Of a stretch of DNA of 64,000 nucleotides, positions 1-64,000 are shown one piece after another. The notes below the pieces were generated by a model that did not search any database, had not been told where the DNA came from, and saw only the letters and a program-made list of their open reading frames with translations. Origin of the DNA: Clostridia bacterium. Its GTDB lineage: Bacteria > Bacillota > Clostridia > Christensenellales > Aristaeellaceae. The translations under genes were made by a program, and so were the position numbers. The stretch's first letter is position 1; every line of letters starts with the position of its first letter. The stretch covers positions 1 through 64,000 of the forward strand of contig JAFQOD010000023.1 in NCBI GenBank assembly GCA_017395685.1. The letters run 5' to 3'.

Positions 1-57
1 ATGCCTTTGTTCGATTAGGACTACCAATTCTTCTATCTTTGTGTACTCTCTTGACAT
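1..57 (-). CDS. Transposase/OrfA N-terminus (partial)
   Basis: An ATG at 57 (complement) follows a perfect AGGAGGTG ribosome site with six bases spacing, and the frame stays open to the window edge (19 codons, beginning MSREYTKIEELV). Short starts of this type (basic, REYTKIE) are common for the helix-turn-helix OrfA of IS3-family transposases, where OrfA binds the element ends and OrfAB is the DDE transposase. Only the start is visible, so no catalytic residue can be checked. The call depends largely on the terminal-repeat-like sequence upstream. Confidence 0.45.
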   Translation of the reverse strand, partial: MSREYTKIEELVVLIEQRH

Positions 58-65
58 GTAAAACA

Positions 66-99
66 CCTCCTGGCGTAGTTTCCATTCTACAACAGGAGG
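66..99 (-). promoter_or_regulatory. Hairpin that hides the transposase ribosome binding site
   Basis: CCTCCTG (66-72) plus GTAG (75-78) pairs with CTAC (87-90) plus CAGGAGG (93-99), leaving an eight-base loop and a small internal loop. In the leftward transcript the AGGAGG needed for transposase translation lies in the 3' arm of this stem. Read the other way the hairpin is followed by TCTTTTTT and may act as a terminator. Confidence 0.6.
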
Positions 100-164
100 C
101 GTCTTTTTTCTATTGTCCGTTATTCAGGGAACAGTCCAAAAAGAAGAGCGGTTTTTGTTTTGGG

Positions 165-1874
165 TCATCCGTTTCCGGAATTGGATGGATCATGGGTCAG
201 ATATACTTCCCCGGTTTCCCCGCTGAAAATGATTTCATAGCAGGCATAATCGCCGCTGAGTTCAAAGGTGAAATAATAGGTATTGGCTTCAAAGCGAATA
301 CGATAAAGGCTGTGGGGCTCTATCATAAAATATGGGCATATGCGGGCGGAATCCAATTGTTCCCGGGTAAGCTCCGGATAGGTATTGAGCAGCGTGGTTT
401 TGGCCAGCTCCAGGGCCTCTTCTACCGTCAGATGCCCTTCCCCAGGAACGCCGTAAGGATGATCGCCGTTCATATAAATACGGGCATATTTTGCCTTGAT
501 TTCAATGGGCCATTCCCCCCAGTTGCCATACCGGGCTTCCAGGGATGTCAGGATTTCCGCACGCATATTATCCTGCTGTCCGCCTTCCCTGACAACAAAC
601 AGGTGATCGCCTGTATTGCCCTCCATATTTCCCGTAAATATCATTTCATCCCCCAGATCCAGCCAGAATTCCCATTCGTAAAGCCCGGGAATTATTGTCT
701 GCTTCAGGGATGAATACCAGGTAAGGGATTGGGCCTGGGCATCCGTAAGCAGAAATTTGCTGATCAGCGCCTGAAGAACCAGTTCCCTTGCTTTCTCCTC
801 GGGAATACAATCCTCTCCAGGCAGCAGCAAAGCATCATCCAGCAGCCCGCTGGTTTGGAGGACAGGAGATAAAAAGAGGAAATCCCAGCGGTTATTCTCA
901 TCCAGAACAGATTTGCACTGCTGATAAAAAGCTGCCTTTTCCTGCAAGGGGATCCGATAGAAGGCCCCATATTCCTCCAGCAGCGCCATAGCAGCACTCT
1001 CCAGGGGCAGGAATGCATCAATGGCCTCCTGTTTCTGTTCATCGGTACAACGCTGATTATTCTCTGCCAGCCAGCGCACAGCATACACCGTTTCCCCGGC
1101 ATCATCCATATACACCACAAAATCCTGATCGGGGCTGTCAAAGGGCCTGATTTCCACCAGCCTGATGATAAATTCCTGTTGCTGAAGGGTGTAATAGGAG
1201 AAAATATTGGCATTCTGCCAGTATGGATCATTCAGCCAGGGAAGAGATGCGGCATACTTTTCCATCACCGCCTCAACGGCCTTTTTTTGCATCCTGTCCT
1301 CTGCTGCACGCTCTTCCTCCACCAGGATCATAACTTCCGCATGACGTTTCTGATATTCCGCCACGCTGGAAGAGGCGAGAATCTCATTTGTTTTCCCATC
1401 CATCAGTACATAAAAGCTGGGCATTCGATCCTCATGGACCCGATCAATCAGATACAGAGGCCGTACTACACCATCCAGCACATGCTCAATCAGATGCACT
1501 TCGGAAGCCTGGGACAGATCGTTAAAGGGGGTAATGCCGCATGCTTCTTCCCAGTAACGGGTGGCGATATGCGCCGCTTCCGTTTCATCAACCGCCAGAT
1601 TGCTGTGCGCCCAGCCATAGCTGTATTGCCCCTGCAGGCCATACTGCTCCATCAGGCCGGCATACCAGGGCTGCTGATACCATTCTCCTGCAGCAAAATC
1701 TCTGTATCTTGTCATTTCATAAGCCTGAATCAGGGCGTCCAGTTCCATTTCGGCAGGGGTACGTGTTGTAAGCGCCGCATTTTCCGCCAGGGCAATCAGC
1801 CCGCCGCCGGCAATCAGATTCAGAATCATCAGGCAGATCAGCGCCCGCTTCATCCCTTTCATTTCATGCTTCAT
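165..1874 (-). CDS. Secreted protein with PepSY-like repeat modules, function unknown
   Basis: The chosen start (1874) is an ATG preceded by GAGGAGG at seven bases; the open frame extends further upstream without a better site. The 569-residue product begins with a basic N-terminus and a hydrophobic stretch ending near ALAEN, a likely Sec signal peptide without lipobox. The mature part holds about three modules that look alike in layout: a short helix (for example VEEALELAKTTLL), then beta strands ending in a phrase such as GKTNEILASS or GETGEVYLTH. That pattern recalls PepSY/YcdB-type domains of clostridial secreted proteins, but I cannot confirm it without profile searches. It is a single-gene unit after the GH42 terminator, and an insertion sequence sits just past its stop. 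Confidence 0.7.
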   Translation of the reverse strand: MKHEMKGMKRALICLMILNLIAGGGLIALAENAALTTRTPAEMELDALIQAYEMTRYRDFAAGEWYQQPWYAGLMEQYGLQGQYSYGWAHSNLAVDETEAAHIATRYWEEACGITPFNDLSQASEVHLIEHVLDGVVRPLYLIDRVHEDRMPSFYVLMDGKTNEILASSSVAEYQKRHAEVMILVEEERAAEDRMQKKAVEAVMEKYAASLPWLNDPYWQNANIFSYYTLQQQEFIIRLVEIRPFDSPDQDFVVYMDDAGETVYAVRWLAENNQRCTDEQKQEAIDAFLPLESAAMALLEEYGAFYRIPLQEKAAFYQQCKSVLDENNRWDFLFLSPVLQTSGLLDDALLLPGEDCIPEEKARELVLQALISKFLLTDAQAQSLTWYSSLKQTIIPGLYEWEFWLDLGDEMIFTGNMEGNTGDHLFVVREGGQQDNMRAEILTSLEARYGNWGEWPIEIKAKYARIYMNGDHPYGVPGEGHLTVEEALELAKTTLLNTYPELTREQLDSARICPYFMIEPHSLYRIRFEANTYYFTFELSGDYACYEIIFSGETGEVYLTHDPSNSGNG

Positions 1875-1977
1875 CCTGTTTCCTCCTCGTGCAATCCATT
1901 GGCATATCCTGGGCATTTCACTTATAGGACGAAAAGATGCATCCGCTTGTTTCCATTTCTCCCATGATTCTCTTGAT

Positions 1978-1991
1978 TTTACAATTGTAAA
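1978..1991. promoter_or_regulatory. Perfect 14-bp palindrome with a TACA-N2-TGTA core
   Basis: TTTACAATTGTAAA is a perfect palindrome. The core TACAATTGTA fits the general operator form of BlaI/MecI and CopY-family repressors. It lies about 105 bases upstream of the secreted-protein start and abuts the T-tract of the GH42 terminator. No matching regulator gene is in the window, so its role is open. Confidence 0.35.
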
Positions 1992-2023
1992 CAAAAAACG
2001 CCCTGAGAAAGCCCAGGGCGTTT
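1991..2023 (-). terminator. Intrinsic terminator of the lspA-GH42 operon
   Basis: AAACGCCCTG (1996-2005) pairs with CAGGGCGTTT (2014-2023) around an eight-base loop. Reading leftward the stem is followed by a T-rich run (TTTTTTGTTT). It lies 13 bases past the GH42 stop codon. Confidence 0.85.
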
Positions 2024-2035
2024 ATCGATCCAGAT

Positions 2036-4066
2036 TTATTTTCTCTTCAAAGTCAATACTTCATAGGGCTTGAGAATCACTTTTCCGAAAACATCACTGC
2101 CGCTGCGAACATCCATGCATGCCGGAATGGTAACGGCATTCTCATAGGGTACGGTGTTCATCACAAACAGGAAATCCCCCCGATCCCCCACCCGCTGTGT
2201 GCACAATACACCGTAGGGCAGATTTTCCACCAAAGGCTTCAGCCCTGCCTCCTTTGCCACTGCTGCAGAGAAATCCTTAAGGAAATCTTCCCCAGTCCGG
2301 CCTGCGATATAATAGGCCTTGCCCTTGCCGTAAGCGTTCTCCGTCAATGCGGGATAGCCCCGATAGAAATGTTCCTGAAGTTCTGCCAGAACGCTGGCAC
2401 TTTCCGCATGCACCAGCGCACAGAAATCGGAAATTTCATAGGTTTTTCCATTCCAGGTGAAGTGATTATGCTGGGTTTCATCATAGGTATCCAATTCTTC
2501 ATCCCAGATCCCCATCACTTCCCGGAGGGGCCCGGGGAAGCCGCCCATGAAGCACAGATCCTCTTCATCCACCCAGCCGGAAATATAGGTGGAAATATAG
2601 GTGCCGCCCTTTTCCACAAAGGCCTTCACCTTATCCGCAAAACCGGGCCGCAGCATATAGGTCATAGGCCCGCAAACAATGCGGTATTTTTCAATCTCAC
2701 ATGTTTCGTCGATCACATCCACGCCGTAACCGGCCCGGACGAATCCATTGTAATGGCCGTCGATTGCCTTTTCGTATCCTTTATTGATATTACTGCCGAA
2801 CTGGGCATCTTCCAAAGCCCAGCAATTTTCCCAGTCAAAGATCAAGGCAATTTTATTTTCCGTACCTGCGCCCAGCACATCCGTCAGATGGGCCAGGGTA
2901 TCCCCCACCTGGCAGATTTCTTTATATATCCGGTTCTGATCACTGTTATCATGGGATACAACAGCACCGTGGAACTTTTCCGAAGATCCCCTGCCCTTCC
3001 GGAACTGGAAATACTGCACCGTATCCGATCCATGGGCAACGGCCTGCAGGCCCTGCAGCATCAGAATGCCAGGGGCATGCAGCCGGTTAATGGGCTGCCA
3101 GTTGACAGAGGAAGGGGAAGATTCCATCAGCATAAAAGGTTTATTGCCGCATACACCCCGCATCAGATCATGACAGAAAGCGGAATGGGCGGCCACCTGG
3201 GCATCCCGTTCATCATTGGTCCAGGAGGGATAATTATCCCAGGAAGAGCGATCCAGCAGCCGCCCCAGTTCAAAATAATTGATTCCCCGGGTTGTATGCA
3301 TCAGATTGGTGGTGCAGGGAATATCCGGGGTAATGCATTTGAGGGGCTCAATTTCCCAGGCATAAAAATCGCAGAATTGCTGGGTAGTAAATCGCCTCCA
3401 GGCCAGATTCAGGCCATGGCTGCCCCGCTCACCAAGATGGGAGGGGCTGTGAATCTGATCAAAAGAGGTATAGCGATGGCTCCAGAAGGTATTCCACCAG
3501 CTGTCATTCAGGTTATCAATAGTGCCATACCGTTCCTTCAGCCATTCCCGGAATTTTTCCTGACACAAATCACAATGGCATTCCCCGCCGTATTCATTGG
3601 AAATATGCCACATGCCAAGGGCAGGATGATCCTTATACCGTTCCGCCAGCAATGTATTGATCCTGCGCACCTTTTCCCTATACACAGGGGACGTGAGGCA
3701 ATGATTGTGACGGGCATTGAAAAATTCCCGCCGTCCGTCATCCCGGGCACGCAGCACCTCCGGATATTTTTCCGCCATCCAGGCAGGGCGTGCGCCGCTG
3801 GGGGTTGCCAGAACGGCCTTGATGCCATTGGCAGCCAGCATATCCATCACTTCATCCAGCCATTCGAAATGGAATTCCCCTTCCCTGGGCTCCAGCATGG
3901 CCCAGGAAAAAATGCCGACTGACAGGGTATTGATTCCGGCCTTCACGGCCAGTTCCATATCTTTTTTCCAGATGGTATCCTTTTGATTGATCCACTGCTC
4001 GGGATTATAATCGCCGCCATGGAGAAATACAGGCTTATCCTTCATAATCGGGGGGTATTGTGCCAT
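2036..4066 (-). CDS. Beta-galactosidase, glycoside hydrolase family 42
   Basis: The protein (676 residues from the ATG at 4066; AGAGG lies nine bases upstream, while an ATG three codons earlier abuts it) has the GH42 layout. An N-terminal TIM barrel starts with LHGGDYNPEQW, the acid/base Glu158 is in HISNEYG, and the nucleophile Glu315 is in LMESSPSS. A cysteine cluster (CHCDLC) just after the acid/base matches the zinc site of many GH42 enzymes. A trimerisation domain and a short beta C-terminal domain follow. There is no signal peptide, so it acts in the cytoplasm on imported galactosides, releasing terminal beta-galactose. It is last in a leftward operon behind tlyA (23-base gap), an unexpected partner for RNA-modification genes; co-transcription may be incidental. 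Confidence 0.93.
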   Translation of the reverse strand: MAQYPPIMKDKPVFLHGGDYNPEQWINQKDTIWKKDMELAVKAGINTLSVGIFSWAMLEPREGEFHFEWLDEVMDMLAANGIKAVLATPSGARPAWMAEKYPEVLRARDDGRREFFNARHNHCLTSPVYREKVRRINTLLAERYKDHPALGMWHISNEYGGECHCDLCQEKFREWLKERYGTIDNLNDSWWNTFWSHRYTSFDQIHSPSHLGERGSHGLNLAWRRFTTQQFCDFYAWEIEPLKCITPDIPCTTNLMHTTRGINYFELGRLLDRSSWDNYPSWTNDERDAQVAAHSAFCHDLMRGVCGNKPFMLMESSPSSVNWQPINRLHAPGILMLQGLQAVAHGSDTVQYFQFRKGRGSSEKFHGAVVSHDNSDQNRIYKEICQVGDTLAHLTDVLGAGTENKIALIFDWENCWALEDAQFGSNINKGYEKAIDGHYNGFVRAGYGVDVIDETCEIEKYRIVCGPMTYMLRPGFADKVKAFVEKGGTYISTYISGWVDEEDLCFMGGFPGPLREVMGIWDEELDTYDETQHNHFTWNGKTYEISDFCALVHAESASVLAELQEHFYRGYPALTENAYGKGKAYYIAGRTGEDFLKDFSAAVAKEAGLKPLVENLPYGVLCTQRVGDRGDFLFVMNTVPYENAVTIPACMDVRSGSDVFGKVILKPYEVLTLKRK

Positions 4067-4089
4067 GATTTTCATCCTCTCATCTGTGC

Positions 4090-4899
4090 TTATTTGCGAT
4101 ACAATTCCAATTCTTTGGCTTTTTCCACCGCCTGATAGACCTGTTCCTCCAGAACAGGGGGGCATTCGCCGCCCAGCACCACATGCAGGAAAAATTCCCT
4201 GGTTCCCGCATTCCCCGTCACATGGGAATGGGTAATTGCTTTAACGGATGTACCCGGCATGGCGTTCACATCCCGGATCAGATCAAACAGGAGCGGCGCA
4301 TACTGATCATCGGCAATGACGCCTGTACGCCTGGCCTCCGCATCGTCGATTTCAAAAAGCGGCTTCACCAGGCAGCAAAGCTCCCCTTCCCCATGCATTA
4401 CCGCAGAAAAATACGGGATAGCTTTACGCAGGGAAAGATAGCTTACATCCACCGTGCCGAAAAAAGGCCGCGGATCCAGATGCAGCAGCCTTTCATCGCT
4501 GATGTTGGTTTTTTCCAGATTCACCACATGGGGATCCTGCCGCAGCTTCCCCATCAGCTGGCCAAAGCCGACATCCACCGCATACACCTTTTCTGCGCCC
4601 CGCTGCACCAGGCAATCGGTAAATCCCCCTGTGCAGGCTCCGGCGTCAATGCAGATGCGGCCGGTCACATCGATGCCGAAATCCTCCAGCGCACCGGCCA
4701 TTTTGAAGCCTCCCTTGCTGGCATAGGGAAGCACGCCCTTCAGCGTCACTTCCTGATCTTCCTTCACCATGGCCCCGTTCTTTGCCTTCTGGCCGTTGAT
4801 ATATACTTCTCCCGCCATGATCCGGGCAGCAGCCTCTTTTTCATTCCGGCATGCGCCCATTTCCACCAGCCGGTCAATCAGCTTTTGTTTTTTTGCCAT
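4090..4899 (-). CDS. tlyA: TlyA-type rRNA 2'-O-methyltransferase (S4 + FtsJ domains)
   Basis: The 269-residue protein has an N-terminal S4 RNA-binding domain (about 1-65, with RLVEMGACRNEKEAAARIMAGEV and VYINGQ) and a C-terminal Rossmann FtsJ/RrmJ methyltransferase fold. The SAM-binding loop is DAGACTGGFTD (85-95), followed by YAVDVGFGQL. Characterised TlyA enzymes methylate ribose of C1409 in 16S rRNA and C1920 in 23S rRNA; older annotation calls them haemolysins. Length and domain order are normal for the family. The gene starts two bases after the rluD stop, so they are translated as one operon of RNA-modifying enzymes with lspA upstream. Confidence 0.92.
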   Translation of the reverse strand: MAKKQKLIDRLVEMGACRNEKEAAARIMAGEVYINGQKAKNGAMVKEDQEVTLKGVLPYASKGGFKMAGALEDFGIDVTGRICIDAGACTGGFTDCLVQRGAEKVYAVDVGFGQLMGKLRQDPHVVNLEKTNISDERLLHLDPRPFFGTVDVSYLSLRKAIPYFSAVMHGEGELCCLVKPLFEIDDAEARRTGVIADDQYAPLLFDLIRDVNAMPGTSVKAITHSHVTGNAGTREFFLHVVLGGECPPVLEEQVYQAVEKAKELELYRK

Positions 4900-4901
4900 G
4901 A

Positions 4902-5768
4902 TTATTCCTCCGCAAAAGGACAGGGGGCAATAAACTGCATCCTTTCCCCTGTTGCCGGATGGGTAAAGGCCAGGGAATAGGCATGCAGCATCAGCCGCGC
5001 CGCATGGGGCATCCGTTTGTGGCCGTAAATTTCATCCCCCAGTACCGGATGGCCGATGCTGGCCATATGCACCCTGATCTGATGGGTACGTCCCGTGATG
5101 ATATGCACATCCAGCAGGGTGCGGTCAGGCATTTCCTTCAGCACTTTCCATTCCGTTTTCGCCCATCTGCCTTCCGGATCCACCGCCATTTTCTTGCGGT
5201 CATTCTTGCTGCGGGCGATGGGGCGCTCTATCTCACCGGCAGGTTCCTTCATTTTTCCGTATACATAGGCCCTGTAATGCTTTTCCATCTCCCGGTTGGC
5301 CAGCTGCTCCGAAAGGGCGGCATGGGCCTGATCGTTTTTTGCCACCAGCATCACGCCGCTGGTATCCTTATCCAGCCGATGTACGATTCCCGGCCGCATT
5401 TCCCCGCCGATGCCGGAAAGGCTGTCCAGATGATACAAAAGGGCATTGACCAGCGTGCCATCATCATTTCCTGCCGCAGGATGCACCACCATACCCTCCG
5501 GCTTGATCACCACCGCCAAATGGGCATCCTGATAGAGAATTTCCAGGGGCAGATCCTGGGCTTCAGCCCGGGCAGGCTTAATCTGAGGCATATCCAGTTG
5601 AATCAGGGCGCCGGCATTGGGCTTGCAGGACGGCTTTGATTCGGCCTTTCCGTTTACTGTAACACACCCTTCTTTGATTAGCCCCGCAGCCCGGGAGCGG
5701 GTCAGTTCCCCGTCCCTGGATAAAATCACATCCAGCCGATCCCCGTCGGCAATCCATTCCCGTATCAT
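4902..5768 (-). CDS. rluD: RluD-family 23S rRNA pseudouridine synthase
   Basis: The protein (288 residues from 5768) has an S4 domain (about 10-70) and the RluA/RluD catalytic domain. The catalytic Asp133 is in the motif HRLDKDTSG, and the family block RTHQIRVHMASIGHPVLGD is present. Homologues convert uridines of helix 69 of 23S rRNA to pseudouridine. I chose the ATG that overlaps the lspA stop in an ATGA junction because GGAGAAAGAC sits directly before it; a longer frame reaches 5813 but lies wholly inside lspA. Tight coupling of lspA and an rluD-like gene is common in Bacillota. Confidence 0.93.
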   Translation of the reverse strand: MIREWIADGDRLDVILSRDGELTRSRAAGLIKEGCVTVNGKAESKPSCKPNAGALIQLDMPQIKPARAEAQDLPLEILYQDAHLAVVIKPEGMVVHPAAGNDDGTLVNALLYHLDSLSGIGGEMRPGIVHRLDKDTSGVMLVAKNDQAHAALSEQLANREMEKHYRAYVYGKMKEPAGEIERPIARSKNDRKKMAVDPEGRWAKTEWKVLKEMPDRTLLDVHIITGRTHQIRVHMASIGHPVLGDEIYGHKRMPHAARLMLHAYSLAFTHPATGERMQFIAPCPFAEE

Positions 5769-6214
5769 GTCTTTCTCCAATCCTGGGGGCGAAACAGCAG
5801 GCTGAAGGCGCACAGCGCCACCCCGCAGACCACGCCCACATCCGCCAGATTAAAAATATAAAAATCGATAAACAATACCTCGATCATATCCATCACATAG
5901 CCATAGGCCACCCGGTCAATGATATTGCCAAGGGCCCCTCCGGCAATCAGGGACAGGGAAAGCGGGGCCATACCGGAAAGCTTCATTCCCCGCAGCAGCC
6001 AGATGGCTGCCCCGATCAGGAGCAGCGATAGAATCAGCACCAGATACGTATTGCCGGTGAGAAGCCCCATCGCCGCACCGGTATTCTGGGCAGAGCGAAT
6101 AGCCAGCACGCCATCCATCAGAACAAAATCTGCCCCATCCGTTGCCATCTTCATGATCCGGTCGGCAATCAGTATGAATACCCCTGGAAAAATCCAAAGC
6201 AGTGCCCGTTTCAT
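5765..6214 (-). CDS. lspA: Lipoprotein signal peptidase (signal peptidase II)
   Basis: The 149-residue membrane protein has four hydrophobic segments and the signature motifs of LspA: NTGAAMG, then GGALGNIIDR with catalytic Asp100, and FNLADVG with catalytic Asp125. It is an aspartyl protease in the cytoplasmic membrane that removes the signal peptide of diacylglyceryl-modified prolipoproteins. The partner enzyme Lgt is at 41322-42095. The gene lies 10 bases after the DUF5665 gene and overlaps rluD by four bases. Length is normal, slightly short at the N-terminus. Confidence 0.95.
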   Translation of the reverse strand: MKRALLWIFPGVFILIADRIMKMATDGADFVLMDGVLAIRSAQNTGAAMGLLTGNTYLVLILSLLLIGAAIWLLRGMKLSGMAPLSLSLIAGGALGNIIDRVAYGYVMDMIEVLFIDFYIFNLADVGVVCGVALCAFSLLFRPQDWRKT

Positions 6215-6224
6215 TCTTTTTCCT

Positions 6225-6491
6225 TCACTTCATCCGCATTTGCACCAGGGTGATCACCTGGGCCACAAAATCGCTGATCAGGGGCAGCTTCCGTTTTGCC
6301 ACCTCCTGCAGGATCAGCAGCATCACCGTGCCTAAGAATGCAAATCCGATCATGGCCCCGAATCCTCTGGCCACACCCTGAAAAAATGCGTCTCTCAATC
6401 TTCTTTTTCTATCAGATTCGAAGCGCACATATTCATCCAGCCGCATCCGTTCTGCAGCGGCAATAAAGCGTTCCAGCTGATCATTCAGCAT
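6225..6491 (-). CDS. DUF5665 small membrane protein
   Basis: From the ATG at 6491 the product has 88 residues. A charged amphipathic N-terminus (LERFIAAAERMRLDEYVRF) precedes GVARGFGAMIGFAFLGTVML, a single membrane segment, and an amphipathic tail (LPLISDFVAQVI). This order matches DUF5665 proteins of clostridia, which have no known function. The start is fixed by GGGGGTGAAGGA directly before it. The gene leads the lspA operon, so it may serve envelope or secretion functions, but that is inference from position only. Confidence 0.8.
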   Translation of the reverse strand: MLNDQLERFIAAAERMRLDEYVRFESDRKRRLRDAFFQGVARGFGAMIGFAFLGTVMLLILQEVAKRKLPLISDFVAQVITLVQMRMK

Positions 6492-6497
6492 TCCTTC

Positions 6498-6513
6498 ACC
6501 CCCTGTCGGGGGT
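6498..6513 (-). promoter_or_regulatory. Small hairpin sequestering the DUF5665 ribosome binding site
   Basis: In the transcript ACCCCC pairs perfectly with GGGGGT across the tetraloop GACA. The G-rich arm is the ribosome binding region of the first gene of the operon, ending seven bases before its ATG. Confidence 0.5.
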
Positions 6514-6535
6514 AGTTTTCCCTGCATACAAATTT

Positions 6536-6564
6536 ATTATAGCAGTGAAAGCTCCGATTCGCAA
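6536..6564 (-). promoter_or_regulatory. Promoter of the DUF5665-lspA-rluD-tlyA-GH42 operon
   Basis: On the complement: TTGCGA (6564-6559), 17-base spacer, TATAAT (6541-6536). The sequence from two bases before the -35 to past the -10 is nearly repeated at the PrsA-like foldase promoter (45373-45401). Confidence 0.7.
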
Positions 6565-6613
6565 GGTGAACCGATTTTTCTTTTCAAACATAGTATGTTT
6601 TGTCAGCTTCTAT

Positions 6614-6642
6614 TTGACAGATACTGAAAAAATCGTTACAAT
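6614..6642 (+). promoter_or_regulatory. Promoter of the aspartate kinase gene
   Basis: TTGACA (6614-6619), 17-base spacer, TACAAT (6637-6642), 33 bases before the chosen start codon. It is arranged divergently from the lspA operon promoter. Confidence 0.75.
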
Positions 6643-6674
6643 ATATAGGTTAATAAATATTGGGGTGAATGAAG

Positions 6675-7988
6675 ATGATCGTAACGAAATTCGGCGGCAG
6701 TTCCCTGGCCGATGCAGCGCAGTTTATCAAGGTCCGTGATATTATCCACATGGATCACGAACGGAAATATATCGTCCCCAGCGCCCCTGGCAAGCGGGGC
6801 CCCGGTGATGACAAAATCACCGATCTGTTGTATGCCTGTCATGAAGCCGCCCAGAAGGGAAAGGCCTTCCGCCATCTGCTGGAGCGCATCCGCTCCCGTT
6901 ATGAAGAAATTTCCGATGAGTTGGAAATCCCCTTTGATCTGAATAGCGAATTTTCCGTCATCGAAGAAGCGCTGAAAAACGGTGCCTCCAGGGATTATGC
7001 TGCCAGCCGCGGGGAATACTTGAATGGCAAAATGCTTTCCAGGTTCCTTGATATTCCCTTTGTGGATGCAGCGGACGTGGTGCTTTTCAACCGTGAAGGA
7101 CGATTGATGGAAGAAGAAACCAATACCCGCATTGCCAATTGCCTGCGCAATCTGCCCCGTGCCATCATTCCCGGCTTTTACGGCGCCGATGTGGATGGCA
7201 ACATCCGCACCTTCTCCCGGGGTGGCAGCGATGTATCCGGCGCCCTGGTTGCCCGCGCCGTCAATGCGGATGTATATGAAAACTGGACGGATGTAACCGG
7301 CTTCAGGATGGCTGATCCCCGGATCGTGCCCGACGCCCAGTACATCGCCACCATCACCTACCGTGAATTGCGGGAACTTTCCTACATGGGGGCGGGGGTG
7401 CTGCATGAAGATGCCGTTTTCCCCGTCCGCAAGGCCGGCATTCCCACCAACATCCGCAATACCAACGATCCCAAGCATCCCGGCACCATGATCCGCGCCA
7501 ATGCAGGCCAGGATGATCCGGCCCATGTAATCACCGGTATTGCCGGTCATAAGGGCTTTTGTATCGTATCCATCGAAAAGGATATGATGAATGCGGAGCT
7601 GGGCTTTGGCCGCCGCGTGCTCCAGGCCTTTGAAGAATACAATATCAATTTTGAGCACCTGCCTACCGGAATTGATACCATGTGCGTGGTGGTGCATCAG
7701 AAGGAACTGGCCTCCCATCGGGAAGAAGTGATCCGCCGCATCTGCGAGCTGGTTGATCCCGATCAGGTGACGGTACATGAAAATCTGGCGCTGATCGCCA
7801 CTGTGGGCCGGGGCATGGTGCGCAATTTCGGTACTGCCGCCCGCCTGTTCACCGCCATTTCTTCCCAGGGCATCTCTATCCGCACCATCGATCAGGGCAG
7901 CAGCGAGCTGAATATCATCGTTGGCGTGGATGAATCTGATTTCGAAGAAGCCGTCAAGGCCATTTACGATACCTTTGTCCGCATCTGA
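6675..7988 (+). CDS. lysC: Aspartate kinase
   Basis: The protein (437 residues from 6675) catalyses ATP-dependent phosphorylation of L-aspartate, the first step to lysine, threonine and methionine. It starts with the kinase motif VTKFGGSSLADA, has the amino-acid-kinase core (FSRGGSDVSGALVARAVNADVYENWTDV) and two C-terminal ACT modules (about 300-437) that usually bind the feedback inhibitor. I prefer the second ATG (6675) because GGTGA then has proper spacing; the first ATG (6669) touches the ribosome site. Length and ACT layout suit a monofunctional clostridial enzyme. The downstream lipase starts only 14 bases later, so the two may be co-transcribed despite unrelated roles. Confidence 0.93.
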   Translation: MIVTKFGGSSLADAAQFIKVRDIIHMDHERKYIVPSAPGKRGPGDDKITDLLYACHEAAQKGKAFRHLLERIRSRYEEISDELEIPFDLNSEFSVIEEALKNGASRDYAASRGEYLNGKMLSRFLDIPFVDAADVVLFNREGRLMEEETNTRIANCLRNLPRAIIPGFYGADVDGNIRTFSRGGSDVSGALVARAVNADVYENWTDVTGFRMADPRIVPDAQYIATITYRELRELSYMGAGVLHEDAVFPVRKAGIPTNIRNTNDPKHPGTMIRANAGQDDPAHVITGIAGHKGFCIVSIEKDMMNAELGFGRRVLQAFEEYNINFEHLPTGIDTMCVVVHQKELASHREEVIRRICELVDPDQVTVHENLALIATVGRGMVRNFGTAARLFTAISSQGISIRTIDQGSSELNIIVGVDESDFEEAVKAIYDTFVRI

Positions 7989-8002
7989 TAAGGAGATATG
8001 CC

Positions 8003-9271
8003 ATGAAAAGATGGATTGCCTGTATTCTGGCGCTGATGCTTTCCTTTTCCTGCACCGCCATGGCCGAAACGGCCGCCGGATCCTTCGATCCTGCCAAAGC
8101 GGAAATGCTCAATGATTTTGAGCATACATGGTTTCTTTCCGATGCCCATGAATATCAGCATCCCCTGTGCCTGGCCTCCATCCAGCTGGCCCAGGCCGCT
8201 TTCCGGGGGGATGATGCCGCGCCCGATGCATCCATCCGTCAGTATCTGAAAAGCCATGGCTTTTCCCAGCCCCGTATCGATGAATATGCCTTAAAGACTG
8301 CCGATACCATCGGCACCGCCATCGCCCACCGCACTGTAGGCGAGGGAAATCAGGAAAGAACGCTGGTGGTCATTGCGGTATGCGGCGGCAATTATTCCAT
8401 GGAATGGCTGAGTAATTTTGATGTGGGCTTGGAATCAGTGCATAAAGGGTTTGGGGATTCTGCACGGAAAATTGTTTCCCGTGTGCAGGAATATCTATCC
8501 GCCCATCAGATTCATGATCCCCTTTTCTGGATCACCGGCTACAGCCGTGCCGCCGCCGTTTCCAATCTGACGGCTGCTTTCCTTTCCCAGGAGGGCATTG
8601 CCGATGATGCATCCATCTTCTGCTACACCTTTGCCACTCCACGCACCGTAATCGGCAGCGATGCAGCAAACGCACACCAAAATATTTTCAACATCGTCAA
8701 TAATGCCGATCTGGTGCCCCATGTACCCCTTGCCGCCTGGGGATACGGCTGGTACGGCCGCACCCTTTATCTTCCCTCTTCCCTGACGGAAACACTGGAT
8801 TATGCCGCAATGCTGCCGGCGTTTGAAAGTGCATATTCCTATCTTGCCGGGGATAATCCACTGCCCGGTATTGATGCCAGCCTGATCGAGGCTAATTTTC
8901 TTCCTGGCGGTGACGCCTCATTTGCTGATAAAGCTGTCATGTGCGCTCGGGGAATGGCCCTCAGCGCCGGAACGCCGAAAAAATACGCGGATCATTACCA
9001 GGCCATCCTGAATAAGGTATTCACCGGCGAAGAAATGCAGAAAGCAGAACAGCTGCTGATGGTAACCATGCTGATGAACGCCGCCAATACTGCCCTGAAA
9101 AAAGAAGGCGTTGTCATTTCCGTCACCAGTGATCTGGAAAATGCCCTTGCTGCCCTTTCCCCTCTTGTCCCCGTACTGATGCAGCATATGCCCCAGATTT
9201 ATACCGGCTGGCTGCTTTCCATTGATGATGCATCCATCCTTACGGATCATTTGCCAGCCTTGACGAAATGA
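8003..9271 (+). CDS. Secreted class 3 lipase-like alpha/beta hydrolase
   Basis: The 422-residue product starts at an ATG behind AAGGAGATATGCC. A signal peptide (MKRWIACILALMLSFSCTAMA) ends at an AMA-E cleavage site. The nucleophile elbow is GYSRA with Ser181 (a GxSxA variant of GxSxG), preceded by a strand ending DPLFWIT. This elbow and the phrase FATPRTV after it fit the lipase_3/Mbeg1-like families of Bacillota. A likely catalytic Asp lies in NNADLVPHVPL, with the triad His probably the His of VPHVP or one further on. It would act outside the cell on esters or lipids; substrate is unknown. Confidence 0.75.
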   Translation: MKRWIACILALMLSFSCTAMAETAAGSFDPAKAEMLNDFEHTWFLSDAHEYQHPLCLASIQLAQAAFRGDDAAPDASIRQYLKSHGFSQPRIDEYALKTADTIGTAIAHRTVGEGNQERTLVVIAVCGGNYSMEWLSNFDVGLESVHKGFGDSARKIVSRVQEYLSAHQIHDPLFWITGYSRAAAVSNLTAAFLSQEGIADDASIFCYTFATPRTVIGSDAANAHQNIFNIVNNADLVPHVPLAAWGYGWYGRTLYLPSSLTETLDYAAMLPAFESAYSYLAGDNPLPGIDASLIEANFLPGGDASFADKAVMCARGMALSAGTPKKYADHYQAILNKVFTGEEMQKAEQLLMVTMLMNAANTALKKEGVVISVTSDLENALAALSPLVPVLMQHMPQIYTGWLLSIDDASILTDHLPALTK

Positions 9272-9289
9272 CCATATCTTTGATATAAT
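9260..9289 (+). promoter_or_regulatory. Promoter of the 724-residue orphan gene
   Basis: TTGACG (9260-9265), 18-base spacer, TATAAT (9284-9289). The -35 lies inside the end of the lipase gene, 38 bases before the next start codon. Confidence 0.65.
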
Positions 9290-9326
9290 AGCATAAAATG
9301 GTAATTGAATTATTGGAGGGGTACTT

Positions 9327-11501
9327 ATGATTTTTCAGGGCAGGGCAGTTTTGGTTTATTTGGAAGAGGATAATATTGCCCGCGCATATTTCCGGATTCG
9401 CCCTTTAATGACCCAGGATGGCCCCGTAAGCCCTGAAATGGCGGCAGAATTTCCTGATGAGGGATACCTGCGCATTGTGCCCGACAAAAACGAACAGCAC
9501 ACCTTCAAAGAAAGAATGCGCACCCTTTGCGGCATCTGTCTGATGGATTTAAGGCATCAGCCTGCCGAAGCCAACAAAATCCGCACCAACAAAAATTACT
9601 CTCCTGCACGGGGGGAAACCAACCAGTATATCATCTATTCAGACGCCATCCGTGCCTTGCCCAATGATCTTTGCTATCAGGTGATCGGAAAATCCGATCT
9701 GAAGGATGCGGTTACGCCCTGTGTATATCTCCGGGACGGTGCAATCATCAAAGGCCCCTTCCAGAAGGATAAAGAAATCAATGCTGATGAGGGCAATCAA
9801 TTGCCCCCGGACAGCAGTGAACTGCATACCCTGACCCTTTCCGATCATCAGGAACTGCTGATTTACTGGCCCAAACAGGAAGAACCGGTAAATCCCCCAG
9901 CCCCTGAGCAGAAAGAGAAGGAAAAGGAAAAAGAAAAAGAAATCATTCCCCAGGCCGCTCCTGCACCGGCTGCGCCTGTCAAGGCCGAAGCTGCCCCTGC
10001 GCCTGAAAAGCCTTTTTCTGACAATGCCTATGCCCAGATTCAGGAGATGAATACTGCCCTATCCGAGAATGCCAACCGGCTGCATACAGCGGCCTCCTTG
10101 GCTCCTGCTGCCTTTATTCCTGAGCAGCCTCAGAAGCCACTCACCGGCACCCGGCTTTATCAGGCGCCTCAGCGCACCGCCTCCCCCAAGCGTGCCCACA
10201 ATCCTTTGATGGAAGCAGTGGATCAGCAGCGCTACGCCGCCAAATATGAGGCCCCCGGCGCAGTACTTCCCCAGAACGCAGAGCTTAAGGATGTATCCAA
10301 TCCCGTCGATGCTTTCAAGCGTGCCTTGCAGGGGCTGTGGCTTTCCACCGATGCCCAGCAGCAAGCTGTGGATGTATTGCTCTCCCAGCCCAGCATGAAG
10401 TCCCTTCTTTCCAAGGCCATGGCTGCGGACGGAAAAGACGCCACCCTCACCGCCATGAAAGCCCAGCTGCAGGAGCTGGAAGCCGAGCGGCTGATGACCC
10501 TGATGCAGTTGGATGATGCGAAAAAGAATTTGTCCGCCTTCCAGGAAGAAGCACTGAATAACATTGCCAAAGATCAGAAAAAGAAGATTGATGATCTGAA
10601 GCAGGCTGAACAGCGTGCCCAGGATGCACTTGCAGTCGCCCAGAAGGCGTTGGAGCCCCTGAATGAAAAATGCCAGGAGGCTGCAAAAAAACTGGCTGAT
10701 ATGCAATCATTGCAAGACAGTCATTCCATCCTTTTCCTTTCCCCTGCTGCGGGCAAACCGGCCAGTAAGGCCGAACTGATTCAGCGGGTGGAAGCCTCCC
10801 TGAAGGCTGCCGGCTTTACCGTTGAAGCCGGTGATGCCCTAGCCATGCTGACCATTTATGCCCTTTCCGATCAATATCTGGAAATGGCATCTGAAAATGA
10901 AGCTGACGCACTGGCTGCCTATCAGGCATTTGCCAATGCCCTTGGCTGTTCCATTGATGAAGCCAAATGGATCTGGCAGGTGCATGTGCTGGAAACCGGC
11001 GATGCTCCGCTGTTCGTCCGGTATTGTGATGCTGATCATGCCCTGATCACCGGGGTGCTCACGGCGTCTACCTTCGATGATTATGCTCATATTCATGCCG
11101 AAGATCAGGATCATCCTTTTGCCCGCCTGATTGCAGAGCCTTCCCTCTCCTCTATCCCCCAGCCCCTTCCTGCCTATGCTCCCGTATCCAAGGCATGCAT
11201 CGTAAAGGAAATGCTGAAGGAAACCGCCCTGAATCAGGATACCTTGTCCGTTATCCATGCGCTTCGCACTGCTCTGAAAGCCGCCGGCCGCCCCCTGCCG
11301 CTGTGCCTGGTAGCTTCCCTGTGCCGCTTCATCGCCTCCACCCAGAATGATCTGCCCGGCGGCGTGGCCGAGGCCCTTGACCGTGGCGTATGCGCTTATG
11401 TTGTTCCCCATATCCTGCTGCACAAACTGCCTGTTGATGAACTGAAGAATCTGCTTGCGGCCATGCCCCGCACGCTGAAGGCACTGAACATCCATGAATG
11501 A
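9327..11501 (+). CDS. Unrecognised three-part coiled-coil protein (orphan)
   Basis: This 724-residue cytoplasmic protein matches no family I recognise. The start is set by GGAGGGG at six bases. Residues 1 to about 190 form a mixed alpha/beta region with several cysteines and a basic patch (NKIRTNKNYSPARGETNQY). A low-complexity linker follows (about 195-230, repeats of EK, then alanine/proline). A middle helical region leads to a heptad-rich coiled coil at about 375-465 (from MKAQLQELEAERLM). The C-terminal 250 residues look all-helical. It has no signal or membrane segment. It has its own promoter and overlaps the TrmH-type gene by eight bases, so the two are translationally coupled. A role in ribosome or RNA biology is possible but only by association. 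Confidence 0.75.
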   Translation: MIFQGRAVLVYLEEDNIARAYFRIRPLMTQDGPVSPEMAAEFPDEGYLRIVPDKNEQHTFKERMRTLCGICLMDLRHQPAEANKIRTNKNYSPARGETNQYIIYSDAIRALPNDLCYQVIGKSDLKDAVTPCVYLRDGAIIKGPFQKDKEINADEGNQLPPDSSELHTLTLSDHQELLIYWPKQEEPVNPPAPEQKEKEKEKEKEIIPQAAPAPAAPVKAEAAPAPEKPFSDNAYAQIQEMNTALSENANRLHTAASLAPAAFIPEQPQKPLTGTRLYQAPQRTASPKRAHNPLMEAVDQQRYAAKYEAPGAVLPQNAELKDVSNPVDAFKRALQGLWLSTDAQQQAVDVLLSQPSMKSLLSKAMAADGKDATLTAMKAQLQELEAERLMTLMQLDDAKKNLSAFQEEALNNIAKDQKKKIDDLKQAEQRAQDALAVAQKALEPLNEKCQEAAKKLADMQSLQDSHSILFLSPAAGKPASKAELIQRVEASLKAAGFTVEAGDALAMLTIYALSDQYLEMASENEADALAAYQAFANALGCSIDEAKWIWQVHVLETGDAPLFVRYCDADHALITGVLTASTFDDYAHIHAEDQDHPFARLIAEPSLSSIPQPLPAYAPVSKACIVKEMLKETALNQDTLSVIHALRTALKAAGRPLPLCLVASLCRFIASTQNDLPGGVAEALDRGVCAYVVPHILLHKLPVDELKNLLAAMPRTLKALNIHE

Positions 11502-12276
11502 TATCATTACCAGCCTGCAAAACCCCCAGGTGAAAAACTGGCGGGCCCTGAACAAGGGCCGCAGCCAGCGGGTATCCCAGGGCCTGTTTCTGGCCGAGGG
11601 TGAACACATGGCCCAGGAGGCCGTGAAGGAAAAAAAGGCCCGGGCGCTGCTGATCGATGCAGCTGCCCGGGAAAAATATGACGCCCTGGCACAAGCTGCT
11701 CAGGGCGTATCCATTTATTATCTTGCTTCCCATGTAATGGAAGCTATTTGTGACGCCAAAACGCCTCAAGGAGTTGCTGCCGTCTGCGGTTATCCTTCCG
11801 ATCAGGTGATTTCCAATCCAGGCGATCTGCTGGTTGCCCTGGACGGAGTGCAGGATCCCGGCAATGTAGGCACCATTATCCGCACCATGGATGCCGCCGG
11901 CTTCCATAGCCTGATCATGGATGAAAAGACCGCCGATCCCTATTCCCCCAAAGCGCTCCGTGCCTCCATGGGGGGCGTATTCCGCATTCCCTGCTATCGC
12001 ACTGCCGATCTTCCCGGCGCCCTTTCCAGCCTTTCTAAGGAAGGATACCAGATCATTGCCGGCGATCTGCACGGTGCCCCCTTCTTTCAGCGGCCCAAAG
12101 CAGGGAAAAAGGCCTGCATCATCATTGGCAACGAAGGCGCCGGTGTATCCCCTGCCGTTATGGCGATGGCCACCATGCGGCTGAAGCTACCCATGGTAGG
12201 CGGCGCCGAATCCCTGAACGCCGCCGTAGCCGGTGCCATTATGATGTATGATCTTTTGCGGGAACGGATGGATTAA
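11494..12276 (+). CDS. TrmH/SpoU-family RNA 2'-O-methyltransferase
   Basis: The 260-residue protein has the SpoU knot motifs in order: LDGVQDPGNVGTIIRTMDA (motif 1, about 110-128), IIGNEGAGVS (motif 2) and LPMVGGAESLNAAVAGAIMMY (motif 3). An N-terminal substrate-binding domain (about 1-95) contains FLAEGEHMAQEA. Enzymes of this subgroup methylate 2'-OH of rRNA or tRNA using SAM bound in a trefoil knot; the target cannot be named. The start codon lies inside the end of the orphan gene (ATGAATGA), and the stop overlaps the convergent pentapeptide gene by four bases. Confidence 0.9.
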   Translation: MNDIITSLQNPQVKNWRALNKGRSQRVSQGLFLAEGEHMAQEAVKEKKARALLIDAAAREKYDALAQAAQGVSIYYLASHVMEAICDAKTPQGVAAVCGYPSDQVISNPGDLLVALDGVQDPGNVGTIIRTMDAAGFHSLIMDEKTADPYSPKALRASMGGVFRIPCYRTADLPGALSSLSKEGYQIIAGDLHGAPFFQRPKAGKKACIIIGNEGAGVSPAVMAMATMRLKLPMVGGAESLNAAVAGAIMMYDLLRERMD

Positions 12277-12917
12277 TCCCCTTTGATCACCAATCCCAGA
12301 AGCCCGGACAGCACCATGGCCTGGGCTGCCGTTACCTTCAGCCCCCGGAGATTGGGGATATCTGTCACAATGCCTTCAATATCGCAGGTGCTCACATCCA
12401 TTCCCTTGAGGGGCGTATGGGCAAATTCCGCCCGGCGCAGATTGCATTCTTCCAATGCCCAATCCTGCCAATTGAAACGATAAAACACGCTTTCCTTCAT
12501 GGCGCAGCGCACGAAAGAGATGTGCTGCGCTTTTGTTTCGGAAAAATTGGCATAATCCATCTGGCAATCCAGGAATGAAGCATTCATCACCGTACCATTG
12601 GAAAACTGTGTTCCCGTCATGCGGCAATGAGAAAAAGAGACCCTCTGAAATGTAGATTTATGGAAATTCATGCTGCTTAAATCGCATTTATGGAATACAC
12701 AATCGACGAATACCAGCCGATCCGCCCCTGTATCGGAGAATATGCAGCTTTCAAAGCTGCAGCCAATGAATTCAACAATTTCTCCCGATAAATCCGGCAG
12801 CGCATCTCCATGAAATCGCATGCTCTCCACGTCAGTTCCTTCATCCAGGGCTTTTTCAACAGCATCCTCAAGCATTTCATCTATCAGCTTTTCAGGGATA
12901 TTGGGTGCTTGTATCAT
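12273..12917 (-). CDS. Pentapeptide-repeat protein
   Basis: The 214-residue protein starts at an ATG with AAGGAG at six bases. After a 40-residue helical lead it shows a run of five-residue repeats with a central Phe or Leu (for example CSFESCIF, CVFHKCDL, SFSHCRM, SFLDCQMDYANF, CNLRRAEF) from about 50 to 185, which builds a right-handed quadrilateral beta helix. A hydrophobic C-terminus (TAAQAMVLSGLLGL) follows, an ending also seen in Qnr/MfpA-like members that mimic DNA and protect gyrase. Many pentapeptide proteins have other or unknown jobs, so quinolone protection is only a possibility. Cysteines are frequent in the repeats. Confidence 0.85.
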   Translation of the reverse strand: MIQAPNIPEKLIDEMLEDAVEKALDEGTDVESMRFHGDALPDLSGEIVEFIGCSFESCIFSDTGADRLVFVDCVFHKCDLSSMNFHKSTFQRVSFSHCRMTGTQFSNGTVMNASFLDCQMDYANFSETKAQHISFVRCAMKESVFYRFNWQDWALEECNLRRAEFAHTPLKGMDVSTCDIEGIVTDIPNLRGLKVTAAQAMVLSGLLGLVIKGD

Positions 12918-13000
12918 GGGCGTCTCCTTATGGTCTCACAGGAAAATGTAATCTGAATATTGCATACGATATATCCCGCAGTATTTTCTTTGGGAGAGCA

Positions 13001-13037
13001 CGAGAGGGGTATTCTTTTTTAAAGAATACCCCTCTCG
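13001..13037. repeat. 17-bp perfect inverted repeat between kdgK and the pentapeptide gene
   Basis: A 17-base arm (13001-13017) pairs perfectly with 13021-13037 around a TTT loop. It lies 18 bases past the kdgK stop and so should end that transcript, but a T-tract is missing on the exit side in the leftward direction, and a run of six T precedes the stem instead. Confidence 0.6.
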
Positions 13038-13054
13038 CAAAAAACCTTGTCTTT

Positions 13055-14077
13055 TTACCTCTGCACGCGGCCGGAAGCGTTACCGCCGGCCAGGGCCAGC
13101 ACTTCCTTTTCGGAAGCCAGATTGAAGTCGAATTCGGTGGTCTGCTTCAGGCAGGAAGCTGCAACGGCGAATTCGATGATGGCCTGGCAATCATCGGGCC
13201 ACTTGTTCATGGCATGGATCAGGCCGCCGCCAAAGCTGTCGCCGCCGCCCACGCGATCCACGATGTGGATGAGATAATTCTTGGCAAAATAGGCCTTTTC
13301 GCCATCATAGAGCATGCCGCTCCAATTGTTGTCAGAAGCGGAAATGGAGCCGCGCAGGGTGATAGCCACATAATCAAAGCCAAAGCGATCCTTCAGCTTC
13401 TTGGCAACAGATACATAGCCTTCCTTGTTCAGCTTGCCGCTGTAGATATCGGTATCATCCGCTTCAATGCCGAAAACGTCCTTGGCGTCTTCTTCATTGG
13501 CAATGCATACGTTGACATAAGGCATCAATTCGCCCATAACCTGTCCGGCTTTTTCACGGGTCCACAGCTTACCGCGATAATTGAGGTCGCAGGAAACTTT
13601 GATGCCCTTTTCCTTGCAGGCCTTTACGGCATCCAGGCAGATTTCGGGCAGTTCGCCGCCCAGGGCGGGAGTAATACCGGTGAAATGGAACCAATCAGCG
13701 CCATCCAGGATCTTATCCCAATCATAATCTTCCCGCTTGGAAAGAGCGATGGAAGAACCGGCACGGTCATAGACCACCTTGCTGCCGCGCTGGGAAGCGC
13801 CCTTTTCGCAGAAATAGATGCCCAGACGGGGGCCCTGACGAAGCATCTTGCTGGTATCCACGCCATACTGACGCAGGGCATTCACCGCATTCTGGCCAAT
13901 TTCATGAGCGGGAACGGCAGATACGAAAGCCGCTTCATTGCCATAGTTAACCAGAGATACGGTTACATTGGCTTCGCCGCCGCCGTAGGTGGCTTCAAAC
14001 TTCGTGGCCTGGGGGAAGCGCAGATATCCTTCAGGATTCAGGCGCATCATGATTTCACCAAAGCATACTACCTTCAT
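13055..14077 (-). CDS. kdgK: PfkB-family 2-keto-3-deoxygluconate kinase
   Basis: The 340-residue protein (ATG at 14077, AAGGCGGTG upstream) is a ribokinase-fold sugar kinase. It starts with VVCFGEIMMRLNPEG, has the substrate-side GGGEANVTVSL motif, and ends with the ATP site VDRVGGGDSFGGGL, whose Asp is the catalytic base. The opening sequence and RFP..FE.TYGGGEAN pattern are typical of KDG kinases, which make 2-keto-3-deoxy-6-phosphogluconate in uronate and pectin catabolism. No KDPG aldolase gene is nearby, so substrate is inferred from sequence style only; 5-dehydro-2-deoxygluconokinase or fructokinase activity is less likely. Confidence 0.82.
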   Translation of the reverse strand: MKVVCFGEIMMRLNPEGYLRFPQATKFEATYGGGEANVTVSLVNYGNEAAFVSAVPAHEIGQNAVNALRQYGVDTSKMLRQGPRLGIYFCEKGASQRGSKVVYDRAGSSIALSKREDYDWDKILDGADWFHFTGITPALGGELPEICLDAVKACKEKGIKVSCDLNYRGKLWTREKAGQVMGELMPYVNVCIANEEDAKDVFGIEADDTDIYSGKLNKEGYVSVAKKLKDRFGFDYVAITLRGSISASDNNWSGMLYDGEKAYFAKNYLIHIVDRVGGGDSFGGGLIHAMNKWPDDCQAIIEFAVAASCLKQTTEFDFNLASEKEVLALAGGNASGRVQR

Positions 14078-14225
14078 TGGAACGCACCGCCTTTTCATAT
14101 TGCAGCCAAAAGGCTGTTTTTGCATTTACATACAAGTCAATTTTATTCGACATGCCAATGCTGTTTCCTGCCATAAATCGGTCATTTTTATACATTTTCA
14201 CGATTTGTTCTATGGAAATTTATTA

Positions 14226-14843
14226 TTAATCTTTATCCAGGATAAGAATCCCGGCGCACAGGGAAATCTTTTCAAATCGTGCTGTGCAGGGAAGGCGCGG
14301 TATAATTTCCTCTGCAATCATATAGTATTCTTCATCATCCCATTCGTCCCCCGCCTTTTTTCGGCACCGATCCATATCTTCATACCGTTCAAAGGCCACA
14401 TCCCCAATCAGCATTTTCCCACCGGGCTTAAGTAATGTGAGTAATTCTTTTATCAGCTTCACCTTCATCTCATCATTCAGATGATGCAGGGAATATGTAG
14501 CAACTATAAAATTGTAAGGCCTGTGTAACGCTTCCGGAATACCATCCGAAAAATCACCTTGCATCAAATGTGCATCTGGCATTTTGGCCTGCGCCAGTTC
14601 TATCATTCTACTGGAAAAATCAACACCCCATATGCAGCAGCCATTTTGATACAGTTGTTGTGTCAATACACCTGTACCAAAACCAATATCCAGTATTTCA
14701 CCGCCACCTCCGTTCATTACCATTTTATAAACCGACATTAAAACCTGATTGTAGCCAGCAAAAGGATAGCTGTTTTTTTCATCGGATTCCGATACACATT
14801 GATCATAATCATCCGCCCAGGCATTGAAATATATCTCGCTCAT
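14226..14843 (-). CDS. Class I SAM-dependent methyltransferase
   Basis: The 205-residue protein has the Rossmann methyltransferase motifs: ILDIGFGTGVLTQQL (motif I, about 50-64), WGVDFSSRMIELAQAKM (motif II), FIVATYSLHHL (motif IV) and LLKPGGKMLIGDV (motif V). The N-terminal phrase FNAWADDYDQCV resembles the YrrT/UbiE-like group of Bacillota. Substrate is unknown. The gene stands alone between kdgK and a divergent small gene. Confidence 0.82.
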   Translation of the reverse strand: MSEIYFNAWADDYDQCVSESDEKNSYPFAGYNQVLMSVYKMVMNGGGGEILDIGFGTGVLTQQLYQNGCCIWGVDFSSRMIELAQAKMPDAHLMQGDFSDGIPEALHRPYNFIVATYSLHHLNDEMKVKLIKELLTLLKPGGKMLIGDVAFERYEDMDRCRKKAGDEWDDEEYYMIAEEIIPRLPCTARFEKISLCAGILILDKD

Positions 14844-14876
14844 TCAATCACCCCATTTTTTTCAAATCATTTTCCA

Positions 14877-14905
14877 TTGCGAAAGGAAAAAATTCATGGT
14901 ATCAT
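14877..14905 (+). promoter_or_regulatory. Probable promoter of the gene at 14941
   Basis: TTGCGA (14877-14882), 17-base spacer, TATCAT (14900-14905), about 36 bases before the chosen start codon. Confidence 0.5.
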
Positions 14906-14940
14906 AAACCGGTACCGCTTTAATGAAAGGAATGCCAGCC

Positions 14941-15477
14941 ATGATCCGCAATATATTGGCCGCACATTTTGATCAATATCCCAGAATGCAGCCCCAGGAT
15001 GCTGTGAAGCTGATTTATCAGAACGAATTCGGCCCCGGTCATATGATCACCGATACCCGAAAGGCCATCCTTCGCCTGCAGCAGGAATTGGAAGGGCTGA
15101 CCCTCGATGGCAATGAACCCCTTTATGAAGCCATCGGCAACGGCCTCTGCCGGCTGAATCTGCGGCCCTGCCTGAAAAAGGGCATTCCTGTACAGGATAT
15201 CCTTTCCCTCTTTCTGGATACCGCCAAGGGGGTGCAGGGAGATAAAAAGCAATTTCTGAAAAAGCTGCAGATGCTGCAGCAGATGGCAGAGCAGGATGAA
15301 ACGCCCTTCTATGCTGCAGAATTGGATTATTATCTGATTACTTATCAGGAAAAGAAATACCCTGCCGTTCATCACAGTGATATTTACAATGCATCCTATC
15401 ATCCAGCATACCGGGTGGTGCTGCAGAAGAAGCTGAAGGATTATCTGGCCAGCCGCAGGGAAGCCGAAAAGAAATAA
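14941..15477 (+). CDS. Conserved small cytoplasmic protein of unknown function
   Basis: The product has 178 residues from the ATG at 14941, which has GAAAGGA nine bases upstream; ATGs at 14923 and 14932 in the same frame are less well placed. It is soluble, mostly helical, and contains NEFGPGHMI near residue 25 and HHSDIYNASYHPAYRVV near the end. I recall similar FGPGHM-bearing clostridial proteins without assigned function, but can name no domain. It is a single-gene unit that ends at the bidirectional terminator shared with glgP. Confidence 0.65.
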   Translation: MIRNILAAHFDQYPRMQPQDAVKLIYQNEFGPGHMITDTRKAILRLQQELEGLTLDGNEPLYEAIGNGLCRLNLRPCLKKGIPVQDILSLFLDTAKGVQGDKKQFLKKLQMLQQMAEQDETPFYAAELDYYLITYQEKKYPAVHHSDIYNASYHPAYRVVLQKKLKDYLASRREAEKK

Positions 15478-15532
15478 GATCATTATCCTCAGGCCTTCTG
15501 ATTATATCGATTCAATATTCTTAAGTCAATTG

Positions 15533-15569
15533 AAAAGGGACGGTTTCCATATCGGAAGCCGTCCCTTTT
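15533..15569. terminator. Bidirectional terminator between the 14941 gene and glgP
   Basis: A 16-base arm (15533-15548) pairs with 15554-15569 (one G-T type pair) around a five-base loop, with A and T runs on the two sides, so it can stop transcripts from both directions. Confidence 0.85.
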
Positions 15570-15577
15570 TGATGTAA

Positions 15578-17920
15578 TTATACGTGCCAGATTTCCTTGG
15601 CGTATTCGGCGATGGTGCGGTCAGAAGAGAATTTACCGGCGCCTGCCACATTGTAGAGGGCCTTGCGGGCGAAAGCCATCTGATCCTTGGTATCATAGAT
15701 GGCACGCAGTTTGGTCTCCCGATAGGAGGGGAAATCCTTCAGCAGGAAATAATGATCGGGAGCATGCCAGGAAGCGCCATCCAGCAGGGCATGATAGATT
15801 TCCTTCAGGGCACCGTCTTCATCCGGGAAGAAGCCGCTGAGCATGGTATCCATCACCCGCTTGATGCGGTAATTTTCTTCGTAGATCCCGCGGGGATAAT
15901 AATTATGCTTGATGGCATTGATTTCATCCAGCCGTGCGCCGAAGATATAATTGTTTTCTTCGCCGGCCTGTTCCACGATTTCGATATTGGCGCCATCGTA
16001 GGTGCCCAGGGTGACCGCGCCGTTGAGCATCAGCTTCATATTGCCGGTGCCGCTGGCTTCGGTGCCCGCAGGAGAAATCTGCTCGGAAATATCGGCGGCA
16101 GGGATGATTTCTTCTGCATAGGAGCAATTATAGTTATGAACGAATACCACCCTGAGCTTCTGATTGGTTTCGGGATCGTTGTTCACAATCTTGGCAATCT
16201 GATTGATGAAGCGGATCACGCCCTTGGCACGGATATAGCCGGGGGCCGCCTTGGCGCCAAAGATCATGGCCACAGGGGGCATATCGGAAAGCTTGCCTTC
16301 CTTCAGGTCAAAATAGATATCCAGAATGGAGAAGGCATTGAGCAGCTGGCGCTTATATTCGTGCATCCGCTTTACCTGCACATCGAAAACAAATTCGGGG
16401 GGCAGGGTGACCCCTTCCTGCTTTTCAATATAGCGGGACAGCTGGGCCTTCTTTTCTTTCTTGATGGCGATGAAATCCCTCACCAGCTGATCATCCTGGG
16501 CGATCATGGGCTTCAGATTGGAAAGCTCATACAGATCGGTAAGGAAGCCATTGCCGATTTTGCTTTCGATCAGCTTGGAAAGCTCAGGATTGCACAGGCC
16601 CAGCCAGCGGCGCTGGGTGATGCCGTTGGTCTTATTCTGGAACATTTCAGGCCGGATGGCATACCAATCCTTCAATACATCATTTTTGAGGATTTCGCTG
16701 TGAATGCGGGCTACGCCATTCACCGCATAGCTGCCGTACATGGCCAGATAAGCCATATGCACCCGATTATCCTGCAGCAGGCACAGGCCATTCCGGTTCC
16801 ATACGCCCATTCGATCCAGTTCTTCATTCTGACGCTGGGCCAGCCGGCGGATGATATCAGCGATTTCCTTGGATACGCTTTCCAGCATGCCGATATCCCA
16901 TTTTTCCAGGGCTTCCTGCATGACGGTATGATTGGTATAGGCAAAGGTCTTGCGGGCGATATCGAAAGCATTCTCAAAGGTAATACCTTCCGCCATCAGC
17001 AGCCGGATCAGTTCGGGGATTGCCATGGTGGGATGGGTATCATTGAGCTGCAGGGAATGGAATTCGGGGAATTTGGAATAATCGGTGCCGTGATATTGCC
17101 GGAAATCCCGCATCAGATCCTGCAGGGTAGCACTGCAGAGTACATACTGCTGACGGGCGCGCAGCTGCTTGCCGGCAGGTTCAGTATCATTGGGATAGAG
17201 CAGCTTGGTAATATCTTCTGCGGCATTCTTGCCCTGGGCAGCCTGGGCATAATGCTGCTGATTGAACAGTTCAAAATCGATGGGATTGACGCTTTCGCAC
17301 TGCCACAGGCGCAGGGTGCCGATCCGCTTCATCTGATAGCCGATCACGGGCATATCATAGGGAACTGCCCGGACGGTCAGGCCTTCCATTTCCACCAGCA
17401 CAGCCCGGTCATTACGGCGGATGGACCAGGGATCGCCAAAGCGGGTCCAGTCATCAGGCATTTCGTACTGACGGTTGTTGACAAATTCCTGCTTGAACAG
17501 GCCATAGCGATAACGCAGGCCATAGCCGAACAGGGGCACATCATGGCTAGCGGCGCTGTCCAGGAAGCAGGCAGCCAGACGGCCCAGACCGCCATTGCCC
17601 AGAGCAGCATCTTCCACATCTTCCATCAGGGTGATATCCACGCCCTTCTGCTTCAGCAGTTCCCGGCATTCATCCAGAATGCCCAGGGAGAACAGATTGT
17701 TGTATACCATACGGCCGATCAGATATTCGCAGGAAAGATAGCAGGCAATCCGGTTGGAGCGCTGCTGCTTCTGATCCTGGGTCCAGCGGCTGCCAATCTC
17801 CATCATAACGGAGCTGGCGATGGCGCTGTGCAGCTGCCAGGGGCTGGTATCCTTCAGTTCGGTCAGATACCGGGCCAGGGAAATTTCTTCTGCCCGGGCA
17901 ATAATCTTTTGAGCATCCAT
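15578..17920 (-). CDS. glgP: Glycogen/maltodextrin phosphorylase
   Basis: The 780-residue GT35 enzyme phosphorolyses alpha-1,4-glucan ends to glucose-1-phosphate. The pyridoxal-phosphate lysine is in EASGTGNMK (about residue 625), followed by LGTYDGANIEI. Other family blocks include GNGGLGRLAACFLDS, YGLRYRYGLF and LNDTHPTMAIPEL. Length is near the usual 800. It starts four bases after malQ ends, so the pair forms a malQ-glgP operon for cytoplasmic degradation of glycogen or maltodextrins. A terminator follows directly. Confidence 0.97.
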   Translation of the reverse strand: MDAQKIIARAEEISLARYLTELKDTSPWQLHSAIASSVMMEIGSRWTQDQKQQRSNRIACYLSCEYLIGRMVYNNLFSLGILDECRELLKQKGVDITLMEDVEDAALGNGGLGRLAACFLDSAASHDVPLFGYGLRYRYGLFKQEFVNNRQYEMPDDWTRFGDPWSIRRNDRAVLVEMEGLTVRAVPYDMPVIGYQMKRIGTLRLWQCESVNPIDFELFNQQHYAQAAQGKNAAEDITKLLYPNDTEPAGKQLRARQQYVLCSATLQDLMRDFRQYHGTDYSKFPEFHSLQLNDTHPTMAIPELIRLLMAEGITFENAFDIARKTFAYTNHTVMQEALEKWDIGMLESVSKEIADIIRRLAQRQNEELDRMGVWNRNGLCLLQDNRVHMAYLAMYGSYAVNGVARIHSEILKNDVLKDWYAIRPEMFQNKTNGITQRRWLGLCNPELSKLIESKIGNGFLTDLYELSNLKPMIAQDDQLVRDFIAIKKEKKAQLSRYIEKQEGVTLPPEFVFDVQVKRMHEYKRQLLNAFSILDIYFDLKEGKLSDMPPVAMIFGAKAAPGYIRAKGVIRFINQIAKIVNNDPETNQKLRVVFVHNYNCSYAEEIIPAADISEQISPAGTEASGTGNMKLMLNGAVTLGTYDGANIEIVEQAGEENNYIFGARLDEINAIKHNYYPRGIYEENYRIKRVMDTMLSGFFPDEDGALKEIYHALLDGASWHAPDHYFLLKDFPSYRETKLRAIYDTKDQMAFARKALYNVAGAGKFSSDRTIAEYAKEIWHV

Positions 17921-17923
17921 AAT

Positions 17924-19384
17924 TTATCGTCCTCCACGCTGATATTTTTCTATGAGAGCCTGGATTTCTTTCTTAACCGTATCGGGGGCAGGCATTTTCA
18001 TCCGCCATCCCCAATTATTCCCCACTGTGCCGGGGGTATTCATTCTGGCTTCACTTCCAAGCCGCAGGAAATCCTGCATGGGAATGATGGCAGTGTCGGC
18101 AGTGCTTGCAAAGGCCTCTTCAATCATGCATCCAGCCACATCGCTATCCTCATCCATATGCAGCAGCTGCATGGCGTGTGCCTTTGTGTTTTCATCTGCC
18201 TGATTCCACCAGCCAAGGATGGTATCATTATCGTGGGTGCCGGTATAGACGATGCTGTTTTCCCCGTGATGGGCGGGCAGATGGGGATTATCCTCCCCGC
18301 TGCCGAAAGCGAAGGAAAGCACCTTCATCCCCGGGAAGCCGCAGAATTTCAACAGCCGCTTCACCCGATCATTCACTTCCCCCAGATCCTCGGCAATGAT
18401 ATTGACCTCCGGCGCATCGGCACGCACCTGGTTAAAGAAGCTGCGCCCGGGGCCCATCTTCCATTCGCCAATCTTGGCCGTTTTGGATCCGAAGGGAATG
18501 GCGTAATAATTGGCGAAGCCGATGAAATGATCCACCCGCACCAGATCATACAATTCACCCATGGCCTTCAGCCGGGCGATCCACCAATCGTAATTGCGCT
18601 TCTTCAGCCGATCCCAGTGATACAGGGGATTGCCCCAAAGCTGACCATCCTCAGAAAAATAATCCGGCGGTACGCCGGCCACTTTTCTGGGCCTGCGGTT
18701 CTTATCAAACTGGAAAATCTCCGGATTTGCCCAGGTATCGGAAGAATCCTCCGCTACATAGATGGGCATATCCCCAAAGAGCTGAATGCCCTTTTCATTG
18801 GCATATGCCTTCAGCGCATGCCACTGGCGGCGGAAAATCATCTGGACGAAGATATGATATTCAATCTCATCCTTCATTTCTTCCCGGTAGCGGCGCATGG
18901 CCTCTTCCCTGCGCATGCGGATTTCATCCGGCCATTCCTGCCAGGATCCGCCGCCGAAATGCCGCTTGAGCGCCATGAAGAAAGCAAATTCCGTCACCCA
19001 GGGATGGGATGCTGCAAACGTTTGCATTTCCATAGAAAAATCTCGGCTGCGAAACGCCTGATGCAGCAGCGCATCTTTCTGCGCCTGCACCGCTTCAAAA
19101 TCCACCCGGTCACTATCCGGCAGGGGCTGAAATGCGCCATCGGGCAGCATGCCTTCCCGTTCGAGGGTTTTCATATCAATCAGCAGCGGATTCCCGGCAT
19201 AGGTGGAAGCGCTCTGATAAGGGGATTCACCGTAACCTGTGGGCCCGACCGGCAGCACCTGCCAGATCCGCATGCCCGCTTCGTGGAGGAAATCAACAAA
19301 ATCATATGCCGCCCTGCCCAGTGTGCCAACGCCCCCTGGTTCCGGCAGCGAGGTAATATGCAGCAGCAGACCGCTTCTTCGCAT
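17924..19384 (-). CDS. malQ: 4-alpha-glucanotransferase (amylomaltase)
   Basis: The 486-residue GH77 enzyme transfers alpha-1,4-glucan segments between chains and lengthens short dextrins for GlgP. It opens with RRSGLLLHITSLP and has the three catalytic carboxylates in VRVDHFIGF (Asp nucleophile), IIAEDLGEV (Glu acid/base) and YTGTHDNDT (Asp). Length is typical of the bacterial short form. The start has AAGGGAGGGG upstream. A perfect CcpA/LacI-type palindrome lies inside the gene at 19013-19026, about 360 bases after the start codon, which may act as a transcription roadblock. Confidence 0.97.
   Translation of the reverse strand: MRRSGLLLHITSLPEPGGVGTLGRAAYDFVDFLHEAGMRIWQVLPVGPTGYGESPYQSASTYAGNPLLIDMKTLEREGMLPDGAFQPLPDSDRVDFEAVQAQKDALLHQAFRSRDFSMEMQTFAASHPWVTEFAFFMALKRHFGGGSWQEWPDEIRMRREEAMRRYREEMKDEIEYHIFVQMIFRRQWHALKAYANEKGIQLFGDMPIYVAEDSSDTWANPEIFQFDKNRRPRKVAGVPPDYFSEDGQLWGNPLYHWDRLKKRNYDWWIARLKAMGELYDLVRVDHFIGFANYYAIPFGSKTAKIGEWKMGPGRSFFNQVRADAPEVNIIAEDLGEVNDRVKRLLKFCGFPGMKVLSFAFGSGEDNPHLPAHHGENSIVYTGTHDNDTILGWWNQADENTKAHAMQLLHMDEDSDVAGCMIEEAFASTADTAIIPMQDFLRLGSEARMNTPGTVGNNWGWRMKMPAPDTVKKEIQALIEKYQRGGR
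19013..19026. promoter_or_regulatory. Perfect cre-like palindrome inside malQ
   Basis: TGCAAACGTTTGCA is a perfect 14-bp palindrome with the central CG of LacI/CcpA-family operators. It lies within the malQ coding sequence, where CcpA sites are known to block elongation in Bacillota. It could be chance coding sequence, but it is in the right kind of gene. Confidence 0.45.
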
Positions 19385-19422
19385 ATTCCCGTTCCCCTCC
19401 CTTGGAATAATTTACGGCTTCC

Positions 19423-19451
19423 ATTATAACATGCCCGGTTCAACCATGCAA
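19423..19451 (-). promoter_or_regulatory. Promoter of malQ-glgP
   Basis: On the complement: TTGCAT (19451-19446), 17-base spacer, TATAAT (19428-19423), 39 bases before the malQ start. Confidence 0.7.
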
Positions 19452-19548
19452 TGGGTGCATCTGGCCAAGGAATGGCCAAATTGTTGTAACTTCTTCATTT
19501 CATCCATTATTTTGTGGCATGTACAATAGAAATACAATACATTTGGGG

Positions 19549-19577
19549 TTGACAGACGAACCAACATAGGATATAAT
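19549..19577 (+). promoter_or_regulatory. Consensus promoter of the metNIQ leader
   Basis: TTGACA (19549-19554), 17-base spacer, TATAAT (19572-19577): a perfect sigma-A promoter. Transcription should start near 19584, giving a leader of about 250 bases before metN. Confidence 0.85.
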
Positions 19578-19637
19578 AGCCACAACCAACGGGCGCACAG
19601 CCTTGAAGGCATACAGTCATTGGAAGGAGGCTTCACC

Positions 19638-19709
19638 ATGATCCACTTCGCTATGCGAATGTCCATGTGCGCGAGCTTCCTCTCGTGCTGTTTGTGCTGC
19701 GCCGCTTGA
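19638..19709 (+). CDS. Met/Cys-rich leader peptide of the metNIQ-type operon
   Basis: An ATG with GGAAGGAGG seven bases upstream opens a 23-codon frame ending in TGA. The peptide has Met at 1, 6, 8 and 10 and Cys at 11, 17, 18, 20 and 21, the last four forming a CCLCC run near the end. It precedes an intrinsic terminator and then an amino-acid transporter operon, the layout of a ribosome-mediated attenuator. The stop codon overlaps a segment (19708-19716) that pairs with 19655-19663 inside the frame. It is too short for ordinary gene finders. Cysteinyl-tRNA sensing is the simplest reading; Met codons may contribute. Confidence 0.75.
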   Translation: MIHFAMRMSMCASFLSCCLCCAA

Positions 19710-19762
19710 CATTCGCTTTTGTTCGTTAAGCCCGCTCGCAAATGCGCGAGTTGGGCTTTTTT
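19655..19762 (+). promoter_or_regulatory. Attenuator RNA with competing stems and terminator before metN
   Basis: Visible pairings: GCGAATGTC (19655-19663) with GACATTCGC (19708-19716); GCGCGAG (19669-19675) with CTCGTGC (19682-19688); and the terminator, AAGCCC (19728-19733) and CTCGC (19735-19739) with GCGAG (19746-19750) and GGGCTT (19753-19758), then six T. GCGAGC (19671-19676) can instead pair with GCTCGC (19734-19739) in the terminator arm. A ribosome stalled on the last Cys codons would mask 19682-19688 and free 19671-19676 for that antiterminator. Confidence 0.7.
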
Positions 19763-19832
19763 GTTGGGATTCCCCCGCACGGGCAGACGTGCCTCAAACA
19801 AAAGCATTGATCCTGAAAGGAATGCATGTATC

Positions 19833-20858
19833 TTGTCTGAAAATTCCCGTCCTCTCATCGAGGTGCGCAATCTGCGCAAGGTCTATCAGGTGCCCGGCGG
19901 CGAAGTGGTCGCCCTGGACGGCATCAATCTTACCATCGAAAAGGGCCAGATTTACGGCATCATCGGCATGTCCGGCGCCGGTAAATCCACCCTGATCCGC
20001 TGCATGAACAAGCTGGATGTGCCCACCGACGGGCAGATTCTGATCAACGGTGAGAATGTGCTGACCATGAACGGAAAGCAGCTGCTCAAGATGCGCCGGA
20101 AGGTAAGCATGATCTTCCAGCAATTCAATCTGCTGATGCAAAAGACCGTATCCCGCAATGTGCGTTACCCCCTGGAAATTGCCGGGGTGCCCAAGGCAAA
20201 GGCCAATGCCCGGGTAAAAGAACTGCTGGAGATTGTCGGCCTGGAAAGCAAGGCAGACGCCTATCCCGCCCAGCTTTCCGGCGGCCAGAAGCAGCGCGTG
20301 GCCATCGCCCGCGCCCTAGCCAGCGATCCGGAAGTGCTGCTGTGCGATGAAGCCACCTCCGCCCTGGATCCCATGACCACCCAGTCCATCCTGGCCCTTC
20401 TGCAGGATATCAACAAGCGCCTTGGCATCACCGTGGTGCTCATCACCCACGAAATGGCGGTCATCCGCCAGATCTGCACCCGGGTCGCCATTCTGGATGG
20501 GGGCCATATCGCTGAAGAGGGCACGGTGGACGATGTGTTCGTCCACACCCGCTCCGCTGCCGGAAAACGGCTCTTTGGCATTGTGGCCACCAAGCAGGAA
20601 GAGGATCAGCCCCCGGCCGAAGTGCCTGCCCTGCGCATCGTATTTGACGGCGGGAAAGAAAATCAGCCCATCATAGCCGGCCTGATCAAAAAATGCCAGG
20701 TAGATGTGAATATCATTTCCGCCGATATCAAGCGGATCAATGGCAAGCCTTACGGCCAGATGCTCATCGAAATGCCGGAAGATGAGCAGAGCTGCAGAAA
20801 GATCAAGGACTTCCTGACCGGTGAAGGCCTGACCGTGAAGGAGGTGTATCCCCAGTGA
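19833..20858 (+). CDS. metN: Methionine-type ABC transporter ATPase with NIL domain
   Basis: The ATP-binding subunit has Walker A (GMSGAGKST), signature LSGGQKQR, Walker B (VLLCDEATSALD) and the H-loop (LITHE). A C-terminal NIL domain (about 265-340) is typical of MetN and binds methionine to inhibit transport. No in-frame ATG fits: the only one (19719) lies before the terminator. The best start is a TTG at 19833 with GAAAGGA eleven bases upstream, giving 341 residues, the usual MetN length. The stop overlaps metI by four bases. It lies behind the leader-peptide attenuator, so expression probably depends on sulfur amino acid supply. Confidence 0.92.
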   Translation: MSENSRPLIEVRNLRKVYQVPGGEVVALDGINLTIEKGQIYGIIGMSGAGKSTLIRCMNKLDVPTDGQILINGENVLTMNGKQLLKMRRKVSMIFQQFNLLMQKTVSRNVRYPLEIAGVPKAKANARVKELLEIVGLESKADAYPAQLSGGQKQRVAIARALASDPEVLLCDEATSALDPMTTQSILALLQDINKRLGITVVLITHEMAVIRQICTRVAILDGGHIAEEGTVDDVFVHTRSAAGKRLFGIVATKQEEDQPPAEVPALRIVFDGGKENQPIIAGLIKKCQVDVNIISADIKRINGKPYGQMLIEMPEDEQSCRKIKDFLTGEGLTVKEVYPQ

Positions 20859-21613
20859 ATTTCCTGCATCAATTGTGGCAGCTTCCCTTCAAGGGATTTG
20901 AATCGGTCTGGGGCTCCATCGGCGATTTCCTCTACAATAATATTTTCAACTTCATTTACAAGCAATCCTGGCGCATCCTGTGGCCGGCCCTGGGCGAAAC
21001 CATTTATATGACGGTAATGTCCACCCTGATTGCTTACATCCTCGGCCTGCTGCTGGGCATCGTACTGGTCACTACCCGCAAGGGCGGCATCAAGCCCATG
21101 CCCACCTTCAATGCCATCCTGGGCGCCGTGGTCAATTTCCTGCGTTCCATCCCTTTCCTGATTCTGCTGGCCATGCTGCTGCCTATTACCAAGGCAGTGG
21201 TCGGCAAGATGATGGGCACAGTGGCCATCGTGTTCCCCCTGATCATCAGCGCCTTCCCCTATGTGGCGCGAATGGTGGAGGGCAGCTTCAACGAAGTGGA
21301 TCCCGGCATCATTGAGGCTTCCAAGGCCATGGGCTCCACCACCATGCAGATTATCCGAAAGGTATTGCTCCCCGAGGCGCTGCCCTCCCTGATCAATGGC
21401 TTTTCCATCTGCATGACCACCATCCTGGCCTATACCGCCATGGCCAGTGCCGCTGCAGGCGGCGGCCTGGGATCGGTTGCCATCACCTACGGTCTCAACC
21501 AGCGCCGGTTTGATATCATGTATGCCGCCAGCATCATGCTGGTCGTGCTGGTACAGATCATCACCGTCACCGGCTCCGTTCTCACCAGGAAGAAGGATCA
21601 TCGTCTCCGGTAA
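20855..21613 (+). CDS. metI: Methionine-type ABC transporter permease
   Basis: The 252-residue permease begins with GTG inside the metN stop (GTGA), with GGAGGTG upstream. It has about five to six membrane segments and the permease loop with EAL-type motif (EASKAMGSTTMQIIRKVLLPEALPS) that contacts the ATPase. The short N-terminal region before the first segment (FLYNNIFNFIYKQSWRILW) is somewhat longer than in most MetI proteins. Together with MetN and MetQ it imports methionine or a related sulfur compound. Confidence 0.93.
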   Translation: MNFLHQLWQLPFKGFESVWGSIGDFLYNNIFNFIYKQSWRILWPALGETIYMTVMSTLIAYILGLLLGIVLVTTRKGGIKPMPTFNAILGAVVNFLRSIPFLILLAMLLPITKAVVGKMMGTVAIVFPLIISAFPYVARMVEGSFNEVDPGIIEASKAMGSTTMQIIRKVLLPEALPSLINGFSICMTTILAYTAMASAAAGGGLGSVAITYGLNQRRFDIMYAASIMLVVLVQIITVTGSVLTRKKDHRLR

Positions 21614-21673
21614 TTACAAGGTCATCAAAGCATCTGCTATGATGTATAAATGAAGAAAATAAGGAGGTCCCCC

Positions 21674-22486
21674 ATGAAGAAGCTCGTATCCATCCTGCTG
21701 GCTCTGGTTCTCTCCCTCACCGCTCTTTCCGCTCTGGCTGAGCCCCTCACCGTCATCGCCACTCCCAGCCCCCATGCCGAAATCCTGCAGCTGATCGAAG
21801 AAGATCTGGCCGCCCTGGGCTATGAACTGGATCTGGAAATCGTAACCGACTACGTCGTTGAAAATCCCGGCACCGCCGCCGGCGATTACATGGCCAACTT
21901 CTTCCAGCACATCCCCTATCTGAATGGCTACAATGCCACCGCCGATGAAAAGGATCAGCTGGCTGGCGTTATCCCCACCCACTTTGAGCCCCTGGGCATC
22001 TATCCCGGCACCAAATCTTCCCTGGAAGATATTGCTGAAGGCGATACCATCGTGGTTCCCAATGACCCCACTAATATGACCCGCGCTTTCCTGCTGCTGG
22101 CTGACGCCGGCCTGATCCAGCTGCCCGAAGGCACCACCCTGGACAGCATCGTTACCAAGTACGATGTGATCAATCCCCTGGGCCTGGAATTCCTGGATGT
22201 AAACGCCGAGCTGGCCCCCACCATGCGCGCTGATGCCGCCCTGGCTGTCATCAATGGCAACAACGCTGCCCTGAACAACCTGAACCCCAACACCGACGCT
22301 GTATACGCTGAAAAGCCCGAAAGCCTGGCTGGCCAGTCCTACGTCAATCTGTTCGCCGTTCGCACCGAGAACGCTGATGCCGATTTCGTTAAGGCTCTGG
22401 AAAAGTGCGTATTCACCCAGAAGGTATATGATCTGATCGTGGAACGCGGCTTCGTACCCACCTTCGAAGTGCCCGCCGCTGAATAA
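21674..22486 (+). CDS. metQ: MetQ/NlpA-family substrate-binding protein lacking a lipobox
   Basis: The 270-residue protein starts at the ATG behind AAGGAGGTCCCCC. It has the NlpA/MetQ fold (LTVIATPSPHAEILQLI, DYMANFFQHIPYLN, PNDPTNMTRAFLLL). The signal peptide ends at ALSALA-E and has no cysteine for lipid attachment, whereas Gram-positive MetQ proteins are normally lipoproteins. A weak promoter-like pair (TTACAA 21614-21619, TATGAT 21638-21643) lies before it and may boost expression of the binding protein. Substrate is methionine by family, but the Cys-rich leader leaves cystine or mixed sulfur compounds possible. Confidence 0.92.
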   Translation: MKKLVSILLALVLSLTALSALAEPLTVIATPSPHAEILQLIEEDLAALGYELDLEIVTDYVVENPGTAAGDYMANFFQHIPYLNGYNATADEKDQLAGVIPTHFEPLGIYPGTKSSLEDIAEGDTIVVPNDPTNMTRAFLLLADAGLIQLPEGTTLDSIVTKYDVINPLGLEFLDVNAELAPTMRADAALAVINGNNAALNNLNPNTDAVYAEKPESLAGQSYVNLFAVRTENADADFVKALEKCVFTQKVYDLIVERGFVPTFEVPAAE

Positions 22487-22503
22487 TCCCGGATCACATG
22501 AAG

Positions 22504-22527
22504 GCCCTCCCAAGCGGGAGGGCTTTT
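22504..22527 (+). terminator. Intrinsic terminator of metNIQ
   Basis: GCCCTCCC (22504-22511) pairs with GGGAGGGC (22516-22523) around AAGC, followed by TTTT, 17 bases past the metQ stop. Confidence 0.9.
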
Positions 22528-22560
22528 CCTTTTCATTGGCATTAAAAATAATCCTATATA

Positions 22561-22597
22561 AAAAAATGGCCTCACTTGATTGTGAAGGCCATTTTTA
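22561..22597 (-). terminator. Terminator of the HAD-phosphatase operon
   Basis: AAAATGGCCT (22563-22572) pairs with AGGCCATTTT (22586-22595), with a CAC/GTG extension toward the loop. A-rich and T-rich flanks allow it to work in both directions; it lies directly after the leftward HAD gene. Confidence 0.85.
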
Positions 22598-22598
22598 T

Positions 22599-23420
22599 TT
22601 ACTTTCCAAGCGCCCATTTTTCAATTGCCCGGGCGAAGCCGCATTCATCATTAGAGCTTGTTACATAACGGGCAGCTGCTTTGGTTTCCCGGGAAGCATT
22701 GCCCATGGCGATGCCATATCCAGCGGCCCTGAGCATGGGAATATCATTTTCCTGATCTCCCAGCGTCATTACCTGGGCCATGGGGATATCCAGGATTCCG
22801 GCATATTCCCGTACGCCGAAGGCCTTATCAATGCCTGAGGGCATAATCTCCACATTATTGATGCCGGATTGGGTAAGCTCTATCCCGGAAATTCCAATCA
22901 GTGCATTGCGCACCCGATCCAGCGGCACATTATTGCATACATAAAATTTTTGGATAGGCTGCTCCATGCATTCATCGGCTTCAATCCTGCCATGGGTATA
23001 TCCGTATCCCAAGGCACGAACCCTGTCCCCCTGGGATAATTCGGTATGATGCTTCCGATGCTCGGCTACCGCACAAAGGCTGTTTTTTCCAAAGACAAAA
23101 TACTCGGATCCCAGTTCATTCAGGATGCGGTAGACCTTTAAGGCGGCCTCATGATCCATAAAGCGGCTGGAAAGTTCCTTCAGCTTCTCATCCACGATTT
23201 TTGCACCATTTACCGCAATGATAGGGCAGGTAAGCCCATAATCCTGCAGCAGCAGATAAGCATTTTCAGCAAATCGCCCGGAAGCGATGGCCACCACAAT
23301 GCCCATTGCCTGGGCATCCCGGATGGCTTTGATATTATCATCCGGCAGAATGCCCCTGCTGTTAAGCAGTGTGCCATCCACATCGGTAGCAATCAACCGG
23401 ATTGGCAAAGAAACATCCAT
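22599..23420 (-). CDS. Cof-type HAD-superfamily phosphatase
   Basis: The 273-residue protein has HAD motifs I (LIATDVDGTLLNSRG, with Asp nucleophile and acid), II (VAIASGR), and IV (VMTLGDQENDIPMLRAAGYG), and a C2B-type cap between them, as in Cof/YidA sugar phosphatases. The start at 23420 (AAGGAG upstream) avoids overlap with the RluA-like gene; the frame extends to 23459. Substrate is probably a sugar phosphate or nucleotide, not definable here. It is last in a leftward three-gene operon with the RluA enzyme and a hypothetical protein. Confidence 0.88.
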   Translation of the reverse strand: MDVSLPIRLIATDVDGTLLNSRGILPDDNIKAIRDAQAMGIVVAIASGRFAENAYLLLQDYGLTCPIIAVNGAKIVDEKLKELSSRFMDHEAALKVYRILNELGSEYFVFGKNSLCAVAEHRKHHTELSQGDRVRALGYGYTHGRIEADECMEQPIQKFYVCNNVPLDRVRNALIGISGIELTQSGINNVEIMPSGIDKAFGVREYAGILDIPMAQVMTLGDQENDIPMLRAAGYGIAMGNASRETKAAARYVTSSNDECGFARAIEKWALGK

Positions 23421-23442
23421 GGGAAATACCGCTCCTTTTTCA

Positions 23443-24294
23443 TCAGAATGGAGGATCAATCACAAATTTCTTCCCGTCCAGATAAGAAAGCAATCCGCCG
23501 GCATGCAGCGTCAGCTCCGCCGCACACAGCTTCAGTCCATTGGCCTTCAATCGCTTGTTTAGCGCACGATCCCCATATTTATCATCCCCCAGAATGGGAT
23601 GGGAAAGGAAGGCCATGTGGGCACGGATCTGATGGGTGCGCCCGGTAAGCAGGGTGACCCGAAGCCTGGAAAGGGTACCGTCGAACGCCAGCGTTTCATA
23701 CTGGGTGGCAATATTCAGCGCGCCCGGCGTTTCATGGGTAATGATGCGCACCTTTGCCTGGGCAGCATCCTTGATAAGGAAAGCCTCCTTCAAGGCTTTG
23801 GGCGGCCGCATTTCCCCCCGTACCAGGCAATGATACACCTTTTCCAGCTTTCTTTCCTTAAAGGCATCCAGAAGGCAGGCTTCGCTTTCATCATCCTTGG
23901 CCAGCAGCAGCAGCCCGCTGGTCTGATGATCCAGCCGATGGCACAGCCGGGGCTGATAAGCGCCCATTGCATATTCTGTCATCAGGGAAAGAATGGTCAT
24001 GCCGCCTCTTCCGTCCGCCTCGCAGCTGATACCGGCAGGTTTATTCACCAGCAGAATACGCTCATCCTCATAAACAACGGCAATCTCCGGGGCAAAATTG
24101 GTATATAAAAGGATCCTTGCCCCAGGCGCAACGGGTGTATCCCGCTGCACTCGCTTGCCATCCATCTTCACATCCCGGTTCTTAAAGGCATCCCGGATCA
24201 CATGGGCCGGCAGCAAGGAAAGCGCCTGGAACAGATAATTTTCCAGCCGCAGATTTTCCGCGCCCTCCGGCGCAATCACTTCATACACACGCAT
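23443..24294 (-). CDS. RluA-family pseudouridine synthase
   Basis: The 283-residue protein is a second member of the RluA/RluD superfamily in this window. An S4-like N-terminal region (about 15-65) precedes the catalytic domain. The catalytic Asp is in CHRLDHQTSG, and RTHQIRAHMAFLSHPILGD is conserved. Target uridines (rRNA or tRNA) cannot be named. It starts two bases before the end of the hypothetical gene upstream, so translation is probably coupled. Confidence 0.9.
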   Translation of the reverse strand: MRVYEVIAPEGAENLRLENYLFQALSLLPAHVIRDAFKNRDVKMDGKRVQRDTPVAPGARILLYTNFAPEIAVVYEDERILLVNKPAGISCEADGRGGMTILSLMTEYAMGAYQPRLCHRLDHQTSGLLLLAKDDESEACLLDAFKERKLEKVYHCLVRGEMRPPKALKEAFLIKDAAQAKVRIITHETPGALNIATQYETLAFDGTLSRLRVTLLTGRTHQIRAHMAFLSHPILGDDKYGDRALNKRLKANGLKLCAAELTLHAGGLLSYLDGKKFVIDPPF

Positions 24295-24295
24295 A

Positions 24296-25345
24296 TCAAT
24301 TCAGCACCGCCGAGGGCATGCCTACCCATCGCACCGATTGCACATGCAATTGGGAAAGAGCGGCATTCATTCGGGGCGTGGGCAGCACGCACAGCATGGA
24401 TTCCATCACTTCCCGCATTTCGGAAAGCCGTGCTCCCTGCTTGGCCATCATCCGCAGATCCTCCAGCGCCTCTTCTTCATCATATTCCGGGCGGATGGCC
24501 CCGGAAAGGGCCCCCCGCATGGCCTGACAGGATGCCGTTTCCTCCGGCAGAATGCCGTTCATGCCCCCCAGCACCATTTCCTGGGTCAGATGAATTTCAA
24601 GATTTCCGCCCATCTTGGAAAGGGAGGAAAGCAGGAATTCCGGATCAGCCAGGCCGGGATGCAGCAGCAGAATAGCCCCCTGCCCATCCTGGGTATAATC
24701 AAAGGCTGACTTCAGATACCGGTGGATATAGGTTTCATCCCCCGGTTGATACAATTTCAAATGCCGCAGCCGTTCCACAAAATGCTCCATCGGCGCCGCA
24801 GAATGCAGAAAGCCGGATAGATACAGCAGACTATGGAGAGTAGCATCGAAATGGAAGATGTGTTCCCGCATCTTTACATAATTTTCTGACAGCATTACCT
24901 GGGTCAGCGGCAGCAGGATTTCCTCTTCAAGATGGAGAACCGCCGTTTCATCATCAGCAATCTCCAGATAGCACCAGAGACGGAAGATCAGCGCCTCCGC
25001 AGCAGAAATTTCTTCCCAATCGGTAAGCATGGTTTTTCCGCCCTGCATCAGCATACGCTTGACCAATTCATCCTCTCGCTGGGAAAGGAAGCAGGCTTCT
25101 CTGGGCAGGGCCTTCTGCACATAAGTCTGCAGCGGTTCCAATCCAGGGTAGGGCAGGCGGCTTTCCTGGGCATAAAAAGAGGCATGATAAAGCGCTTTGG
25201 CCTCATCTTCATACAGATCGCCAAAGATTCCTTTATGGGGGCAACGGGTAAGCCGCTCCTGGCAAGCTTCCAATTGCCTTTCCCGGAGCACGCTCATGGT
25301 TTTATCGCACCATCGCTCCACAGGGGCTGTGCTTGTCCTCAGCAA
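24296..25345 (-). CDS. Hypothetical helical protein
   Basis: I do not recognise this protein of about 349 residues. It is soluble, strongly helical, without signal peptide or membrane segment. No ATG fits the ribosome site; a TTG at 25345 lies nine bases after AAGGAG and is the likely start, while the open frame begins at another TTG at 25372. The middle section contains FHFDATLHSLLYLSGFLHSAAPMEHFVERLRHL and the end VLPTPRMNAALSQLHV. It opens a leftward operon with rluA-like and HAD genes, and has a good promoter with an inverted repeat between -35 and -10. Confidence 0.65.
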   Translation of the reverse strand: MLRTSTAPVERWCDKTMSVLRERQLEACQERLTRCPHKGIFGDLYEDEAKALYHASFYAQESRLPYPGLEPLQTYVQKALPREACFLSQREDELVKRMLMQGGKTMLTDWEEISAAEALIFRLWCYLEIADDETAVLHLEEEILLPLTQVMLSENYVKMREHIFHFDATLHSLLYLSGFLHSAAPMEHFVERLRHLKLYQPGDETYIHRYLKSAFDYTQDGQGAILLLHPGLADPEFLLSSLSKMGGNLEIHLTQEMVLGGMNGILPEETASCQAMRGALSGAIRPEYDEEEALEDLRMMAKQGARLSEMREVMESMLCVLPTPRMNAALSQLHVQSVRWVGMPSAVLN

Positions 25346-25434
25346 ATCTGCATCACTCCTTTTTTCACACAAGCAGCCATTCTGTGCGTTTTTTCATCCC
25401 CATCCGGCATGATTCCACACAGGCTTCAGAATAG

Positions 25435-25462
25435 ATTATACAGGCATTCAATGCCCTGTCAA
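25435..25462 (-). promoter_or_regulatory. Promoter of the hypothetical-rluA-HAD operon with internal operator-like repeat
   Basis: On the complement: TTGACA (25462-25457), 16-base spacer, TATAAT (25440-25435). The spacer contains the inverted repeat GGCATT-C-AATGCC (25443-25455), placed where a repressor would block polymerase. Confidence 0.7.
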
Positions 25463-25485
25463 GCCCTTTTGAATGGAATACCATT

Positions 25486-27459
25486 TCATCCGTTTTGGGC
25501 CATGTGAATTAATTCCGCTTCAGTAATCACCGGAATGCCCAGATCCTGGGCTTTTTTCAGCTTGCTTCCCGCATTTTCGCCGGCCACCACATAATTGGTC
25601 TTTTTGCTAACGCTGCCGCTGGCGGTGCCGCCATTTTCCCGAATGAAGCTTTCCGCTGCCTGGCGGGAGAAGGTAGGCAGGGTGCCCGTTACCACCATAA
25701 TCAGGCCCTGCAGGGCGCCGCCCTCAATCTTTCCTTCCGTCTTCGGGGTGACCCCTGCCTGCAAAAGCCCCTGGATCATCTTTTGATTTTCCGGCCAGGA
25801 GAAGAAATCCGTTACGCTCTGGGCCACAATCTCCCCGATTTCATCAATGGCAAGCAGTTGCTCCACTGTGGCGGACTGCACCTTTTCCAAACTGCCAAAG
25901 GCAGCGGCCAGATCCCGGGCGGTGCGCTTGCCGATATTGGGAATACCAATCGCCAGCAGAAACCGGGAAAGGGAACAGGATTTGCTCTCGTTCAATGCAT
26001 CCATCAGATTCTGGGCCCGCTTATCCTGGAATCCATCCAATTGCTGCACCTGATCGATGGTGAGATTATACAGATCCGCCGGGGATCGTACCCCCAGTTT
26101 GTCATAGAATAAATCCGCCGTTTTTTCGGAAAAACCGCCGATATCCATGGCATCCCGGGAGGCAAAATGCTTGAGCCTGGCCACCGCCTGAGGCCTGCAG
26201 GTATCCCGATTCAGGCAGAAAAGATGGGCTCCCCGCTCGGTCAGTTCCCCGCCGCAGGCAGGGCATTTTTCCGGGGGCAGAATGGGATCGCCCCCCTTTC
26301 CATCTTCTACGCAGCCCATGATCTCCGGGATGACATCATTGGATCTGCGGATCCATACCGTGCAGCCCATGGTCAGCTTTTTCCGCTGAATATCCCCGAA
26401 ATTATTGAGGGTAGCCTTTTTTACCGTGACACCGGCAAAATCCACAGGGGTTACATGGGCCAGCGGTGTCAGCTTTCCGGTGCGGCCCAATTCCCAGGTG
26501 ACGTTTTCCAGGGTTGATGTATTTTCTTCTGCTGCAAATTTATAGGCAACTGCCCAGCGAGGGAATTTATCGGTATATCCCATGGCCTCCCGGGTGCGCT
26601 GGTCCATCACCTTGATCACGGCACCGTCAATCAGATAATCCAGCTGGCTGCGCTTTTCTTCAATGGCCCGGATCAGGCGGATCGCCTCTTCCCTGCTTCC
26701 GGCGATTTCAAAATAGGGGCTGACGGGAAATCCCTGTTCCTTCAGAAAGGCAACCATCCCCTTCTGATCGGTGTAAGGAGGATTCTCGATGGTGCCGATC
26801 TGATAAAAGAAAGCAGAAAGATTGCGGGATGCAGTCACCGCAGGATCCAGATTGCGCAGGGCGCCGGCTGCGGCGTTGCGGGCATTCTTCAAGGGCTCCT
26901 CTGCTGTCTGATTATATTTTTCCAAGGCGCTGAGCCGCATGATGCATTCGCCCTGCACCTCAAGCTCTCCCTTCCACGGAATGGAGAGGGGCACATCCTT
27001 AACAGTACGGGCCTGGGGCAAAATCGCTTCCCCTACCTCGCCGTTTCCGCGGGTGGCAGCCTCCACCAGGATGCCGTTTTCGTAAGTCAGATTGAGGGTC
27101 AGCCCGTCAAATTTATATTCCACCCCAAAGGCCAGCGGGGGCAAGCCTTCCTCCTGGCTCCGCAGCTTTTCGCACCGATCCACCCAGGCGGAAAATTCCT
27201 CTTCGCTCTGGGCCTTATCCATGCTCCACAGCCGGGTGATATGCTGATGCTGGCGGAAAGCGGAAAGGGGCGCGCCGCCCACTCTGGTAGAAGGGGAATC
27301 GGGCAAAACAACGCCCGTTTCTTTTTCCATGGTCAGCAGCCGATTATACAATTGATCCCACTGGGCATCCGATATGACAGGATTATCCAGCACATAATAG
27401 GCATGGGCAGTATAATTCAGATAATCCACCAGGGTGCGCATATCCATCTGCTGATCCAT
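25486..27459 (-). CDS. ligA: NAD-dependent DNA ligase
   Basis: The protein (657 residues from the ATG at 27459, AGAAGGGA upstream) is the replicative ligase that seals nicks using NAD. The adenylated lysine is Lys116 in VEYKFDG. Domains follow in order: Ia and adenylation domain (1-315), OB fold, zinc finger (CPACGGEL with later CLNRDTC), helix-hairpin-helix repeats (DIGGFSEKTADLFYD, GIPNIGKRTARDLA) and a C-terminal BRCT domain (about 580-657). Length is standard. It follows pcrA by 69 bases, the same order as in Bacillus (yerC, pcrA, ligA). Confidence 0.97.
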   Translation of the reverse strand: MDQQMDMRTLVDYLNYTAHAYYVLDNPVISDAQWDQLYNRLLTMEKETGVVLPDSPSTRVGGAPLSAFRQHQHITRLWSMDKAQSEEEFSAWVDRCEKLRSQEEGLPPLAFGVEYKFDGLTLNLTYENGILVEAATRGNGEVGEAILPQARTVKDVPLSIPWKGELEVQGECIMRLSALEKYNQTAEEPLKNARNAAAGALRNLDPAVTASRNLSAFFYQIGTIENPPYTDQKGMVAFLKEQGFPVSPYFEIAGSREEAIRLIRAIEEKRSQLDYLIDGAVIKVMDQRTREAMGYTDKFPRWAVAYKFAAEENTSTLENVTWELGRTGKLTPLAHVTPVDFAGVTVKKATLNNFGDIQRKKLTMGCTVWIRRSNDVIPEIMGCVEDGKGGDPILPPEKCPACGGELTERGAHLFCLNRDTCRPQAVARLKHFASRDAMDIGGFSEKTADLFYDKLGVRSPADLYNLTIDQVQQLDGFQDKRAQNLMDALNESKSCSLSRFLLAIGIPNIGKRTARDLAAAFGSLEKVQSATVEQLLAIDEIGEIVAQSVTDFFSWPENQKMIQGLLQAGVTPKTEGKIEGGALQGLIMVVTGTLPTFSRQAAESFIRENGGTASGSVSKKTNYVVAGENAGSKLKKAQDLGIPVITEAELIHMAQNG

Positions 27460-27489
27460 GGCATGATCCCTTCTTTTCACTGAAATGAT

Positions 27490-27520
27490 GAACGCGCCCC
27501 CGCAAGAAAGGGGGGCGTTC
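27490..27520. repeat. GC-rich hairpin between pcrA and ligA
   Basis: GAACGC-GCCCCC pairs with GGGGGGCGTTC with one bulged base. It lies nine bases past the pcrA stop in the leftward transcript. No T-tract follows, so it may modulate or process the pcrA-ligA message without ending it. Confidence 0.5.
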
Positions 27521-27528
27521 AGAAAAAG

Positions 27529-29808
27529 TTAATCTTCGATTTTGACAATCGGGGCAATGGACAAGGAAAGCTCCTTGGTGCCGTAGGCAATAAAGGTGAT
27601 GGTCACCCGGGTGTCAGCGCCGCTGCCCTTCACTTCCTGCACCGTGCCTTCCCCGAATTTCCGATGTCTGACCCGATCCCCTGCCTTATACAGGGCGCTG
27701 ACCGGGCTGGAAACGCTTCTGGCGGCAGAGGGTACCACAAAGCCCTTCTGCACACCGGGAATATTCAGTGCGGAAGGCCCGCCAGTGGCGGACATGCCAG
27801 GAGCGCCGAAGCTGAGATTGCGGGGCCGGTCACGCCGGGAAATCATCCCCGGGCGATCCGGTTCCGGCCTAAGGCCGCGCTGGGCGGCCACAGCCCATTC
27901 ATCCAGGATCAGACGATCCGGGATTTCCTTGATAAAGGGAGAGGGCGGGTTATGGGTAATCTGATTAAAGAGCATACGCCGGCGTGCAAAGGAAAGATAC
28001 AGCCGCTTTCTGGCCCGGGTAATCCCCACATAGCAAAGGCGGCGTTCCTCTTCCATCCGCTTTTCTTCCATGGCAGTACGCATGGAAGGAAAAACCCCTT
28101 CTTCCATTCCCGCCAGGAATACCGCTTCGTATTCCAGGCCCTTGGCGCTGTGCAGCGTCATCAGCGTCACATACTGGGGCGCATCCTCCTGCCGATCCAG
28201 ATCGGTGACAAGGGATACATTTTCCAGGAAAGCTTCCAGGGATTTATCCTGGGATTGGGCCTCAAATTCCCGGGCGGCGCCGGCAAATTCCATCAGGTTT
28301 TCCAGCCGGGTGCGGGCTTCTTCATTGCCCTCGATTTCGAACTGTGCCTTCAGGCCCGTTTCCGTCAGCATTTTTTCCACAAATTCGGAAAGGGGCAGCA
28401 TATCCTTATAGGCCGTAAGTTTCATCAACAGCAGGGCAAACTCAGCAATGCACTTTCTGGGGCGGGAGGAAAGGCTTTCCGGCGGATCATTGATCACAGA
28501 ATAGAGGGGCAATCCCTCCTCCCGGGCATATTCCTGCAGCAGGGATACGGTGGAATCCCCGATGGAGCGCTTGGGAGTATTGATGATACGCACCAGGGAT
28601 ACATCATCGGCAGGATTGACAATCAATCGCAGATAGGCCAGTGCATCTCTTACTTCCTTGCGGTCATAGAAGCGGGTGCCCCCAAATACCTTATAGGGAA
28701 TACCGGCCCGCATGAACATTTCTTCAATCACACGGCTCTGGGCATGCATGCGGTAGAGCACAGCCATCTGGGAAAAGGGAATGCTCATCTTCTGCATTTT
28801 CCTGATTTGCTCGCAGATCCAGGCAGCCTCTTCCCGTTCATCCCCGGCGCTGTAGAGGCGGATTTTTTCGCCTTCCCCTTCATCGGTCCACAGCATTTTC
28901 TCCTTGCGGCCCCGGTTATGGGCAATCACCTGATTGGCGGCATCCAGGATATTGGAAGTGGAGCGGTAATTCTGCTCCAGTTTGATAACCTTGGCGTCAG
29001 GGAAATCCTTTTCAAAATCCAGGATATTGCGGATGTCCGCCCCGCGCCAGCCATAGATGGATTGGTCATCATCCCCAACGACGCAGAGATTGCGGCTTTC
29101 TTCCGTGATCAGACGGATGAATTCATACTGGGCGGCATTGGTATCCTGATATTCATCCACATGCACATACTGAAAGCGCTGGCGATAATAATCCAACACA
29201 GGAGGATGCTCCACAAACAACTGCAGGGTACGCAAAAGCAGATCGTCAAAATCCAGGGCGTTGGCAGCCCGGAGACGACCTTCATAATAATTGAAAATAT
29301 CATGGATCTGCTGGCTCTGGTAATCCCTGGGGGATTCCTGGAACCATTCATCCGGGGTAAGCATCCTGTTCTTCGCATCAGAAATTTTGCTGCGGATTTC
29401 CCGGACGGGGATTTTGCTTTCATCCAGGCTCAGCACCTTGATGGCGTCCTTGATAATGCGGTTCTGGTCATCCTCATCATAAATGGTAAAGGACCGTTGA
29501 TACCCAAGCTTTTCGATATCTTTCCTCAGGATCCGGACACATACGGAGTGGAAAGTGCCCAGCCACATCTCCCCTGCATCTGCGCCAACCAGTTTTTCCA
29601 CTCTTTCCCGCATTTCACGGGCCGCTTTGTTGGTAAATGTCAGGGCCAGAACACGCCAGGGCTGCACACCATGGGCCATTAAATTGGCGATACGATAGGT
29701 TAAAGTGCGGGTTTTGCCGCTGCCCGCCCCAGCCAGAATCAGCACCGGGCCTTCTAAGGTTTCTGCGGCCAGGCGCTGCATGGGATTCAGTGCCGTTAAA
29801 TCCATCAT
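27529..29808 (-). CDS. pcrA: ATP-dependent 3'-5' DNA helicase PcrA (UvrD family)
   Basis: The 759-residue SF1A helicase has Q motif (LNPMQRLAAE), Walker A (AGAGSGKT), motif II (VDEYQDTN), motif III (VVGDDDQSIYGWRGAD), motif V (LMTLHSAKGLEYEAVFLAGMEEGVFP) and motif VI (VGITRARKRLYLS). A C-terminal Tudor-like segment (DRVRHRKFGEGTV) matches the RNA polymerase-binding end of PcrA. It works in repair, replication restart and transcription-linked processes. Its ATG overlaps the yerC stop by four bases. Confidence 0.96.
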   Translation of the reverse strand: MMDLTALNPMQRLAAETLEGPVLILAGAGSGKTRTLTYRIANLMAHGVQPWRVLALTFTNKAAREMRERVEKLVGADAGEMWLGTFHSVCVRILRKDIEKLGYQRSFTIYDEDDQNRIIKDAIKVLSLDESKIPVREIRSKISDAKNRMLTPDEWFQESPRDYQSQQIHDIFNYYEGRLRAANALDFDDLLLRTLQLFVEHPPVLDYYRQRFQYVHVDEYQDTNAAQYEFIRLITEESRNLCVVGDDDQSIYGWRGADIRNILDFEKDFPDAKVIKLEQNYRSTSNILDAANQVIAHNRGRKEKMLWTDEGEGEKIRLYSAGDEREEAAWICEQIRKMQKMSIPFSQMAVLYRMHAQSRVIEEMFMRAGIPYKVFGGTRFYDRKEVRDALAYLRLIVNPADDVSLVRIINTPKRSIGDSTVSLLQEYAREEGLPLYSVINDPPESLSSRPRKCIAEFALLLMKLTAYKDMLPLSEFVEKMLTETGLKAQFEIEGNEEARTRLENLMEFAGAAREFEAQSQDKSLEAFLENVSLVTDLDRQEDAPQYVTLMTLHSAKGLEYEAVFLAGMEEGVFPSMRTAMEEKRMEEERRLCYVGITRARKRLYLSFARRRMLFNQITHNPPSPFIKEIPDRLILDEWAVAAQRGLRPEPDRPGMISRRDRPRNLSFGAPGMSATGGPSALNIPGVQKGFVVPSAARSVSSPVSALYKAGDRVRHRKFGEGTVQEVKGSGADTRVTITFIAYGTKELSLSIAPIVKIED

Positions 29809-30104
29809 TCTTCCTCTTCTTTTTGGAGACGCATCCGTTCAATCGCCAGCTGATATCCTTCGGAGCCATAAACCAGGCTGCGGTTCACGCGGCTGATGGT
29901 AGCCGTGCTGGCACGGGTGATTTCACCGATCTGGGCATAGGTCATCCCCTGCTCCAGATACATGGCCACTTCAAAACGCTGCACCATGCTGTTAATCTCC
30001 TGAATGGTGCAAAGGTCATCAAAAAAGCGCTGCAGTTCATCCTTTGTTTTCAGCGTTAAAATGGCATCCAGCAGACGGGTTGTATCATCGTGTTTCACGT
30101 GCAT
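29805..30104 (-). CDS. yerC: YerC/YecD-type TrpR-like regulator
   Basis: The 99-residue protein is a TrpR-superfamily helix-turn-helix protein. The reader helix region is MTYAQIGEITRASTATISRVNRSL (residues about 55-78), preceded by the conserved FFDDLCTIQEINSMVQRFEVA block. Family members have no proven ligand. It precedes pcrA-ligA as in Bacillus and is translationally coupled to pcrA. An extended -10 (TGGTATACT on the complement, near 30135) lies upstream but without a clear -35. Confidence 0.93.
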   Translation of the reverse strand: MHVKHDDTTRLLDAILTLKTKDELQRFFDDLCTIQEINSMVQRFEVAMYLEQGMTYAQIGEITRASTATISRVNRSLVYGSEGYQLAIERMRLQKEEEE

Positions 30105-30170
30105 CCCCCTTTATTGCTTTTCCGCTTTAGTATACCATAAAATCATGCTGAAAGGAAGACTTCAGGAATA

Positions 30171-30207
30171 AAAAAAGCGCCCTTGGATGCAAAATTCCAA
30201 GGACACT
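30171..30207 (-). terminator. Terminator of the methyltransferase gene at 30225
   Basis: On the complement GTGTCCTTGGA pairs with TCCAAGGGCGC (one mismatch) around an eight-base loop, followed by a run of T (complement of 30171-30176). Confidence 0.85.
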
Positions 30208-30224
30208 TATCATCATTGACCCTG

Positions 30225-30773
30225 TCAGCAAGGCATCTGCCGCTTCTTCCAGCCGGAAATGGCCCCATAAAAACCGGATGTACGGAAGGTGACATCCTGG
30301 AAGCCCGCCTCCTGCATCAGCCGCATCAGCTCCCGGCGGCTTACTTCACTTTCCAGACGCATCTTGAAAATGGAGGCGGCCACCGTCATTTGCCCGCCCT
30401 CCTTCAATACGCGGAGGGCCTCATCAAAAATCCTTCGTGCATCCCCCCGGATAACAGAGGGCAGCATCACAATATCAAAGGTATCATTCCGCCAGGGGAT
30501 ATCCTCCAATCGGCCGGGCACAACATCCGCATCCCCAAGCCTTTCCCGGGCAATCCTGGCCTTATCCGGGGAATCGCACATGCCGCATACGGTGAGGCGA
30601 TATTTTTCACTCAGATGCTGAAGCAATGCCCCTTCCCCGCAGGCCATATCCAGGATTTTATCGTGTTCCTCTATGGCGGACCAGGCGGCGCAGGCGCGCA
30701 TCTGACCATTCATCCTCAGGGCGGCAGTTTTCAGCAATTCCAGCCGGCCAAGCGTTTGGGTTTTCGTCAGCAC
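30225..30773 (-). CDS. SAM-dependent methyltransferase
   Basis: From a GTG at 30773, with AAGGAG nine bases upstream, the product has 182 residues. It shows methyltransferase motif I (ILDMACGEGALLQHL), an acidic end of the second strand (VCGMCDSPDK) and a post-IV block (DIVMLPSVI, LRVLKEGGQMTVAASIF). The open frame extends to 30851, but the upstream part lacks a ribosome site. It resembles small class I enzymes of unknown substrate. It sits alone between terminators, 3' to an AT-rich tract (30774-30914) which probably holds its promoter. Confidence 0.8.
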   Translation of the reverse strand: MLTKTQTLGRLELLKTAALRMNGQMRACAAWSAIEEHDKILDMACGEGALLQHLSEKYRLTVCGMCDSPDKARIARERLGDADVVPGRLEDIPWRNDTFDIVMLPSVIRGDARRIFDEALRVLKEGGQMTVAASIFKMRLESEVSRRELMRLMQEAGFQDVTFRTSGFYGAISGWKKRQMPC

Positions 30774-30914
30774 GGTTACTCTCTCCTTAGTGCACAGGCA
30801 GTTTCTTTCCTGTGACATGGGAATTATAACACATTTTTGAAATAAATGCACCCCCTTTTGTAATATTTTTTTAATTTTTTAATATTTTTTTAAAATTTCA
30901 CTATGGATTCCAAT

Positions 30915-30949
30915 AAAAAACTTCCATGCAGAATCAATCCGCATGGAAG
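30915..30949 (-). terminator. Terminator of metK
   Basis: CTTCCATGC (30921-30929) pairs with GCATGGAAG (30941-30949). In the leftward transcript the stem is followed by a T run (complement of 30915-30920). The neighbouring bases 30860-30900 are almost pure A/T. Confidence 0.88.
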
Positions 30950-30962
30950 CCGAAAAATCATT

Positions 30963-32135
<1,173 letters not shown>

Positions 32136-32180
32136 TTTTGTCTCTCCTTTGGTAGAAATCCTGAACACCTTCCGTGCCGC

Positions 32181-32210
32181 AAAAAAAGCCGCCTGTTCCA
32201 GACAAGCGGC
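32181..32210 (-). terminator. Riboswitch-controlled terminator before metK
   Basis: On the complement GCCGCTTGT pairs with ACAGGCGGC (one mismatch), followed by seven T. It is the expression platform of the SAM-I riboswitch. Confidence 0.88.
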
Positions 32211-32231
32211 CCGAAAAAAACATCTTTCCTT

Positions 32232-32340
32232 TGCGCCTTATCTGCCAGCGCTCACTCGCGCTGCTGGAATTAGCACCTTGCGTATTACCGCCGGTTGCCG
32301 GGCTTCATCGGGCCAGTCCCTCAGCCGCTCTGGATAAGGT
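32232..32340 (-). promoter_or_regulatory. SAM-I (S-box) riboswitch
   Basis: The complement carries the S-box core: CTTATCCAGAG, GGCTGAGGGACTGGCCC, GATGAAGCCCGGCAACC, AAGGTGCTAATTCC and the closing GATAAGG. P1 forms between CCTTATCC (32339-32332) and GATAAGGC (32242-32235). With SAM bound, the downstream terminator forms and metK is off. Confidence 0.95.
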
Positions 32341-32356
32341 ATTCAGTTCGGGTAAT

Positions 32357-32385
32357 AGTATACACAGAATGTGGATTTCCGTCAA
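32357..32385 (-). promoter_or_regulatory. Promoter of metK
   Basis: On the complement: TTGACG (32385-32380), 17-base spacer, TATACT (32362-32357), just upstream of the riboswitch. Confidence 0.75.
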
Positions 32386-32414
32386 GAAAAATCAAAGATT
32401 TTTCCCTATATTTT

Positions 32415-33911
32415 TCATTCTTTTTCTGCCCAGGCCAGCGCAGCCTTAACCGCCCGCCTCCAGCCGGAAAGCAGATCATTTCTTTCTTTTTCATCCATCT
32501 TCGGTTCAAAAGAATCCATTACATGCCATCCCCTGGCCGTAGCGGAAAGATCGGGATAAATGCCCACTGCCAGCCCCGCCAGCAGCGCAGCCCCAAGGGC
32601 GGTGGTTTCCAGTACAGCAGGCCGCAGAACCGGCACATTCAGCATATCGCTCTGGAACTGCATCAGCAGCTGATTGGCGCTGGCGCCCCCATCCACCCGC
32701 AGGCCCTTGCACTGAATGCCGCAATCCTTTTCCATGGCGGCAAACAGATCCCGGGATTGATAGGCAATGGATTCCAGGGCGGCGCGCACGATATGGGGCC
32801 TGCCCGTGCCTCTGGTCATGCCCACCAGCGTTCCCCGGGCATACATATCCCAGTGGGGTGCGCCAAGGCCCGTAAAGGCAGGCACCAGATAGACGCCCCC
32901 GGTATTGGGCACGGATGCGGCCACCGCTTCACTTTCCGCAGCGGATGCAATCAACTTCATTTCATCCCGCAGCCACTGGATGGTGGCGCCGCCCATGAAT
33001 ACGCTGCCCTCAAAGGCATAGGTGGGCTTTCCATGCAGACGCCAGGCCATGGTAGTAAGCAGCCCGCTTTCAGAAAGGCGGAACTGATTCCCAGCATTCA
33101 TCAGCATAAAACAGCCGGTGCCGTAGGTATTCTTCACCATGCCCTCTTCAAAGCAGGCCTGGCCAAACAGCGCCGCATGCTGATCCCCCGCCAGGGCGGC
33201 CACCGGAACGGATTCACCGATAATATCCTTCCTCAGATTGCCGATCACCTGAGCAGTATCCACAACTTCAGGCAGCATTTCCCTTGGCACATCCAGAATT
33301 TCCAGCAATTCATCATCCCAATCCTGGGTATGCAGATTGAAAAGCATGGTGCGGGAGGCATTGGTGGCGTCCGTTACATGGGGATTTCCCTCCACCAGAT
33401 TCCAGGCCAGGAAGGAATCCACCGTGCCAAAGCACAATTCCCCTTTCCGGGCACGATCCCGCAGATTCAGTTCATCCAGCATCCATTTGATCTTGGTACC
33501 GGAAAAATAAGCGTCCGGAACCAAACCGGTCTTTGCCCGGATCAGATCGCTGTATCCCTTTTCCTTCAGTTTATCCACGATCCCGGCCGTACGGCGGCAT
33601 TGCCAGACGATGGCCCTGTGAACGGGCGCCCCGGTTTTTCTTTCCCAGATCAGCGCTGTTTCCCGCTGATTGGTAATGCCGATGGCAGCAATCTCTCCGG
33701 GATCAATATCCGCCTTACGCACGGCAGCCCGAAGGGCCTCAATCTGGGTGGAAAGAATATGGGCAGGATCATGCTCCACCCAGCCAGGCTGAGGATAATA
33801 CTGGGGGAATTCCTGGGCACAAGCCGCCACCATATGCCCCTCCAGGGTAAACACCACTGCCCTGGAACTGGTTGTGCCCTGATCCAGCGCCACAAGATAT
33901 CTTTTGTTCAT
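32415..33911 (-). CDS. glpK: Glycerol kinase
   Basis: The 498-residue FGGY kinase phosphorylates glycerol to glycerol-3-phosphate. It has the GlpK-specific opening YLVALDQGTTSSRAVVF, the NQRETALIWERKTG block, GDQHAALFGQACF, and the FGGY signature region GLRVDGGASANQLLMQFQSD. Length is exactly typical. GAGGAGG precedes the ATG. No glpF or glpD gene adjoins, so it is a single-gene unit with its own promoter at 33962-33990. Confidence 0.97.
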   Translation of the reverse strand: MNKRYLVALDQGTTSSRAVVFTLEGHMVAACAQEFPQYYPQPGWVEHDPAHILSTQIEALRAAVRKADIDPGEIAAIGITNQRETALIWERKTGAPVHRAIVWQCRRTAGIVDKLKEKGYSDLIRAKTGLVPDAYFSGTKIKWMLDELNLRDRARKGELCFGTVDSFLAWNLVEGNPHVTDATNASRTMLFNLHTQDWDDELLEILDVPREMLPEVVDTAQVIGNLRKDIIGESVPVAALAGDQHAALFGQACFEEGMVKNTYGTGCFMLMNAGNQFRLSESGLLTTMAWRLHGKPTYAFEGSVFMGGATIQWLRDEMKLIASAAESEAVAASVPNTGGVYLVPAFTGLGAPHWDMYARGTLVGMTRGTGRPHIVRAALESIAYQSRDLFAAMEKDCGIQCKGLRVDGGASANQLLMQFQSDMLNVPVLRPAVLETTALGAALLAGLAVGIYPDLSATARGWHVMDSFEPKMDEKERNDLLSGWRRAVKAALAWAEKE

Positions 33912-33961
33912 CTATTTATTTCCTCCTCAATCAGCAAATATCCAATTCTTTCTTTTTTCTT

Positions 33962-33990
33962 AGTCTATCAGTTTTTTCCTTTTCTTTCAA
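33962..33990 (-). promoter_or_regulatory. Probable promoter of glpK
   Basis: On the complement: TTGAAA (33990-33985), 17-base spacer, TAGACT (33967-33962). Confidence 0.55.
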
Positions 33991-34033
33991 GCATGATTTT
34001 CAGGGAAATGATTGTAAATTCTGTTTTCGCCAA

Positions 34034-34062
34034 TTGTCAATTCTTCAGCCCTCTTGTATAAT
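34034..34062 (+). promoter_or_regulatory. Promoter of the secreted-protein gene at 34097
   Basis: TTGTCA (34034-34039), 17-base spacer, TATAAT (34057-34062). Confidence 0.7.
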
Positions 34063-34096
34063 AAACAGGATAAATGATATGAAAGGCGTGCCGCTG

Positions 34097-35722
34097 ATGA
34101 AACATAGATTTTTCCGTTTCCTTGCATTTCTGATGATGCTGTGCATTCCCTTTTCCGCCATGGCAGAGCCTCTGCGCTGGCTGGATCCCTGGATTGATCT
34201 TGCCCAGGAACAGGATGGAACCCGCAGGGGCAAGATCCGCTTTTCTCTCTCAACGGATGGCCTGATGCCCATCATGGAAGCATCTTATGCCACCGTACTC
34301 ACCGATATGAAATTTGAAGGCATGACTGAAGAGGAAACCGATGCCTATCTGGCCTCCGCCAATGCCATGCTCCATTCCCAGATGAACGCCGCCCGTACCA
34401 ATCTGGCCGCATTTTCCGCCCTTTCCGACGCATTATCCATTGAATACACGCTTTCCGACTCCACAGCCCAGTTTACCATTTTTCTGGGCCAGGATGCTGC
34501 AGGTACCTTTGCCCTCATCAAAGATGCAGAAGGCGAAACCTATCTGGTCAGCGATCTTGCCCCCTCCTATGCATTGAAGCTGAATCAAAAAGCAGCGCAG
34601 AGGATGCTTTCCGTTACGGATCCATTGTATTTTCTCCCGATTCTTCCCTATCAGCAATCTGAGGGGAGCGAGGATCAGGCCGATGCATTGGGTGATCTTA
34701 TATCCTTGCTGCCTGACCTTGCCGATTTGAATCTTCTTTCTGCCTCCATCGAAAGGAGCAGGCGGGAACTGGAAACATTGGCGGAAAACGGCCTTGCCGA
34801 TTGTGAAGGAAATAATATCTTTTATACCGGGGATTATGCTGCCTGTGTTTCGGCGCTGGAAGAATTGATGGTTCCCTCCCCCTCCCCCTACGATGATCTG
34901 ATCCGGTTGATGCACATTCTTTCTGCTGACACTGAAGAGGAAGATGAAGAAAATGCCGATGCAGGCCTTCCCTTTTTCCGCAGCCAGCAGACGGAAGAAA
35001 CCGGGAATGCAGATATCCCCTTTTCCTACACCTATGCCATTCAGGGGGATTATGTAACAAAGAGCATGACCCGCACCCTGGAATACACCGATCATCAGGA
35101 TACAAAGGATCCGGTTACGGGAAGCACCACCAGGGTTTCCATCCCCTCCTCCTGGGAAAATATACACCGCACCACCATAACCCCCACCAGCGCTGAAATC
35201 CATTCCACCTTCTCCCCCGTATCCAGTGAAACCATTCTCGTGGACGCCGCCGATCCGCATCAGATCCGCATCCAGCTCACCAATATCACAGAGGACGCTA
35301 CCGAAACCCTCATTTTCCTTGCCAACCGTCATGAAGACGGACAGGATGTTTCCCTCCGGCTGGATACCCAGTCAGAATACGCCCCTATGCCTTCCATCCA
35401 ACTGACCGGGCAATGGAAGAATGATATTTTATCCCATCTTTCCATATCCGTTGATACGCTGGTCAATGATGAGTGGCTGCATTCTTTTGTGCTTTCCTCC
35501 GAAAGCGCATACATCCCCTCCGCCGATCAATTGCTGACGACGGAAGGCAGGGAAATAATCGCCCCCAACCGATACGGCGTATATGAGGATCAGGGATATC
35601 AGAAGGAATTGCAGCAAATTGGCAAAAGCCGGCTGAATCTGCTGGTATTGACCAAGCTGCCCAAAGAAGCAAGGCCCCTGCTGACTCCCCTGCTCGCCAT
35701 CATAACAGGAATGGGGCAATGA
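34097..35722 (+). CDS. Secreted protein of unknown function
   Basis: The 541-residue product has a signal peptide (MKHRFFRFLAFLMMLCIPFSAMA, then EPL) without a lipobox. An ATG six codons earlier (34079, AGGA upstream) is a possible alternative start. The mature part begins with RWLDPWIDLAQEQDGTRRGKIRFSLS, contains an acidic stretch (DTEEEDEENAD, about 280-290), and later beta-rich sections with paired strands that could be a lipoprotein-like or DUF-type fold. I recognise no domain. It overlaps the next small gene by four bases, so they form an operon. Confidence 0.75.
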   Translation: MKHRFFRFLAFLMMLCIPFSAMAEPLRWLDPWIDLAQEQDGTRRGKIRFSLSTDGLMPIMEASYATVLTDMKFEGMTEEETDAYLASANAMLHSQMNAARTNLAAFSALSDALSIEYTLSDSTAQFTIFLGQDAAGTFALIKDAEGETYLVSDLAPSYALKLNQKAAQRMLSVTDPLYFLPILPYQQSEGSEDQADALGDLISLLPDLADLNLLSASIERSRRELETLAENGLADCEGNNIFYTGDYAACVSALEELMVPSPSPYDDLIRLMHILSADTEEEDEENADAGLPFFRSQQTEETGNADIPFSYTYAIQGDYVTKSMTRTLEYTDHQDTKDPVTGSTTRVSIPSSWENIHRTTITPTSAEIHSTFSPVSSETILVDAADPHQIRIQLTNITEDATETLIFLANRHEDGQDVSLRLDTQSEYAPMPSIQLTGQWKNDILSHLSISVDTLVNDEWLHSFVLSSESAYIPSADQLLTTEGREIIAPNRYGVYEDQGYQKELQQIGKSRLNLLVLTKLPKEARPLLTPLLAIITGMGQ

Positions 35723-36042
35723 ACATGAAAACAAGATTTACCCGTTACACCTTCGGTATTGGAAAAAAACGCATTCTTGCCGCCAACAGCGAAACCATAG
35801 GAACAATCAAAGATGTTACCCCCTGCCATTGGCTGAAAATCAATACCAAACCTGCAAGGCGTGATATGTGGGATGGCGCCGTGTATCCCCACATGGTTCA
35901 CTTCCAATATGAGATTGATGGAAATCTTTTCACAGGCAAGCGTTATTGGCCCTGGCGCTTGAATACACCCGCCCAAGGACAGCTAATAAAAGTCTTTTTC
36001 GATCCGAAAGCACCCACTCGCTGGTATGTCCAGCCCAAATAA
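35719..36042 (+). CDS. Small basic beta-rich protein, possibly DUF3592-like
   Basis: The 107-residue product starts in an ATGA overlap with the upstream stop (a second ATG is two codons later). It is basic and beta-rich: MVHFQYEIDGNLFTGKRYW, then IKVFFDPKAPTRWYVQPK. The phrase order (backbone strand, GxxxTGKRYW, vxvFFDPkxPtrwYv) recalls DUF3592-type domains, but without their usual membrane segments. Function is unknown; it is coupled to the secreted protein gene. Confidence 0.65.
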   Translation: MNMKTRFTRYTFGIGKKRILAANSETIGTIKDVTPCHWLKINTKPARRDMWDGAVYPHMVHFQYEIDGNLFTGKRYWPWRLNTPAQGQLIKVFFDPKAPTRWYVQPK

Positions 36043-36045
36043 GCC

Positions 36046-36074
36046 TTGACACAAGCCCCAACTTCCATTATAAT
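36046..36074 (+). promoter_or_regulatory. Promoter of the T-box operon
   Basis: TTGACA (36046-36051), 17-base spacer, TATAAT (36069-36074): a full consensus promoter. Transcription should start near 36081. Confidence 0.85.
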
Positions 36075-36080
36075 GCAGCT

Positions 36081-36320
36081 ATGGCTTTGAAGGGATGCCA
36101 GTAGCGCTGCGCGCAGACCTCAAGAGAGCTTCCGGCTGGTGGAAGGAAGCGGCTGCGACAGAATGTGAATTACCTCCCGGAGCCCGATACCGAAGGTTTT
36201 CTGTGTAGGCTATCGCCGGTGCGCCGGATACAGCGCAAAGAGGGTATAATATTTTTATACCGAACGGAAGTGGTACCGCGATCATCCGCCTTCCCTGATT
36301 GGGCAGGCGGTTATTTTTTT
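36081..36320 (+). promoter_or_regulatory. T-box riboswitch, probably tRNA-Tyr specific, with terminator
   Basis: Stem I shows AGTAG (about 36101), the AGAGAG bulge (36124-36129) and the GGTGGAAG loop. Stem III is GGTATAA/TTATACC (36243-36261). The T-box AAGTGGTACCGCG is at 36268-36280; its TGGT fits a tRNA with discriminator A. The terminator is CCGCCT/AGGCGG (36286-36310) plus T run. The specifier lies within GAATTACC (36167-36174). UAC at 36171-36173 (Tyr) is favoured because tyrS is in the operon; UUA or AUU cannot be excluded. Confidence 0.9.
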
Positions 36321-36333
36321 GAAGGAGAAACCT

Positions 36334-37515
36334 ATGAACATCGATTCTCTGCAATTTGCCCATCGGTTCAACGGCATTTCCGGCAGTGCCATCCGGGAAA
36401 TCTTCAAGCTGCTGGCCGTCCCCGGCATGATTTCCTTTGCCGGCGGTAATCCCTCCCCTGACAGCCTGCCCGGTGAAAAGGTGGGGGAACTGGCAAAGGT
36501 ACTGCTCACTGAAAAGGGCAAGATCCTTTTGCAGTACGGCGCCACAGAGGGCTATGCCCCTCTGAAGGAAAGCCTGGTGCCCTATCTGAAGGATCGCTTT
36601 TCCATCTGCTGCGTGGAAAGCGAAATCCTGCCTGTTACTGGTTCCACCCAGGCCATGGATCTGCTGTGCAAAGCGCTGATCAATCCCGGGGATAAGGTGG
36701 TGGTGGAAAATCCCACCTTCCTTGGCAATATGCAGTGCCTCAATCTCTATCAGGCCCATCTGATTCCTGTGGACAGCGATGATGAGGGTATCGATGTGGA
36801 TCATCTGGAGGAAGTATTCAAAACGGAGCATCCCAAGATGCTCTATATCATCCCCACCTTCCAGAATCCCACCGGCCGCACCCTCTCCCTGGAGCGGAGA
36901 AAGCGCATCGCTGCCCTGGCCAGTAAATACGGCGTGATCGTGGCGGAGGATGATCCCTACCGTGATCTGCGCTATACCGGCACGGAACTGCCCTCCATCA
37001 AATCCTTCGATACCGAAGGCTGGGTGGCATTCATGGGCAGCTTTTCTAAGGTAATCAGCCCCGGCCTGCGGGTAGGGTATCTGGTGGCCCATCCTGCCTT
37101 GCTTCGCAAATGCACCATCGGCAAGCAATCATCCGATGTGCATACGGCGCTGATCAATCAGGCAGTGGTGGATCAGTATCTGCGCCAGGATCTGCTGATG
37201 CCCCATGTGCAATCCATCTGCAAGGCCTATGGAGAAAAGATGGAAACCATGCTGCAGATGCTCTCCAAGTGCGGCGGAGTGGCCCGATATACCCGGCCGG
37301 AGGGCGGCCTATTCATCTTCTGCGAGCTGGAAAAAGACCGGGATGCCACTGCACTGCTGAAAAAGGCGGTGGATCAGGGCGTGGCCTACGTCCCCGGCAC
37401 TCACTTTTATGCCAACGGCGGCCATCACAATACCTTCCGTCTCAATTTCTCCATGCCCAGCGTGGAGCAGATCAAAACCGGCATGGAAAAGCTGAGCTGC
37501 GTCTTTTCAGAATAA
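36334..37515 (+). CDS. PLP-dependent aminotransferase (class I/II, LysN/aromatic type)
   Basis: The protein (393 residues from 36334, GAAGGAG upstream) has the fold-type I aminotransferase pattern. The pyridoxal lysine is in GSFSKVISPGLRVGY (about residue 240), the PLP-phosphate loop near GSTQAMDLL, the ring-binding Asp in AEDDPYRDLRY, and the substrate-binding Arg in FRLNFS. The group includes 2-aminoadipate, aromatic and multi-substrate aminotransferases. Placement under a T-box with tyrS suggests tyrosine/phenylalanine transamination, the last step of tyrosine synthesis, but that is inference. Confidence 0.88.
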   Translation: MNIDSLQFAHRFNGISGSAIREIFKLLAVPGMISFAGGNPSPDSLPGEKVGELAKVLLTEKGKILLQYGATEGYAPLKESLVPYLKDRFSICCVESEILPVTGSTQAMDLLCKALINPGDKVVVENPTFLGNMQCLNLYQAHLIPVDSDDEGIDVDHLEEVFKTEHPKMLYIIPTFQNPTGRTLSLERRKRIAALASKYGVIVAEDDPYRDLRYTGTELPSIKSFDTEGWVAFMGSFSKVISPGLRVGYLVAHPALLRKCTIGKQSSDVHTALINQAVVDQYLRQDLLMPHVQSICKAYGEKMETMLQMLSKCGGVARYTRPEGGLFIFCELEKDRDATALLKKAVDQGVAYVPGTHFYANGGHHNTFRLNFSMPSVEQIKTGMEKLSCVFSE

Positions 37516-37527
37516 AAGGAGTGGGCA

Positions 37528-38028
37528 ATTATTCTCACCGTCCGCAAAATGATCCCAGAGGATGTGGATATCCTCTTCCGGATTCAGAAAGAGGCATTCT
37601 ATCCCCTCTATCAGCAATTTCGCGATCCATCCAATCCCTACCTTCGGGGAAAAGAGGATATTGAGCGGCGGCTGAACCGTGATTTCTATCATCCCTTCAC
37701 CATTCTGGAAGATGGGCGCATTATTGGCGGTTTATGGTACATCAGCGGTGCAAACTTACTGCTTTGCCAATTGCAGCCCCATGAGTATTATCTGGGCCGG
37801 GTATTCATCGCCCCGGATATGCAGGGAAAAAAGGCAGCCCAAAGGGCCATCCTGCTGTGTGAAAAGCATTTTCCTGACGCCGTAAAATACTATGTGGATT
37901 TTCCCGATGTATTGGAAAAGAACCGCCGCTGCTATGCCGGCGCAGGCTATACGCCCACCGGCATCAAAAAAGAAACAGATCCCGGGGTTACCCTGGAGCT
38001 ATATGAAAAATACGTAAAACGAACATAA
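37528..38028 (+). CDS. GNAT-family acetyltransferase with a likely ATT start codon
   Basis: The frame from the first ATG (37549) gives 159 residues but lacks most of the first beta strand. Seven codons upstream, an ATT (37528) lies six bases after AAAGGAG; starting there adds a leading ILTVRK that completes the usual GNAT strand 1 before [13 protein letters not shown] at 37531 is a second choice. The CoA-binding motif A region is [22 protein letters not shown]. The substrate is unknown. It lies between the aminotransferase and tyrS in the T-box operon, 12 bases after the former. Confidence 0.75.
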
Positions 38029-38044
38029 AAGGAGAATGAATCAA

Positions 38045-39268
38045 ATGGCAAACGTACTTGACACCCTCCGCGAGCGCGGATTCCTGGCCCAGATCACTTT
38101 TGAAGAGGATCTTTACAAGCAGCTGGAAAAGGAGCCCACCACCTTCTATGTAGGCTTCGATCCCACGGCCACCTCCCTGCATTTCGGCCATTTCATCCCG
38201 ATCATCGCCATGGCCCATATGCAGCGGGCAGGCCATATTCCCATCGCCCTGGTGGGCGGCGGCACGGCCATGATCGGCGATCCCTCCGGCAAAACCGATA
38301 TGCGCAAAATGATGACCGTGGAAACCATCGATCATAACGTTTCCTGCATCAAAAAGCAGATGGAACGCTTCATTGAATTCGGCGAAGGCAAGGCCATGAT
38401 CGTCAATAACGCTGACTGGATCAGAAAACTTTCCTACATGGATTTCCTGCGGGATGTGGGATCCCTCTTCTCCGTCAATCGCATGCTGGCCGCCGAATGC
38501 TACAAGCAGCGCATGGAACGGGGCCTGACCCTGCTGGAATTCAACTACATGGTGATGCAGGCCTATGACTTCCTGCAGCTGTTTAAGAATCACGGCTGCC
38601 GGCTGCAGATGGGCGGCGACGATCAGTGGAGCAATATGCTGGCCGGCGCCGATCTGATCCGCCGCAAGGAACAGGAGGCTGCCTATGCCTGCACCTTCAA
38701 GCTGCTGATGAACCACGAAGGCAAGAAGATGGGCAAAACCGAAAAGGGTGCCCTGTGGCTGGATCCCAACCTGTGCAGCCCCTATGATTTCTACCAGTAC
38801 TGGCGCAATGTGGCCGATGCTGACGTGGAAAAGTGCCTCAGCCTGCTCACCTTCCTGCCCATGGATGAAGTGCGCAAGCTTTCCAAGCTGGAAGGCAGCG
38901 CCATCAACGAAGCCAAGAAGGTGCTGGCCTTCGAATGCACCAAGCTGGTTCACGGCGAAGAAGAGGCCCAGAAGGCCCAGCTGGCGGCAGCGGCCCTCTT
39001 TGGCGGCGGCGCTGCGGCGGATGTGCCCACCTACGAATGGAAGCAATGCGATATGGAACAGGATAACCGGCTTACCACCCTGCTCCATCTCTGCGGCCTG
39101 TGCCAGAGCAAGGGCGATGCACGCAAGCAGGTTCAGCAGGGCGCTGTGGTCATGAATGACAGCAAGGTAACCGATATCAATATGGTGGTTACTGCCGATA
39201 TGATCCCCACTGACGGCGTGCTGCTGCGCAAGGGCAAGAAGAGCTTCTGCCGCGTGGTGCTCAAGTAA
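38045..39268 (+). CDS. tyrS: Tyrosyl-tRNA synthetase
   Basis: The 407-residue class I synthetase activates tyrosine and charges tRNA-Tyr. It has the tyrosine pocket and HIGH-like motif in [18 protein letters not shown], the [12 protein letters not shown] block, and a KMSKS loop in the form [14 protein letters not shown]-terminal S4 domain binds tRNA. The start at 38045 has AAGGAG upstream; an ATG three codons earlier is poorly spaced. It is third in the T-box operon, which agrees with control by uncharged tRNA-Tyr, and overlaps yigZ by one base. Confidence 0.97.
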
Positions 39269-39906
39269 TGCCGGGCGATTACAAAACCCTGAAAATGGCG
39301 GCCAGCGATGAATTCATCATCAATAAAAGCCGCTTCATCGGCTACGCCTCCCCTTGTGAAACCGAGGAGGAGGCGCTGGCCTTTTTGAAATCCATCCGGG
39401 AAAAGCATAAGGATGCCACGCATAATTGCTATGCCTACGTAATCGGCCAGAATGCCGGCATCATGCGCTATAATGATGATGGGGAGCCCGGCGGCACCGC
39501 CGGCATGCCCATGATGGAAGTGATCAAGGCCCGGGGCGTGGTCAATTGCTGCGTGGTGGTTACCCGTTATTTCGGGGGTATCCTCCTTGGGGCCGGCGGT
39601 CTGGTGCGTGCTTACAGCCACGGCTGCGCCGTTGCCCTGAATGCCGCCCAGGTGGTCAAAATGGAGGAAAGCCAGAAAATCCTTCTGGATGTGCCCTATC
39701 CCCTGTGGGATCGGGTGAATCATGCGCTGAAAAGCCTGCCCCAGATCACGGAGGAAACCAATTTCGGCGCCTCGGTGGAGGCAACGCTGCTCATCCGTAA
39801 AAAGGATGTGGAGGAAGTGACGCAAAAGCTCACCGCCCTTACTGATGCAAAGGCCGAATGGCTGGAACTGGATGAGCTTCATTATCCCTGGCCGGAGGAA
39901 GGATAA
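39268..39906 (+). CDS. yigZ: YigZ/IMPACT-family protein
   Basis: The 212-residue protein has an N-terminal UPF0029/IMPACT domain (KSRFIGYASPCETEEEALAFL, DATHNCYAYVIG, DDGEPGGTAGMPM, VVVTRYFGGILLGAGGLVRAY) and a C-terminal DUF1949 ferredoxin-like domain. Biochemical function in bacteria is not settled; links to ribosome or translation regulation are proposed for the family. The TAATG junction with tyrS shows translational coupling. Confidence 0.93.
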   Translation: MPGDYKTLKMAASDEFIINKSRFIGYASPCETEEEALAFLKSIREKHKDATHNCYAYVIGQNAGIMRYNDDGEPGGTAGMPMMEVIKARGVVNCCVVVTRYFGGILLGAGGLVRAYSHGCAVALNAAQVVKMEESQKILLDVPYPLWDRVNHALKSLPQITEETNFGASVEATLLIRKKDVEEVTQKLTALTDAKAEWLELDELHYPWPEEG

Positions 39907-39916
39907 ATCGTATCAA

Positions 39917-39947
39917 AAAAAGCAGAGCGTTAAAAGCTCTGCTTTTT
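39917..39947. terminator. Bidirectional terminator between yigZ and the Crp-type gene
   Basis: AAAAAGCAGAGC (39917-39928) pairs with GCTCTGCTTTTT (39936-39947) around a seven-base loop. It can end both convergent transcripts. Confidence 0.9.
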
Positions 39948-39956
39948 GATTGCATT

Positions 39957-40652
39957 CTATTGATCGGAGGGATCTTCAAGGGCAGAAGGAACGTGCAAAA
40001 GCCGGAAGCTATTCTTGAAATAATCCAATACTCCTTCTTTTTTCAGCTTGCTCAGCTCCGCTGAAAGACCGCTGCGATCCACCTCCAGATAATCCGCCAG
40101 GCCCTGCCGGTCAAAGGGGATATCGAACTGGGCACGATTGGCTTCCTTCGCCTGAAGAAGCAGATAGGCCATCACCTTTTCCCGCGTGGTACGCTTGGCA
40201 TTGATCATGGCGCGGCGATGAAGGGAAAGATTCTTTTCCGATACGATCTGCAGCAGATTATAGATGATCTGATTATGAAAGGCGCATGCATTACAGCAGC
40301 TGGTCATAATCCGCCCGCAATCCAGCAGCAGAATACGACTTGCCTCCGTTGCCACCACATTTACCGGAAGCTTCTTGGCTCTTGCACAGGCAAAAGCCTC
40401 GGCAAAAAGCTGCCCGGGGCCGATATGCATCATAATGCTGCGGTTTCCGTAATAATCTGTACGGATCACCTGCGCCTGGCCGGAAATCAAAATTCCCACA
40501 TCCGTCGCAGGCACGCCTTCCCGGAGAATGGTTTCCCCCTTTGAAAATGTCATTTCCCGTGCCCCCAGGCATTGCAGCAGCGCCGCCAGATCCGCTTCAT
40601 TTACACCGGCAAAAAGAGGGCATCTCCCAAGATCATTGATGACAGATTTCAT
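39957..40652 (-). CDS. Crp/Fnr-family regulator with a cysteine cluster
   Basis: The protein (231 residues from 40652, GGAGGGAAAGG upstream) has a cyclic-nucleotide-binding-like domain (about 10-125), a dimerisation helix, and a winged helix DNA-binding domain with the recognition region FDRQGLADYLEVDRSGLSAELSKLKKEG. Cys112, Cys119, Cys120 and Cys123 (DCGRIMTSCCNACAFH) form a cluster seen in clostridial Crp/Fnr proteins that might bind an iron-sulfur cluster or sense redox or nitric oxide. Ligand is unknown. Two inverted repeats between its promoter and start suggest autoregulation. Confidence 0.88.
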   Translation of the reverse strand: MKSVINDLGRCPLFAGVNEADLAALLQCLGAREMTFSKGETILREGVPATDVGILISGQAQVIRTDYYGNRSIMMHIGPGQLFAEAFACARAKKLPVNVVATEASRILLLDCGRIMTSCCNACAFHNQIIYNLLQIVSEKNLSLHRRAMINAKRTTREKVMAYLLLQAKEANRAQFDIPFDRQGLADYLEVDRSGLSAELSKLKKEGVLDYFKNSFRLLHVPSALEDPSDQ

Positions 40653-40665
40653 CCTTTCCCTCCGC

Positions 40666-40692
40666 GTTGAAAATTCAACAATCATAATGATT
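40666..40692. promoter_or_regulatory. Two adjacent inverted repeats, candidate Crp/Fnr operators
   Basis: GTTGAA-AA-TTCAAC (40666-40679) and AATCAT-A-ATGATT (40680-40692) lie between the -10 and the start codon of the leftward regulator gene. The first contains TTGA...TCAA halves like Fnr-type sites, but with a four-base gap. Confidence 0.45.
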
Positions 40693-40721
40693 AGTATATT
40701 CATTCAGCCTTTCCACGTCAA
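40693..40721 (-). promoter_or_regulatory. Promoter of the Crp/Fnr-type regulator
   Basis: On the complement: TTGACG (40721-40716), 17-base spacer, TATACT (40698-40693). Confidence 0.75.
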
Positions 40722-40827
40722 GTGCCTCTTCTTTCATCTGCCGGGAACCAAATGGCCGCAGTTTTCACCAGAATGCATCTTCATATCCTGATTTTTGCAT
40801 GTTTTATGCTTTCTTAATAACTTATTG

Positions 40828-40856
40828 TTGACACAATTCGCCAGAAATGCTATAAT
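40828..40856 (+). promoter_or_regulatory. Consensus promoter of the DUF4190 gene
   Basis: TTGACA (40828-40833), 17-base spacer, TATAAT (40851-40856). It leaves a leader of about 120 bases before the start codon. The stretch 40722-40827 shows nothing else I can name. Confidence 0.85.
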
Positions 40857-40861
40857 TCTTA

Positions 40862-40955
40862 CATAATATGTATACTGGAGTTGTGTTTTCCAGGGAAGTG
40901 ACTTCAATGAGGGGTAATCCTGAAATCACTTCTGCATATTATGCGGTATCACCGC
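40862..40955 (+). ncRNA. Candidate structured leader RNA (three-way junction) before the DUF4190 gene
   Basis: P1: CATAATATG (40862-40870) with CATATTATG (40935-40943), nine perfect pairs. P2: CTGGA (40875-40879) with TCCAG (40889-40893). P3: GAAGTGA-TTCA (40895-40906) with TGAA-TCACTTC (40921-40932), eleven pairs with one opposed mismatch. Junction strands are 4, 1 and 2 bases. A short hairpin GCGGT/ACCGC (40943-40955) follows, just before the AAGGAGG site. I could not match it to a riboswitch class I know. Confidence 0.5.
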
Positions 40956-40983
40956 GACAATGTGGGAAAGGAGGACCTATATC

Positions 40984-41220
40984 ATGGCAGTTGCTTCTTT
41001 AGTTCTGGGCATCGTTTCTATCGTGCTTAGCTTCATCGTCAACTGGATCGGCGCTATCCCCGCTATCGTCGGTATCATCCTGGGCGCTCTGGGCCGCAAG
41101 GATCCCGCGAAGAAGGGCATGGCCACCGGTGGTCTGGTTTGCTCCATCATCGGTTTCATCCTGAGCATCATCCTGCTCATCGCCTGCGCCGCTTGCGTTT
41201 CCGCCGCTGGCGCCTACTAA
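40984..41220 (+). CDS. Small DUF4190 membrane protein
   Basis: The 78-residue protein starts at an ATG with AAGGAGG nine bases upstream. It has two membrane helices (about 3-35 and 48-72) joined by a short basic loop (GRKDPAKKGMATGG), the DUF4190 pattern. The C-terminus holds a CAACVSAAGAY tail. Function is unknown. A perfect promoter, a structured leader, optimal ribosome site and codon choice suggest high expression. It is a single-gene unit closed by the terminator at 41238-41295. Confidence 0.85.
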   Translation: MAVASLVLGIVSIVLSFIVNWIGAIPAIVGIILGALGRKDPAKKGMATGGLVCSIIGFILSIILLIACAACVSAAGAY

Positions 41221-41237
41221 TTCGTTAGTAAACAAAT

Positions 41238-41295
41238 GCCTACTTTTATTTATTGCGGCTTCTCATGAACATGCAATGAATATCAGTAGGCTTTT
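41238..41295 (+). terminator. Long-stem terminator of the DUF4190 gene
   Basis: GCCTAC (41238-41243) pairs with GTAGGC (41286-41291), and an inner ten-pair stem forms between TATTTATTGC (41247-41256) and GCAATGAATA (41273-41282) with one G-T pair. TTTT follows. Confidence 0.75.
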
Positions 41296-41321
41296 CTTAT
41301 TCCATTCAGGAGGATCAATCC

Positions 41322-42095
41322 ATGCTTCCCCATGTTCATATCGGCAATCTGGAAATCCCCACCTACGGCATCTGCATGGTGATTGGCATTATGGCTGCCG
41401 CCATCATCGCCATTATCCGGGCCAAGCGTACGGGACGGGATGAAAATTCCCTGATCGTCATCGCCGCCTGCGCCGTCGGCCTGGGCCTGGCCGGGGCAAA
41501 GATCTTATATATCATTGCTTCCTATGGGCTGCAAAAGGCCCTGCAGGAAATGAGCCAGGGCAATTTCTCCTGCTTCACCGAAGGCGGGCTGGTTTTCTAC
41601 GGCGGCCTGATCGGCGGTATCGGCGGGGCGTATATCGGCGCTGCCATCGCAAAGGAAAAGCTGACCAGCTATATCGATGCCGTTGTTCCCTGCGTGCCCC
41701 TGGGCCATGCCTTCGGGCGGCTGGGATGCTTCCTGGGCGGCTGCTGCTATGGCATGCCCTATGAGGGCTTCGGCAGCGTTACCTTCCCCGCCGTGGGCGT
41801 CAATCATGGGGTTTTTCCTGTGCAGCTGGTGGAAATGGTGATCAATATTGGTATATTCGTATATCTGATTCATTTCACCAAAAAGGAGAGGGGAAAGTAT
41901 ACCGTGCTCTTTGTTTACATGGGGCTGTACGGCGTTTCCCGGTTCCTGCTGGAAATGCTGCGGGGCGATTCCATCCGCGGGATTGCCAATGGGCTTTCCA
42001 CCTCCCAGTGGATCAGCATCGCCCTGATCATCGTCAGCCTGATTCCTGTGATCACCAGGTTGATGAAAAAGAAGGGCGGCAGCGCCCCGGCATAA
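41322..42095 (+). CDS. lgt: Prolipoprotein diacylglyceryl transferase
   Basis: The 257-residue membrane enzyme transfers diacylglycerol from phosphatidylglycerol to the lipobox cysteine of prolipoproteins, before LspA cleavage. It has about seven membrane segments, the Lgt signature HAFGRLGCFLGGCCYG (with the essential Arg and the following Gly-Cys run), an earlier YGGLIGG block and a late EMLRGD motif. The ribosome site AGGAGG is well placed. A strong terminator follows at 42128. Confidence 0.95.
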   Translation: MLPHVHIGNLEIPTYGICMVIGIMAAAIIAIIRAKRTGRDENSLIVIAACAVGLGLAGAKILYIIASYGLQKALQEMSQGNFSCFTEGGLVFYGGLIGGIGGAYIGAAIAKEKLTSYIDAVVPCVPLGHAFGRLGCFLGGCCYGMPYEGFGSVTFPAVGVNHGVFPVQLVEMVINIGIFVYLIHFTKKERGKYTVLFVYMGLYGVSRFLLEMLRGDSIRGIANGLSTSQWISIALIIVSLIPVITRLMKKKGGSAPA

Positions 42096-42127
42096 TCTCC
42101 TCCTGCATCATTGATCCCATCATGATA

Positions 42128-42154
42128 CCCGGAAGCATTGCTTCCGGGATTTTT
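42128..42154 (+). terminator. Terminator of lgt
   Basis: CCCGGAAGC (42128-42136) pairs with GCTTCCGGG (42140-42148) around a three-base loop, then ATTTTT. Confidence 0.9.
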
Positions 42155-42175
42155 GTTGGCCCGGTATATTTTCCA

Positions 42176-42204
42176 TTGCATTCCGGTTTTCTATTCGCTA
42201 TAAT
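42176..42204 (+). promoter_or_regulatory. Promoter of the TrmH-nucleoside hydrolase pair
   Basis: TTGCAT (42176-42181), 17-base spacer, TATAAT (42199-42204), 35 bases before the TTG start. Confidence 0.7.
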
Positions 42205-42238
42205 ACAATTGATTGTTGATCATAAAGGAGTGAGCCCT

Positions 42239-43060
42239 TTGCCCGAAACGATGGTTTACAGCAAGAACAGCACCTATCAGAAATTTGAAGTGCTGAAAAC
42301 CAATCGCAACAAGCGGTATCGGTATAATGAATTTCTGGTGGAGGGCGTACGCAGCCTGAAAGAGGCAGTGCAGAACGGCTGGAAAATCAAATCCCTGCTG
42401 TATAACAAGGATCAGCTTTCCAATTGGGCAAAGGATATGATTCGGACTGTCAGAACCGAAATGAATTATTGCCTGACCCAGCCGCTGATGCAGGAGCTGA
42501 GCGGTAAAGAAGATACCTCCGAGCTGATGGCCATCATTGAAATGCGGCAGGATACCCTGGAAAGCGTTCCTCTTTCCCCTGCTCCCTTCATTGTATTATT
42601 TGACCGGCCTTCCAACCGGGGAAACCTGGGCACCATGATCCGCTCCTGCGATGCCCTGGGGGCTGATATGCTGATTCTCACCGGCCACGGGGTGGATTTA
42701 TATGATCCGGATGTGGTGGTTTCCGCCATGGGCTCCTTCTTCAATCTGCCGGTCATCCGGCTGGCTGATCATAATGCCCTTTTTGCCTTTGTGGAAAAAA
42801 TGAAGCGGGATTATCCCGGCTTTCAGCTGGTAGGCACCACTGCCCATAAGGAAACGCCCCTGTACACCGTGGATTTCACCGCCCCCACTCTGCTGATGAT
42901 GGGCAATGAAACCATGGGATTGAATAAAGCGTTCAAGGAATACTGCGACATCCTATGCACCATTCCCATGGCGGAGGATTCCTATGCTTCCTCCTTCAAT
43001 GTAAGCTGTGCCGCCTCCATCCTGATGTATGAAATCACCCGTCAGCGGGCAATGAAATAA
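42239..43060 (+). CDS. TrmH/SpoU-family RNA 2'-O-methyltransferase (second copy type)
   Basis: A TTG at 42239 has AAAGGAG eight bases upstream; the next ATG (42251) lies 20 bases away, so TTG is the likely start, giving 273 residues. The knot motifs are LFDRPSNRGNLGTMIRSCDALG (motif 1), LLMMGNETMGLN (motif 2) and IPMAEDSYASSFNVSCAASILMYE (motif 3). The N-terminal domain has FLVEGVRSLKEAV. Sequence differs clearly from the enzyme at 11494, so the targets probably differ. The nucleoside hydrolase-like gene follows after 26 bases. Confidence 0.9.
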   Translation: MPETMVYSKNSTYQKFEVLKTNRNKRYRYNEFLVEGVRSLKEAVQNGWKIKSLLYNKDQLSNWAKDMIRTVRTEMNYCLTQPLMQELSGKEDTSELMAIIEMRQDTLESVPLSPAPFIVLFDRPSNRGNLGTMIRSCDALGADMLILTGHGVDLYDPDVVVSAMGSFFNLPVIRLADHNALFAFVEKMKRDYPGFQLVGTTAHKETPLYTVDFTAPTLLMMGNETMGLNKAFKEYCDILCTIPMAEDSYASSFNVSCAASILMYEITRQRAMK

Positions 43061-43086
43061 GTCTTATATCTGGAAAGGATGATCGT

Positions 43087-44001
43087 ATGAACGGACTCAG
43101 AACAGCCCCTAGCTGCCCGGAAAAACCGGTGGACGTCATTCTGGATACGGATGCCTACAACGAAATCGATGATCAATTCGCCATCGCTTATCTGCTCAAA
43201 GCCCCTGAAAAACTGCGCATCAGGGCATTCTGTGCCGCTCCATTTTTCAATCCCAAATCAGAAAGCCCCAGGGACGGCATGGAGAAAAGCTATCATGAAA
43301 TTATCAAAATTCTCCGTCTGGCAGGACGGGAAGATCTGATCCCTGTCACTTACCGGGGCAGCGAAACCTATCTTCCCGACGAAGAAACCCCAGTTCCCTC
43401 TGATGCAGCCCGAAAAATCGTAGAAATTGCCCGGCAGTATACCCCGGAAGATCCCTTGTATGTAGTGGCCATCGGCGCCATCACCAATGTGGCCTCGGCG
43501 CTATTGACGGCCCCGGAAATTACCGATCGGATCGTTGTGGTCTGGTTGGGCGGGCATGCCCTTCACTGGAATGGCAACAGGGAATTCAATCTGATGCAGG
43601 ATGTGGCCGCCGCCAGGATTATCTTTGGCGGCGGGGTTCCGCTGGTACAGCTGCCCTGTATGGGCGTGGTATCTGCCGTTACCACCACCGGCCCCGAACT
43701 GATCCATTGGCTGCGGGGAAAAGGGCCGCTGTGCGATTACCTGTGTGATAATACCATCGCCGAAGCGGAAAGCTATGCTGCCGGCAAGCCCTGGAGCCGG
43801 GTTATCTGGGATATCGCCGCCATCGGCTGGCTGCTCAATGATCATCAGCATCTGATGTACGACCGGGCAGAGCGGGCGCCCATCCCCCAGTATGATCATC
43901 ATTACTCCCCCAACCCCCAGGGGCATTTTTATACTTATGTATGGTATGTTAAGCGGGATGCCATTTTTGAGGATCTGTTTACCAGACTGACTAAAAACTG
44001 A
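43087..44001 (+). CDS. Nucleoside hydrolase-like protein
   Basis: The 304-residue protein has the inosine-uridine nucleoside hydrolase fold. The calcium site opens with VILDTDAYNEIDDQFAIAYLL, a widened form of the usual DTDPGxDDA motif, with Asp pairs conserved. AIGAITNVASALL and the late WDIAAIGWLL block also fit. Classical family members split the N-glycosidic bond of nucleosides; the altered first motif and NP-loop suggest a different substrate, as in a bacterial subgroup often found in sugar-use clusters. Probably co-transcribed with the TrmH-type gene. Confidence 0.82.
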   Translation: MNGLRTAPSCPEKPVDVILDTDAYNEIDDQFAIAYLLKAPEKLRIRAFCAAPFFNPKSESPRDGMEKSYHEIIKILRLAGREDLIPVTYRGSETYLPDEETPVPSDAARKIVEIARQYTPEDPLYVVAIGAITNVASALLTAPEITDRIVVVWLGGHALHWNGNREFNLMQDVAAARIIFGGGVPLVQLPCMGVVSAVTTTGPELIHWLRGKGPLCDYLCDNTIAEAESYAAGKPWSRVIWDIAAIGWLLNDHQHLMYDRAERAPIPQYDHHYSPNPQGHFYTYVWYVKRDAIFEDLFTRLTKN

Positions 44002-44011
44002 ATCTTGCCAG

Positions 44012-44041
44012 TAAAAAAGGCCCGATCCATCGATCGGGCCC
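44012..44041. terminator. Terminator between the nucleoside hydrolase and the foldase genes
   Basis: GGCCCGATC (44019-44027) pairs with GATCGGGCC (44032-44040). The leftward reading has a six-T run after the stem, so it mainly serves the foldase transcript; rightward it is followed by CTTATT. Confidence 0.88.
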
Positions 44042-44057
44042 TTATTGTTATTGATGA

Positions 44058-45320
44058 TTATTCGGCAGCTTCATTCATGGCATTGACCGCATCGGCAATG
44101 GCTTCATCGTTATAAACGATCTGGGCTTCAGCGCGCCAGGCAGCCATGGCTTCACTATAAACGGTATTGGTTTTGGTGGAAACCAGATAGTTTTCAATTT
44201 CGGCATAAATCTCATCGGTCAGCTCCACAGCACCGCTGGGAATATCCCGGAGATAATACAGAATATGAATACCGAAAGAGCTGACCACAGGATCGCTAAT
44301 GTCACCGGGCTTCTGCATTTTTTCGCTGAAGGCAGCGGCGGTAAAGACAGGATCATAGGTGATGCTGTCCTTATGCACAGCATAGCCTTCCTTCAGGTAG
44401 ACTTCATTTTCCATGCCAGGATCGGTGCCGTAGATGCCAATCAGGTTTTCAAAGGTTTCCCCGTTTTCCAGCCAATTGTAGATGGCGTCAATATCATCCT
44501 TCCGGCTTTCCAAAATAGCGGCCAGGGCAGCATCCACATCCGCCTGGGTCACGGTGGCGCCCTCTTCGCTTTCTTCTTCCAGGGCAGCCTGAGCAGCAGT
44601 ATAGGCATTCATCAGTTCTTCATCCACATCCAGCAGGATATGAGTAACGCCGCGGAAGCCCTCGGGCATATACATGGAAACATAGCCGTAGTAGGAGCTA
44701 TACATTTCATACATGCTTACATTGCCTTCGAACATTTGCTGATCCTGGGCAACATAATCAGCGAAAGCAGCGCGTACTTCCTCTTCACTGACAGCGATAT
44801 CCTTGCCTTCCAGGATCACATCATACAGCTTTTCAAAGGCAGCCTGCATGACCATATCCTCAACCAGCACATCCAGATTGATGCCCATGGAGTAATAATA
44901 CTGTTCCAGGGTTTCCCGGGCCTGCTGACGGCCTTCTTCGGTATCCTCAGAAAGGAAATAAGACAGATTGCTTTCCACGGCAGAATCCCAGGTGGCCTGG
45001 GCTTCGGCACGGAAGGCATCCATTTCTTCTTCGGTGAACTGCTTCAGGCCCAGCTTTTCAATCTGCTTTTCGGCCAGCATATTCTGAATCAAATATTCAA
45101 TGGCGGTCTCATAATCATAATCGGAAAGATAGCCGTTGCTCATCAGATTAAACAAAATGTTTTCAACCTGGCTCAAGGTTACTTCCTTTTCATCGAACGT
45201 GAAAAGAACGGGATCCTCAACGGCAGCTTCGGCGCCCTCGGTTACTTCGGCCAGGGCAAAAACAGGCAGCGCCAGGCACAACGCCAGCATCAGCGCCAGC
45301 AAACGGGAAAGCTTTTTCAT
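44058..45320 (-). CDS. PrsA/SurA-like secreted peptidyl-prolyl isomerase (foldase)
   Basis: The product (420 residues from the ATG at 45320; a TTG two codons earlier also fits the GAGG site) has a signal peptide ending FALA-E and no lipobox. A SurA_N-like helical chaperone region covers about 30-190, and a parvulin (PpiC) domain follows (VTHILLDVDEEL, ENGETFENLI, PGDISDPVVSSFGIHILYYL). Gram-positive PrsA is usually a lipoprotein that folds exported proteins at the membrane face; here anchoring must differ. The parvulin domain carries a long acidic insertion (about 230-275). Its promoter is nearly the same as that of the lspA operon. Confidence 0.85.
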   Translation of the reverse strand: MKKLSRLLALMLALCLALPVFALAEVTEGAEAAVEDPVLFTFDEKEVTLSQVENILFNLMSNGYLSDYDYETAIEYLIQNMLAEKQIEKLGLKQFTEEEMDAFRAEAQATWDSAVESNLSYFLSEDTEEGRQQARETLEQYYYSMGINLDVLVEDMVMQAAFEKLYDVILEGKDIAVSEEEVRAAFADYVAQDQQMFEGNVSMYEMYSSYYGYVSMYMPEGFRGVTHILLDVDEELMNAYTAAQAALEEESEEGATVTQADVDAALAAILESRKDDIDAIYNWLENGETFENLIGIYGTDPGMENEVYLKEGYAVHKDSITYDPVFTAAAFSEKMQKPGDISDPVVSSFGIHILYYLRDIPSGAVELTDEIYAEIENYLVSTKTNTVYSEAMAAWRAEAQIVYNDEAIADAVNAMNEAAE

Positions 45321-45372
45321 GATCAAAGGTTCCTCTCTTTCTAATGCGTTACACGCAATTTATCACCTGTTT

Positions 45373-45401
45373 ATTATGGCACAGGAAGCGCCGAATCGCA
45401 A
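45373..45401 (-). promoter_or_regulatory. Promoter of the PrsA-like foldase gene
   Basis: On the complement: TTGCGA (45401-45396), 17-base spacer, CATAAT (45378-45373). A 34-base block here matches the DUF5665-lspA promoter at 28 positions, including non-core spacer bases. Confidence 0.7.
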
Positions 45402-45536
45402 GGCATTTTCCGAAAAAACAAAGAAAGTTACAGGTTGTTCACGAATTATCCATTCTTTTCCGGCATTTGAAGGTCTTTCCATTCATCGGCATTCTTGAAA
45501 AAAGCGGCGATTTCATGATATACTATATCAGCAGAT

Positions 45537-45977
45537 TCACCTGCGTTCTTCAAAAAATGCCTTCAGCATGGCTGCACATTCATCTTCCATTACGCCGCCT
45601 GTGCAGCGAACCCTGTGATAAAAAGCAGCATCCTCCGGAAGGGTATACACGCTTCCACAGCAGCCCTGCTTTTCATCATAAGCGCCGAAGATGCACCCAT
45701 CCAATTCTGCCATGATGATGCCGCCGGCGCACATGGGGCATGGCTCCAGCGTTACATAGAGGGTGCATCCGTGCAGCCGCCTCTCCCCCAGCGTCTGAAA
45801 TGCCCGCTCCATGGCAAGCATTTCCGCATGGGCCAGCGGGCCGTGGGTTTCACGCTGATTATGGGCCCGGGCAATGATCTTTCCATCCTTTACGATCACC
45901 GCCCCCACCGGCACCTCATTTGCCGCTTTCCGGGCCTCCCGGATGGCCTCCTGCATGAAATTTTCCATTTCCTGCAT
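45537..45977 (-). CDS. tadA: tRNA-specific adenosine deaminase
   Basis: The protein (146 residues from 45977, AAGGGGG upstream) converts adenosine 34 of tRNA-Arg(ACG) to inosine. The zinc site is HAE (in GPLAHAEMLAM, proton-shuttle Glu) and PCPMCAGG (two Cys). NEVPVGAVIV and the ending FFEERR are family-typical. The open frame reaches 46028 but the upstream part lacks a ribosome site. It is divergent from the nitroreductase gene. No SRP RNA or dnaX, often neighbours of tadA in Bacillota, is present here. Confidence 0.95.
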   Translation of the reverse strand: MQEMENFMQEAIREARKAANEVPVGAVIVKDGKIIARAHNQRETHGPLAHAEMLAMERAFQTLGERRLHGCTLYVTLEPCPMCAGGIIMAELDGCIFGAYDEKQGCCGSVYTLPEDAAFYHRVRCTGGVMEDECAAMLKAFFEERR

Positions 45978-46050
45978 TTCCGCCCGCCCCCTTACGTTTT
46001 TCCATACTATATCATATATTCCTGTCATAAATCAAGAAGGAGGGTTTTCC

Positions 46051-46608
46051 ATGAATCATACCTTGTCCCTCATTGCCTCCCGCCGCAGCCACCGGGCTTA
46101 TCTGCCCCAGCAGATCACCAGGGAACAGCTGCAGGCGCTGCTGGATGCCGCCGTGCAATCCCCTTCCGCCGTCAATCGTCAGCCCTGGCATTTTACCGCC
46201 GTACAGAATGCCGCCCTGCTGGATGAAATCAATCAAGCCGTGCGGGAAAATGTGATGAAAAAGGATCCTTCTCTGCGCAGTCCCCGCTTCGAAGATGAAG
46301 CTTTCCACGTCTTCTATCATGCGCCCACCGTCATTTTCATTGCCGGTGATCCCCAAAACCGCTGGGCAGAGCTGGATTGCGGCATTGCCGTCCAGAATAT
46401 CGCCCTTGCCGCCGAGAGCATGGGCCTGGGCAGCGTCATCCTGGGTATGCCCCGGGAAGCCTTCCAAACCGAAAAGGCCCCTGCCTTCCGCAAGGCCCTT
46501 TTCTTCCCCGAAGGCTGGGATTACGTGATCGGCATTGCGATCGGCCATCCCTGCGATGATAAGGATGCCCATCCCGTTCAGGAAAATAAAGTGTGCATCG
46601 TGGAATAA
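46051..46608 (+). CDS. Nitroreductase-family flavoprotein
   Basis: The 185-residue FMN protein starts behind AAGGAGG. It has the FMN-binding start SRRSHRAYLPQQI, the AAVQSPSAVNRQPWHF block, and the C-terminal GLGSVILGMP segment. Members reduce nitro groups, quinones or flavins with NAD(P)H; physiological substrate is not known. A promoter-like pair (TTACGT, 17-base spacer, TATATT ending at 46020) lies just upstream. Confidence 0.9.
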   Translation: MNHTLSLIASRRSHRAYLPQQITREQLQALLDAAVQSPSAVNRQPWHFTAVQNAALLDEINQAVRENVMKKDPSLRSPRFEDEAFHVFYHAPTVIFIAGDPQNRWAELDCGIAVQNIALAAESMGLGSVILGMPREAFQTEKAPAFRKALFFPEGWDYVIGIAIGHPCDDKDAHPVQENKVCIVE

Positions 46609-46638
46609 ATTATTTTCTGATCGTATTCAAAAACGGAA

Positions 46639-46687
46639 CTGTCCCGCCGGAAAACCGCTTTTATTTCAGCGGCATCCGGCGGGACAG
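46639..46687. repeat. 13-bp stem hairpin between the nitroreductase and TraX-like genes
   Basis: CTGTCCCGCCGGA (46639-46651) pairs perfectly with TCCGGCGGGACAG (46675-46687), and an inner CCGCT/AGCGG (46655-46659 with 46668-46672) extends it. No T run follows, so it is not a standard terminator. Confidence 0.6.
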
Positions 46688-46732
46688 CGCCTTTGAATCC
46701 CGATTATCAAGCAAGAAAACCGAGGTATTTTC

Positions 46733-47530
46733 ATGGAAACGCAGCTTCAGCAAAAATCGCTTTATCCCCGGATTGCAGGCAATACCAATACAGCGCTGCT
46801 GAAAACCATCGCCATCATCTGCATGCTGATCGATCATGCCGGGGTCGCCTTCTTTCCGGGTGTGACCGAAATGCGCCTGATTGGCCGCATTGCCTTCCCC
46901 CTCTTTGCCTGGTGCGTAGTCGTAGGGGCGGAATATACCAGAAATATCTGGCGCTATGCTCTGCGGCTTCTGCTGGTGGGCCTGATCGCCCAGCCCTGCT
47001 ATGTATGGGGCCTCAATCACAAATGGTACGAATTCAATATCTTTGCCACGCTGCTGCTGGGGCTTTTCTCCATTGCAGGCATACAGCAAAAGAAATTTTT
47101 CAGCCATATCTGGGCGCCCGTGCTTTGCCTGCTGCTCTCCTGCATCATCCATGTGGATTACAGTTGGGAGGGGGTGCTGCTGATCCTGGTGCTTTATGCT
47201 GCAAGGCAGCAGAAAGGGGCGCTGGCCGCTGTAATGGGCTGCTTTTGTCTGTTCTGGGGCCAGGGCACATTCAATATCGCATCCATTCTTGGCGTAAAAA
47301 TCCCCACCCGCTATGCCTTTCTCCCGGAAGGCTACAAGCTGACAATGGCCATCAGCAAGATTCAGTTCGGCGCCATTCTGGCCCTCCCTCTGATGCTGAT
47401 CCCCATGCATATAAAGATCCGCTTGCCCAAGTGGATCGCATACAGCGCCTATCCCGCCCATCTGCTGATCTTTGGCTTCATTCGCCACTGGGATCAGGTG
47501 CAGCAATTATTCCAGGGTTTATTCCAATAA
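46733..47530 (+). CDS. TraX-family multi-pass membrane protein
   Basis: The 265-residue protein has about eight hydrophobic segments and the TraX-family opening LLKTIAIICMLIDHAGVAFFP, then RLIGRIAFPLFAWCVVVG. TraX of the F plasmid acetylates pilin, and chromosomal relatives in Bacillota are common but uncharacterised; an acyltransferase role is inferred from that. No conjugation gene is nearby. The last 53 bases overlap a convergent small gene. Confidence 0.85.
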   Translation: METQLQQKSLYPRIAGNTNTALLKTIAIICMLIDHAGVAFFPGVTEMRLIGRIAFPLFAWCVVVGAEYTRNIWRYALRLLLVGLIAQPCYVWGLNHKWYEFNIFATLLLGLFSIAGIQQKKFFSHIWAPVLCLLLSCIIHVDYSWEGVLLILVLYAARQQKGALAAVMGCFCLFWGQGTFNIASILGVKIPTRYAFLPEGYKLTMAISKIQFGAILALPLMLIPMHIKIRLPKWIAYSAYPAHLLIFGFIRHWDQVQQLFQGLFQ

Positions 47531-47843
47531 CAGATGTATGCTGAAATTTTCCGGCCATTTTGGCTGCCTGGCTATGCCGTTGCCAAAGTTTATCCAATTC
47601 ATGATGTCTGGTAGGGGCAGGATTGCGGATATAAGGCAATTGAATGGGCGGCGGTTCCTGCAGCTGAGAAAAGGCTGCCGGGGCCGCCTCTTTTTTTCCC
47701 CTTTCCAACGAATATCCCTTTTCCGTCTCATGCTCTGTGCTCTGATAATCCAGCTGCCTGGATCGCCATTCCAGCCACCGGTCCTGCTGTTCCTGGAATG
47801 AAAGCGCCGCAAAGGGCGATGATTCCTGCTTTTCCCGTGTCAT
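47478..47843 (-). CDS. Small hydrophilic hypothetical protein overlapping traX
   Basis: The 121-residue frame starts at an ATG with AAGGAGGGG five bases upstream, one of the best ribosome sites in the window, and a promoter-like pair (TTGCAC, 17-base spacer, CATATT) lies before it. The product is polar and probably partly disordered: a helical start (FQEQQDRWLEWRSRQLDYQ), a proline stretch (EPPPIQLPY), and ILE/GLY-rich end. I recognise no family. Its 3' end overlaps the TraX-like gene by 53 bases on the other strand. It could still be a chance frame. Confidence 0.55.
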   Translation of the reverse strand: MTREKQESSPFAALSFQEQQDRWLEWRSRQLDYQSTEHETEKGYSLERGKKEAAPAAFSQLQEPPPIQLPYIRNPAPTRHHELDKLWQRHSQAAKMAGKFQHTSVIGINPGIIAAPDPSGE

Positions 47844-47900
47844 ATGATCCCCTCCTTCTTTCTTCAGAATATGTGAAAACGATCTTCATCGTGCAAAGAA

Positions 47901-47929
47901 AAAATCCCCCGGAAGCGGGGGATTTTTTT
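47901..47929. terminator. Terminator of the P-type ATPase gene
   Basis: ATCCCCC (47904-47910) pairs with GGGGGAT (47917-47923) around a six-base loop, with A and T runs on both sides. It lies seven bases past the ATPase stop in the leftward direction. Confidence 0.88.
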
Positions 47930-47936
47930 GATGAAA

Positions 47937-50606
47937 TTATACCTCCAGGCCCTTTTTGCGCATCCTGCGGCGTTCAAAAATCTTTTCGATTTCCACTACC
48001 GGCACAATCAGCACAGCCAGGCCCATTGCAATGGCATATTCCCACAGGCTGATATAGGTGAAATCAAAGGCATTGCGCAGGAAGGGCACATAAAGCACCA
48101 CAGTGGTCATAATCAGGGAAAGCAGCATTGCACCCCAGAGGAACTTATTGCGGCTTCCCATCTTGAAAATGGATTTATGCAGGGAGCGCATGTTAAAGGA
48201 ATGGAAAATTTCCGTCATGGACATGGCCAGGAATGCCATGGTGGTCCCATGGGCACTGTTCCCGATCAGATTGATTCCTTGCCCAGCGGCATGGGGATCG
48301 AAATAATGGCCCACAAAGAAAGCGAGCAGCGTGATGATGGAAACGGTAATGCCCTGCAGCACCACATCAAATCCCATGCCATCGGCGAATATGCCGGCCT
48401 TGGGATCCCGGGGCTGGCGCTGCATGATATCCTTTTCGCCCTTTTCCATGCCCAATGCCAGGGCGGGGAAACAGTCGGTGATCAGATTGATCCACAGAAG
48501 ATGGGGGGCCTTCAGAATAACAAAGCCCAGCATGGTGGCCACGAAAATGGAGATAACCTCGCTCAGATTGGAGGCCAGCAGGAACTGGATGGCCTTTCGG
48601 ATATTATCATAGATCCTGCGGCCTTCCCCGACAGCGGTGACGATGGTAGCAAAATTATCATCTGCCAGCACCATATCCGCCACATTCTTGGTAACATCGG
48701 TGCCGGTGATGCCCATGCCCACGCCGATATCCGCATTCTTGATGGAGGGGGCATCATTTACGCCGTCACCGGTCATGGCCGTGATCTTACCCCGCTTTTT
48801 CCAGGCGTTTACAATGCGCACCTTATGCTCCGGCTGCACCCGGGCATAGACAGAATACTTTTCGATATCCGTTTCCAGCTGCTCATCAGAAATATCATCC
48901 AGCTGCGCGCCGGTGATAGCCTGATCAGCAGAAGTGATGATGCCCAGCTGCATGGCGATGGCAACGGCGGTATCCCGGTGATCGCCGGTAATCATGATGG
49001 GGCGGATGCCGGCCATGCGGCACTGCTCGATGGCAGGCTTGACTTCGGGGCGGACGGGATCGATCATGCCGGTAAGGCCGATATAGGTCAGATCCTGTTC
49101 CAGGGTAGCGGCATCATAATCCGCCGGTTCCTTATCCCATTTCCGCTGGGCAGCGCACAATACACGCAGCGCCTGATCGGCCATGGCCTTGTTATCGGCC
49201 AGAACAGCCTTGCGGATTTCATCGGTCAGGGGCACTTCCTTACCGTTTACCAAGGCTTTGGAGCAATTCTTCAGCACCTCATCCGGTGCGCCCTTGGTGT
49301 ACTGCAGGATGGTGCCATCGGCCAGACGATGCACGGTGGACATCATCTTGCGCATGGAATCGAAGGGGGCTTCACCGATACGGGGCTGCTCTTGCTTGAG
49401 CGCATTCTTATCCAGGCCCATCTGATAGGCATAATTGACCAGGGCGCATTCGGTAGGCTCGCCCACAGCTTCCTTTTTTTCGGCATCCAGCTGTGCATCT
49501 GAATTCAGGGCCATGGCCGTGGCCAGCAGCTTCTTATCACATTCTGTTTCCTGCACTACGGTCATTTTATTCTGGGTGAGGGTGCCCGTTTTATCCGAGC
49601 AGATAATCTGGGCGCAGCCCAGGGTTTCCACGGCAGTGAGCTTGCGGATAACGGCACTGCGGCGGCTCATATTGGTCACGCCGATGGAAAGCACGATGGT
49701 CACAACGGCGGCCAGGCCTTCAGGAATAGCGGCGACAGCCAGGGATACAGCCACCATGAAGGAATCGATCACCACATCGAAGCTGAAGCCGCCGGCCCGC
49801 AGCAATTGCACCCCAAAGATCACAACGCAGATGCCGATTACTAAATAGGTAAGGATTTTGCTCAGCTGATTCAGCTTCCGCTGCAGGGGCGTCTGCCCTT
49901 CCTGGGCATTGGCAAGGGCATCGGCAATCTTGCCCATTTCGGTATCCATTCCCGTCTGGCATACCACGGCTTTGCCCCTGCCGTATACCACGGTGGATCC
50001 CATATAGACCATATTCTTCCGGTCTCCCAGCGGAACCGGCTTGCCATCCTTTTCTTCCAGGGCATCCACATGCTTATTGACAGGCACGGATTCGCCGGTC
50101 AGGGCAGCCTCTTCAATCTTCATGGAAGCGCATTCGATGATGCGGGCGTCTGCGGGCACGGCATCACCGGCCTCCAGCAGAATAATATCGCCGGGCACCA
50201 GATCCTCACTGCGGATGGTCATCTGCTTTCCATCCCGGATCACTTTGCTGGTTGCGGCGGCAATCTCCTGCAGGGCGGCAATGGCCTTTTCTGCCTTGCT
50301 TTCCTGCAATACGCCCAGGATGGCATTGATGAGCACCACAGCCATAATAATAATCACATCGGCGGGGGATTCATTTTCCACAATGCTCAGCACCAGGGAG
50401 ATGGCAGCAGCAGCGATCAGAATAATAATCATGGGATCGGCAAGCTGCTGGAAAAAGCGCACGATCAGGGGTGTCTTTTTTCCTTCCGCCAGTTTGTTCT
50501 TGCCATACTGTTCCAGCCGCTTTTCAGCCTGGGCAGAGGATAGTCCCTCCTGGCCCACACCTGCATCCAGCATGGCCTGTTCAATTGTTTTTTGGTAATC
50601 CTTCAT
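47937..50606 (-). CDS. P2-type cation-transporting ATPase (Ca/Mn exporter type)
   Basis: The 889-residue pump has the actuator TGES loop (EEAALTGESVPVNK), phosphorylation site ICSDKTGTLTQNK, nucleotide-binding KGAPDE, hinge MTGDGVNDAPS, and ten membrane segments. Membrane helix 4 has PEGL (AVAAIPEGLAAVVT) and helix 6 has NLITDCFPALALG, the ion-binding pattern of SERCA/PacL-type calcium pumps. Because it lies behind a yybP-ykoY manganese riboswitch, manganese export is likely, as for the Lactococcus YoaB pump. Length is typical. It is a single-gene unit. Confidence 0.95.
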   Translation of the reverse strand: MKDYQKTIEQAMLDAGVGQEGLSSAQAEKRLEQYGKNKLAEGKKTPLIVRFFQQLADPMIIILIAAAAISLVLSIVENESPADVIIIMAVVLINAILGVLQESKAEKAIAALQEIAAATSKVIRDGKQMTIRSEDLVPGDIILLEAGDAVPADARIIECASMKIEEAALTGESVPVNKHVDALEEKDGKPVPLGDRKNMVYMGSTVVYGRGKAVVCQTGMDTEMGKIADALANAQEGQTPLQRKLNQLSKILTYLVIGICVVIFGVQLLRAGGFSFDVVIDSFMVAVSLAVAAIPEGLAAVVTIVLSIGVTNMSRRSAVIRKLTAVETLGCAQIICSDKTGTLTQNKMTVVQETECDKKLLATAMALNSDAQLDAEKKEAVGEPTECALVNYAYQMGLDKNALKQEQPRIGEAPFDSMRKMMSTVHRLADGTILQYTKGAPDEVLKNCSKALVNGKEVPLTDEIRKAVLADNKAMADQALRVLCAAQRKWDKEPADYDAATLEQDLTYIGLTGMIDPVRPEVKPAIEQCRMAGIRPIMITGDHRDTAVAIAMQLGIITSADQAITGAQLDDISDEQLETDIEKYSVYARVQPEHKVRIVNAWKKRGKITAMTGDGVNDAPSIKNADIGVGMGITGTDVTKNVADMVLADDNFATIVTAVGEGRRIYDNIRKAIQFLLASNLSEVISIFVATMLGFVILKAPHLLWINLITDCFPALALGMEKGEKDIMQRQPRDPKAGIFADGMGFDVVLQGITVSIITLLAFFVGHYFDPHAAGQGINLIGNSAHGTTMAFLAMSMTEIFHSFNMRSLHKSIFKMGSRNKFLWGAMLLSLIMTTVVLYVPFLRNAFDFTYISLWEYAIAMGLAVLIVPVVEIEKIFERRRMRKKGLEV

Positions 50607-50650
50607 CCTGCTTCATATCCTTTCTTTGTTTTCAGCAGGCCGCAGCTTTG

Positions 50651-50774
50651 AAAAAAGATGAGGCCCATCTGTCCCATTTGACAGATAAGTCTCATCATTT
50701 GAAGCAAAGTCAGAAAGCAAATGCTTCCGGGATGTTGACTTTACTGCGCCGCAGCGTTGATTACTCCCTTATCG
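50651..50774 (-). promoter_or_regulatory. yybP-ykoY manganese riboswitch with terminator
   Basis: On the complement, P1 forms between GATAAG (50773-50768) and CTTATC (50689-50684). Between them lie GGGAGTA, AAAGTCAACATCC and GACTTTG, matching the class layout, then TGATGAGAC. The terminator pairs GATGAG...ATCTGTC with GACAGAT...CTCATC and ends in six T (complement of 50651-50656). The P1 3' arm lies inside the terminator 5' arm, so ligand-stabilised P1 would prevent termination: an ON switch. Confidence 0.82.
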
Positions 50775-50780
50775 GAAAGC

Positions 50781-50809
50781 AGCATACACGATTGGAAGAA
50801 AAAAGTCAA
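50781..50809 (-). promoter_or_regulatory. Promoter of the manganese riboswitch-ATPase transcript
   Basis: On the complement: TTGACT (50809-50804), 17-base spacer, TATGCT (50786-50781). The remaining bases 50810-51004 hold only a weak -10 (TATACT near 50950) for the rightward oxidoreductase gene. Confidence 0.75.
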
Positions 50810-51004
50810 CCCGTTTTTTTATGTTTCCATATTTCTGTCACATTCATGCATTGGCAGAAAGGAATCTTTTCAAGCATCATTTTAGAAAGGATGTGCCAAT
50901 ATTTCTTCTTTGTATCTATGAATTTCTTTCTATGCTTTTCAGAAAATTTGTGTTATACTACTATCGATTCACGATAAATCACGTAAAAACAGGAGGGCAA
51001 TCTC

Positions 51005-52093
51005 ATGTCCAGGCTTCGTATTGGTATCATTGGCTGCGGCGGCATCGCCGGCGGCAAGCATCTTCCTTCCCTGAAAGCCCTGAACCGGACGGATATCGTA
51101 GCTTTCTGCGATCTGATCAAAGAACGGGCTGAAAAAGCTGCCAAGGAATACGGCACCCCTGACGCCAAGGTTTATACCGATTATAAAGAGCTGCTGAAGG
51201 ATGAATCCATCGATGTGTGCTATGTGCTCACCCCCAATCGCAGCCATGCCGATATCTCCATTGACGCCATGCATGCCGGCAAGCACGTTATGTGCGAAAA
51301 GCCCATGGCCAAAACCGCTGCCGATGCCCGCCGCATGGTGGAAGCTGCCAGGGAAACGGGCAAAAAGCTGACCATCGGCTATCAGCATCGTCAGAAGCCC
51401 GCCGCCAAATATGTAAAATCCGTAATCGAGCGGGGCGATCTGGGCGAGATTTATTATTCCAAGGCCCTGGCCATCCGCCGCAGGGGCACCCCCAACTGGG
51501 GCGTTTTCCTCAATGAATATGAGCAGGGCGGCGGCCCCCTCATCGATATCGGCACCCATTCCCTGGATCTTACCCTGTATCTGATGAATAACTACAAGCC
51601 TCGGATGGTGGTGGGCACCCGGTATAAGAAAGTAGAAAACGCCGATTGCGGCAATCCCTGGGGCGGCTGGGGCCCTGATGAAAATCAGACGCTGGAAGAT
51701 GCAGCCTTCGGCTTCATCGTCATGGAAAACGGCGCCACCATCACCCTGGATGCCACCTGGGCCCTCAATACCAGCGAACCCATTCCCGAAGGCAGCTGCG
51801 TACTGTGCGGCAGCAAGGCGGGCGCCCAGATCAAATTTGATCAGGTCGTGATCAATAAGGGCGAATTCAATCGTCTGGTGGAAATCAAGCCCGATCTCAG
51901 GGCCGGCGGCGTTGCCTTCTATGACGGCGTATCTGAAACGCCCCCCATTCTGGAGCAGCGCCAGTGGCTGGATGCCATCGAAAATGATACCGATCCTACT
52001 GTGCTTCCCGAGCAGGCCTGCGTGGTCAGCGAAATTCTGGAGGCCATCTATGTATCCGCCAAGACCGGCGAGCCTGTCTATTTCAACAAATAA
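51005..52093 (+). CDS. Gfo/Idh/MocA-family oxidoreductase
   Basis: The 362-residue enzyme starts behind AGGAGG. The Rossmann domain has GIIGCGGIAGGKHLPSL and the catalytic-lysine motif CEKPMAKTA (about residue 97); the C-terminal sheet domain has GGGPLIDIGTHSLDL with the likely catalytic His. Members oxidise or epimerise sugars and cyclitols with NAD(P). It faces the sugar operon convergently and probably belongs to the same carbohydrate region, though it has a separate transcript. Confidence 0.92.
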   Translation: MSRLRIGIIGCGGIAGGKHLPSLKALNRTDIVAFCDLIKERAEKAAKEYGTPDAKVYTDYKELLKDESIDVCYVLTPNRSHADISIDAMHAGKHVMCEKPMAKTAADARRMVEAARETGKKLTIGYQHRQKPAAKYVKSVIERGDLGEIYYSKALAIRRRGTPNWGVFLNEYEQGGGPLIDIGTHSLDLTLYLMNNYKPRMVVGTRYKKVENADCGNPWGGWGPDENQTLEDAAFGFIVMENGATITLDATWALNTSEPIPEGSCVLCGSKAGAQIKFDQVVINKGEFNRLVEIKPDLRAGGVAFYDGVSETPPILEQRQWLDAIENDTDPTVLPEQACVVSEILEAIYVSAKTGEPVYFNK

Positions 52094-52106
52094 GTGAAAT
52101 ATCCGT

Positions 52107-52135
52107 AAAACCGCCTTCAGAAGAGGGCGGTTTTT
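52107..52135 (+). terminator. Terminator of the Gfo/Idh/MocA gene
   Basis: AAAACCGCC (52107-52115) pairs with GGCGGTTTTT (52126-52135) around a ten-base loop, with the T run in the right arm. Confidence 0.85.
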
Positions 52136-52257
52136 CGTACATGAAAGGGGCATATCGTGAAATAATTCGCTATGCAGGAAAATGCGATGCAGCGCTGCGG
52201 CTGACAAAAGTGATGGAAATGGCCTATTGCCGATGATTTTTCCTGATTTAAGCAAAA

Positions 52258-52305
52258 TAAAAACCCCATTTGTCCGGCATGCACCCGCGCAGCCGGCAAA
52301 TGGGG
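52258..52305 (-). terminator. Terminator of the kinase-aldolase sugar operon
   Basis: CCCCATTTG (52264-52272) pairs with CAAATGGGG (52297-52305), with CCGGC/GCCGG continuing inward. Leftward the stem is followed by TTTTTATTTT. The interval 52136-52257 shows nothing I can name. Confidence 0.88.
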
Positions 52306-52329
52306 TATTTAATTGTGCCTTCATCCAAA

Positions 52330-53844
52330 TCAATCAGCGATCTTCAGGGCCTCAATATCCTCCCAGACGCAATCCATTGCCTCGATCACCGCCCGGAAGG
52401 CAGCATACTTCTTTTTGTAATACGCTGCCCTTTCAGGATCGGGATGATACACCTTTTTGATGCTGGCCCATTGATCGATTGCCTCCTCCAAAGAGGAAAA
52501 TACGCCTACAGCCACGCCCGCATTCATGGCAACGCCCATGGTGCCCAGCTCCGTCGCCCTTGACACCTCAATATCCGCATTCAGGATATCGGCAAATATC
52601 TGCATCCATACGGCGGACCGGGCGGCGCCGCCTGCAATACGCACGCTATCCGGCATCTTCGTATGCCGCAGCAGCCGCTCCACATGCATCTTATGCCCGA
52701 ATGCCACCCCTTCATATACGGCGCGCAGCATATGCGCCCGGCGGTGGGTGCCGTTCAGGCCCACAAACATGGCTTTTGCATCCAGATGCACATTGGTGCC
52801 GTAGATATAGGGCAGGAACAGCAGCGTATCCCGATAATCGGTGCTTTCCACCATTTTTGCGCACTGCGCATAGATATCCTCGTTCCGATCCATCAGCGCA
52901 TCGATGAACCATTCCTGATTGGATGCAGAGGTGGCGCTGCCCTCCAGGATATTATAATAATCATCGATGGCATATACATGCTGCATGAAAACTTCTTCAT
53001 CCTGTACAGGCTGTCTTCCCAGGATGCTGTTGATACTCCAGGAGCCAACTACAATCCCCATCTGCCCTTCCTGCTTTACCCCTGCAGATACCACCGAGGC
53101 GCTTACGTCAAACTGCCCGCCAACCACGGGCGTACCGGCCGTCAGGCCCGTCAGGGTTGCCGCTTCCTTTGTAACAAAGCCGCCGATATCGCTACTGCCG
53201 ATGGCTGCAGGGATTTTGTGCAGATGTTCCTCAATCCCAAGGCAGCGGAATACATCCCGGGAATATTCCCTCTTTTCCAGCGCCATGCAGGATGTGCCGG
53301 AGCCCTCGGTAATTTCCGTATGGAATTCGCCGGTGAGCAAATAACGCACATAATCCTTGGCTGTAACGATATGAGCAGTACAATCCAGCAATTCTTTTGC
53401 ATGATCGCGGAACCAGGCGATAATGGCGCATACATTGCCTGCCCACAGCTGCTGCCTGGTATAGGGATATATCTTTTTGAAGGTGCCATCCTTATACCAG
53501 GTACGGATATACTCCTTGGACCGCATATCACTGCTCATTATGCCGTTGCACACCGGTTCTCCCTGTGAATCAAAAAAGTATGCGCCGTTTCCCTGGCCGG
53601 TGACGCCAATGCCCAGCACATCCGCCCCATCGATTCCGGTTTTTTCCAGCACGCTGCGGATACAGCGATAAATCTTTTGCTTAGCGTCCTGAAGATCCCT
53701 TTCCATCCAATCGGCTTTGGGCTGGATGGTGATAAGCAATTCGCCGGCAGAGGCCAGTTCATTACCCGCCAGATCAAATACAGCAGCCTTCACCATCGTA
53801 CCGCCCATATCAATCCCCATGAGTACTTTCATGCCAATCACCAT
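52330..53844 (-). CDS. FGGY-family sugar kinase, LyxK-like (L-xylulose/3-keto-L-gulonate kinase type)
   Basis: The 504-residue kinase has the N-terminal phosphate motif MGIDMGGTMVKAAVFD, the VGVTGQGNG block with NGIMSSDMRSKEYIRTW and YPYTRQQLWAGN, and the C-terminal FGGY region (VRIAGGAARSAVWMQIFADIL). From memory, the middle blocks follow E. coli LyxK more closely than XylB or AraB. LyxK phosphorylates L-xylulose and 3-keto-L-gulonate. It is last in the sugar operon, 12 bases after the class II aldolase, which suggests kinase then aldol cleavage. Substrate remains inference. Confidence 0.85.
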   Translation of the reverse strand: MVIGMKVLMGIDMGGTMVKAAVFDLAGNELASAGELLITIQPKADWMERDLQDAKQKIYRCIRSVLEKTGIDGADVLGIGVTGQGNGAYFFDSQGEPVCNGIMSSDMRSKEYIRTWYKDGTFKKIYPYTRQQLWAGNVCAIIAWFRDHAKELLDCTAHIVTAKDYVRYLLTGEFHTEITEGSGTSCMALEKREYSRDVFRCLGIEEHLHKIPAAIGSSDIGGFVTKEAATLTGLTAGTPVVGGQFDVSASVVSAGVKQEGQMGIVVGSWSINSILGRQPVQDEEVFMQHVYAIDDYYNILEGSATSASNQEWFIDALMDRNEDIYAQCAKMVESTDYRDTLLFLPYIYGTNVHLDAKAMFVGLNGTHRRAHMLRAVYEGVAFGHKMHVERLLRHTKMPDSVRIAGGAARSAVWMQIFADILNADIEVSRATELGTMGVAMNAGVAVGVFSSLEEAIDQWASIKKVYHPDPERAAYYKKKYAAFRAVIEAMDCVWEDIEALKIAD

Positions 53845-53855
53845 CCATTCCTCAT

Positions 53856-54731
53856 TTATACCCGGTTCACGGCGCCCAGCAATTCATATTTTTCTTTGAT
53901 CTTTGCTTTCAATGCGTCCACGGCGCTTTCCTCTGCGGTCATGGTCCATAATGCAAGGTTCGTCCGGCTGTTCAGGAATTCCTTCATAGCCCCGTAATAT
54001 GCCTCCAGAATTTCGGAGAAAATATTGACCTTGCTGATGCCGCGGGCAATGGCTTCCTTCATCTGATCATCCGGCGTGCCGGAGCCGCCATGCATTACCA
54101 GCGGAACGGCAGATACTTCATTGAGCCTGCTGAGCAATTCAAATTCCAGATGGGGCGTGCACTTATACACGCCATGGGAGGTGCCGACGGATACCGCCAG
54201 GCAATCCACCTTGGTTTCATCGATAAAGCGCCGCATTTCATCCGCATTGGTCAGCGTGCTTTCATGGCCCTGATCCCCATGGGCAACAGATTCGGATTTT
54301 CCCACAATCCCATCGCCTACATGGCCCAATTCCGCCTCAACGGATACGCCGTACATATGGGCGTAATCGGTCACCCACTTGGTGGCGGCGATGTTTTCCT
54401 CCAAGGGCAGGGAAGAACCGTCAAACATGACGGAGCTGTATCCCTGATGAATGGCTTTTTTGATCACCTCAAAATCCATGGCATGATCCAGATGGATGCA
54501 TACCGGCACGCTGGCGCCCACCGCAATTGAATGCATATCCACAGACATATGATCGAATTGCTCCTCGGTCATATCGCCCGTCAAGCCCATCAGGATTACG
54601 GGGGCGCGCAATTCCTCGGCCACGTCAACCACGGCGCGCGCCATCTTGTAGCTGCTCACATCGAATGCAGGAACGGCATAATGCTTTTCCCGTGCATCCG
54701 TCAGAATTTCCTTGATTGAAACAAGTGCCAT
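53856..54731 (-). CDS. Class II (zinc) ketose-phosphate aldolase
   Basis: The 291-residue enzyme is of the FbaA/GatY/KbaY superfamily: start VSIKEILTDAREKHYAVPAFDV, zinc-ligand HLDHAMD (about residue 80), catalytic Asp region in HLDHA, SVEAELGHVGD, and the second zinc/phosphate motifs PLVMHGGSGTPDDQ and SKVNIFSEI. It cleaves a phosphorylated ketose to dihydroxyacetone phosphate and an aldehyde. Fructose- or tagatose-bisphosphate is usual, but here the partner LyxK-like kinase suggests a different ketose phosphate. Confidence 0.9.
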   Translation of the reverse strand: MALVSIKEILTDAREKHYAVPAFDVSSYKMARAVVDVAEELRAPVILMGLTGDMTEEQFDHMSVDMHSIAVGASVPVCIHLDHAMDFEVIKKAIHQGYSSVMFDGSSLPLEENIAATKWVTDYAHMYGVSVEAELGHVGDGIVGKSESVAHGDQGHESTLTNADEMRRFIDETKVDCLAVSVGTSHGVYKCTPHLEFELLSRLNEVSAVPLVMHGGSGTPDDQMKEAIARGISKVNIFSEILEAYYGAMKEFLNSRTNLALWTMTAEESAVDALKAKIKEKYELLGAVNRV

Positions 54732-54756
54732 CGATCTTTCCTCCTCTATCCTTTTA

Positions 54757-55524
54757 TCAGCGCATCAGCATGCCGCCGGTGGCATCCAATGTGGCGCCAG
54801 TCATATAATCCGACTGGCTGGACGCCAAGAACAAGACAATCCTGGCCACTTCTTCGGCCGTGGCCACCCGGCCCAGGGGAATGCGATCCAGATATTTTTG
54901 CCGCCTTTCGGGATCCTTCAGTGCATCGGCAATGATGGGCGTTTCCATAATGCCGGGGGCCACCGCATTCACATTGATACCGTAGGGGGCCGCCTCCCTG
55001 GCCAAGGATACGGTAAAGCCCACAAGCCCCGCCTTGGATGCGGCATAATGGGCATGGCCGGAGGTGGATCCGCCGAAGGCCGCCTGGGATACCAGATTGA
55101 CGATCTTTCCCTTTCTTTCATTCTCCAGGCAATAATTCAGCATGCGTTTGCACAGCATGAAGGGGCCGATCAGATTGATATCCAGGGTTTTCCGGAAGGA
55201 ATCGGTGGTCATTTCCTTTACATAGGCCGTCGGCCATATGCCAGCATTGTTGATCACAATATCCACCTGGCCAAAGGTATCCTTTGCCACATCGAACAAA
55301 TGATTTATCTGCTCTTCACTGGAAACGTCGGTATGTACATAGTGGCAATCCGCCGGATATTTCTGCCTGATTTCCTGAATCCACGCCGCAACCCTTTCCT
55401 CCGGCTGAATATCGGCAATCACCGCATTGCATCCCTCAGCCATCAACTTTTCCGCCACGGCTGCACCCAATCCGCCGCCTGCGCCGGTAATGATGGCGGT
55501 TTTTCCCTGAATCTGATAATCCAC
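54757..55524 (-). CDS. Short-chain dehydrogenase/reductase
   Basis: The 255-residue classical SDR has the cofactor motif TGAGGGLG (about 14-21), NNAG, catalytic Ser (NLVSQAAFG) and YAASK with the Tyr-Lys pair. An acidic residue (IADIQPEE) after the second strand favours NAD over NADP. Substrate is probably a sugar or polyol in this operon. It lies 25 bases before the aldolase start. Confidence 0.92.
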   Translation of the reverse strand: MDYQIQGKTAIITGAGGGLGAAVAEKLMAEGCNAVIADIQPEERVAAWIQEIRQKYPADCHYVHTDVSSEEQINHLFDVAKDTFGQVDIVINNAGIWPTAYVKEMTTDSFRKTLDINLIGPFMLCKRMLNYCLENERKGKIVNLVSQAAFGGSTSGHAHYAASKAGLVGFTVSLAREAAPYGINVNAVAPGIMETPIIADALKDPERRQKYLDRIPLGRVATAEEVARIVLFLASSQSDYMTGATLDATGGMLMR

Positions 55525-55541
55525 GCTTCATTCCTCCCCTA

Positions 55542-56612
55542 TTAACGGGTCAGGCCTTGCAGCCAGGGGTGATCGGCGCATTCCTTGCCGTTCATCAGAT
55601 AATGGGTGGATTTCTTTTCAAACCACAGCTTCTGCAGTTCCTTGAGCAGCAGCACAGGCGAATAGCTGAATGCATCCCGGGTGCCCCCTGCCAGATGGGG
55701 CGTAACGGTCACATTATCCAGGGGGATCATCTTATAGGTGGCTCCCGGAGGCTCCAGATCAAATACATCCAGGGCAGCGCCGGCAATTTTCTTTGCCTTC
55801 AGGCATTCATAGAGGGCGTCTTCATCCACCAGGCCGGAGCGGGCGGTATTGATCAGATAAGCAGTGGGCTTCATTTTTGCCAGCATATCCTTATCCACCA
55901 TATGATAGGTTTCCTTGGTCATACGGGAATGGATGGTCACAAAATCGGAGCATGCCATCAATTCTTCCAGGGAAACCATTTTCACATCGCTCTTTTCCTG
56001 GGAAACAAAGGGATCATAGGCCACAATATTCATTTCAAATCCCTTCAGGCGCTGGGCAACCTTCCGGCCGATATTGCCGTATCCCACAATGCCCACCGTT
56101 TTATCGCACAGATCGGGCACAGAGGCCGCATTGGCATAATCCCGCACCCAATTGCCAGCCTTCATTTCCATATGGGATTTGGCAATATTGCGGCATTCGG
56201 AAATCATCATGCCAACGGTAAAATCCGCAACGGCATTGGCATTGCGGCCGGGGGTGTTGAATACCAGCACGCCTTTTTCCGTGGCATATTCCACATTGAT
56301 ATTTTCCACACCCGCCCGCAGAACGCCGATGGCCTTCAGTTTTTCACAGGAATCAAGCACCTTTTTGGTCATCGGGCAGAACTGGGTAACAATCATATCT
56401 GCATCCCGGATGGCGGCCATGACGCCCTCATCCGGCTCATATTGCTCCCGGCCGCCCTGCTCGATCAGCAGGTTGATCTTTTGCAATTCCTCATAATCCT
56501 TCAGTTTCCATTCGATAACCTCTGTTTCAATATCTGTGCCTTCCAGCCGCTTGAAAGCATTTTCCAGATCGCTGCAAGGAATCAGAAAATCGCCAATCCC
56601 TACAATTTTCAT
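55542..56612 (-). CDS. D-isomer 2-hydroxyacid dehydrogenase
   Basis: The 356-residue protein belongs to the PGDH-like dehydrogenases. The NAD motif is VGIVGYGNIGRKVAQRL, and the catalytic residues are Arg in NTARSGLVDEDAL, Glu in FDLEPP and His in TPHLAGGT. It lacks the ACT domain of long SerA forms. It would interconvert a 2-hydroxyacid and a 2-ketoacid, which fits a route through sugar acids or a reduction of a pyruvate-like product. Second or third in the sugar operon, 17 bases from the SDR. Confidence 0.9.
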   Translation of the reverse strand: MKIVGIGDFLIPCSDLENAFKRLEGTDIETEVIEWKLKDYEELQKINLLIEQGGREQYEPDEGVMAAIRDADMIVTQFCPMTKKVLDSCEKLKAIGVLRAGVENINVEYATEKGVLVFNTPGRNANAVADFTVGMMISECRNIAKSHMEMKAGNWVRDYANAASVPDLCDKTVGIVGYGNIGRKVAQRLKGFEMNIVAYDPFVSQEKSDVKMVSLEELMACSDFVTIHSRMTKETYHMVDKDMLAKMKPTAYLINTARSGLVDEDALYECLKAKKIAGAALDVFDLEPPGATYKMIPLDNVTVTPHLAGGTRDAFSYSPVLLLKELQKLWFEKKSTHYLMNGKECADHPWLQGLTR

Positions 56613-56654
56613 GATTTCATCCTTTCTTACGTGAAAATTTTATCCGGCAATTAT

Positions 56655-58490
56655 TTATCCCTTATTCAACCAGACCGGCATTCCATCATGACTGAAAGAA
56701 ACGGGAACCGGTGCAGGTGTTACCCTGAGCCAGCTGGAGAAGAATGCGCCGGTCTTTCCTGCGCTGGCATAATCGATCAATTGCATCATTTCGCCCGATT
56801 CATCCCTGACCTCGGCAATCACCCATTGATTCCTGCCGTCGCCCTTTTTCACATGCGCATTCCGGAGGGCTTCCACCGAAAATACCGTACGGGGCAGGAT
56901 CTTATGATGGGTATAATCCATATCATGCACCATCAGGATGGGGCCGTAATAGATGGATGTGCGCCCCTTGAACCGATCCTCCCCGGCCCAGAAATGCACC
57001 TGCATATCCAGATCAAGCACGATTGTATCCCCGTTTTCCCATTCCTTTTCAATGGGATAATATTGACCGGCCTTCAGATCGGAAAGCGCCTCGCCGTTCA
57101 GCCTGCCCTTCGTTTCGTGGGACCAGCAGGGAATGCGCATTTGTAGGGAAAACTTTTCCTTCTTTTCCAGGCCCCGCACAGTCACCGTCACACGGCCGGA
57201 TGCCGGATAATCCCCCTGCACATAGAGATTGATTTTCTGTTTTCCAGGCGTCACCGAATCCAATGAGCAGGGGCTGTAATAATTCAGGTACAGGCTCCTT
57301 TCATCGGTCATCGCCGCCCAGCGCACCACTTCACCCACCCCGCGGCAGGAATTGGCCTGGCAGCAATTAACATCCGGCGCTGCGCCATTATAGCAGAAGG
57401 CCAGCGGCACCTGGGATTTAACGAAAAATCCTTCCATGGGATTATCATAGGCCACTTCCCGCAGGTTGGGCGAAAGGCTGCCCAGGATCGTATTGTAATA
57501 GGTCAATTCAATCTCATCGGCCACATAGGAATTTTTGCAGTAACGCAGATATTCCAGGCTGTAGGCGATCCAGGCAATGCTGCAGCAGGTTTCAATGGCA
57601 CCGGGCTCGTAGGGCGTTCCGATGGCGCATTCCTTGGTGCTGAAGGCGCCGTTGTTGTGCCGGTCGGTCTTTACAATGCTCCACCAGATTTTTTCGATTA
57701 CATCGTAATATTCCTGATTGCCCGTTTCTTCCCAGAGCACGCCCAGCATCATGATGCCGTGCAGTGCCTCCCAGCGCTTATCCCCCACCTGATGGAATTC
57801 ATTGCCCGCTTTCACGCCGTTAAACCAATCCATGGTTTGCGGCCATTCCTTTTCCAGCAGGCGCATGCATTCCTTCAGATATTTTTCATCCTTCGTTTCC
57901 TGATAGAGAAGGGCATAGATATGGCCGACGGAAAAAGATACGGTTTTGAAACCAACGGCGTAGGTGCGATCCTCAAAATGACGGATGCAATTATCCGCCG
58001 CTTCCAGCGCAATCTGTTTGGCCAGGGCATTTCCTGTGGCTTTATACCAGTAAAACATGCCGGATGCGCCCAGATACTGGCCCCAGATATCCCAATTCTC
58101 TTCATAGCCCAGCTTATTGCCGCCCATCCGCTTTTCCGGCGGGAAGGATCCAAGATAGCCATCCTGGCCCCGCTCCTTGGCGATCAGGTTGACAATTTCT
58201 TCCCCGGCTTCATAGATCTCCCGGGTCTTATACATCCGATAGCAGAAGGAAAGCCCGATCAGATGCATTCCCCAGAAGCAGGCGGCCTCCAGAAATGCAC
58301 CTTCATAGGGGCTGCGGGTGGCATCCCCCCCATGATTGCACCGGTGCAGTGATTCAATGATTTCCGGATTATCCTCTATTGCATGCAGGCCCCAGGTTTT
58401 GATATAGTTTGCGGTTTTGTAGGCAATAAACCCTTCCGGTTTCAATGCAGAAATCAAGCTTTCAGGCAATTGTTTTCCATCAATGCTCAT
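56655..58490 (-). CDS. GH127-family (DUF1680) beta-L-arabinofuranosidase-like hydrolase
   Basis: The protein (611 residues from 58490, AGGAAAG upstream) has an alpha/alpha barrel followed by beta-sandwich domains. The metal-cysteine catalytic residues known from Bifidobacterium HypBA1 are matched by ETCCS (about 300) and NCCQAN (about 375, nucleophile Cys). No signal peptide, so it cleaves imported oligosaccharides in the cytoplasm. GH127 enzymes release L-arabinose from beta-linked arabinofuranosides, but the wider DUF1680 group includes other activities. It is second in the sugar operon. Confidence 0.88.
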   Translation of the reverse strand: MSIDGKQLPESLISALKPEGFIAYKTANYIKTWGLHAIEDNPEIIESLHRCNHGGDATRSPYEGAFLEAACFWGMHLIGLSFCYRMYKTREIYEAGEEIVNLIAKERGQDGYLGSFPPEKRMGGNKLGYEENWDIWGQYLGASGMFYWYKATGNALAKQIALEAADNCIRHFEDRTYAVGFKTVSFSVGHIYALLYQETKDEKYLKECMRLLEKEWPQTMDWFNGVKAGNEFHQVGDKRWEALHGIMMLGVLWEETGNQEYYDVIEKIWWSIVKTDRHNNGAFSTKECAIGTPYEPGAIETCCSIAWIAYSLEYLRYCKNSYVADEIELTYYNTILGSLSPNLREVAYDNPMEGFFVKSQVPLAFCYNGAAPDVNCCQANSCRGVGEVVRWAAMTDERSLYLNYYSPCSLDSVTPGKQKINLYVQGDYPASGRVTVTVRGLEKKEKFSLQMRIPCWSHETKGRLNGEALSDLKAGQYYPIEKEWENGDTIVLDLDMQVHFWAGEDRFKGRTSIYYGPILMVHDMDYTHHKILPRTVFSVEALRNAHVKKGDGRNQWVIAEVRDESGEMMQLIDYASAGKTGAFFSSWLRVTPAPVPVSFSHDGMPVWLNKG

Positions 58491-58522
58491 TAGACTTTCC
58501 TCCATCATTGCTTATCCGTTCA

Positions 58523-59227
58523 TCAGAGCGGAACAACAACCTGATCGATGCCCCACACCGTTACTTCTTCCACAACGGCACGGGCGGGCAGCTTGCAGAT
58601 GAACAGCGCAGTTTCTGCGATATCCTCAACGCCCAGCTTGCAGGTGGAATCGGCAAGGCCTGCGGCGCTCTGGAAACGGGTGGCGGCCTGGGCGGGAATC
58701 AGGCAGGTAACGCGAACGCCCTGGTTCTGCAGTTCCGTATACAGGCCCTTGGAGAAATTGAGCACACCGGCCTTGGCAGCGGCGTAAACGCTCCATTCCG
58801 GCCAGCATTCCTTGGCACACACAGAAGAAATATTGATGATCGTGCCGCTGCCCTGGCCGCACATGACGGGGGCAAATACATTGGCGCCATAAATCACGCT
58901 GTTCAGATTCAATGCAATGGCTTTATCGATTTCTTCCTTGGTCTGATCGGCCACATTCTTGATGGCGATGCCGCCGCCGGCATTATTGATCAGCACATCC
59001 AGCCTGCCGTACTTTTCAAGAATCATTTTCTTGGCCTCCAGCCAGGCGCAGTAATCCGTCACATCCATGCGCAGGAAATCACAGCCGATTTCCTTGGCCG
59101 TATCCTTGAGTTCATTTTCCTTGCGGGCAGCAATGACGACTTTTGCCCCTGCATCGGTAAATGCCTTTGCCATCGCCTTGCCATAGCCGCTGGTACCACC
59201 GGTAATCAATACGATTTGATCCTTCAT
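58523..59227 (-). CDS. Short-chain dehydrogenase/reductase (first gene of the sugar operon)
   Basis: The protein (234 residues from 59227, AGGGAG upstream) has TGGTSGYGKAM for cofactor binding, NNAGGG, catalytic Ser (INISSVCAKE) and YAAAKAG. Residues after the second strand (AARKENELK) favour NADP, in contrast to the other SDR of the operon. A pair of SDRs with opposite cofactor preference could move reducing power through a polyol. It is transcribed divergently from the DeoR-type regulator. Confidence 0.9.
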   Translation of the reverse strand: MKDQIVLITGGTSGYGKAMAKAFTDAGAKVVIAARKENELKDTAKEIGCDFLRMDVTDYCAWLEAKKMILEKYGRLDVLINNAGGGIAIKNVADQTKEEIDKAIALNLNSVIYGANVFAPVMCGQGSGTIINISSVCAKECWPEWSVYAAAKAGVLNFSKGLYTELQNQGVRVTCLIPAQAATRFQSAAGLADSTCKLGVEDIAETALFICKLPARAVVEEVTVWGIDQVVVPL

Positions 59228-59335
59228 TTTGATTTCTCCCTTCATGCTGTTTTCATTTCTTTTTGCTCCATTGAAACGATTTTGCTACTATTTGAACAAA
59301 TTTTCAAAATTCGTGCATTTCCCCTCCGCCTGCTA

Positions 59336-59369
59336 TTGACTTTTTTCCCGAAAATCATATATTATGATT
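59336..59369 (+). promoter_or_regulatory. Promoter and operator-like repeat of the DeoR-type regulator
   Basis: TTGACT (59336-59341), 18-base spacer, TATTAT (59360-59365). The inverted repeat AATCATA-TAT-TATGATT (59353-59369) covers the -10. It lies in the 252-base divergent region (59228-59479) and could bind the regulator itself; no clear promoter for the leftward operon is visible in that region. Confidence 0.5.
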
Positions 59370-59479
59370 GTGATCATTATTTGGCAAATGCTGCTCATTT
59401 TCTTGCATTTTTCATTCAATGAAAAGAATTGCAAAATTCGATCCGGACGATTCCATTCCATCAACGAGAGGGGATTTCC

Positions 59480-60262
59480 ATGAAAGCCAAGCGTATGACC
59501 CAGATTCTCAATTATGTAACCCAGATCGGCGTATGCTCTTACGAAGAATTGGGCGAGCATTTCAAGGTATCCGTAAGCACCATCAGGCGGGACGTGGAGG
59601 AATTGCTGCGATCCAATTCCCTGGCCAAAGCCCGGGGCGGCGTAATCGCCATCGAGCCGGACGGCAGCCCCGTTCCCTTTGCCGCCAAATCCATGCTGTC
59701 CGGCTCCGGCCTGAGCATTGATGACAAGAAATTTGCCATTGCCCGCCGGGCCAGCGAATTGGTGGAGGATAACGATATCATTTTCCTGGGCTCCGGCATT
59801 ACGGTTGCCTGTATGGTGCCCTTTCTGAAAGGGAAAAGGGGCCTGTACATCATCACCAACAACCTGCATGTGCTCAACGAGGTGAAGCATTATTCCCTCA
59901 ATGCAATGGTTGTGGGCGGCAATCTGAATCTGAACACCTTTTCCATCGTGGGCATTCAATCCATCCGCCAATTGCAATCCCTGAATGCCAACAAGGCATT
60001 TCTGGGATGCAACGGGATTACCACTTCCTGCAGCGTCACCAATGTTTCCGAAGTGGAAGCGGATATCAAACGGGAAGCCATGGCCATCAGCAATGAATGC
60101 TATCTGCTGACCGAGTGCCAGAAATTCGGGAAAATGTCCCTTTACACATTCGCCAATCTGGAGGATTTCAGCACCATCATTACCGATTCGGCGCCATCCA
60201 AGGAATTTATCGATATCTTCCAGCGCATTGACCGCAAGCTGATTGTCGCTGATCAGGCATAA
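59480..60262 (+). CDS. DeoR-family transcriptional regulator
   Basis: The protein (260 residues from 59480, GAGAGGGG upstream) has a DeoR N-terminal helix-turn-helix (RMTQILNYVTQIGVCSYEELGEHFKVSVSTIRRDVEEL) and a C-terminal sugar-phosphate-binding domain of the DeoRC type (IFLGSGITVACMVPFL, AFLGCNGITTSCSVT, EADIKREAMAISNECYLL). Such repressors usually sense a phosphorylated pathway intermediate. Its position between the two leftward sugar gene sets makes it their likely controller. Confidence 0.92.
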   Translation: MKAKRMTQILNYVTQIGVCSYEELGEHFKVSVSTIRRDVEELLRSNSLAKARGGVIAIEPDGSPVPFAAKSMLSGSGLSIDDKKFAIARRASELVEDNDIIFLGSGITVACMVPFLKGKRGLYIITNNLHVLNEVKHYSLNAMVVGGNLNLNTFSIVGIQSIRQLQSLNANKAFLGCNGITTSCSVTNVSEVEADIKREAMAISNECYLLTECQKFGKMSLYTFANLEDFSTIITDSAPSKEFIDIFQRIDRKLIVADQA

Positions 60263-60283
60263 CAACCCAATATCCCGATGAAC

Positions 60284-60324
60284 ACGCTGATATGGGCACT
60301 CAGGCCTCATATCAGCGTATTTTT
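60284..60324 (+). terminator. Terminator of the DeoR-type gene
   Basis: ACGCTGATATG (60284-60294) pairs with CATATCAGCGT (60308-60318), followed by ATTTTT. Confidence 0.88.
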
Positions 60325-60328
60325 ATTG

Positions 60329-61018
60329 TCACTTGTTTACGTAATTCTTATAATCAATGAAAATCAGATGGCTGGGGGCCACATCCTCTTCAATGGCGGG
60401 CAGACGGCCGGAAACCTCATAGAAGCGGTTATCGGTGCAATCGTCATTGGTGGTGGATACTTCATAGAGCACCACGTCGCCGGTGCCGGGAACGCCCTGC
60501 CACTTATGATACTGACCGGGAAGCAGGGTGATGCTCCGGCCGGGCTTCAGGGTAACGGAACCGCCGGCAGGAACGGTGACCTTTTTGCCGTCAATTGTTA
60601 CCGTGACATCAGCATCGGAGAGCTGCTCATTTTCATCAGAACCATACAGCCATACCTGTAGATCGCCGCCGCCGCGGTTGATAATATCCTCCATCTTGCT
60701 CCAATGGAAATGATAGGGCAGAATCTGGCCGTCGGCCACCAGCAGCACCTTTTCCGCATAGGGCTTGGGATACTGATCCTTTTTGAAGAAATTGCCGTTG
60801 CGCAGCGTCAGGATGGTCAAGCCCACCTTGTCGAAATCGCCGCTGCCGAAATCCGTAATATCCCAGCCCAGCATATTATCCACCAGTTCCTGCTCATCGG
60901 CGGGCAGGTTTTTCCAGTCTTCCGGCGTGTAATAGGCAAAAGGAGGAAGAGGATAGCCGAATTTTTCCATTGTCTTGATGGCCCAATCGATTACCCGGTT
61001 GATTTCTGAACGCTTCAT
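60329..61018 (-). CDS. D-lyxose/D-mannose isomerase
   Basis: The protein (229 residues from 61018, AAAGG nine bases upstream) is a cupin of the D-lyxose isomerase family (DUF1498). The metal-binding residues lie in PYHFHWSKMEDIINRGGG (two His and a Glu) and the late LPGQYHKWQG. Characterised members convert D-lyxose to D-xylulose and D-mannose to D-fructose. Next to an alpha-mannosidase-like GH38 gene, mannose isomerisation is a reasonable role, with lyxose as alternative. It ends the upstream sugar set, and lies 15 bases after GH38. Confidence 0.9.
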   Translation of the reverse strand: MKRSEINRVIDWAIKTMEKFGYPLPPFAYYTPEDWKNLPADEQELVDNMLGWDITDFGSGDFDKVGLTILTLRNGNFFKKDQYPKPYAEKVLLVADGQILPYHFHWSKMEDIINRGGGDLQVWLYGSDENEQLSDADVTVTIDGKKVTVPAGGSVTLKPGRSITLLPGQYHKWQGVPGTGDVVLYEVSTTNDDCTDNRFYEVSGRLPAIEEDVAPSHLIFIDYKNYVNK

Positions 61019-61033
61019 TTCTTTCATCCTTTC

Positions 61034-63418
61034 TCATTCAATTCTCAGGGTGTAGATTTGATGTTTATGAAGCGGAATTTTCATCCGCTCTGTTTCCACC
61101 GGTTCATTCAAAGGCTTTTCCACCAGATTCACTTCCGTGATTTTCCGTTTCTTATCAAAGCGAAGGGAGAAAATGCCGTCTTTTCCGCCTGCTTCCTGAA
61201 GTCGCAGGATACATCCCTTTCCGTCATGGGCCGGCTTGAATGCGGTGATCACCACATCCCCCTCCCAGTGAAAGGGCACGGATAAATCGCACAGGTTGTA
61301 GGCATATCCTGCTCGGGTCAATTCCCCTTTTCCGATTCCATGAACATAAGGCCATACCTCAAATTCCAGGCAATGCTTGCCGGTATCCCTTGTGCCATCG
61401 CAATCCCAGATTTCTTCGATGCTTGGGATCACTGTATCGCCGCACATCTGCGGGGATCGAAGCAGGGAAATCTCTATCCGGCCCGGCATCCATTTCAAGG
61501 ACGGCAGCCCCCGGTTCAATACCGCCACGCCTTTTTCGCCGTCGATGGCGTGCTTCATCCAATGCAGGGCCGGATATTCCCCAAGGGGCATGGTATATTT
61601 GCTCTCGGGCCGGGTAGGCCTGATGGTTTCCGGATCAAAGGCCCGATCGATATGGGCGTAGGGGATTTCCCACGTGGATACCAGCCCGTGATCATCCACC
61701 GGAATAATGGCCCGCAACCGGCGGTCATAGGTATCCCAATCCACCTCGATGCGGAAGGAAAGTCGCTTGCCATCGGCGGATGGCCTTACAAAAATCTCCC
61801 AGGACAGCTTTTTCACGGAGGGATCGGTGCCGTCGTATTTCCCCCGCCACCACAGGCAATCCCCCATATCGTAAACCACATAATTGTATTTCCCCAGCAG
61901 CAGCGGATCCCCAAGATACAGGGTGCTGTGATTATCGCCATAATCCGTCTGCAGCATCAATTCGCCGATGCGCACCTGATCGCTGTGATTCCGGATCCAT
62001 GTGATATTTTCGAAGCGGAATTTTCCGAATACGTCCTGTCCATCCGTCAGGGCGCTGCGTATTCCCCGTAAATCGTATTCCACTTCAATTTCTCCCAGGG
62101 TTTTGCGGCCGATTCCCTCCACATGCCGCCGGCCATCCGGCAATCGCTTGCAGATTTTCTGCTTGGGAATCGGAAGGATCCCATCGGCGATGGCGTCGGC
62201 CTCATCCAGATAATCCATCAATTCCTGCTGGCCGCTATCGGTATGGGCACCGCTGATGGAATCATGATGCATATTGAGAAGCACATTACGCCAGGCCTGA
62301 TCCAATTCTTCCTGGGGAATGCTCACCTCTTCGCCCCGATAAATTTTCCCTGCCAGGAAGGCCTCCGCCCTGCATAAGGCATAGGCCGTGGCCCGGGTGC
62401 GCTGCTTATTTTCGATCCGGCTCACATAGCAGCCCTGATGCACGGGATTCAGATCGCAGGTGATCTGCTGATGCTGATCGGCAACGGAAAGATAATATTC
62501 CTTCTTTTCCGTCCAGAAATCCCCCACATTGGCATAGGTGATTTCCACGTCGGGCCGCTCCTGCCGCACCCGATCCACCGCATCCGTGATGACCCGGCTG
62601 GGCAGCACTTCCTCACCGCCGATGAGCGCATAGACGGTCTCCTCCGGGCGGCCGATCATCTTATGCAGAAAGGCGATCACTTCATCCATGGGATAGGGAT
62701 GCTCCTCCACCATCCCTCTTTGACCGCAATCGTCGCAGCCCCTTCCGGCGCATTGCCTGCAATGGGTGTGGCGGGCGGTGATGTAATAGGCATTTCCGTC
62801 ATTCCACCAGATGAATTTGCCTATCCTGTCCAGGCAGGGCAGCTTTGTCCCATCGATCCCCACCCAATAATCCTCATCCACATAGCGGTATTTCAATCCG
62901 CCGATGCATTCTGCGCCTGCCAGCTTTACCACCTGGGGCATATTGGCGCTGTTGCCGAAGGCGTCCCACAGCCAGGCAATTTTCCGGCCAGGGCTGTCCT
63001 TGGCGCATACCCGATCGTAAAATGGCTCTGCCAGCAGATAATTGCGGGCCAGCCCCTCCGCCGGGGAATAATTGGTTTCGGGGGTTAATTCTCCCTGCAG
63101 CAGAATTTCAATCCTGCCATCCCGGATCAGCTGCTCGATCCTTTCTCTCTTTTCAGGATGGCGATTCAGATAGGTACGCAGCACCAGATGCTGTCCCTCT
63201 GAATAATGCATGCCTGCATGCGCTTCCAGATCCAGATACCGATCCATGATCCATTCCCAAAGATCGGCATAGCTGTGATGCAGATAACCGTTATGAAGCG
63301 TCTGCCTGTCATAGCAGCGGGCCCATTGCGGATCCAGATGGCTGTGCCAGATGATTTTCAGCTTCTTCCCCAAATCATCCACATCCTTTTTCGGTAAATC
63401 ACGGAATCCATATTTCAT
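61034..63418 (-). CDS. GH38 alpha-mannosidase-like enzyme with a zinc-ribbon insertion
   Basis: The 794-residue protein has the GH38 zinc site and catalytic residues: HSHLDPQW (His27, Asp29), WLWDAFGNSANMPQ (nucleophile Asp152) and NMHHDSISGAHTD. An insertion with four cysteines (C220, C223, C228, C231; pattern CxxCxGRGCxxC) looks like a small zinc ribbon of DnaJ type, which I do not know from other GH38 enzymes. The C-terminal half is beta-rich. No signal peptide. The start has only a poor ribosome site, so a different start or coupling to the upstream gene is possible. Substrate linkage is unproven. Confidence 0.87.
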   Translation of the reverse strand: MKYGFRDLPKKDVDDLGKKLKIIWHSHLDPQWARCYDRQTLHNGYLHHSYADLWEWIMDRYLDLEAHAGMHYSEGQHLVLRTYLNRHPEKRERIEQLIRDGRIEILLQGELTPETNYSPAEGLARNYLLAEPFYDRVCAKDSPGRKIAWLWDAFGNSANMPQVVKLAGAECIGGLKYRYVDEDYWVGIDGTKLPCLDRIGKFIWWNDGNAYYITARHTHCRQCAGRGCDDCGQRGMVEEHPYPMDEVIAFLHKMIGRPEETVYALIGGEEVLPSRVITDAVDRVRQERPDVEITYANVGDFWTEKKEYYLSVADQHQQITCDLNPVHQGCYVSRIENKQRTRATAYALCRAEAFLAGKIYRGEEVSIPQEELDQAWRNVLLNMHHDSISGAHTDSGQQELMDYLDEADAIADGILPIPKQKICKRLPDGRRHVEGIGRKTLGEIEVEYDLRGIRSALTDGQDVFGKFRFENITWIRNHSDQVRIGELMLQTDYGDNHSTLYLGDPLLLGKYNYVVYDMGDCLWWRGKYDGTDPSVKKLSWEIFVRPSADGKRLSFRIEVDWDTYDRRLRAIIPVDDHGLVSTWEIPYAHIDRAFDPETIRPTRPESKYTMPLGEYPALHWMKHAIDGEKGVAVLNRGLPSLKWMPGRIEISLLRSPQMCGDTVIPSIEEIWDCDGTRDTGKHCLEFEVWPYVHGIGKGELTRAGYAYNLCDLSVPFHWEGDVVITAFKPAHDGKGCILRLQEAGGKDGIFSLRFDKKRKITEVNLVEKPLNEPVETERMKIPLHKHQIYTLRIE

Positions 63419-63441
63419 GCACTATTCAGAAGCACCGCTGA

Positions 63442-63470
63442 CCGGCAGGAGGGGAATCCCCCCCCGCCGG
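63442..63470. repeat. GC-rich hairpin between the binding-protein and GH38 genes
   Basis: On the complement CCGGCGGGGGGGG pairs with CCCCTCCTGCCGG around ATT, with two mismatches. No T run follows. Such hairpins after a binding-protein gene often protect or partly terminate its message, raising its level over downstream genes. Confidence 0.6.
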
Positions 63471-63482
63471 AAAATGTGCGGA

Positions 63483-64000
63483 TTATTCCGCAGCGGGTTC
63501 GCCATAGATCTTGTAGAAGTTCTTCAGCGCTTCCTCACGATAGGTCAGGAAAGCTTCGTTCAGGCCATCTACATAATCACCGGGTTCGATGGTGTACAGC
63601 CACAGACCAGCTTCCACATGAGCCTGGCCGTTATAATCGCCGTTGGAATAGATGCCGCCGAAGAATTCAGGCCAGCCTACCACGAAGCGGCTTACGTCGG
63701 TTACATAGTTGCTGCCGGAGGCAATGAAGGCTTCCCAATCATTCCAGTAGCCCATATCGGGGAACAGATCGGCGACCATCTGGTTCAGTTCGGGCTCGTT
63801 GATCATGGGCAGATAGTCGGGGCCGTTGGGCCACATCTTCAGGCCGCTGTCTTCATAGGTCATTTCGGCGTAGAGCTTGGTGCGTTCCTTCCAGCCTTCC
63901 AGGCCCCAGAACATGAACTTCATGGCTTCATAGGCTTCACGGGGATATTCGGTATGGGCGGAAACATAACCGGTATCGATCCAAGAATAGATGCCGGGGT
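63483..64000 (-). CDS. Extracellular sugar-binding protein of an ABC transporter, C-terminal part
   Basis: The frame is open to the right window edge; 172 codons are visible, starting within PGIYSWIDTGYVSAHTEYPREAYEAMKFM. The section resembles the C-terminal lobe of family 1 solute-binding proteins, with aromatic-rich segments (GLWLYTIEPGDY, NDWEAFIASG) and a final helix ending EALKNFYKIYGE. It probably delivers oligosaccharides to a transporter whose permeases lie beyond the edge. It heads, or continues, the GH38-isomerase operon. N-terminus and signal type cannot be seen. Confidence 0.8.
   Translation of the reverse strand, partial: PGIYSWIDTGYVSAHTEYPREAYEAMKFMFWGLEGWKERTKLYAEMTYEDSGLKMWPNGPDYLPMINEPELNQMVADLFPDMGYWNDWEAFIASGSNYVTDVSRFVVGWPEFFGGIYSNGDYNGQAHVEAGLWLYTIEPGDYVDGLNEAFLTYREEALKNFYKIYGEPAAE

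Follow-up and report, generated by a model that had tools for sequence, protein, structure and literature searches.

A candidate sugar-acid operon with a predicted dihydroxyacetone phosphate-forming aldolase and a four-gene core conserved among Firmicutes

A six-gene operon on the minus strand of a contig from an uncultured Clostridia bacterium (52330-59245 of the 64,000-nucleotide window, the whole stretch of DNA analyzed) may encode a pathway that breaks down a sugar acid and ends in a dihydroxyacetone phosphate (DHAP)-forming aldolase, a reading that we place a little short of an even chance. Four of its genes, encoding an SDR oxidoreductase (S2), a 2-hydroxyacid dehydrogenase (H), a class IIB aldolase (A), and an FGGY kinase (K), occur together as a complete core in six other Firmicutes loci (L048, L065, L069, L077, L079, and L080), all of which lack GH127; such recurrence argues for more than chance. 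Searches of the literature turned up no account of this set of genes. We also propose, somewhat more tentatively, that the combination marks a widespread new pathway of anaerobic Firmicutes, in which an H clade with a signature arginine, an FGGY kinase, and a class IIB aldolase without bisphosphate specificity would convert a keto-acid 1-phosphate to DHAP and an oxo-acid.

All six open reading frames were found again, each with a Pfam assignment above the curated cut-off, and, counted from the kinase gene toward S1, they are separated by gaps of 11, 25, 17, 42, and 14 bases. These gaps and the strong terminator listed below bear out the first-pass annotation, which had described six tightly spaced leftward genes with a single terminator. 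In descending order of position, the features are as follows:
59429 to 60262, plus strand: DeoR-family gene, divergent from the operon and presumed to be its local regulator (PF00455/PF08220 above cut-off)
58523 to 59245, minus strand: S1, second SDR and first gene of the operon, accessory (PF00106)
56655 to 58508, minus strand: GH127-like hydrolase, accessory, outside the conserved core (PF07944, 88.7 bits versus a cut-off of 24.9)
55542 to 56612, minus strand: H, D-2-hydroxyacid dehydrogenase of a separate clade, core (PF02826/PF00389; tree and motif alignment)
54757 to 55524, minus strand: S2, SDR oxidoreductase, core (PF13561/PF00106; relatives in six loci)
53856 to 54731, minus strand: A, class IIB DHAP aldolase (PF01116) without the far-phosphate site, core (286 bits, motifs, tree)
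52330 to 53844, minus strand: K, FGGY carbohydrate kinase of the LyxK clade, core (PF00370/PF02782 above cut-off; tree)
52255 to 52314, minus strand: rho-independent terminator 3' of the kinase gene, with arms at 52255-52272 and 52297-52314 followed by TTTTTATTTT

S1 may start at 59245 or else at an internal ATG near 59227, and 183 bases (59246-59428) lie between the operon and the DeoR-family gene. The arms of the terminator are 18 bases long and 89% complementary, and the region folds at z = -3.66; a simple terminator scan, which permits only shorter hairpins, did not report it. Another hairpin, at 52099-52142, belongs to the convergent gene. An Rfam scan of 50000-64000 returned no match, and the six-gene operon contains no transporter gene.

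Phylogeny and family models support the assignment of K as a LyxK-clade kinase and no plain xylulokinase, in agreement with the LyxK-like identity originally given to it. In the FGGY tree, K falls in a clade with Escherichia coli LyxK (support 100/99), with XylB outside, and it scores 243.3 bits against the XylB equivalog TIGR01312, under the cut-off of 380.25; the true XylB of the same genome (C20) scores 546.6 bits in this comparison. K is 42% identical to the kinase of locus L069. LyxK acts on L-xylulose and 3-keto-L-gulonate, and its product is a 5-phosphate that is passed on to UlaE/UlaF-type epimerases. Kinases of the same family that are related to K adjoin UlaE- and UlaD-like genes (names assigned by eye) in three loci (L040, L042, and L044).

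The aldolase A matches PF01116 with 286 bits and passes the broad TIGR00167 model (240 versus 215.6 bits) but reaches the cut-off of none of the fructose-bisphosphate (FBP) and TBP equivalog models. Its metal-ligand, catalytic Asp, and DHAP-phosphate motifs (HLDH, EAELG, SHG, HGGS, and KVN) are intact. The far-phosphate site is gone, with neither a DPR motif nor an Arg or Lys six residues past the conserved Asn. Residues that bind the bisphosphate in class II aldolase include R259 and R280 (PMC6692403), and the DPR motif, D278-P-R280 in the Giardia enzyme, helps to hold the far phosphate. None of the 15 enzymes compared, namely A and 14 relatives, has the DPR motif; the basic residue at the R259/K position is missing from 14 of them, and only L068, the most distant, keeps Arg there. 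Among the comparison enzymes, YdjI has neither far-phosphate feature, and KbaY, GatY, and the FBP aldolase of the same genome have both. Because the DHAP-phosphate motifs are kept and the far-phosphate site is lost, A should yield DHAP and an unphosphorylated aldehyde, and it looks built to do so from a substrate phosphorylated next to the keto carbon; the motifs thus predict the aldol cleavage to DHAP plus an aldehyde suggested in the first-pass annotation. In the aldolase tree, A sits in its own clade with the enzymes of L048, L078, and L079 (support 98/97) and groups with none of the FBP/TBP enzymes tested. The tree neither joins YdjI to this clade nor firmly sets it apart; the loss of the far-phosphate site is common to both. 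Model cut-offs, trees, and motifs together rule out a plain xylulokinase paired with an FBP aldolase.

The dehydrogenase H is the most constant gene of the system across the related loci and points to a sugar acid as substrate; the earlier interpretation had left this enzyme unexplained. H has the GxGxxG motif and Arg-Glu-His triad of the D-2-hydroxyacid dehydrogenase superfamily and belongs to a broad family that includes glyoxylate reductases, but it reaches no equivalog cut-off and lies in a separate clade of 29 (support 100/100), apart from GhrB and SerA. Motif alignment gives this clade a signature, R(A/G/T)GxE, with one additional invariant-type Arg (Arg99 in H) close to the carboxylate loop. 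Both SDRs have the YxxxK motif. The Asp after β2 suggests that S2 is probably NAD-linked, and H, which has the same feature, apparently shares this preference. Relatives of S2 (50-57% identical) lie beside H, A, and K in the six core loci. S1 carries Arg after β2 and is probably NADP-linked; it has a single match near a related locus (37%, L070), and neither it nor GH127 is conserved with the core.

A second form of the system, with the order H-A-GntP-K and mostly with RpiR, is found in six further loci (L076, L081, L082, L083, L084, and L085). Its RpiR regulator and GntP gluconate-type acid permease (329 bits, cut-off 293) again point to a sugar acid. The FGGY kinase of this form comes from another clade, one near GlpK, and the two forms may therefore use different substrates. 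In three loci, a group 22 nickel-pincer isomerase is encoded nearby; members of this superfamily act on 2-hydroxy acids (PMC7583248, PMC11770544). L084 encodes a glycerate kinase (498 bits), and a hydroxypyruvate-isomerase-like gene adjoins H in L069. L070 and L071 combine H and a LyxK-clade kinase with a DeoC-type aldolase in place of PF01116, so H cannot always act on the product of A.

In the route that we favor, the likeliest substrate is an aldonate or hexulosonate with six carbons. S2 would make (or reduce) a keto group beside the terminal CH2OH, H would act on the carbon adjoining the carboxylate, its substrate being the original sugar acid or the oxo-acid set free in the final step, and the two would set the oxidation state. 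K would phosphorylate the terminal CH2OH. From the resulting keto-acid phosphate, A would then produce DHAP, to be used in glycolysis, along with a short aldehyde acid, predicted to be tartronate semialdehyde if the starting acid has six carbons or glyoxylate if it has five. GH127 and S1 may be a local add-on for the release and oxidation of a sugar from an imported oligosaccharide. Genome-wide statements here and below derive from searches by named protein family in a genome that is 96% complete; neither of the two glycerate kinase classes searched for (PF02595, PF13660) occurs in it, which speaks against the route insofar as glycerate would be formed, and the lack of a transporter gene in the operon also counts against it.

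The surroundings of the operon suggest a possible source for such a substrate. Genes for GH38, a D-mannose/D-lyxose isomerase, and an ABC transporter lie directly upstream, and farther on the contig continues as a β-mannan locus to its end at 83369. The operon might then handle the sugar or acid joined to mannose in an imported α-mannosyl oligosaccharide, as in a mannose or glucuronomannan branch. This idea is compatible with the favored route and would name its source, but we consider it unlikely, as the upstream genes lie past the DeoR-family gene in another transcription unit and the core occurs elsewhere without them.

An oxidative pentose route would employ all six genes: GH127 would free L-arabinose, the two SDRs would convert it to 4-keto-L-arabinonate, K would phosphorylate O5, A would release DHAP and glyoxylate, and H would reduce glyoxylate to glycolate. 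The catalytic motifs of the GH127-like protein, E-T-C and C-C, are intact and align with the E-x-C/C-C Zn/Cys pattern of solved, HypBA1-type GH127, the broad family of H holds glyoxylate reductases, and the genome lacks an AraA-type isomerase by a search (PF02610) that was positive in the E. coli and Bacillus subtilis controls. None of araA, araB, and araD lies right beyond the window, which leaves that part of the first-pass annotation standing and removes a neighboring AraBAD set from consideration. We nevertheless find the pentose route rather improbable, because GH127 and S1 do not travel with the core and the tree places H well away from GhrB. Arabinose also has another plausible home, in an AraD (C70, 389 bits versus a subfamily cut-off of 257), an AraB-like kinase (C72, 526 bits, short of the 583-bit equivalog cut-off), and an arabinofuranosidase cluster elsewhere (C11) that carries another isomerase. 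The GH127-like protein has no signal peptide, scores at most 72 bits against solved enzymes, and matches NF049879 below cut-off; its group also holds an aceric-acid hydrolase. No GH127 occurs near the conserved core in related loci. A secreted paralog (C71, 48% identical) stands alone with no informative gene context, and no other genome among 250 in the family has a close copy, so we rejected a GH127-centered arabinose locus.

Little credence goes to a 2-keto-aldonate route, in which H would oxidize an aldonate at C2, K would form a 2-keto-6-phosphate, and A would release hydroxypyruvate and glyceraldehyde 3-phosphate. It would explain L078, which has a PTS, H, A, and a second H with neither kinase nor SDR, and would account for the presence of a nickel-pincer isomerase and a glycerate kinase close to some copies, but it needs the opposite phosphate sites to those retained and lost in A, and this orientation was set aside on that basis. 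Least probable is the earlier route from L-arabinose to L-xylulose by oxidoreduction, LyxK-like phosphorylation, and cleavage to DHAP and glycolaldehyde: a LyxK-clade kinase, a DHAP aldolase with an unphosphorylated acceptor, two SDRs, and GH127 are all present, but A needs the phosphate next to the keto carbon, as in L-xylulose 1-phosphate, whereas the product of LyxK is the 5-phosphate, a substrate for epimerases that are missing here, and H is left without a role. The earlier interpretation is thus partly supported: the kinase and aldolase types first assigned hold, the L-xylulose route lacks support, and GH127 falls outside the conserved unit.

The favored sugar-acid route resembles several known systems in part. 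The E. coli ydj genes likewise combine a class IIB DHAP aldolase that lacks the far-phosphate site (YdjI) with a sugar kinase (YdjH) and dehydrogenases, and the RefSeq name gives the substrate as L-glycero-L-galacto-octuluronate 1-phosphate; however, YdjH is a PfkB-type kinase rather than FGGY, ydj has no 2-hydroxyacid dehydrogenase, and the tree does not establish a shared aldolase clade. The E. coli yiaK-sgbE/ula system shares the LyxK-clade FGGY kinase, with lyxK adjoining sgbH, sgbU, and sgbE, but ends in a decarboxylase and epimerases (SgbH, SgbU, SgbE) and has no DHAP aldolase or H-type 2-hydroxyacid dehydrogenase. In the inositol pathway, the PF01116 aldolase IolJ similarly cleaves a keto-acid phosphate, to DHAP and malonate semialdehyde, but the kinase IolC is of the PfkB type, and neither an FGGY kinase nor a 2-hydroxyacid dehydrogenase takes part. 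The L-idonate/2-keto-L-gulonate pathway (IdnD, IdnO, GhrB, gluconokinase) is like L070, L079, and L080 in joining a zinc dehydrogenase, an SDR, and a 2-hydroxyacid dehydrogenase with a kinase, but it lacks an aldolase and ends in 6-phosphogluconate. ACI-type microcompartment loci pair an aldolase with a hydroxyacid dehydrogenase (PF00389/PF02826), but the aldolase is of the PF00596 type, shell proteins are present, and an FGGY kinase is not described there (PMC8217296).

All steps proposed for the sugar-acid route are of known chemical types, which would make it an unassigned pathway and not a new principle. If the proposal is right, enzymes that general models name xylulokinase, fructose-bisphosphate aldolase, and phosphoglycerate dehydrogenase would have a shared role in many Firmicutes, the H clade would provide a marker gene for the pathway, and these bacteria would have a means of using sugar acids in addition to the Entner-Doudoroff and hexuronate routes.

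The six genes, separated from S1 to K by gaps of 14, 42, 17, 25, and 11 bases, are followed by a strong terminator after K, in keeping with the first-pass annotation of close-packed leftward genes sharing one terminator. They lie in a draft genome (2.83 Mb, 96% complete) in the following surroundings:

52330-59245, minus strand: six-gene operon in the order S1 (SDR), GH127-like hydrolase, H (2-hydroxyacid dehydrogenase), S2 (SDR), A (PF01116 aldolase), and K (FGGY kinase).
59429-60262, divergent from S1: DeoR regulator.
60329-63418, past the DeoR gene and behind a sugar ABC transporter: D-mannose/D-lyxose isomerase and GH38-type alpha-mannosidase.
L003 12173-17795 (contig C18, 76173-81795): beta-mannan locus with GDSL esterase, AGE-family epimerase, two GH130 phosphorylases, and secreted GH5.

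The isomerase and the alpha-mannosidase, which has no obvious signal peptide, constitute a unit separate from the operon, and beyond them and the ABC genes the beta-mannan locus continues until the contig stops at 83369. The Gfo/Idh/MocA dehydrogenase gene at 51005-52093, convergent with the operon, might encode a partner.

Using K or H as the query on about 1,330 genomes and examining the flanking genes, we found six loci that unite S2, H, A, and K (L048, L065, L069, L077, L079, and L080), each with an S2 relative at 50-57% identity. In a second form, H and A occur with a GntP permease and with an FGGY kinase from a different clade, close to GlpK; RpiR accompanies this set in L081-L085, as a DeoR gene does in L076, and L066, L067, and L073 carry partial versions. 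Elsewhere, a galactitol-type PTS stands where K and S2 would be (L078), or H occurs with an SDR (L070-L072, with a zinc dehydrogenase also in L070 and L072). L070 and L071 also have a kinase, and A is replaced there by a DeoC-type aldolase together with PduL and an acylating aldehyde dehydrogenase. GH127 appears in none of these arrangements, the one match (25%) being in L042, a locus lacking H. The conserved unit is therefore S2-H-A-K, and GH127 and S1 are local. We found no description of this gene combination in the open-access literature.

We aligned A with reference aldolases and 14 related aldolases. A exceeds the cut-off for the broad ketose-bisphosphate aldolase model, reaches no equivalog model, and has KbaY and YdjI as its nearest solved enzymes; in the tree it clusters with L048, L078, and L079 (98/97), away from KbaY/GatY and from the FBP aldolase encoded in the same genome, while this tree neither joins A to YdjI nor sets the two apart. 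A retains the metal ligands, the catalytic Asp, and the DHAP-phosphate motifs (SHG, HGGS, KVN..S), but the DPR motif near the C terminus is missing and the residue six positions past the conserved Asn is non-basic. The corresponding positions in Giardia FBP aldolase are D278-P-R280 and R259; R259 and R280 bind fructose-1,6-bisphosphate, and R259A nearly abolishes catalytic efficiency (PMC6692403). Both features are kept in KbaY, GatY, and the genome's FBP aldolase, and both are absent from YdjI. Across the set of 15 including A, DPR is absent throughout and the basic residue from all except L068, the most distant member, which has Arg. From these retained and lost residues we infer that A would yield DHAP and an unphosphorylated second product.

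K has XylB as its top NCBIfam match at 243 bits versus a cut-off of 380, whereas a second kinase in the genome (contig C20) scores 547 bits. When placed in a tree alongside E. coli reference kinases, K falls in the LyxK clade (100/99), outside XylB, AraB, RhaB, FucK, and GlpK, so "LyxK-like" was correct as to kinship. LyxK phosphorylates L-xylulose and 3-keto-L-gulonate. Relatives of K in the bacterial family include kinases adjoining UlaE- and UlaD-like genes, named by eye (L040, L042, and L044). A LyxK-clade kinase also occurs in two Streptococcus species (L045 6415-12271 and L046), there alongside a galactitol-type EIIC, an amidohydrolase-like gene, and a 2-hydroxyacid dehydrogenase distinct from H.

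The earlier scheme, in which L-arabinose passes through L-xylulose to the kinase and aldolase, does not fit the kinase-aldolase pair. The operon's GH127 keeps its Zn/Cys motifs, and no signal peptide is apparent in its sequence, so it probably acts intracellularly on imported material; a secreted paralogue, 48% identical, lies away from sugar genes (L087 8901-10796, G000:C71). AraA was not found in the genome, which encodes AraD (C70), an AraB-like kinase (C72), and a second sugar cluster:

L106 3306-12358 (G000:C11:55305-64357): arabinofuranosidase (PF06964), GH43, fucose-isomerase-family protein, zinc dehydrogenase, DeoC-family aldolase, and two SDRs.

Given the missing AraA, this cluster may be an unusual arabinose route, and these genes together make it likely that arabinose has another route here. 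L-arabinose is nonetheless a possible source of a C5 acid, by oxidation to 4-keto-L-arabinonate.

H carries an Arg-Glu-His triad and, following its second beta strand, an Asp that makes NAD the probable cofactor. In the tree it is one of 29 sequences forming a clade (100/100) distant from GhrB and SerA. All 29 share R(A/G/T)GxE (Arg99 in H), whose Arg is missing from GhrB and SerA. The motif lies at the loop by which members of this superfamily bind the substrate carboxylate, which suggests a further anionic or polar group on the substrate.

In its working, the system most closely resembles the E. coli ydj cluster, and by its kinase the ula/yia pathway. ACI microcompartments likewise pair an aldolase with a hydroxyacid dehydrogenase (PMC8217296). 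Separately, DeoC-type aldolases and PduL in L069 (6664-7422), L070 (1912-6121), and L071 (7051-13068) have N-terminal extensions resembling microcompartment encapsulation peptides, and these enzymes and an acylating aldehyde dehydrogenase adjoin an H-clade dehydrogenase and a LyxK-clade kinase. In this they look like microcompartment loci of the SPU type; no shell proteins turned up in a rough search by motif.

A DHAP aldolase requires a keto group beside a phosphorylated CH2OH, and S2 would form or reduce that keto group. A would then split a 5-keto-hexonate 6-phosphate into DHAP and tartronate semialdehyde, or a 4-keto-pentonate 5-phosphate into DHAP and glyoxylate. Neither of two glycerate kinase classes searched was found in this genome, which bears on the fate of the C3 product if a C6 acid is used. 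H may act at C2 of the sugar acid itself, which better matches the signature Arg and the loci with H but not A. Alternatively, H may reduce the oxo-acid freed by A, balancing NADH from S2; the neighboring glycerate kinase (L084) and hydroxypyruvate-isomerase-like (Hyi-like; L069) genes are consistent with this role.

Near the H-A-K form lies a Ni-pincer isomerase resembling NCBIfam group 22 (L076 11488-12804, L066 1226-2587, and L082 775-2031), of a superfamily that works on 2-hydroxy acids (PMC7583248, PMC11770544). Because this isomerase, the gluconate-type permease, and the 2-hydroxyacid dehydrogenase all favor one, a sugar acid is the most likely substrate class, and the context suggests that the group 22 enzyme is a sugar-acid epimerase.
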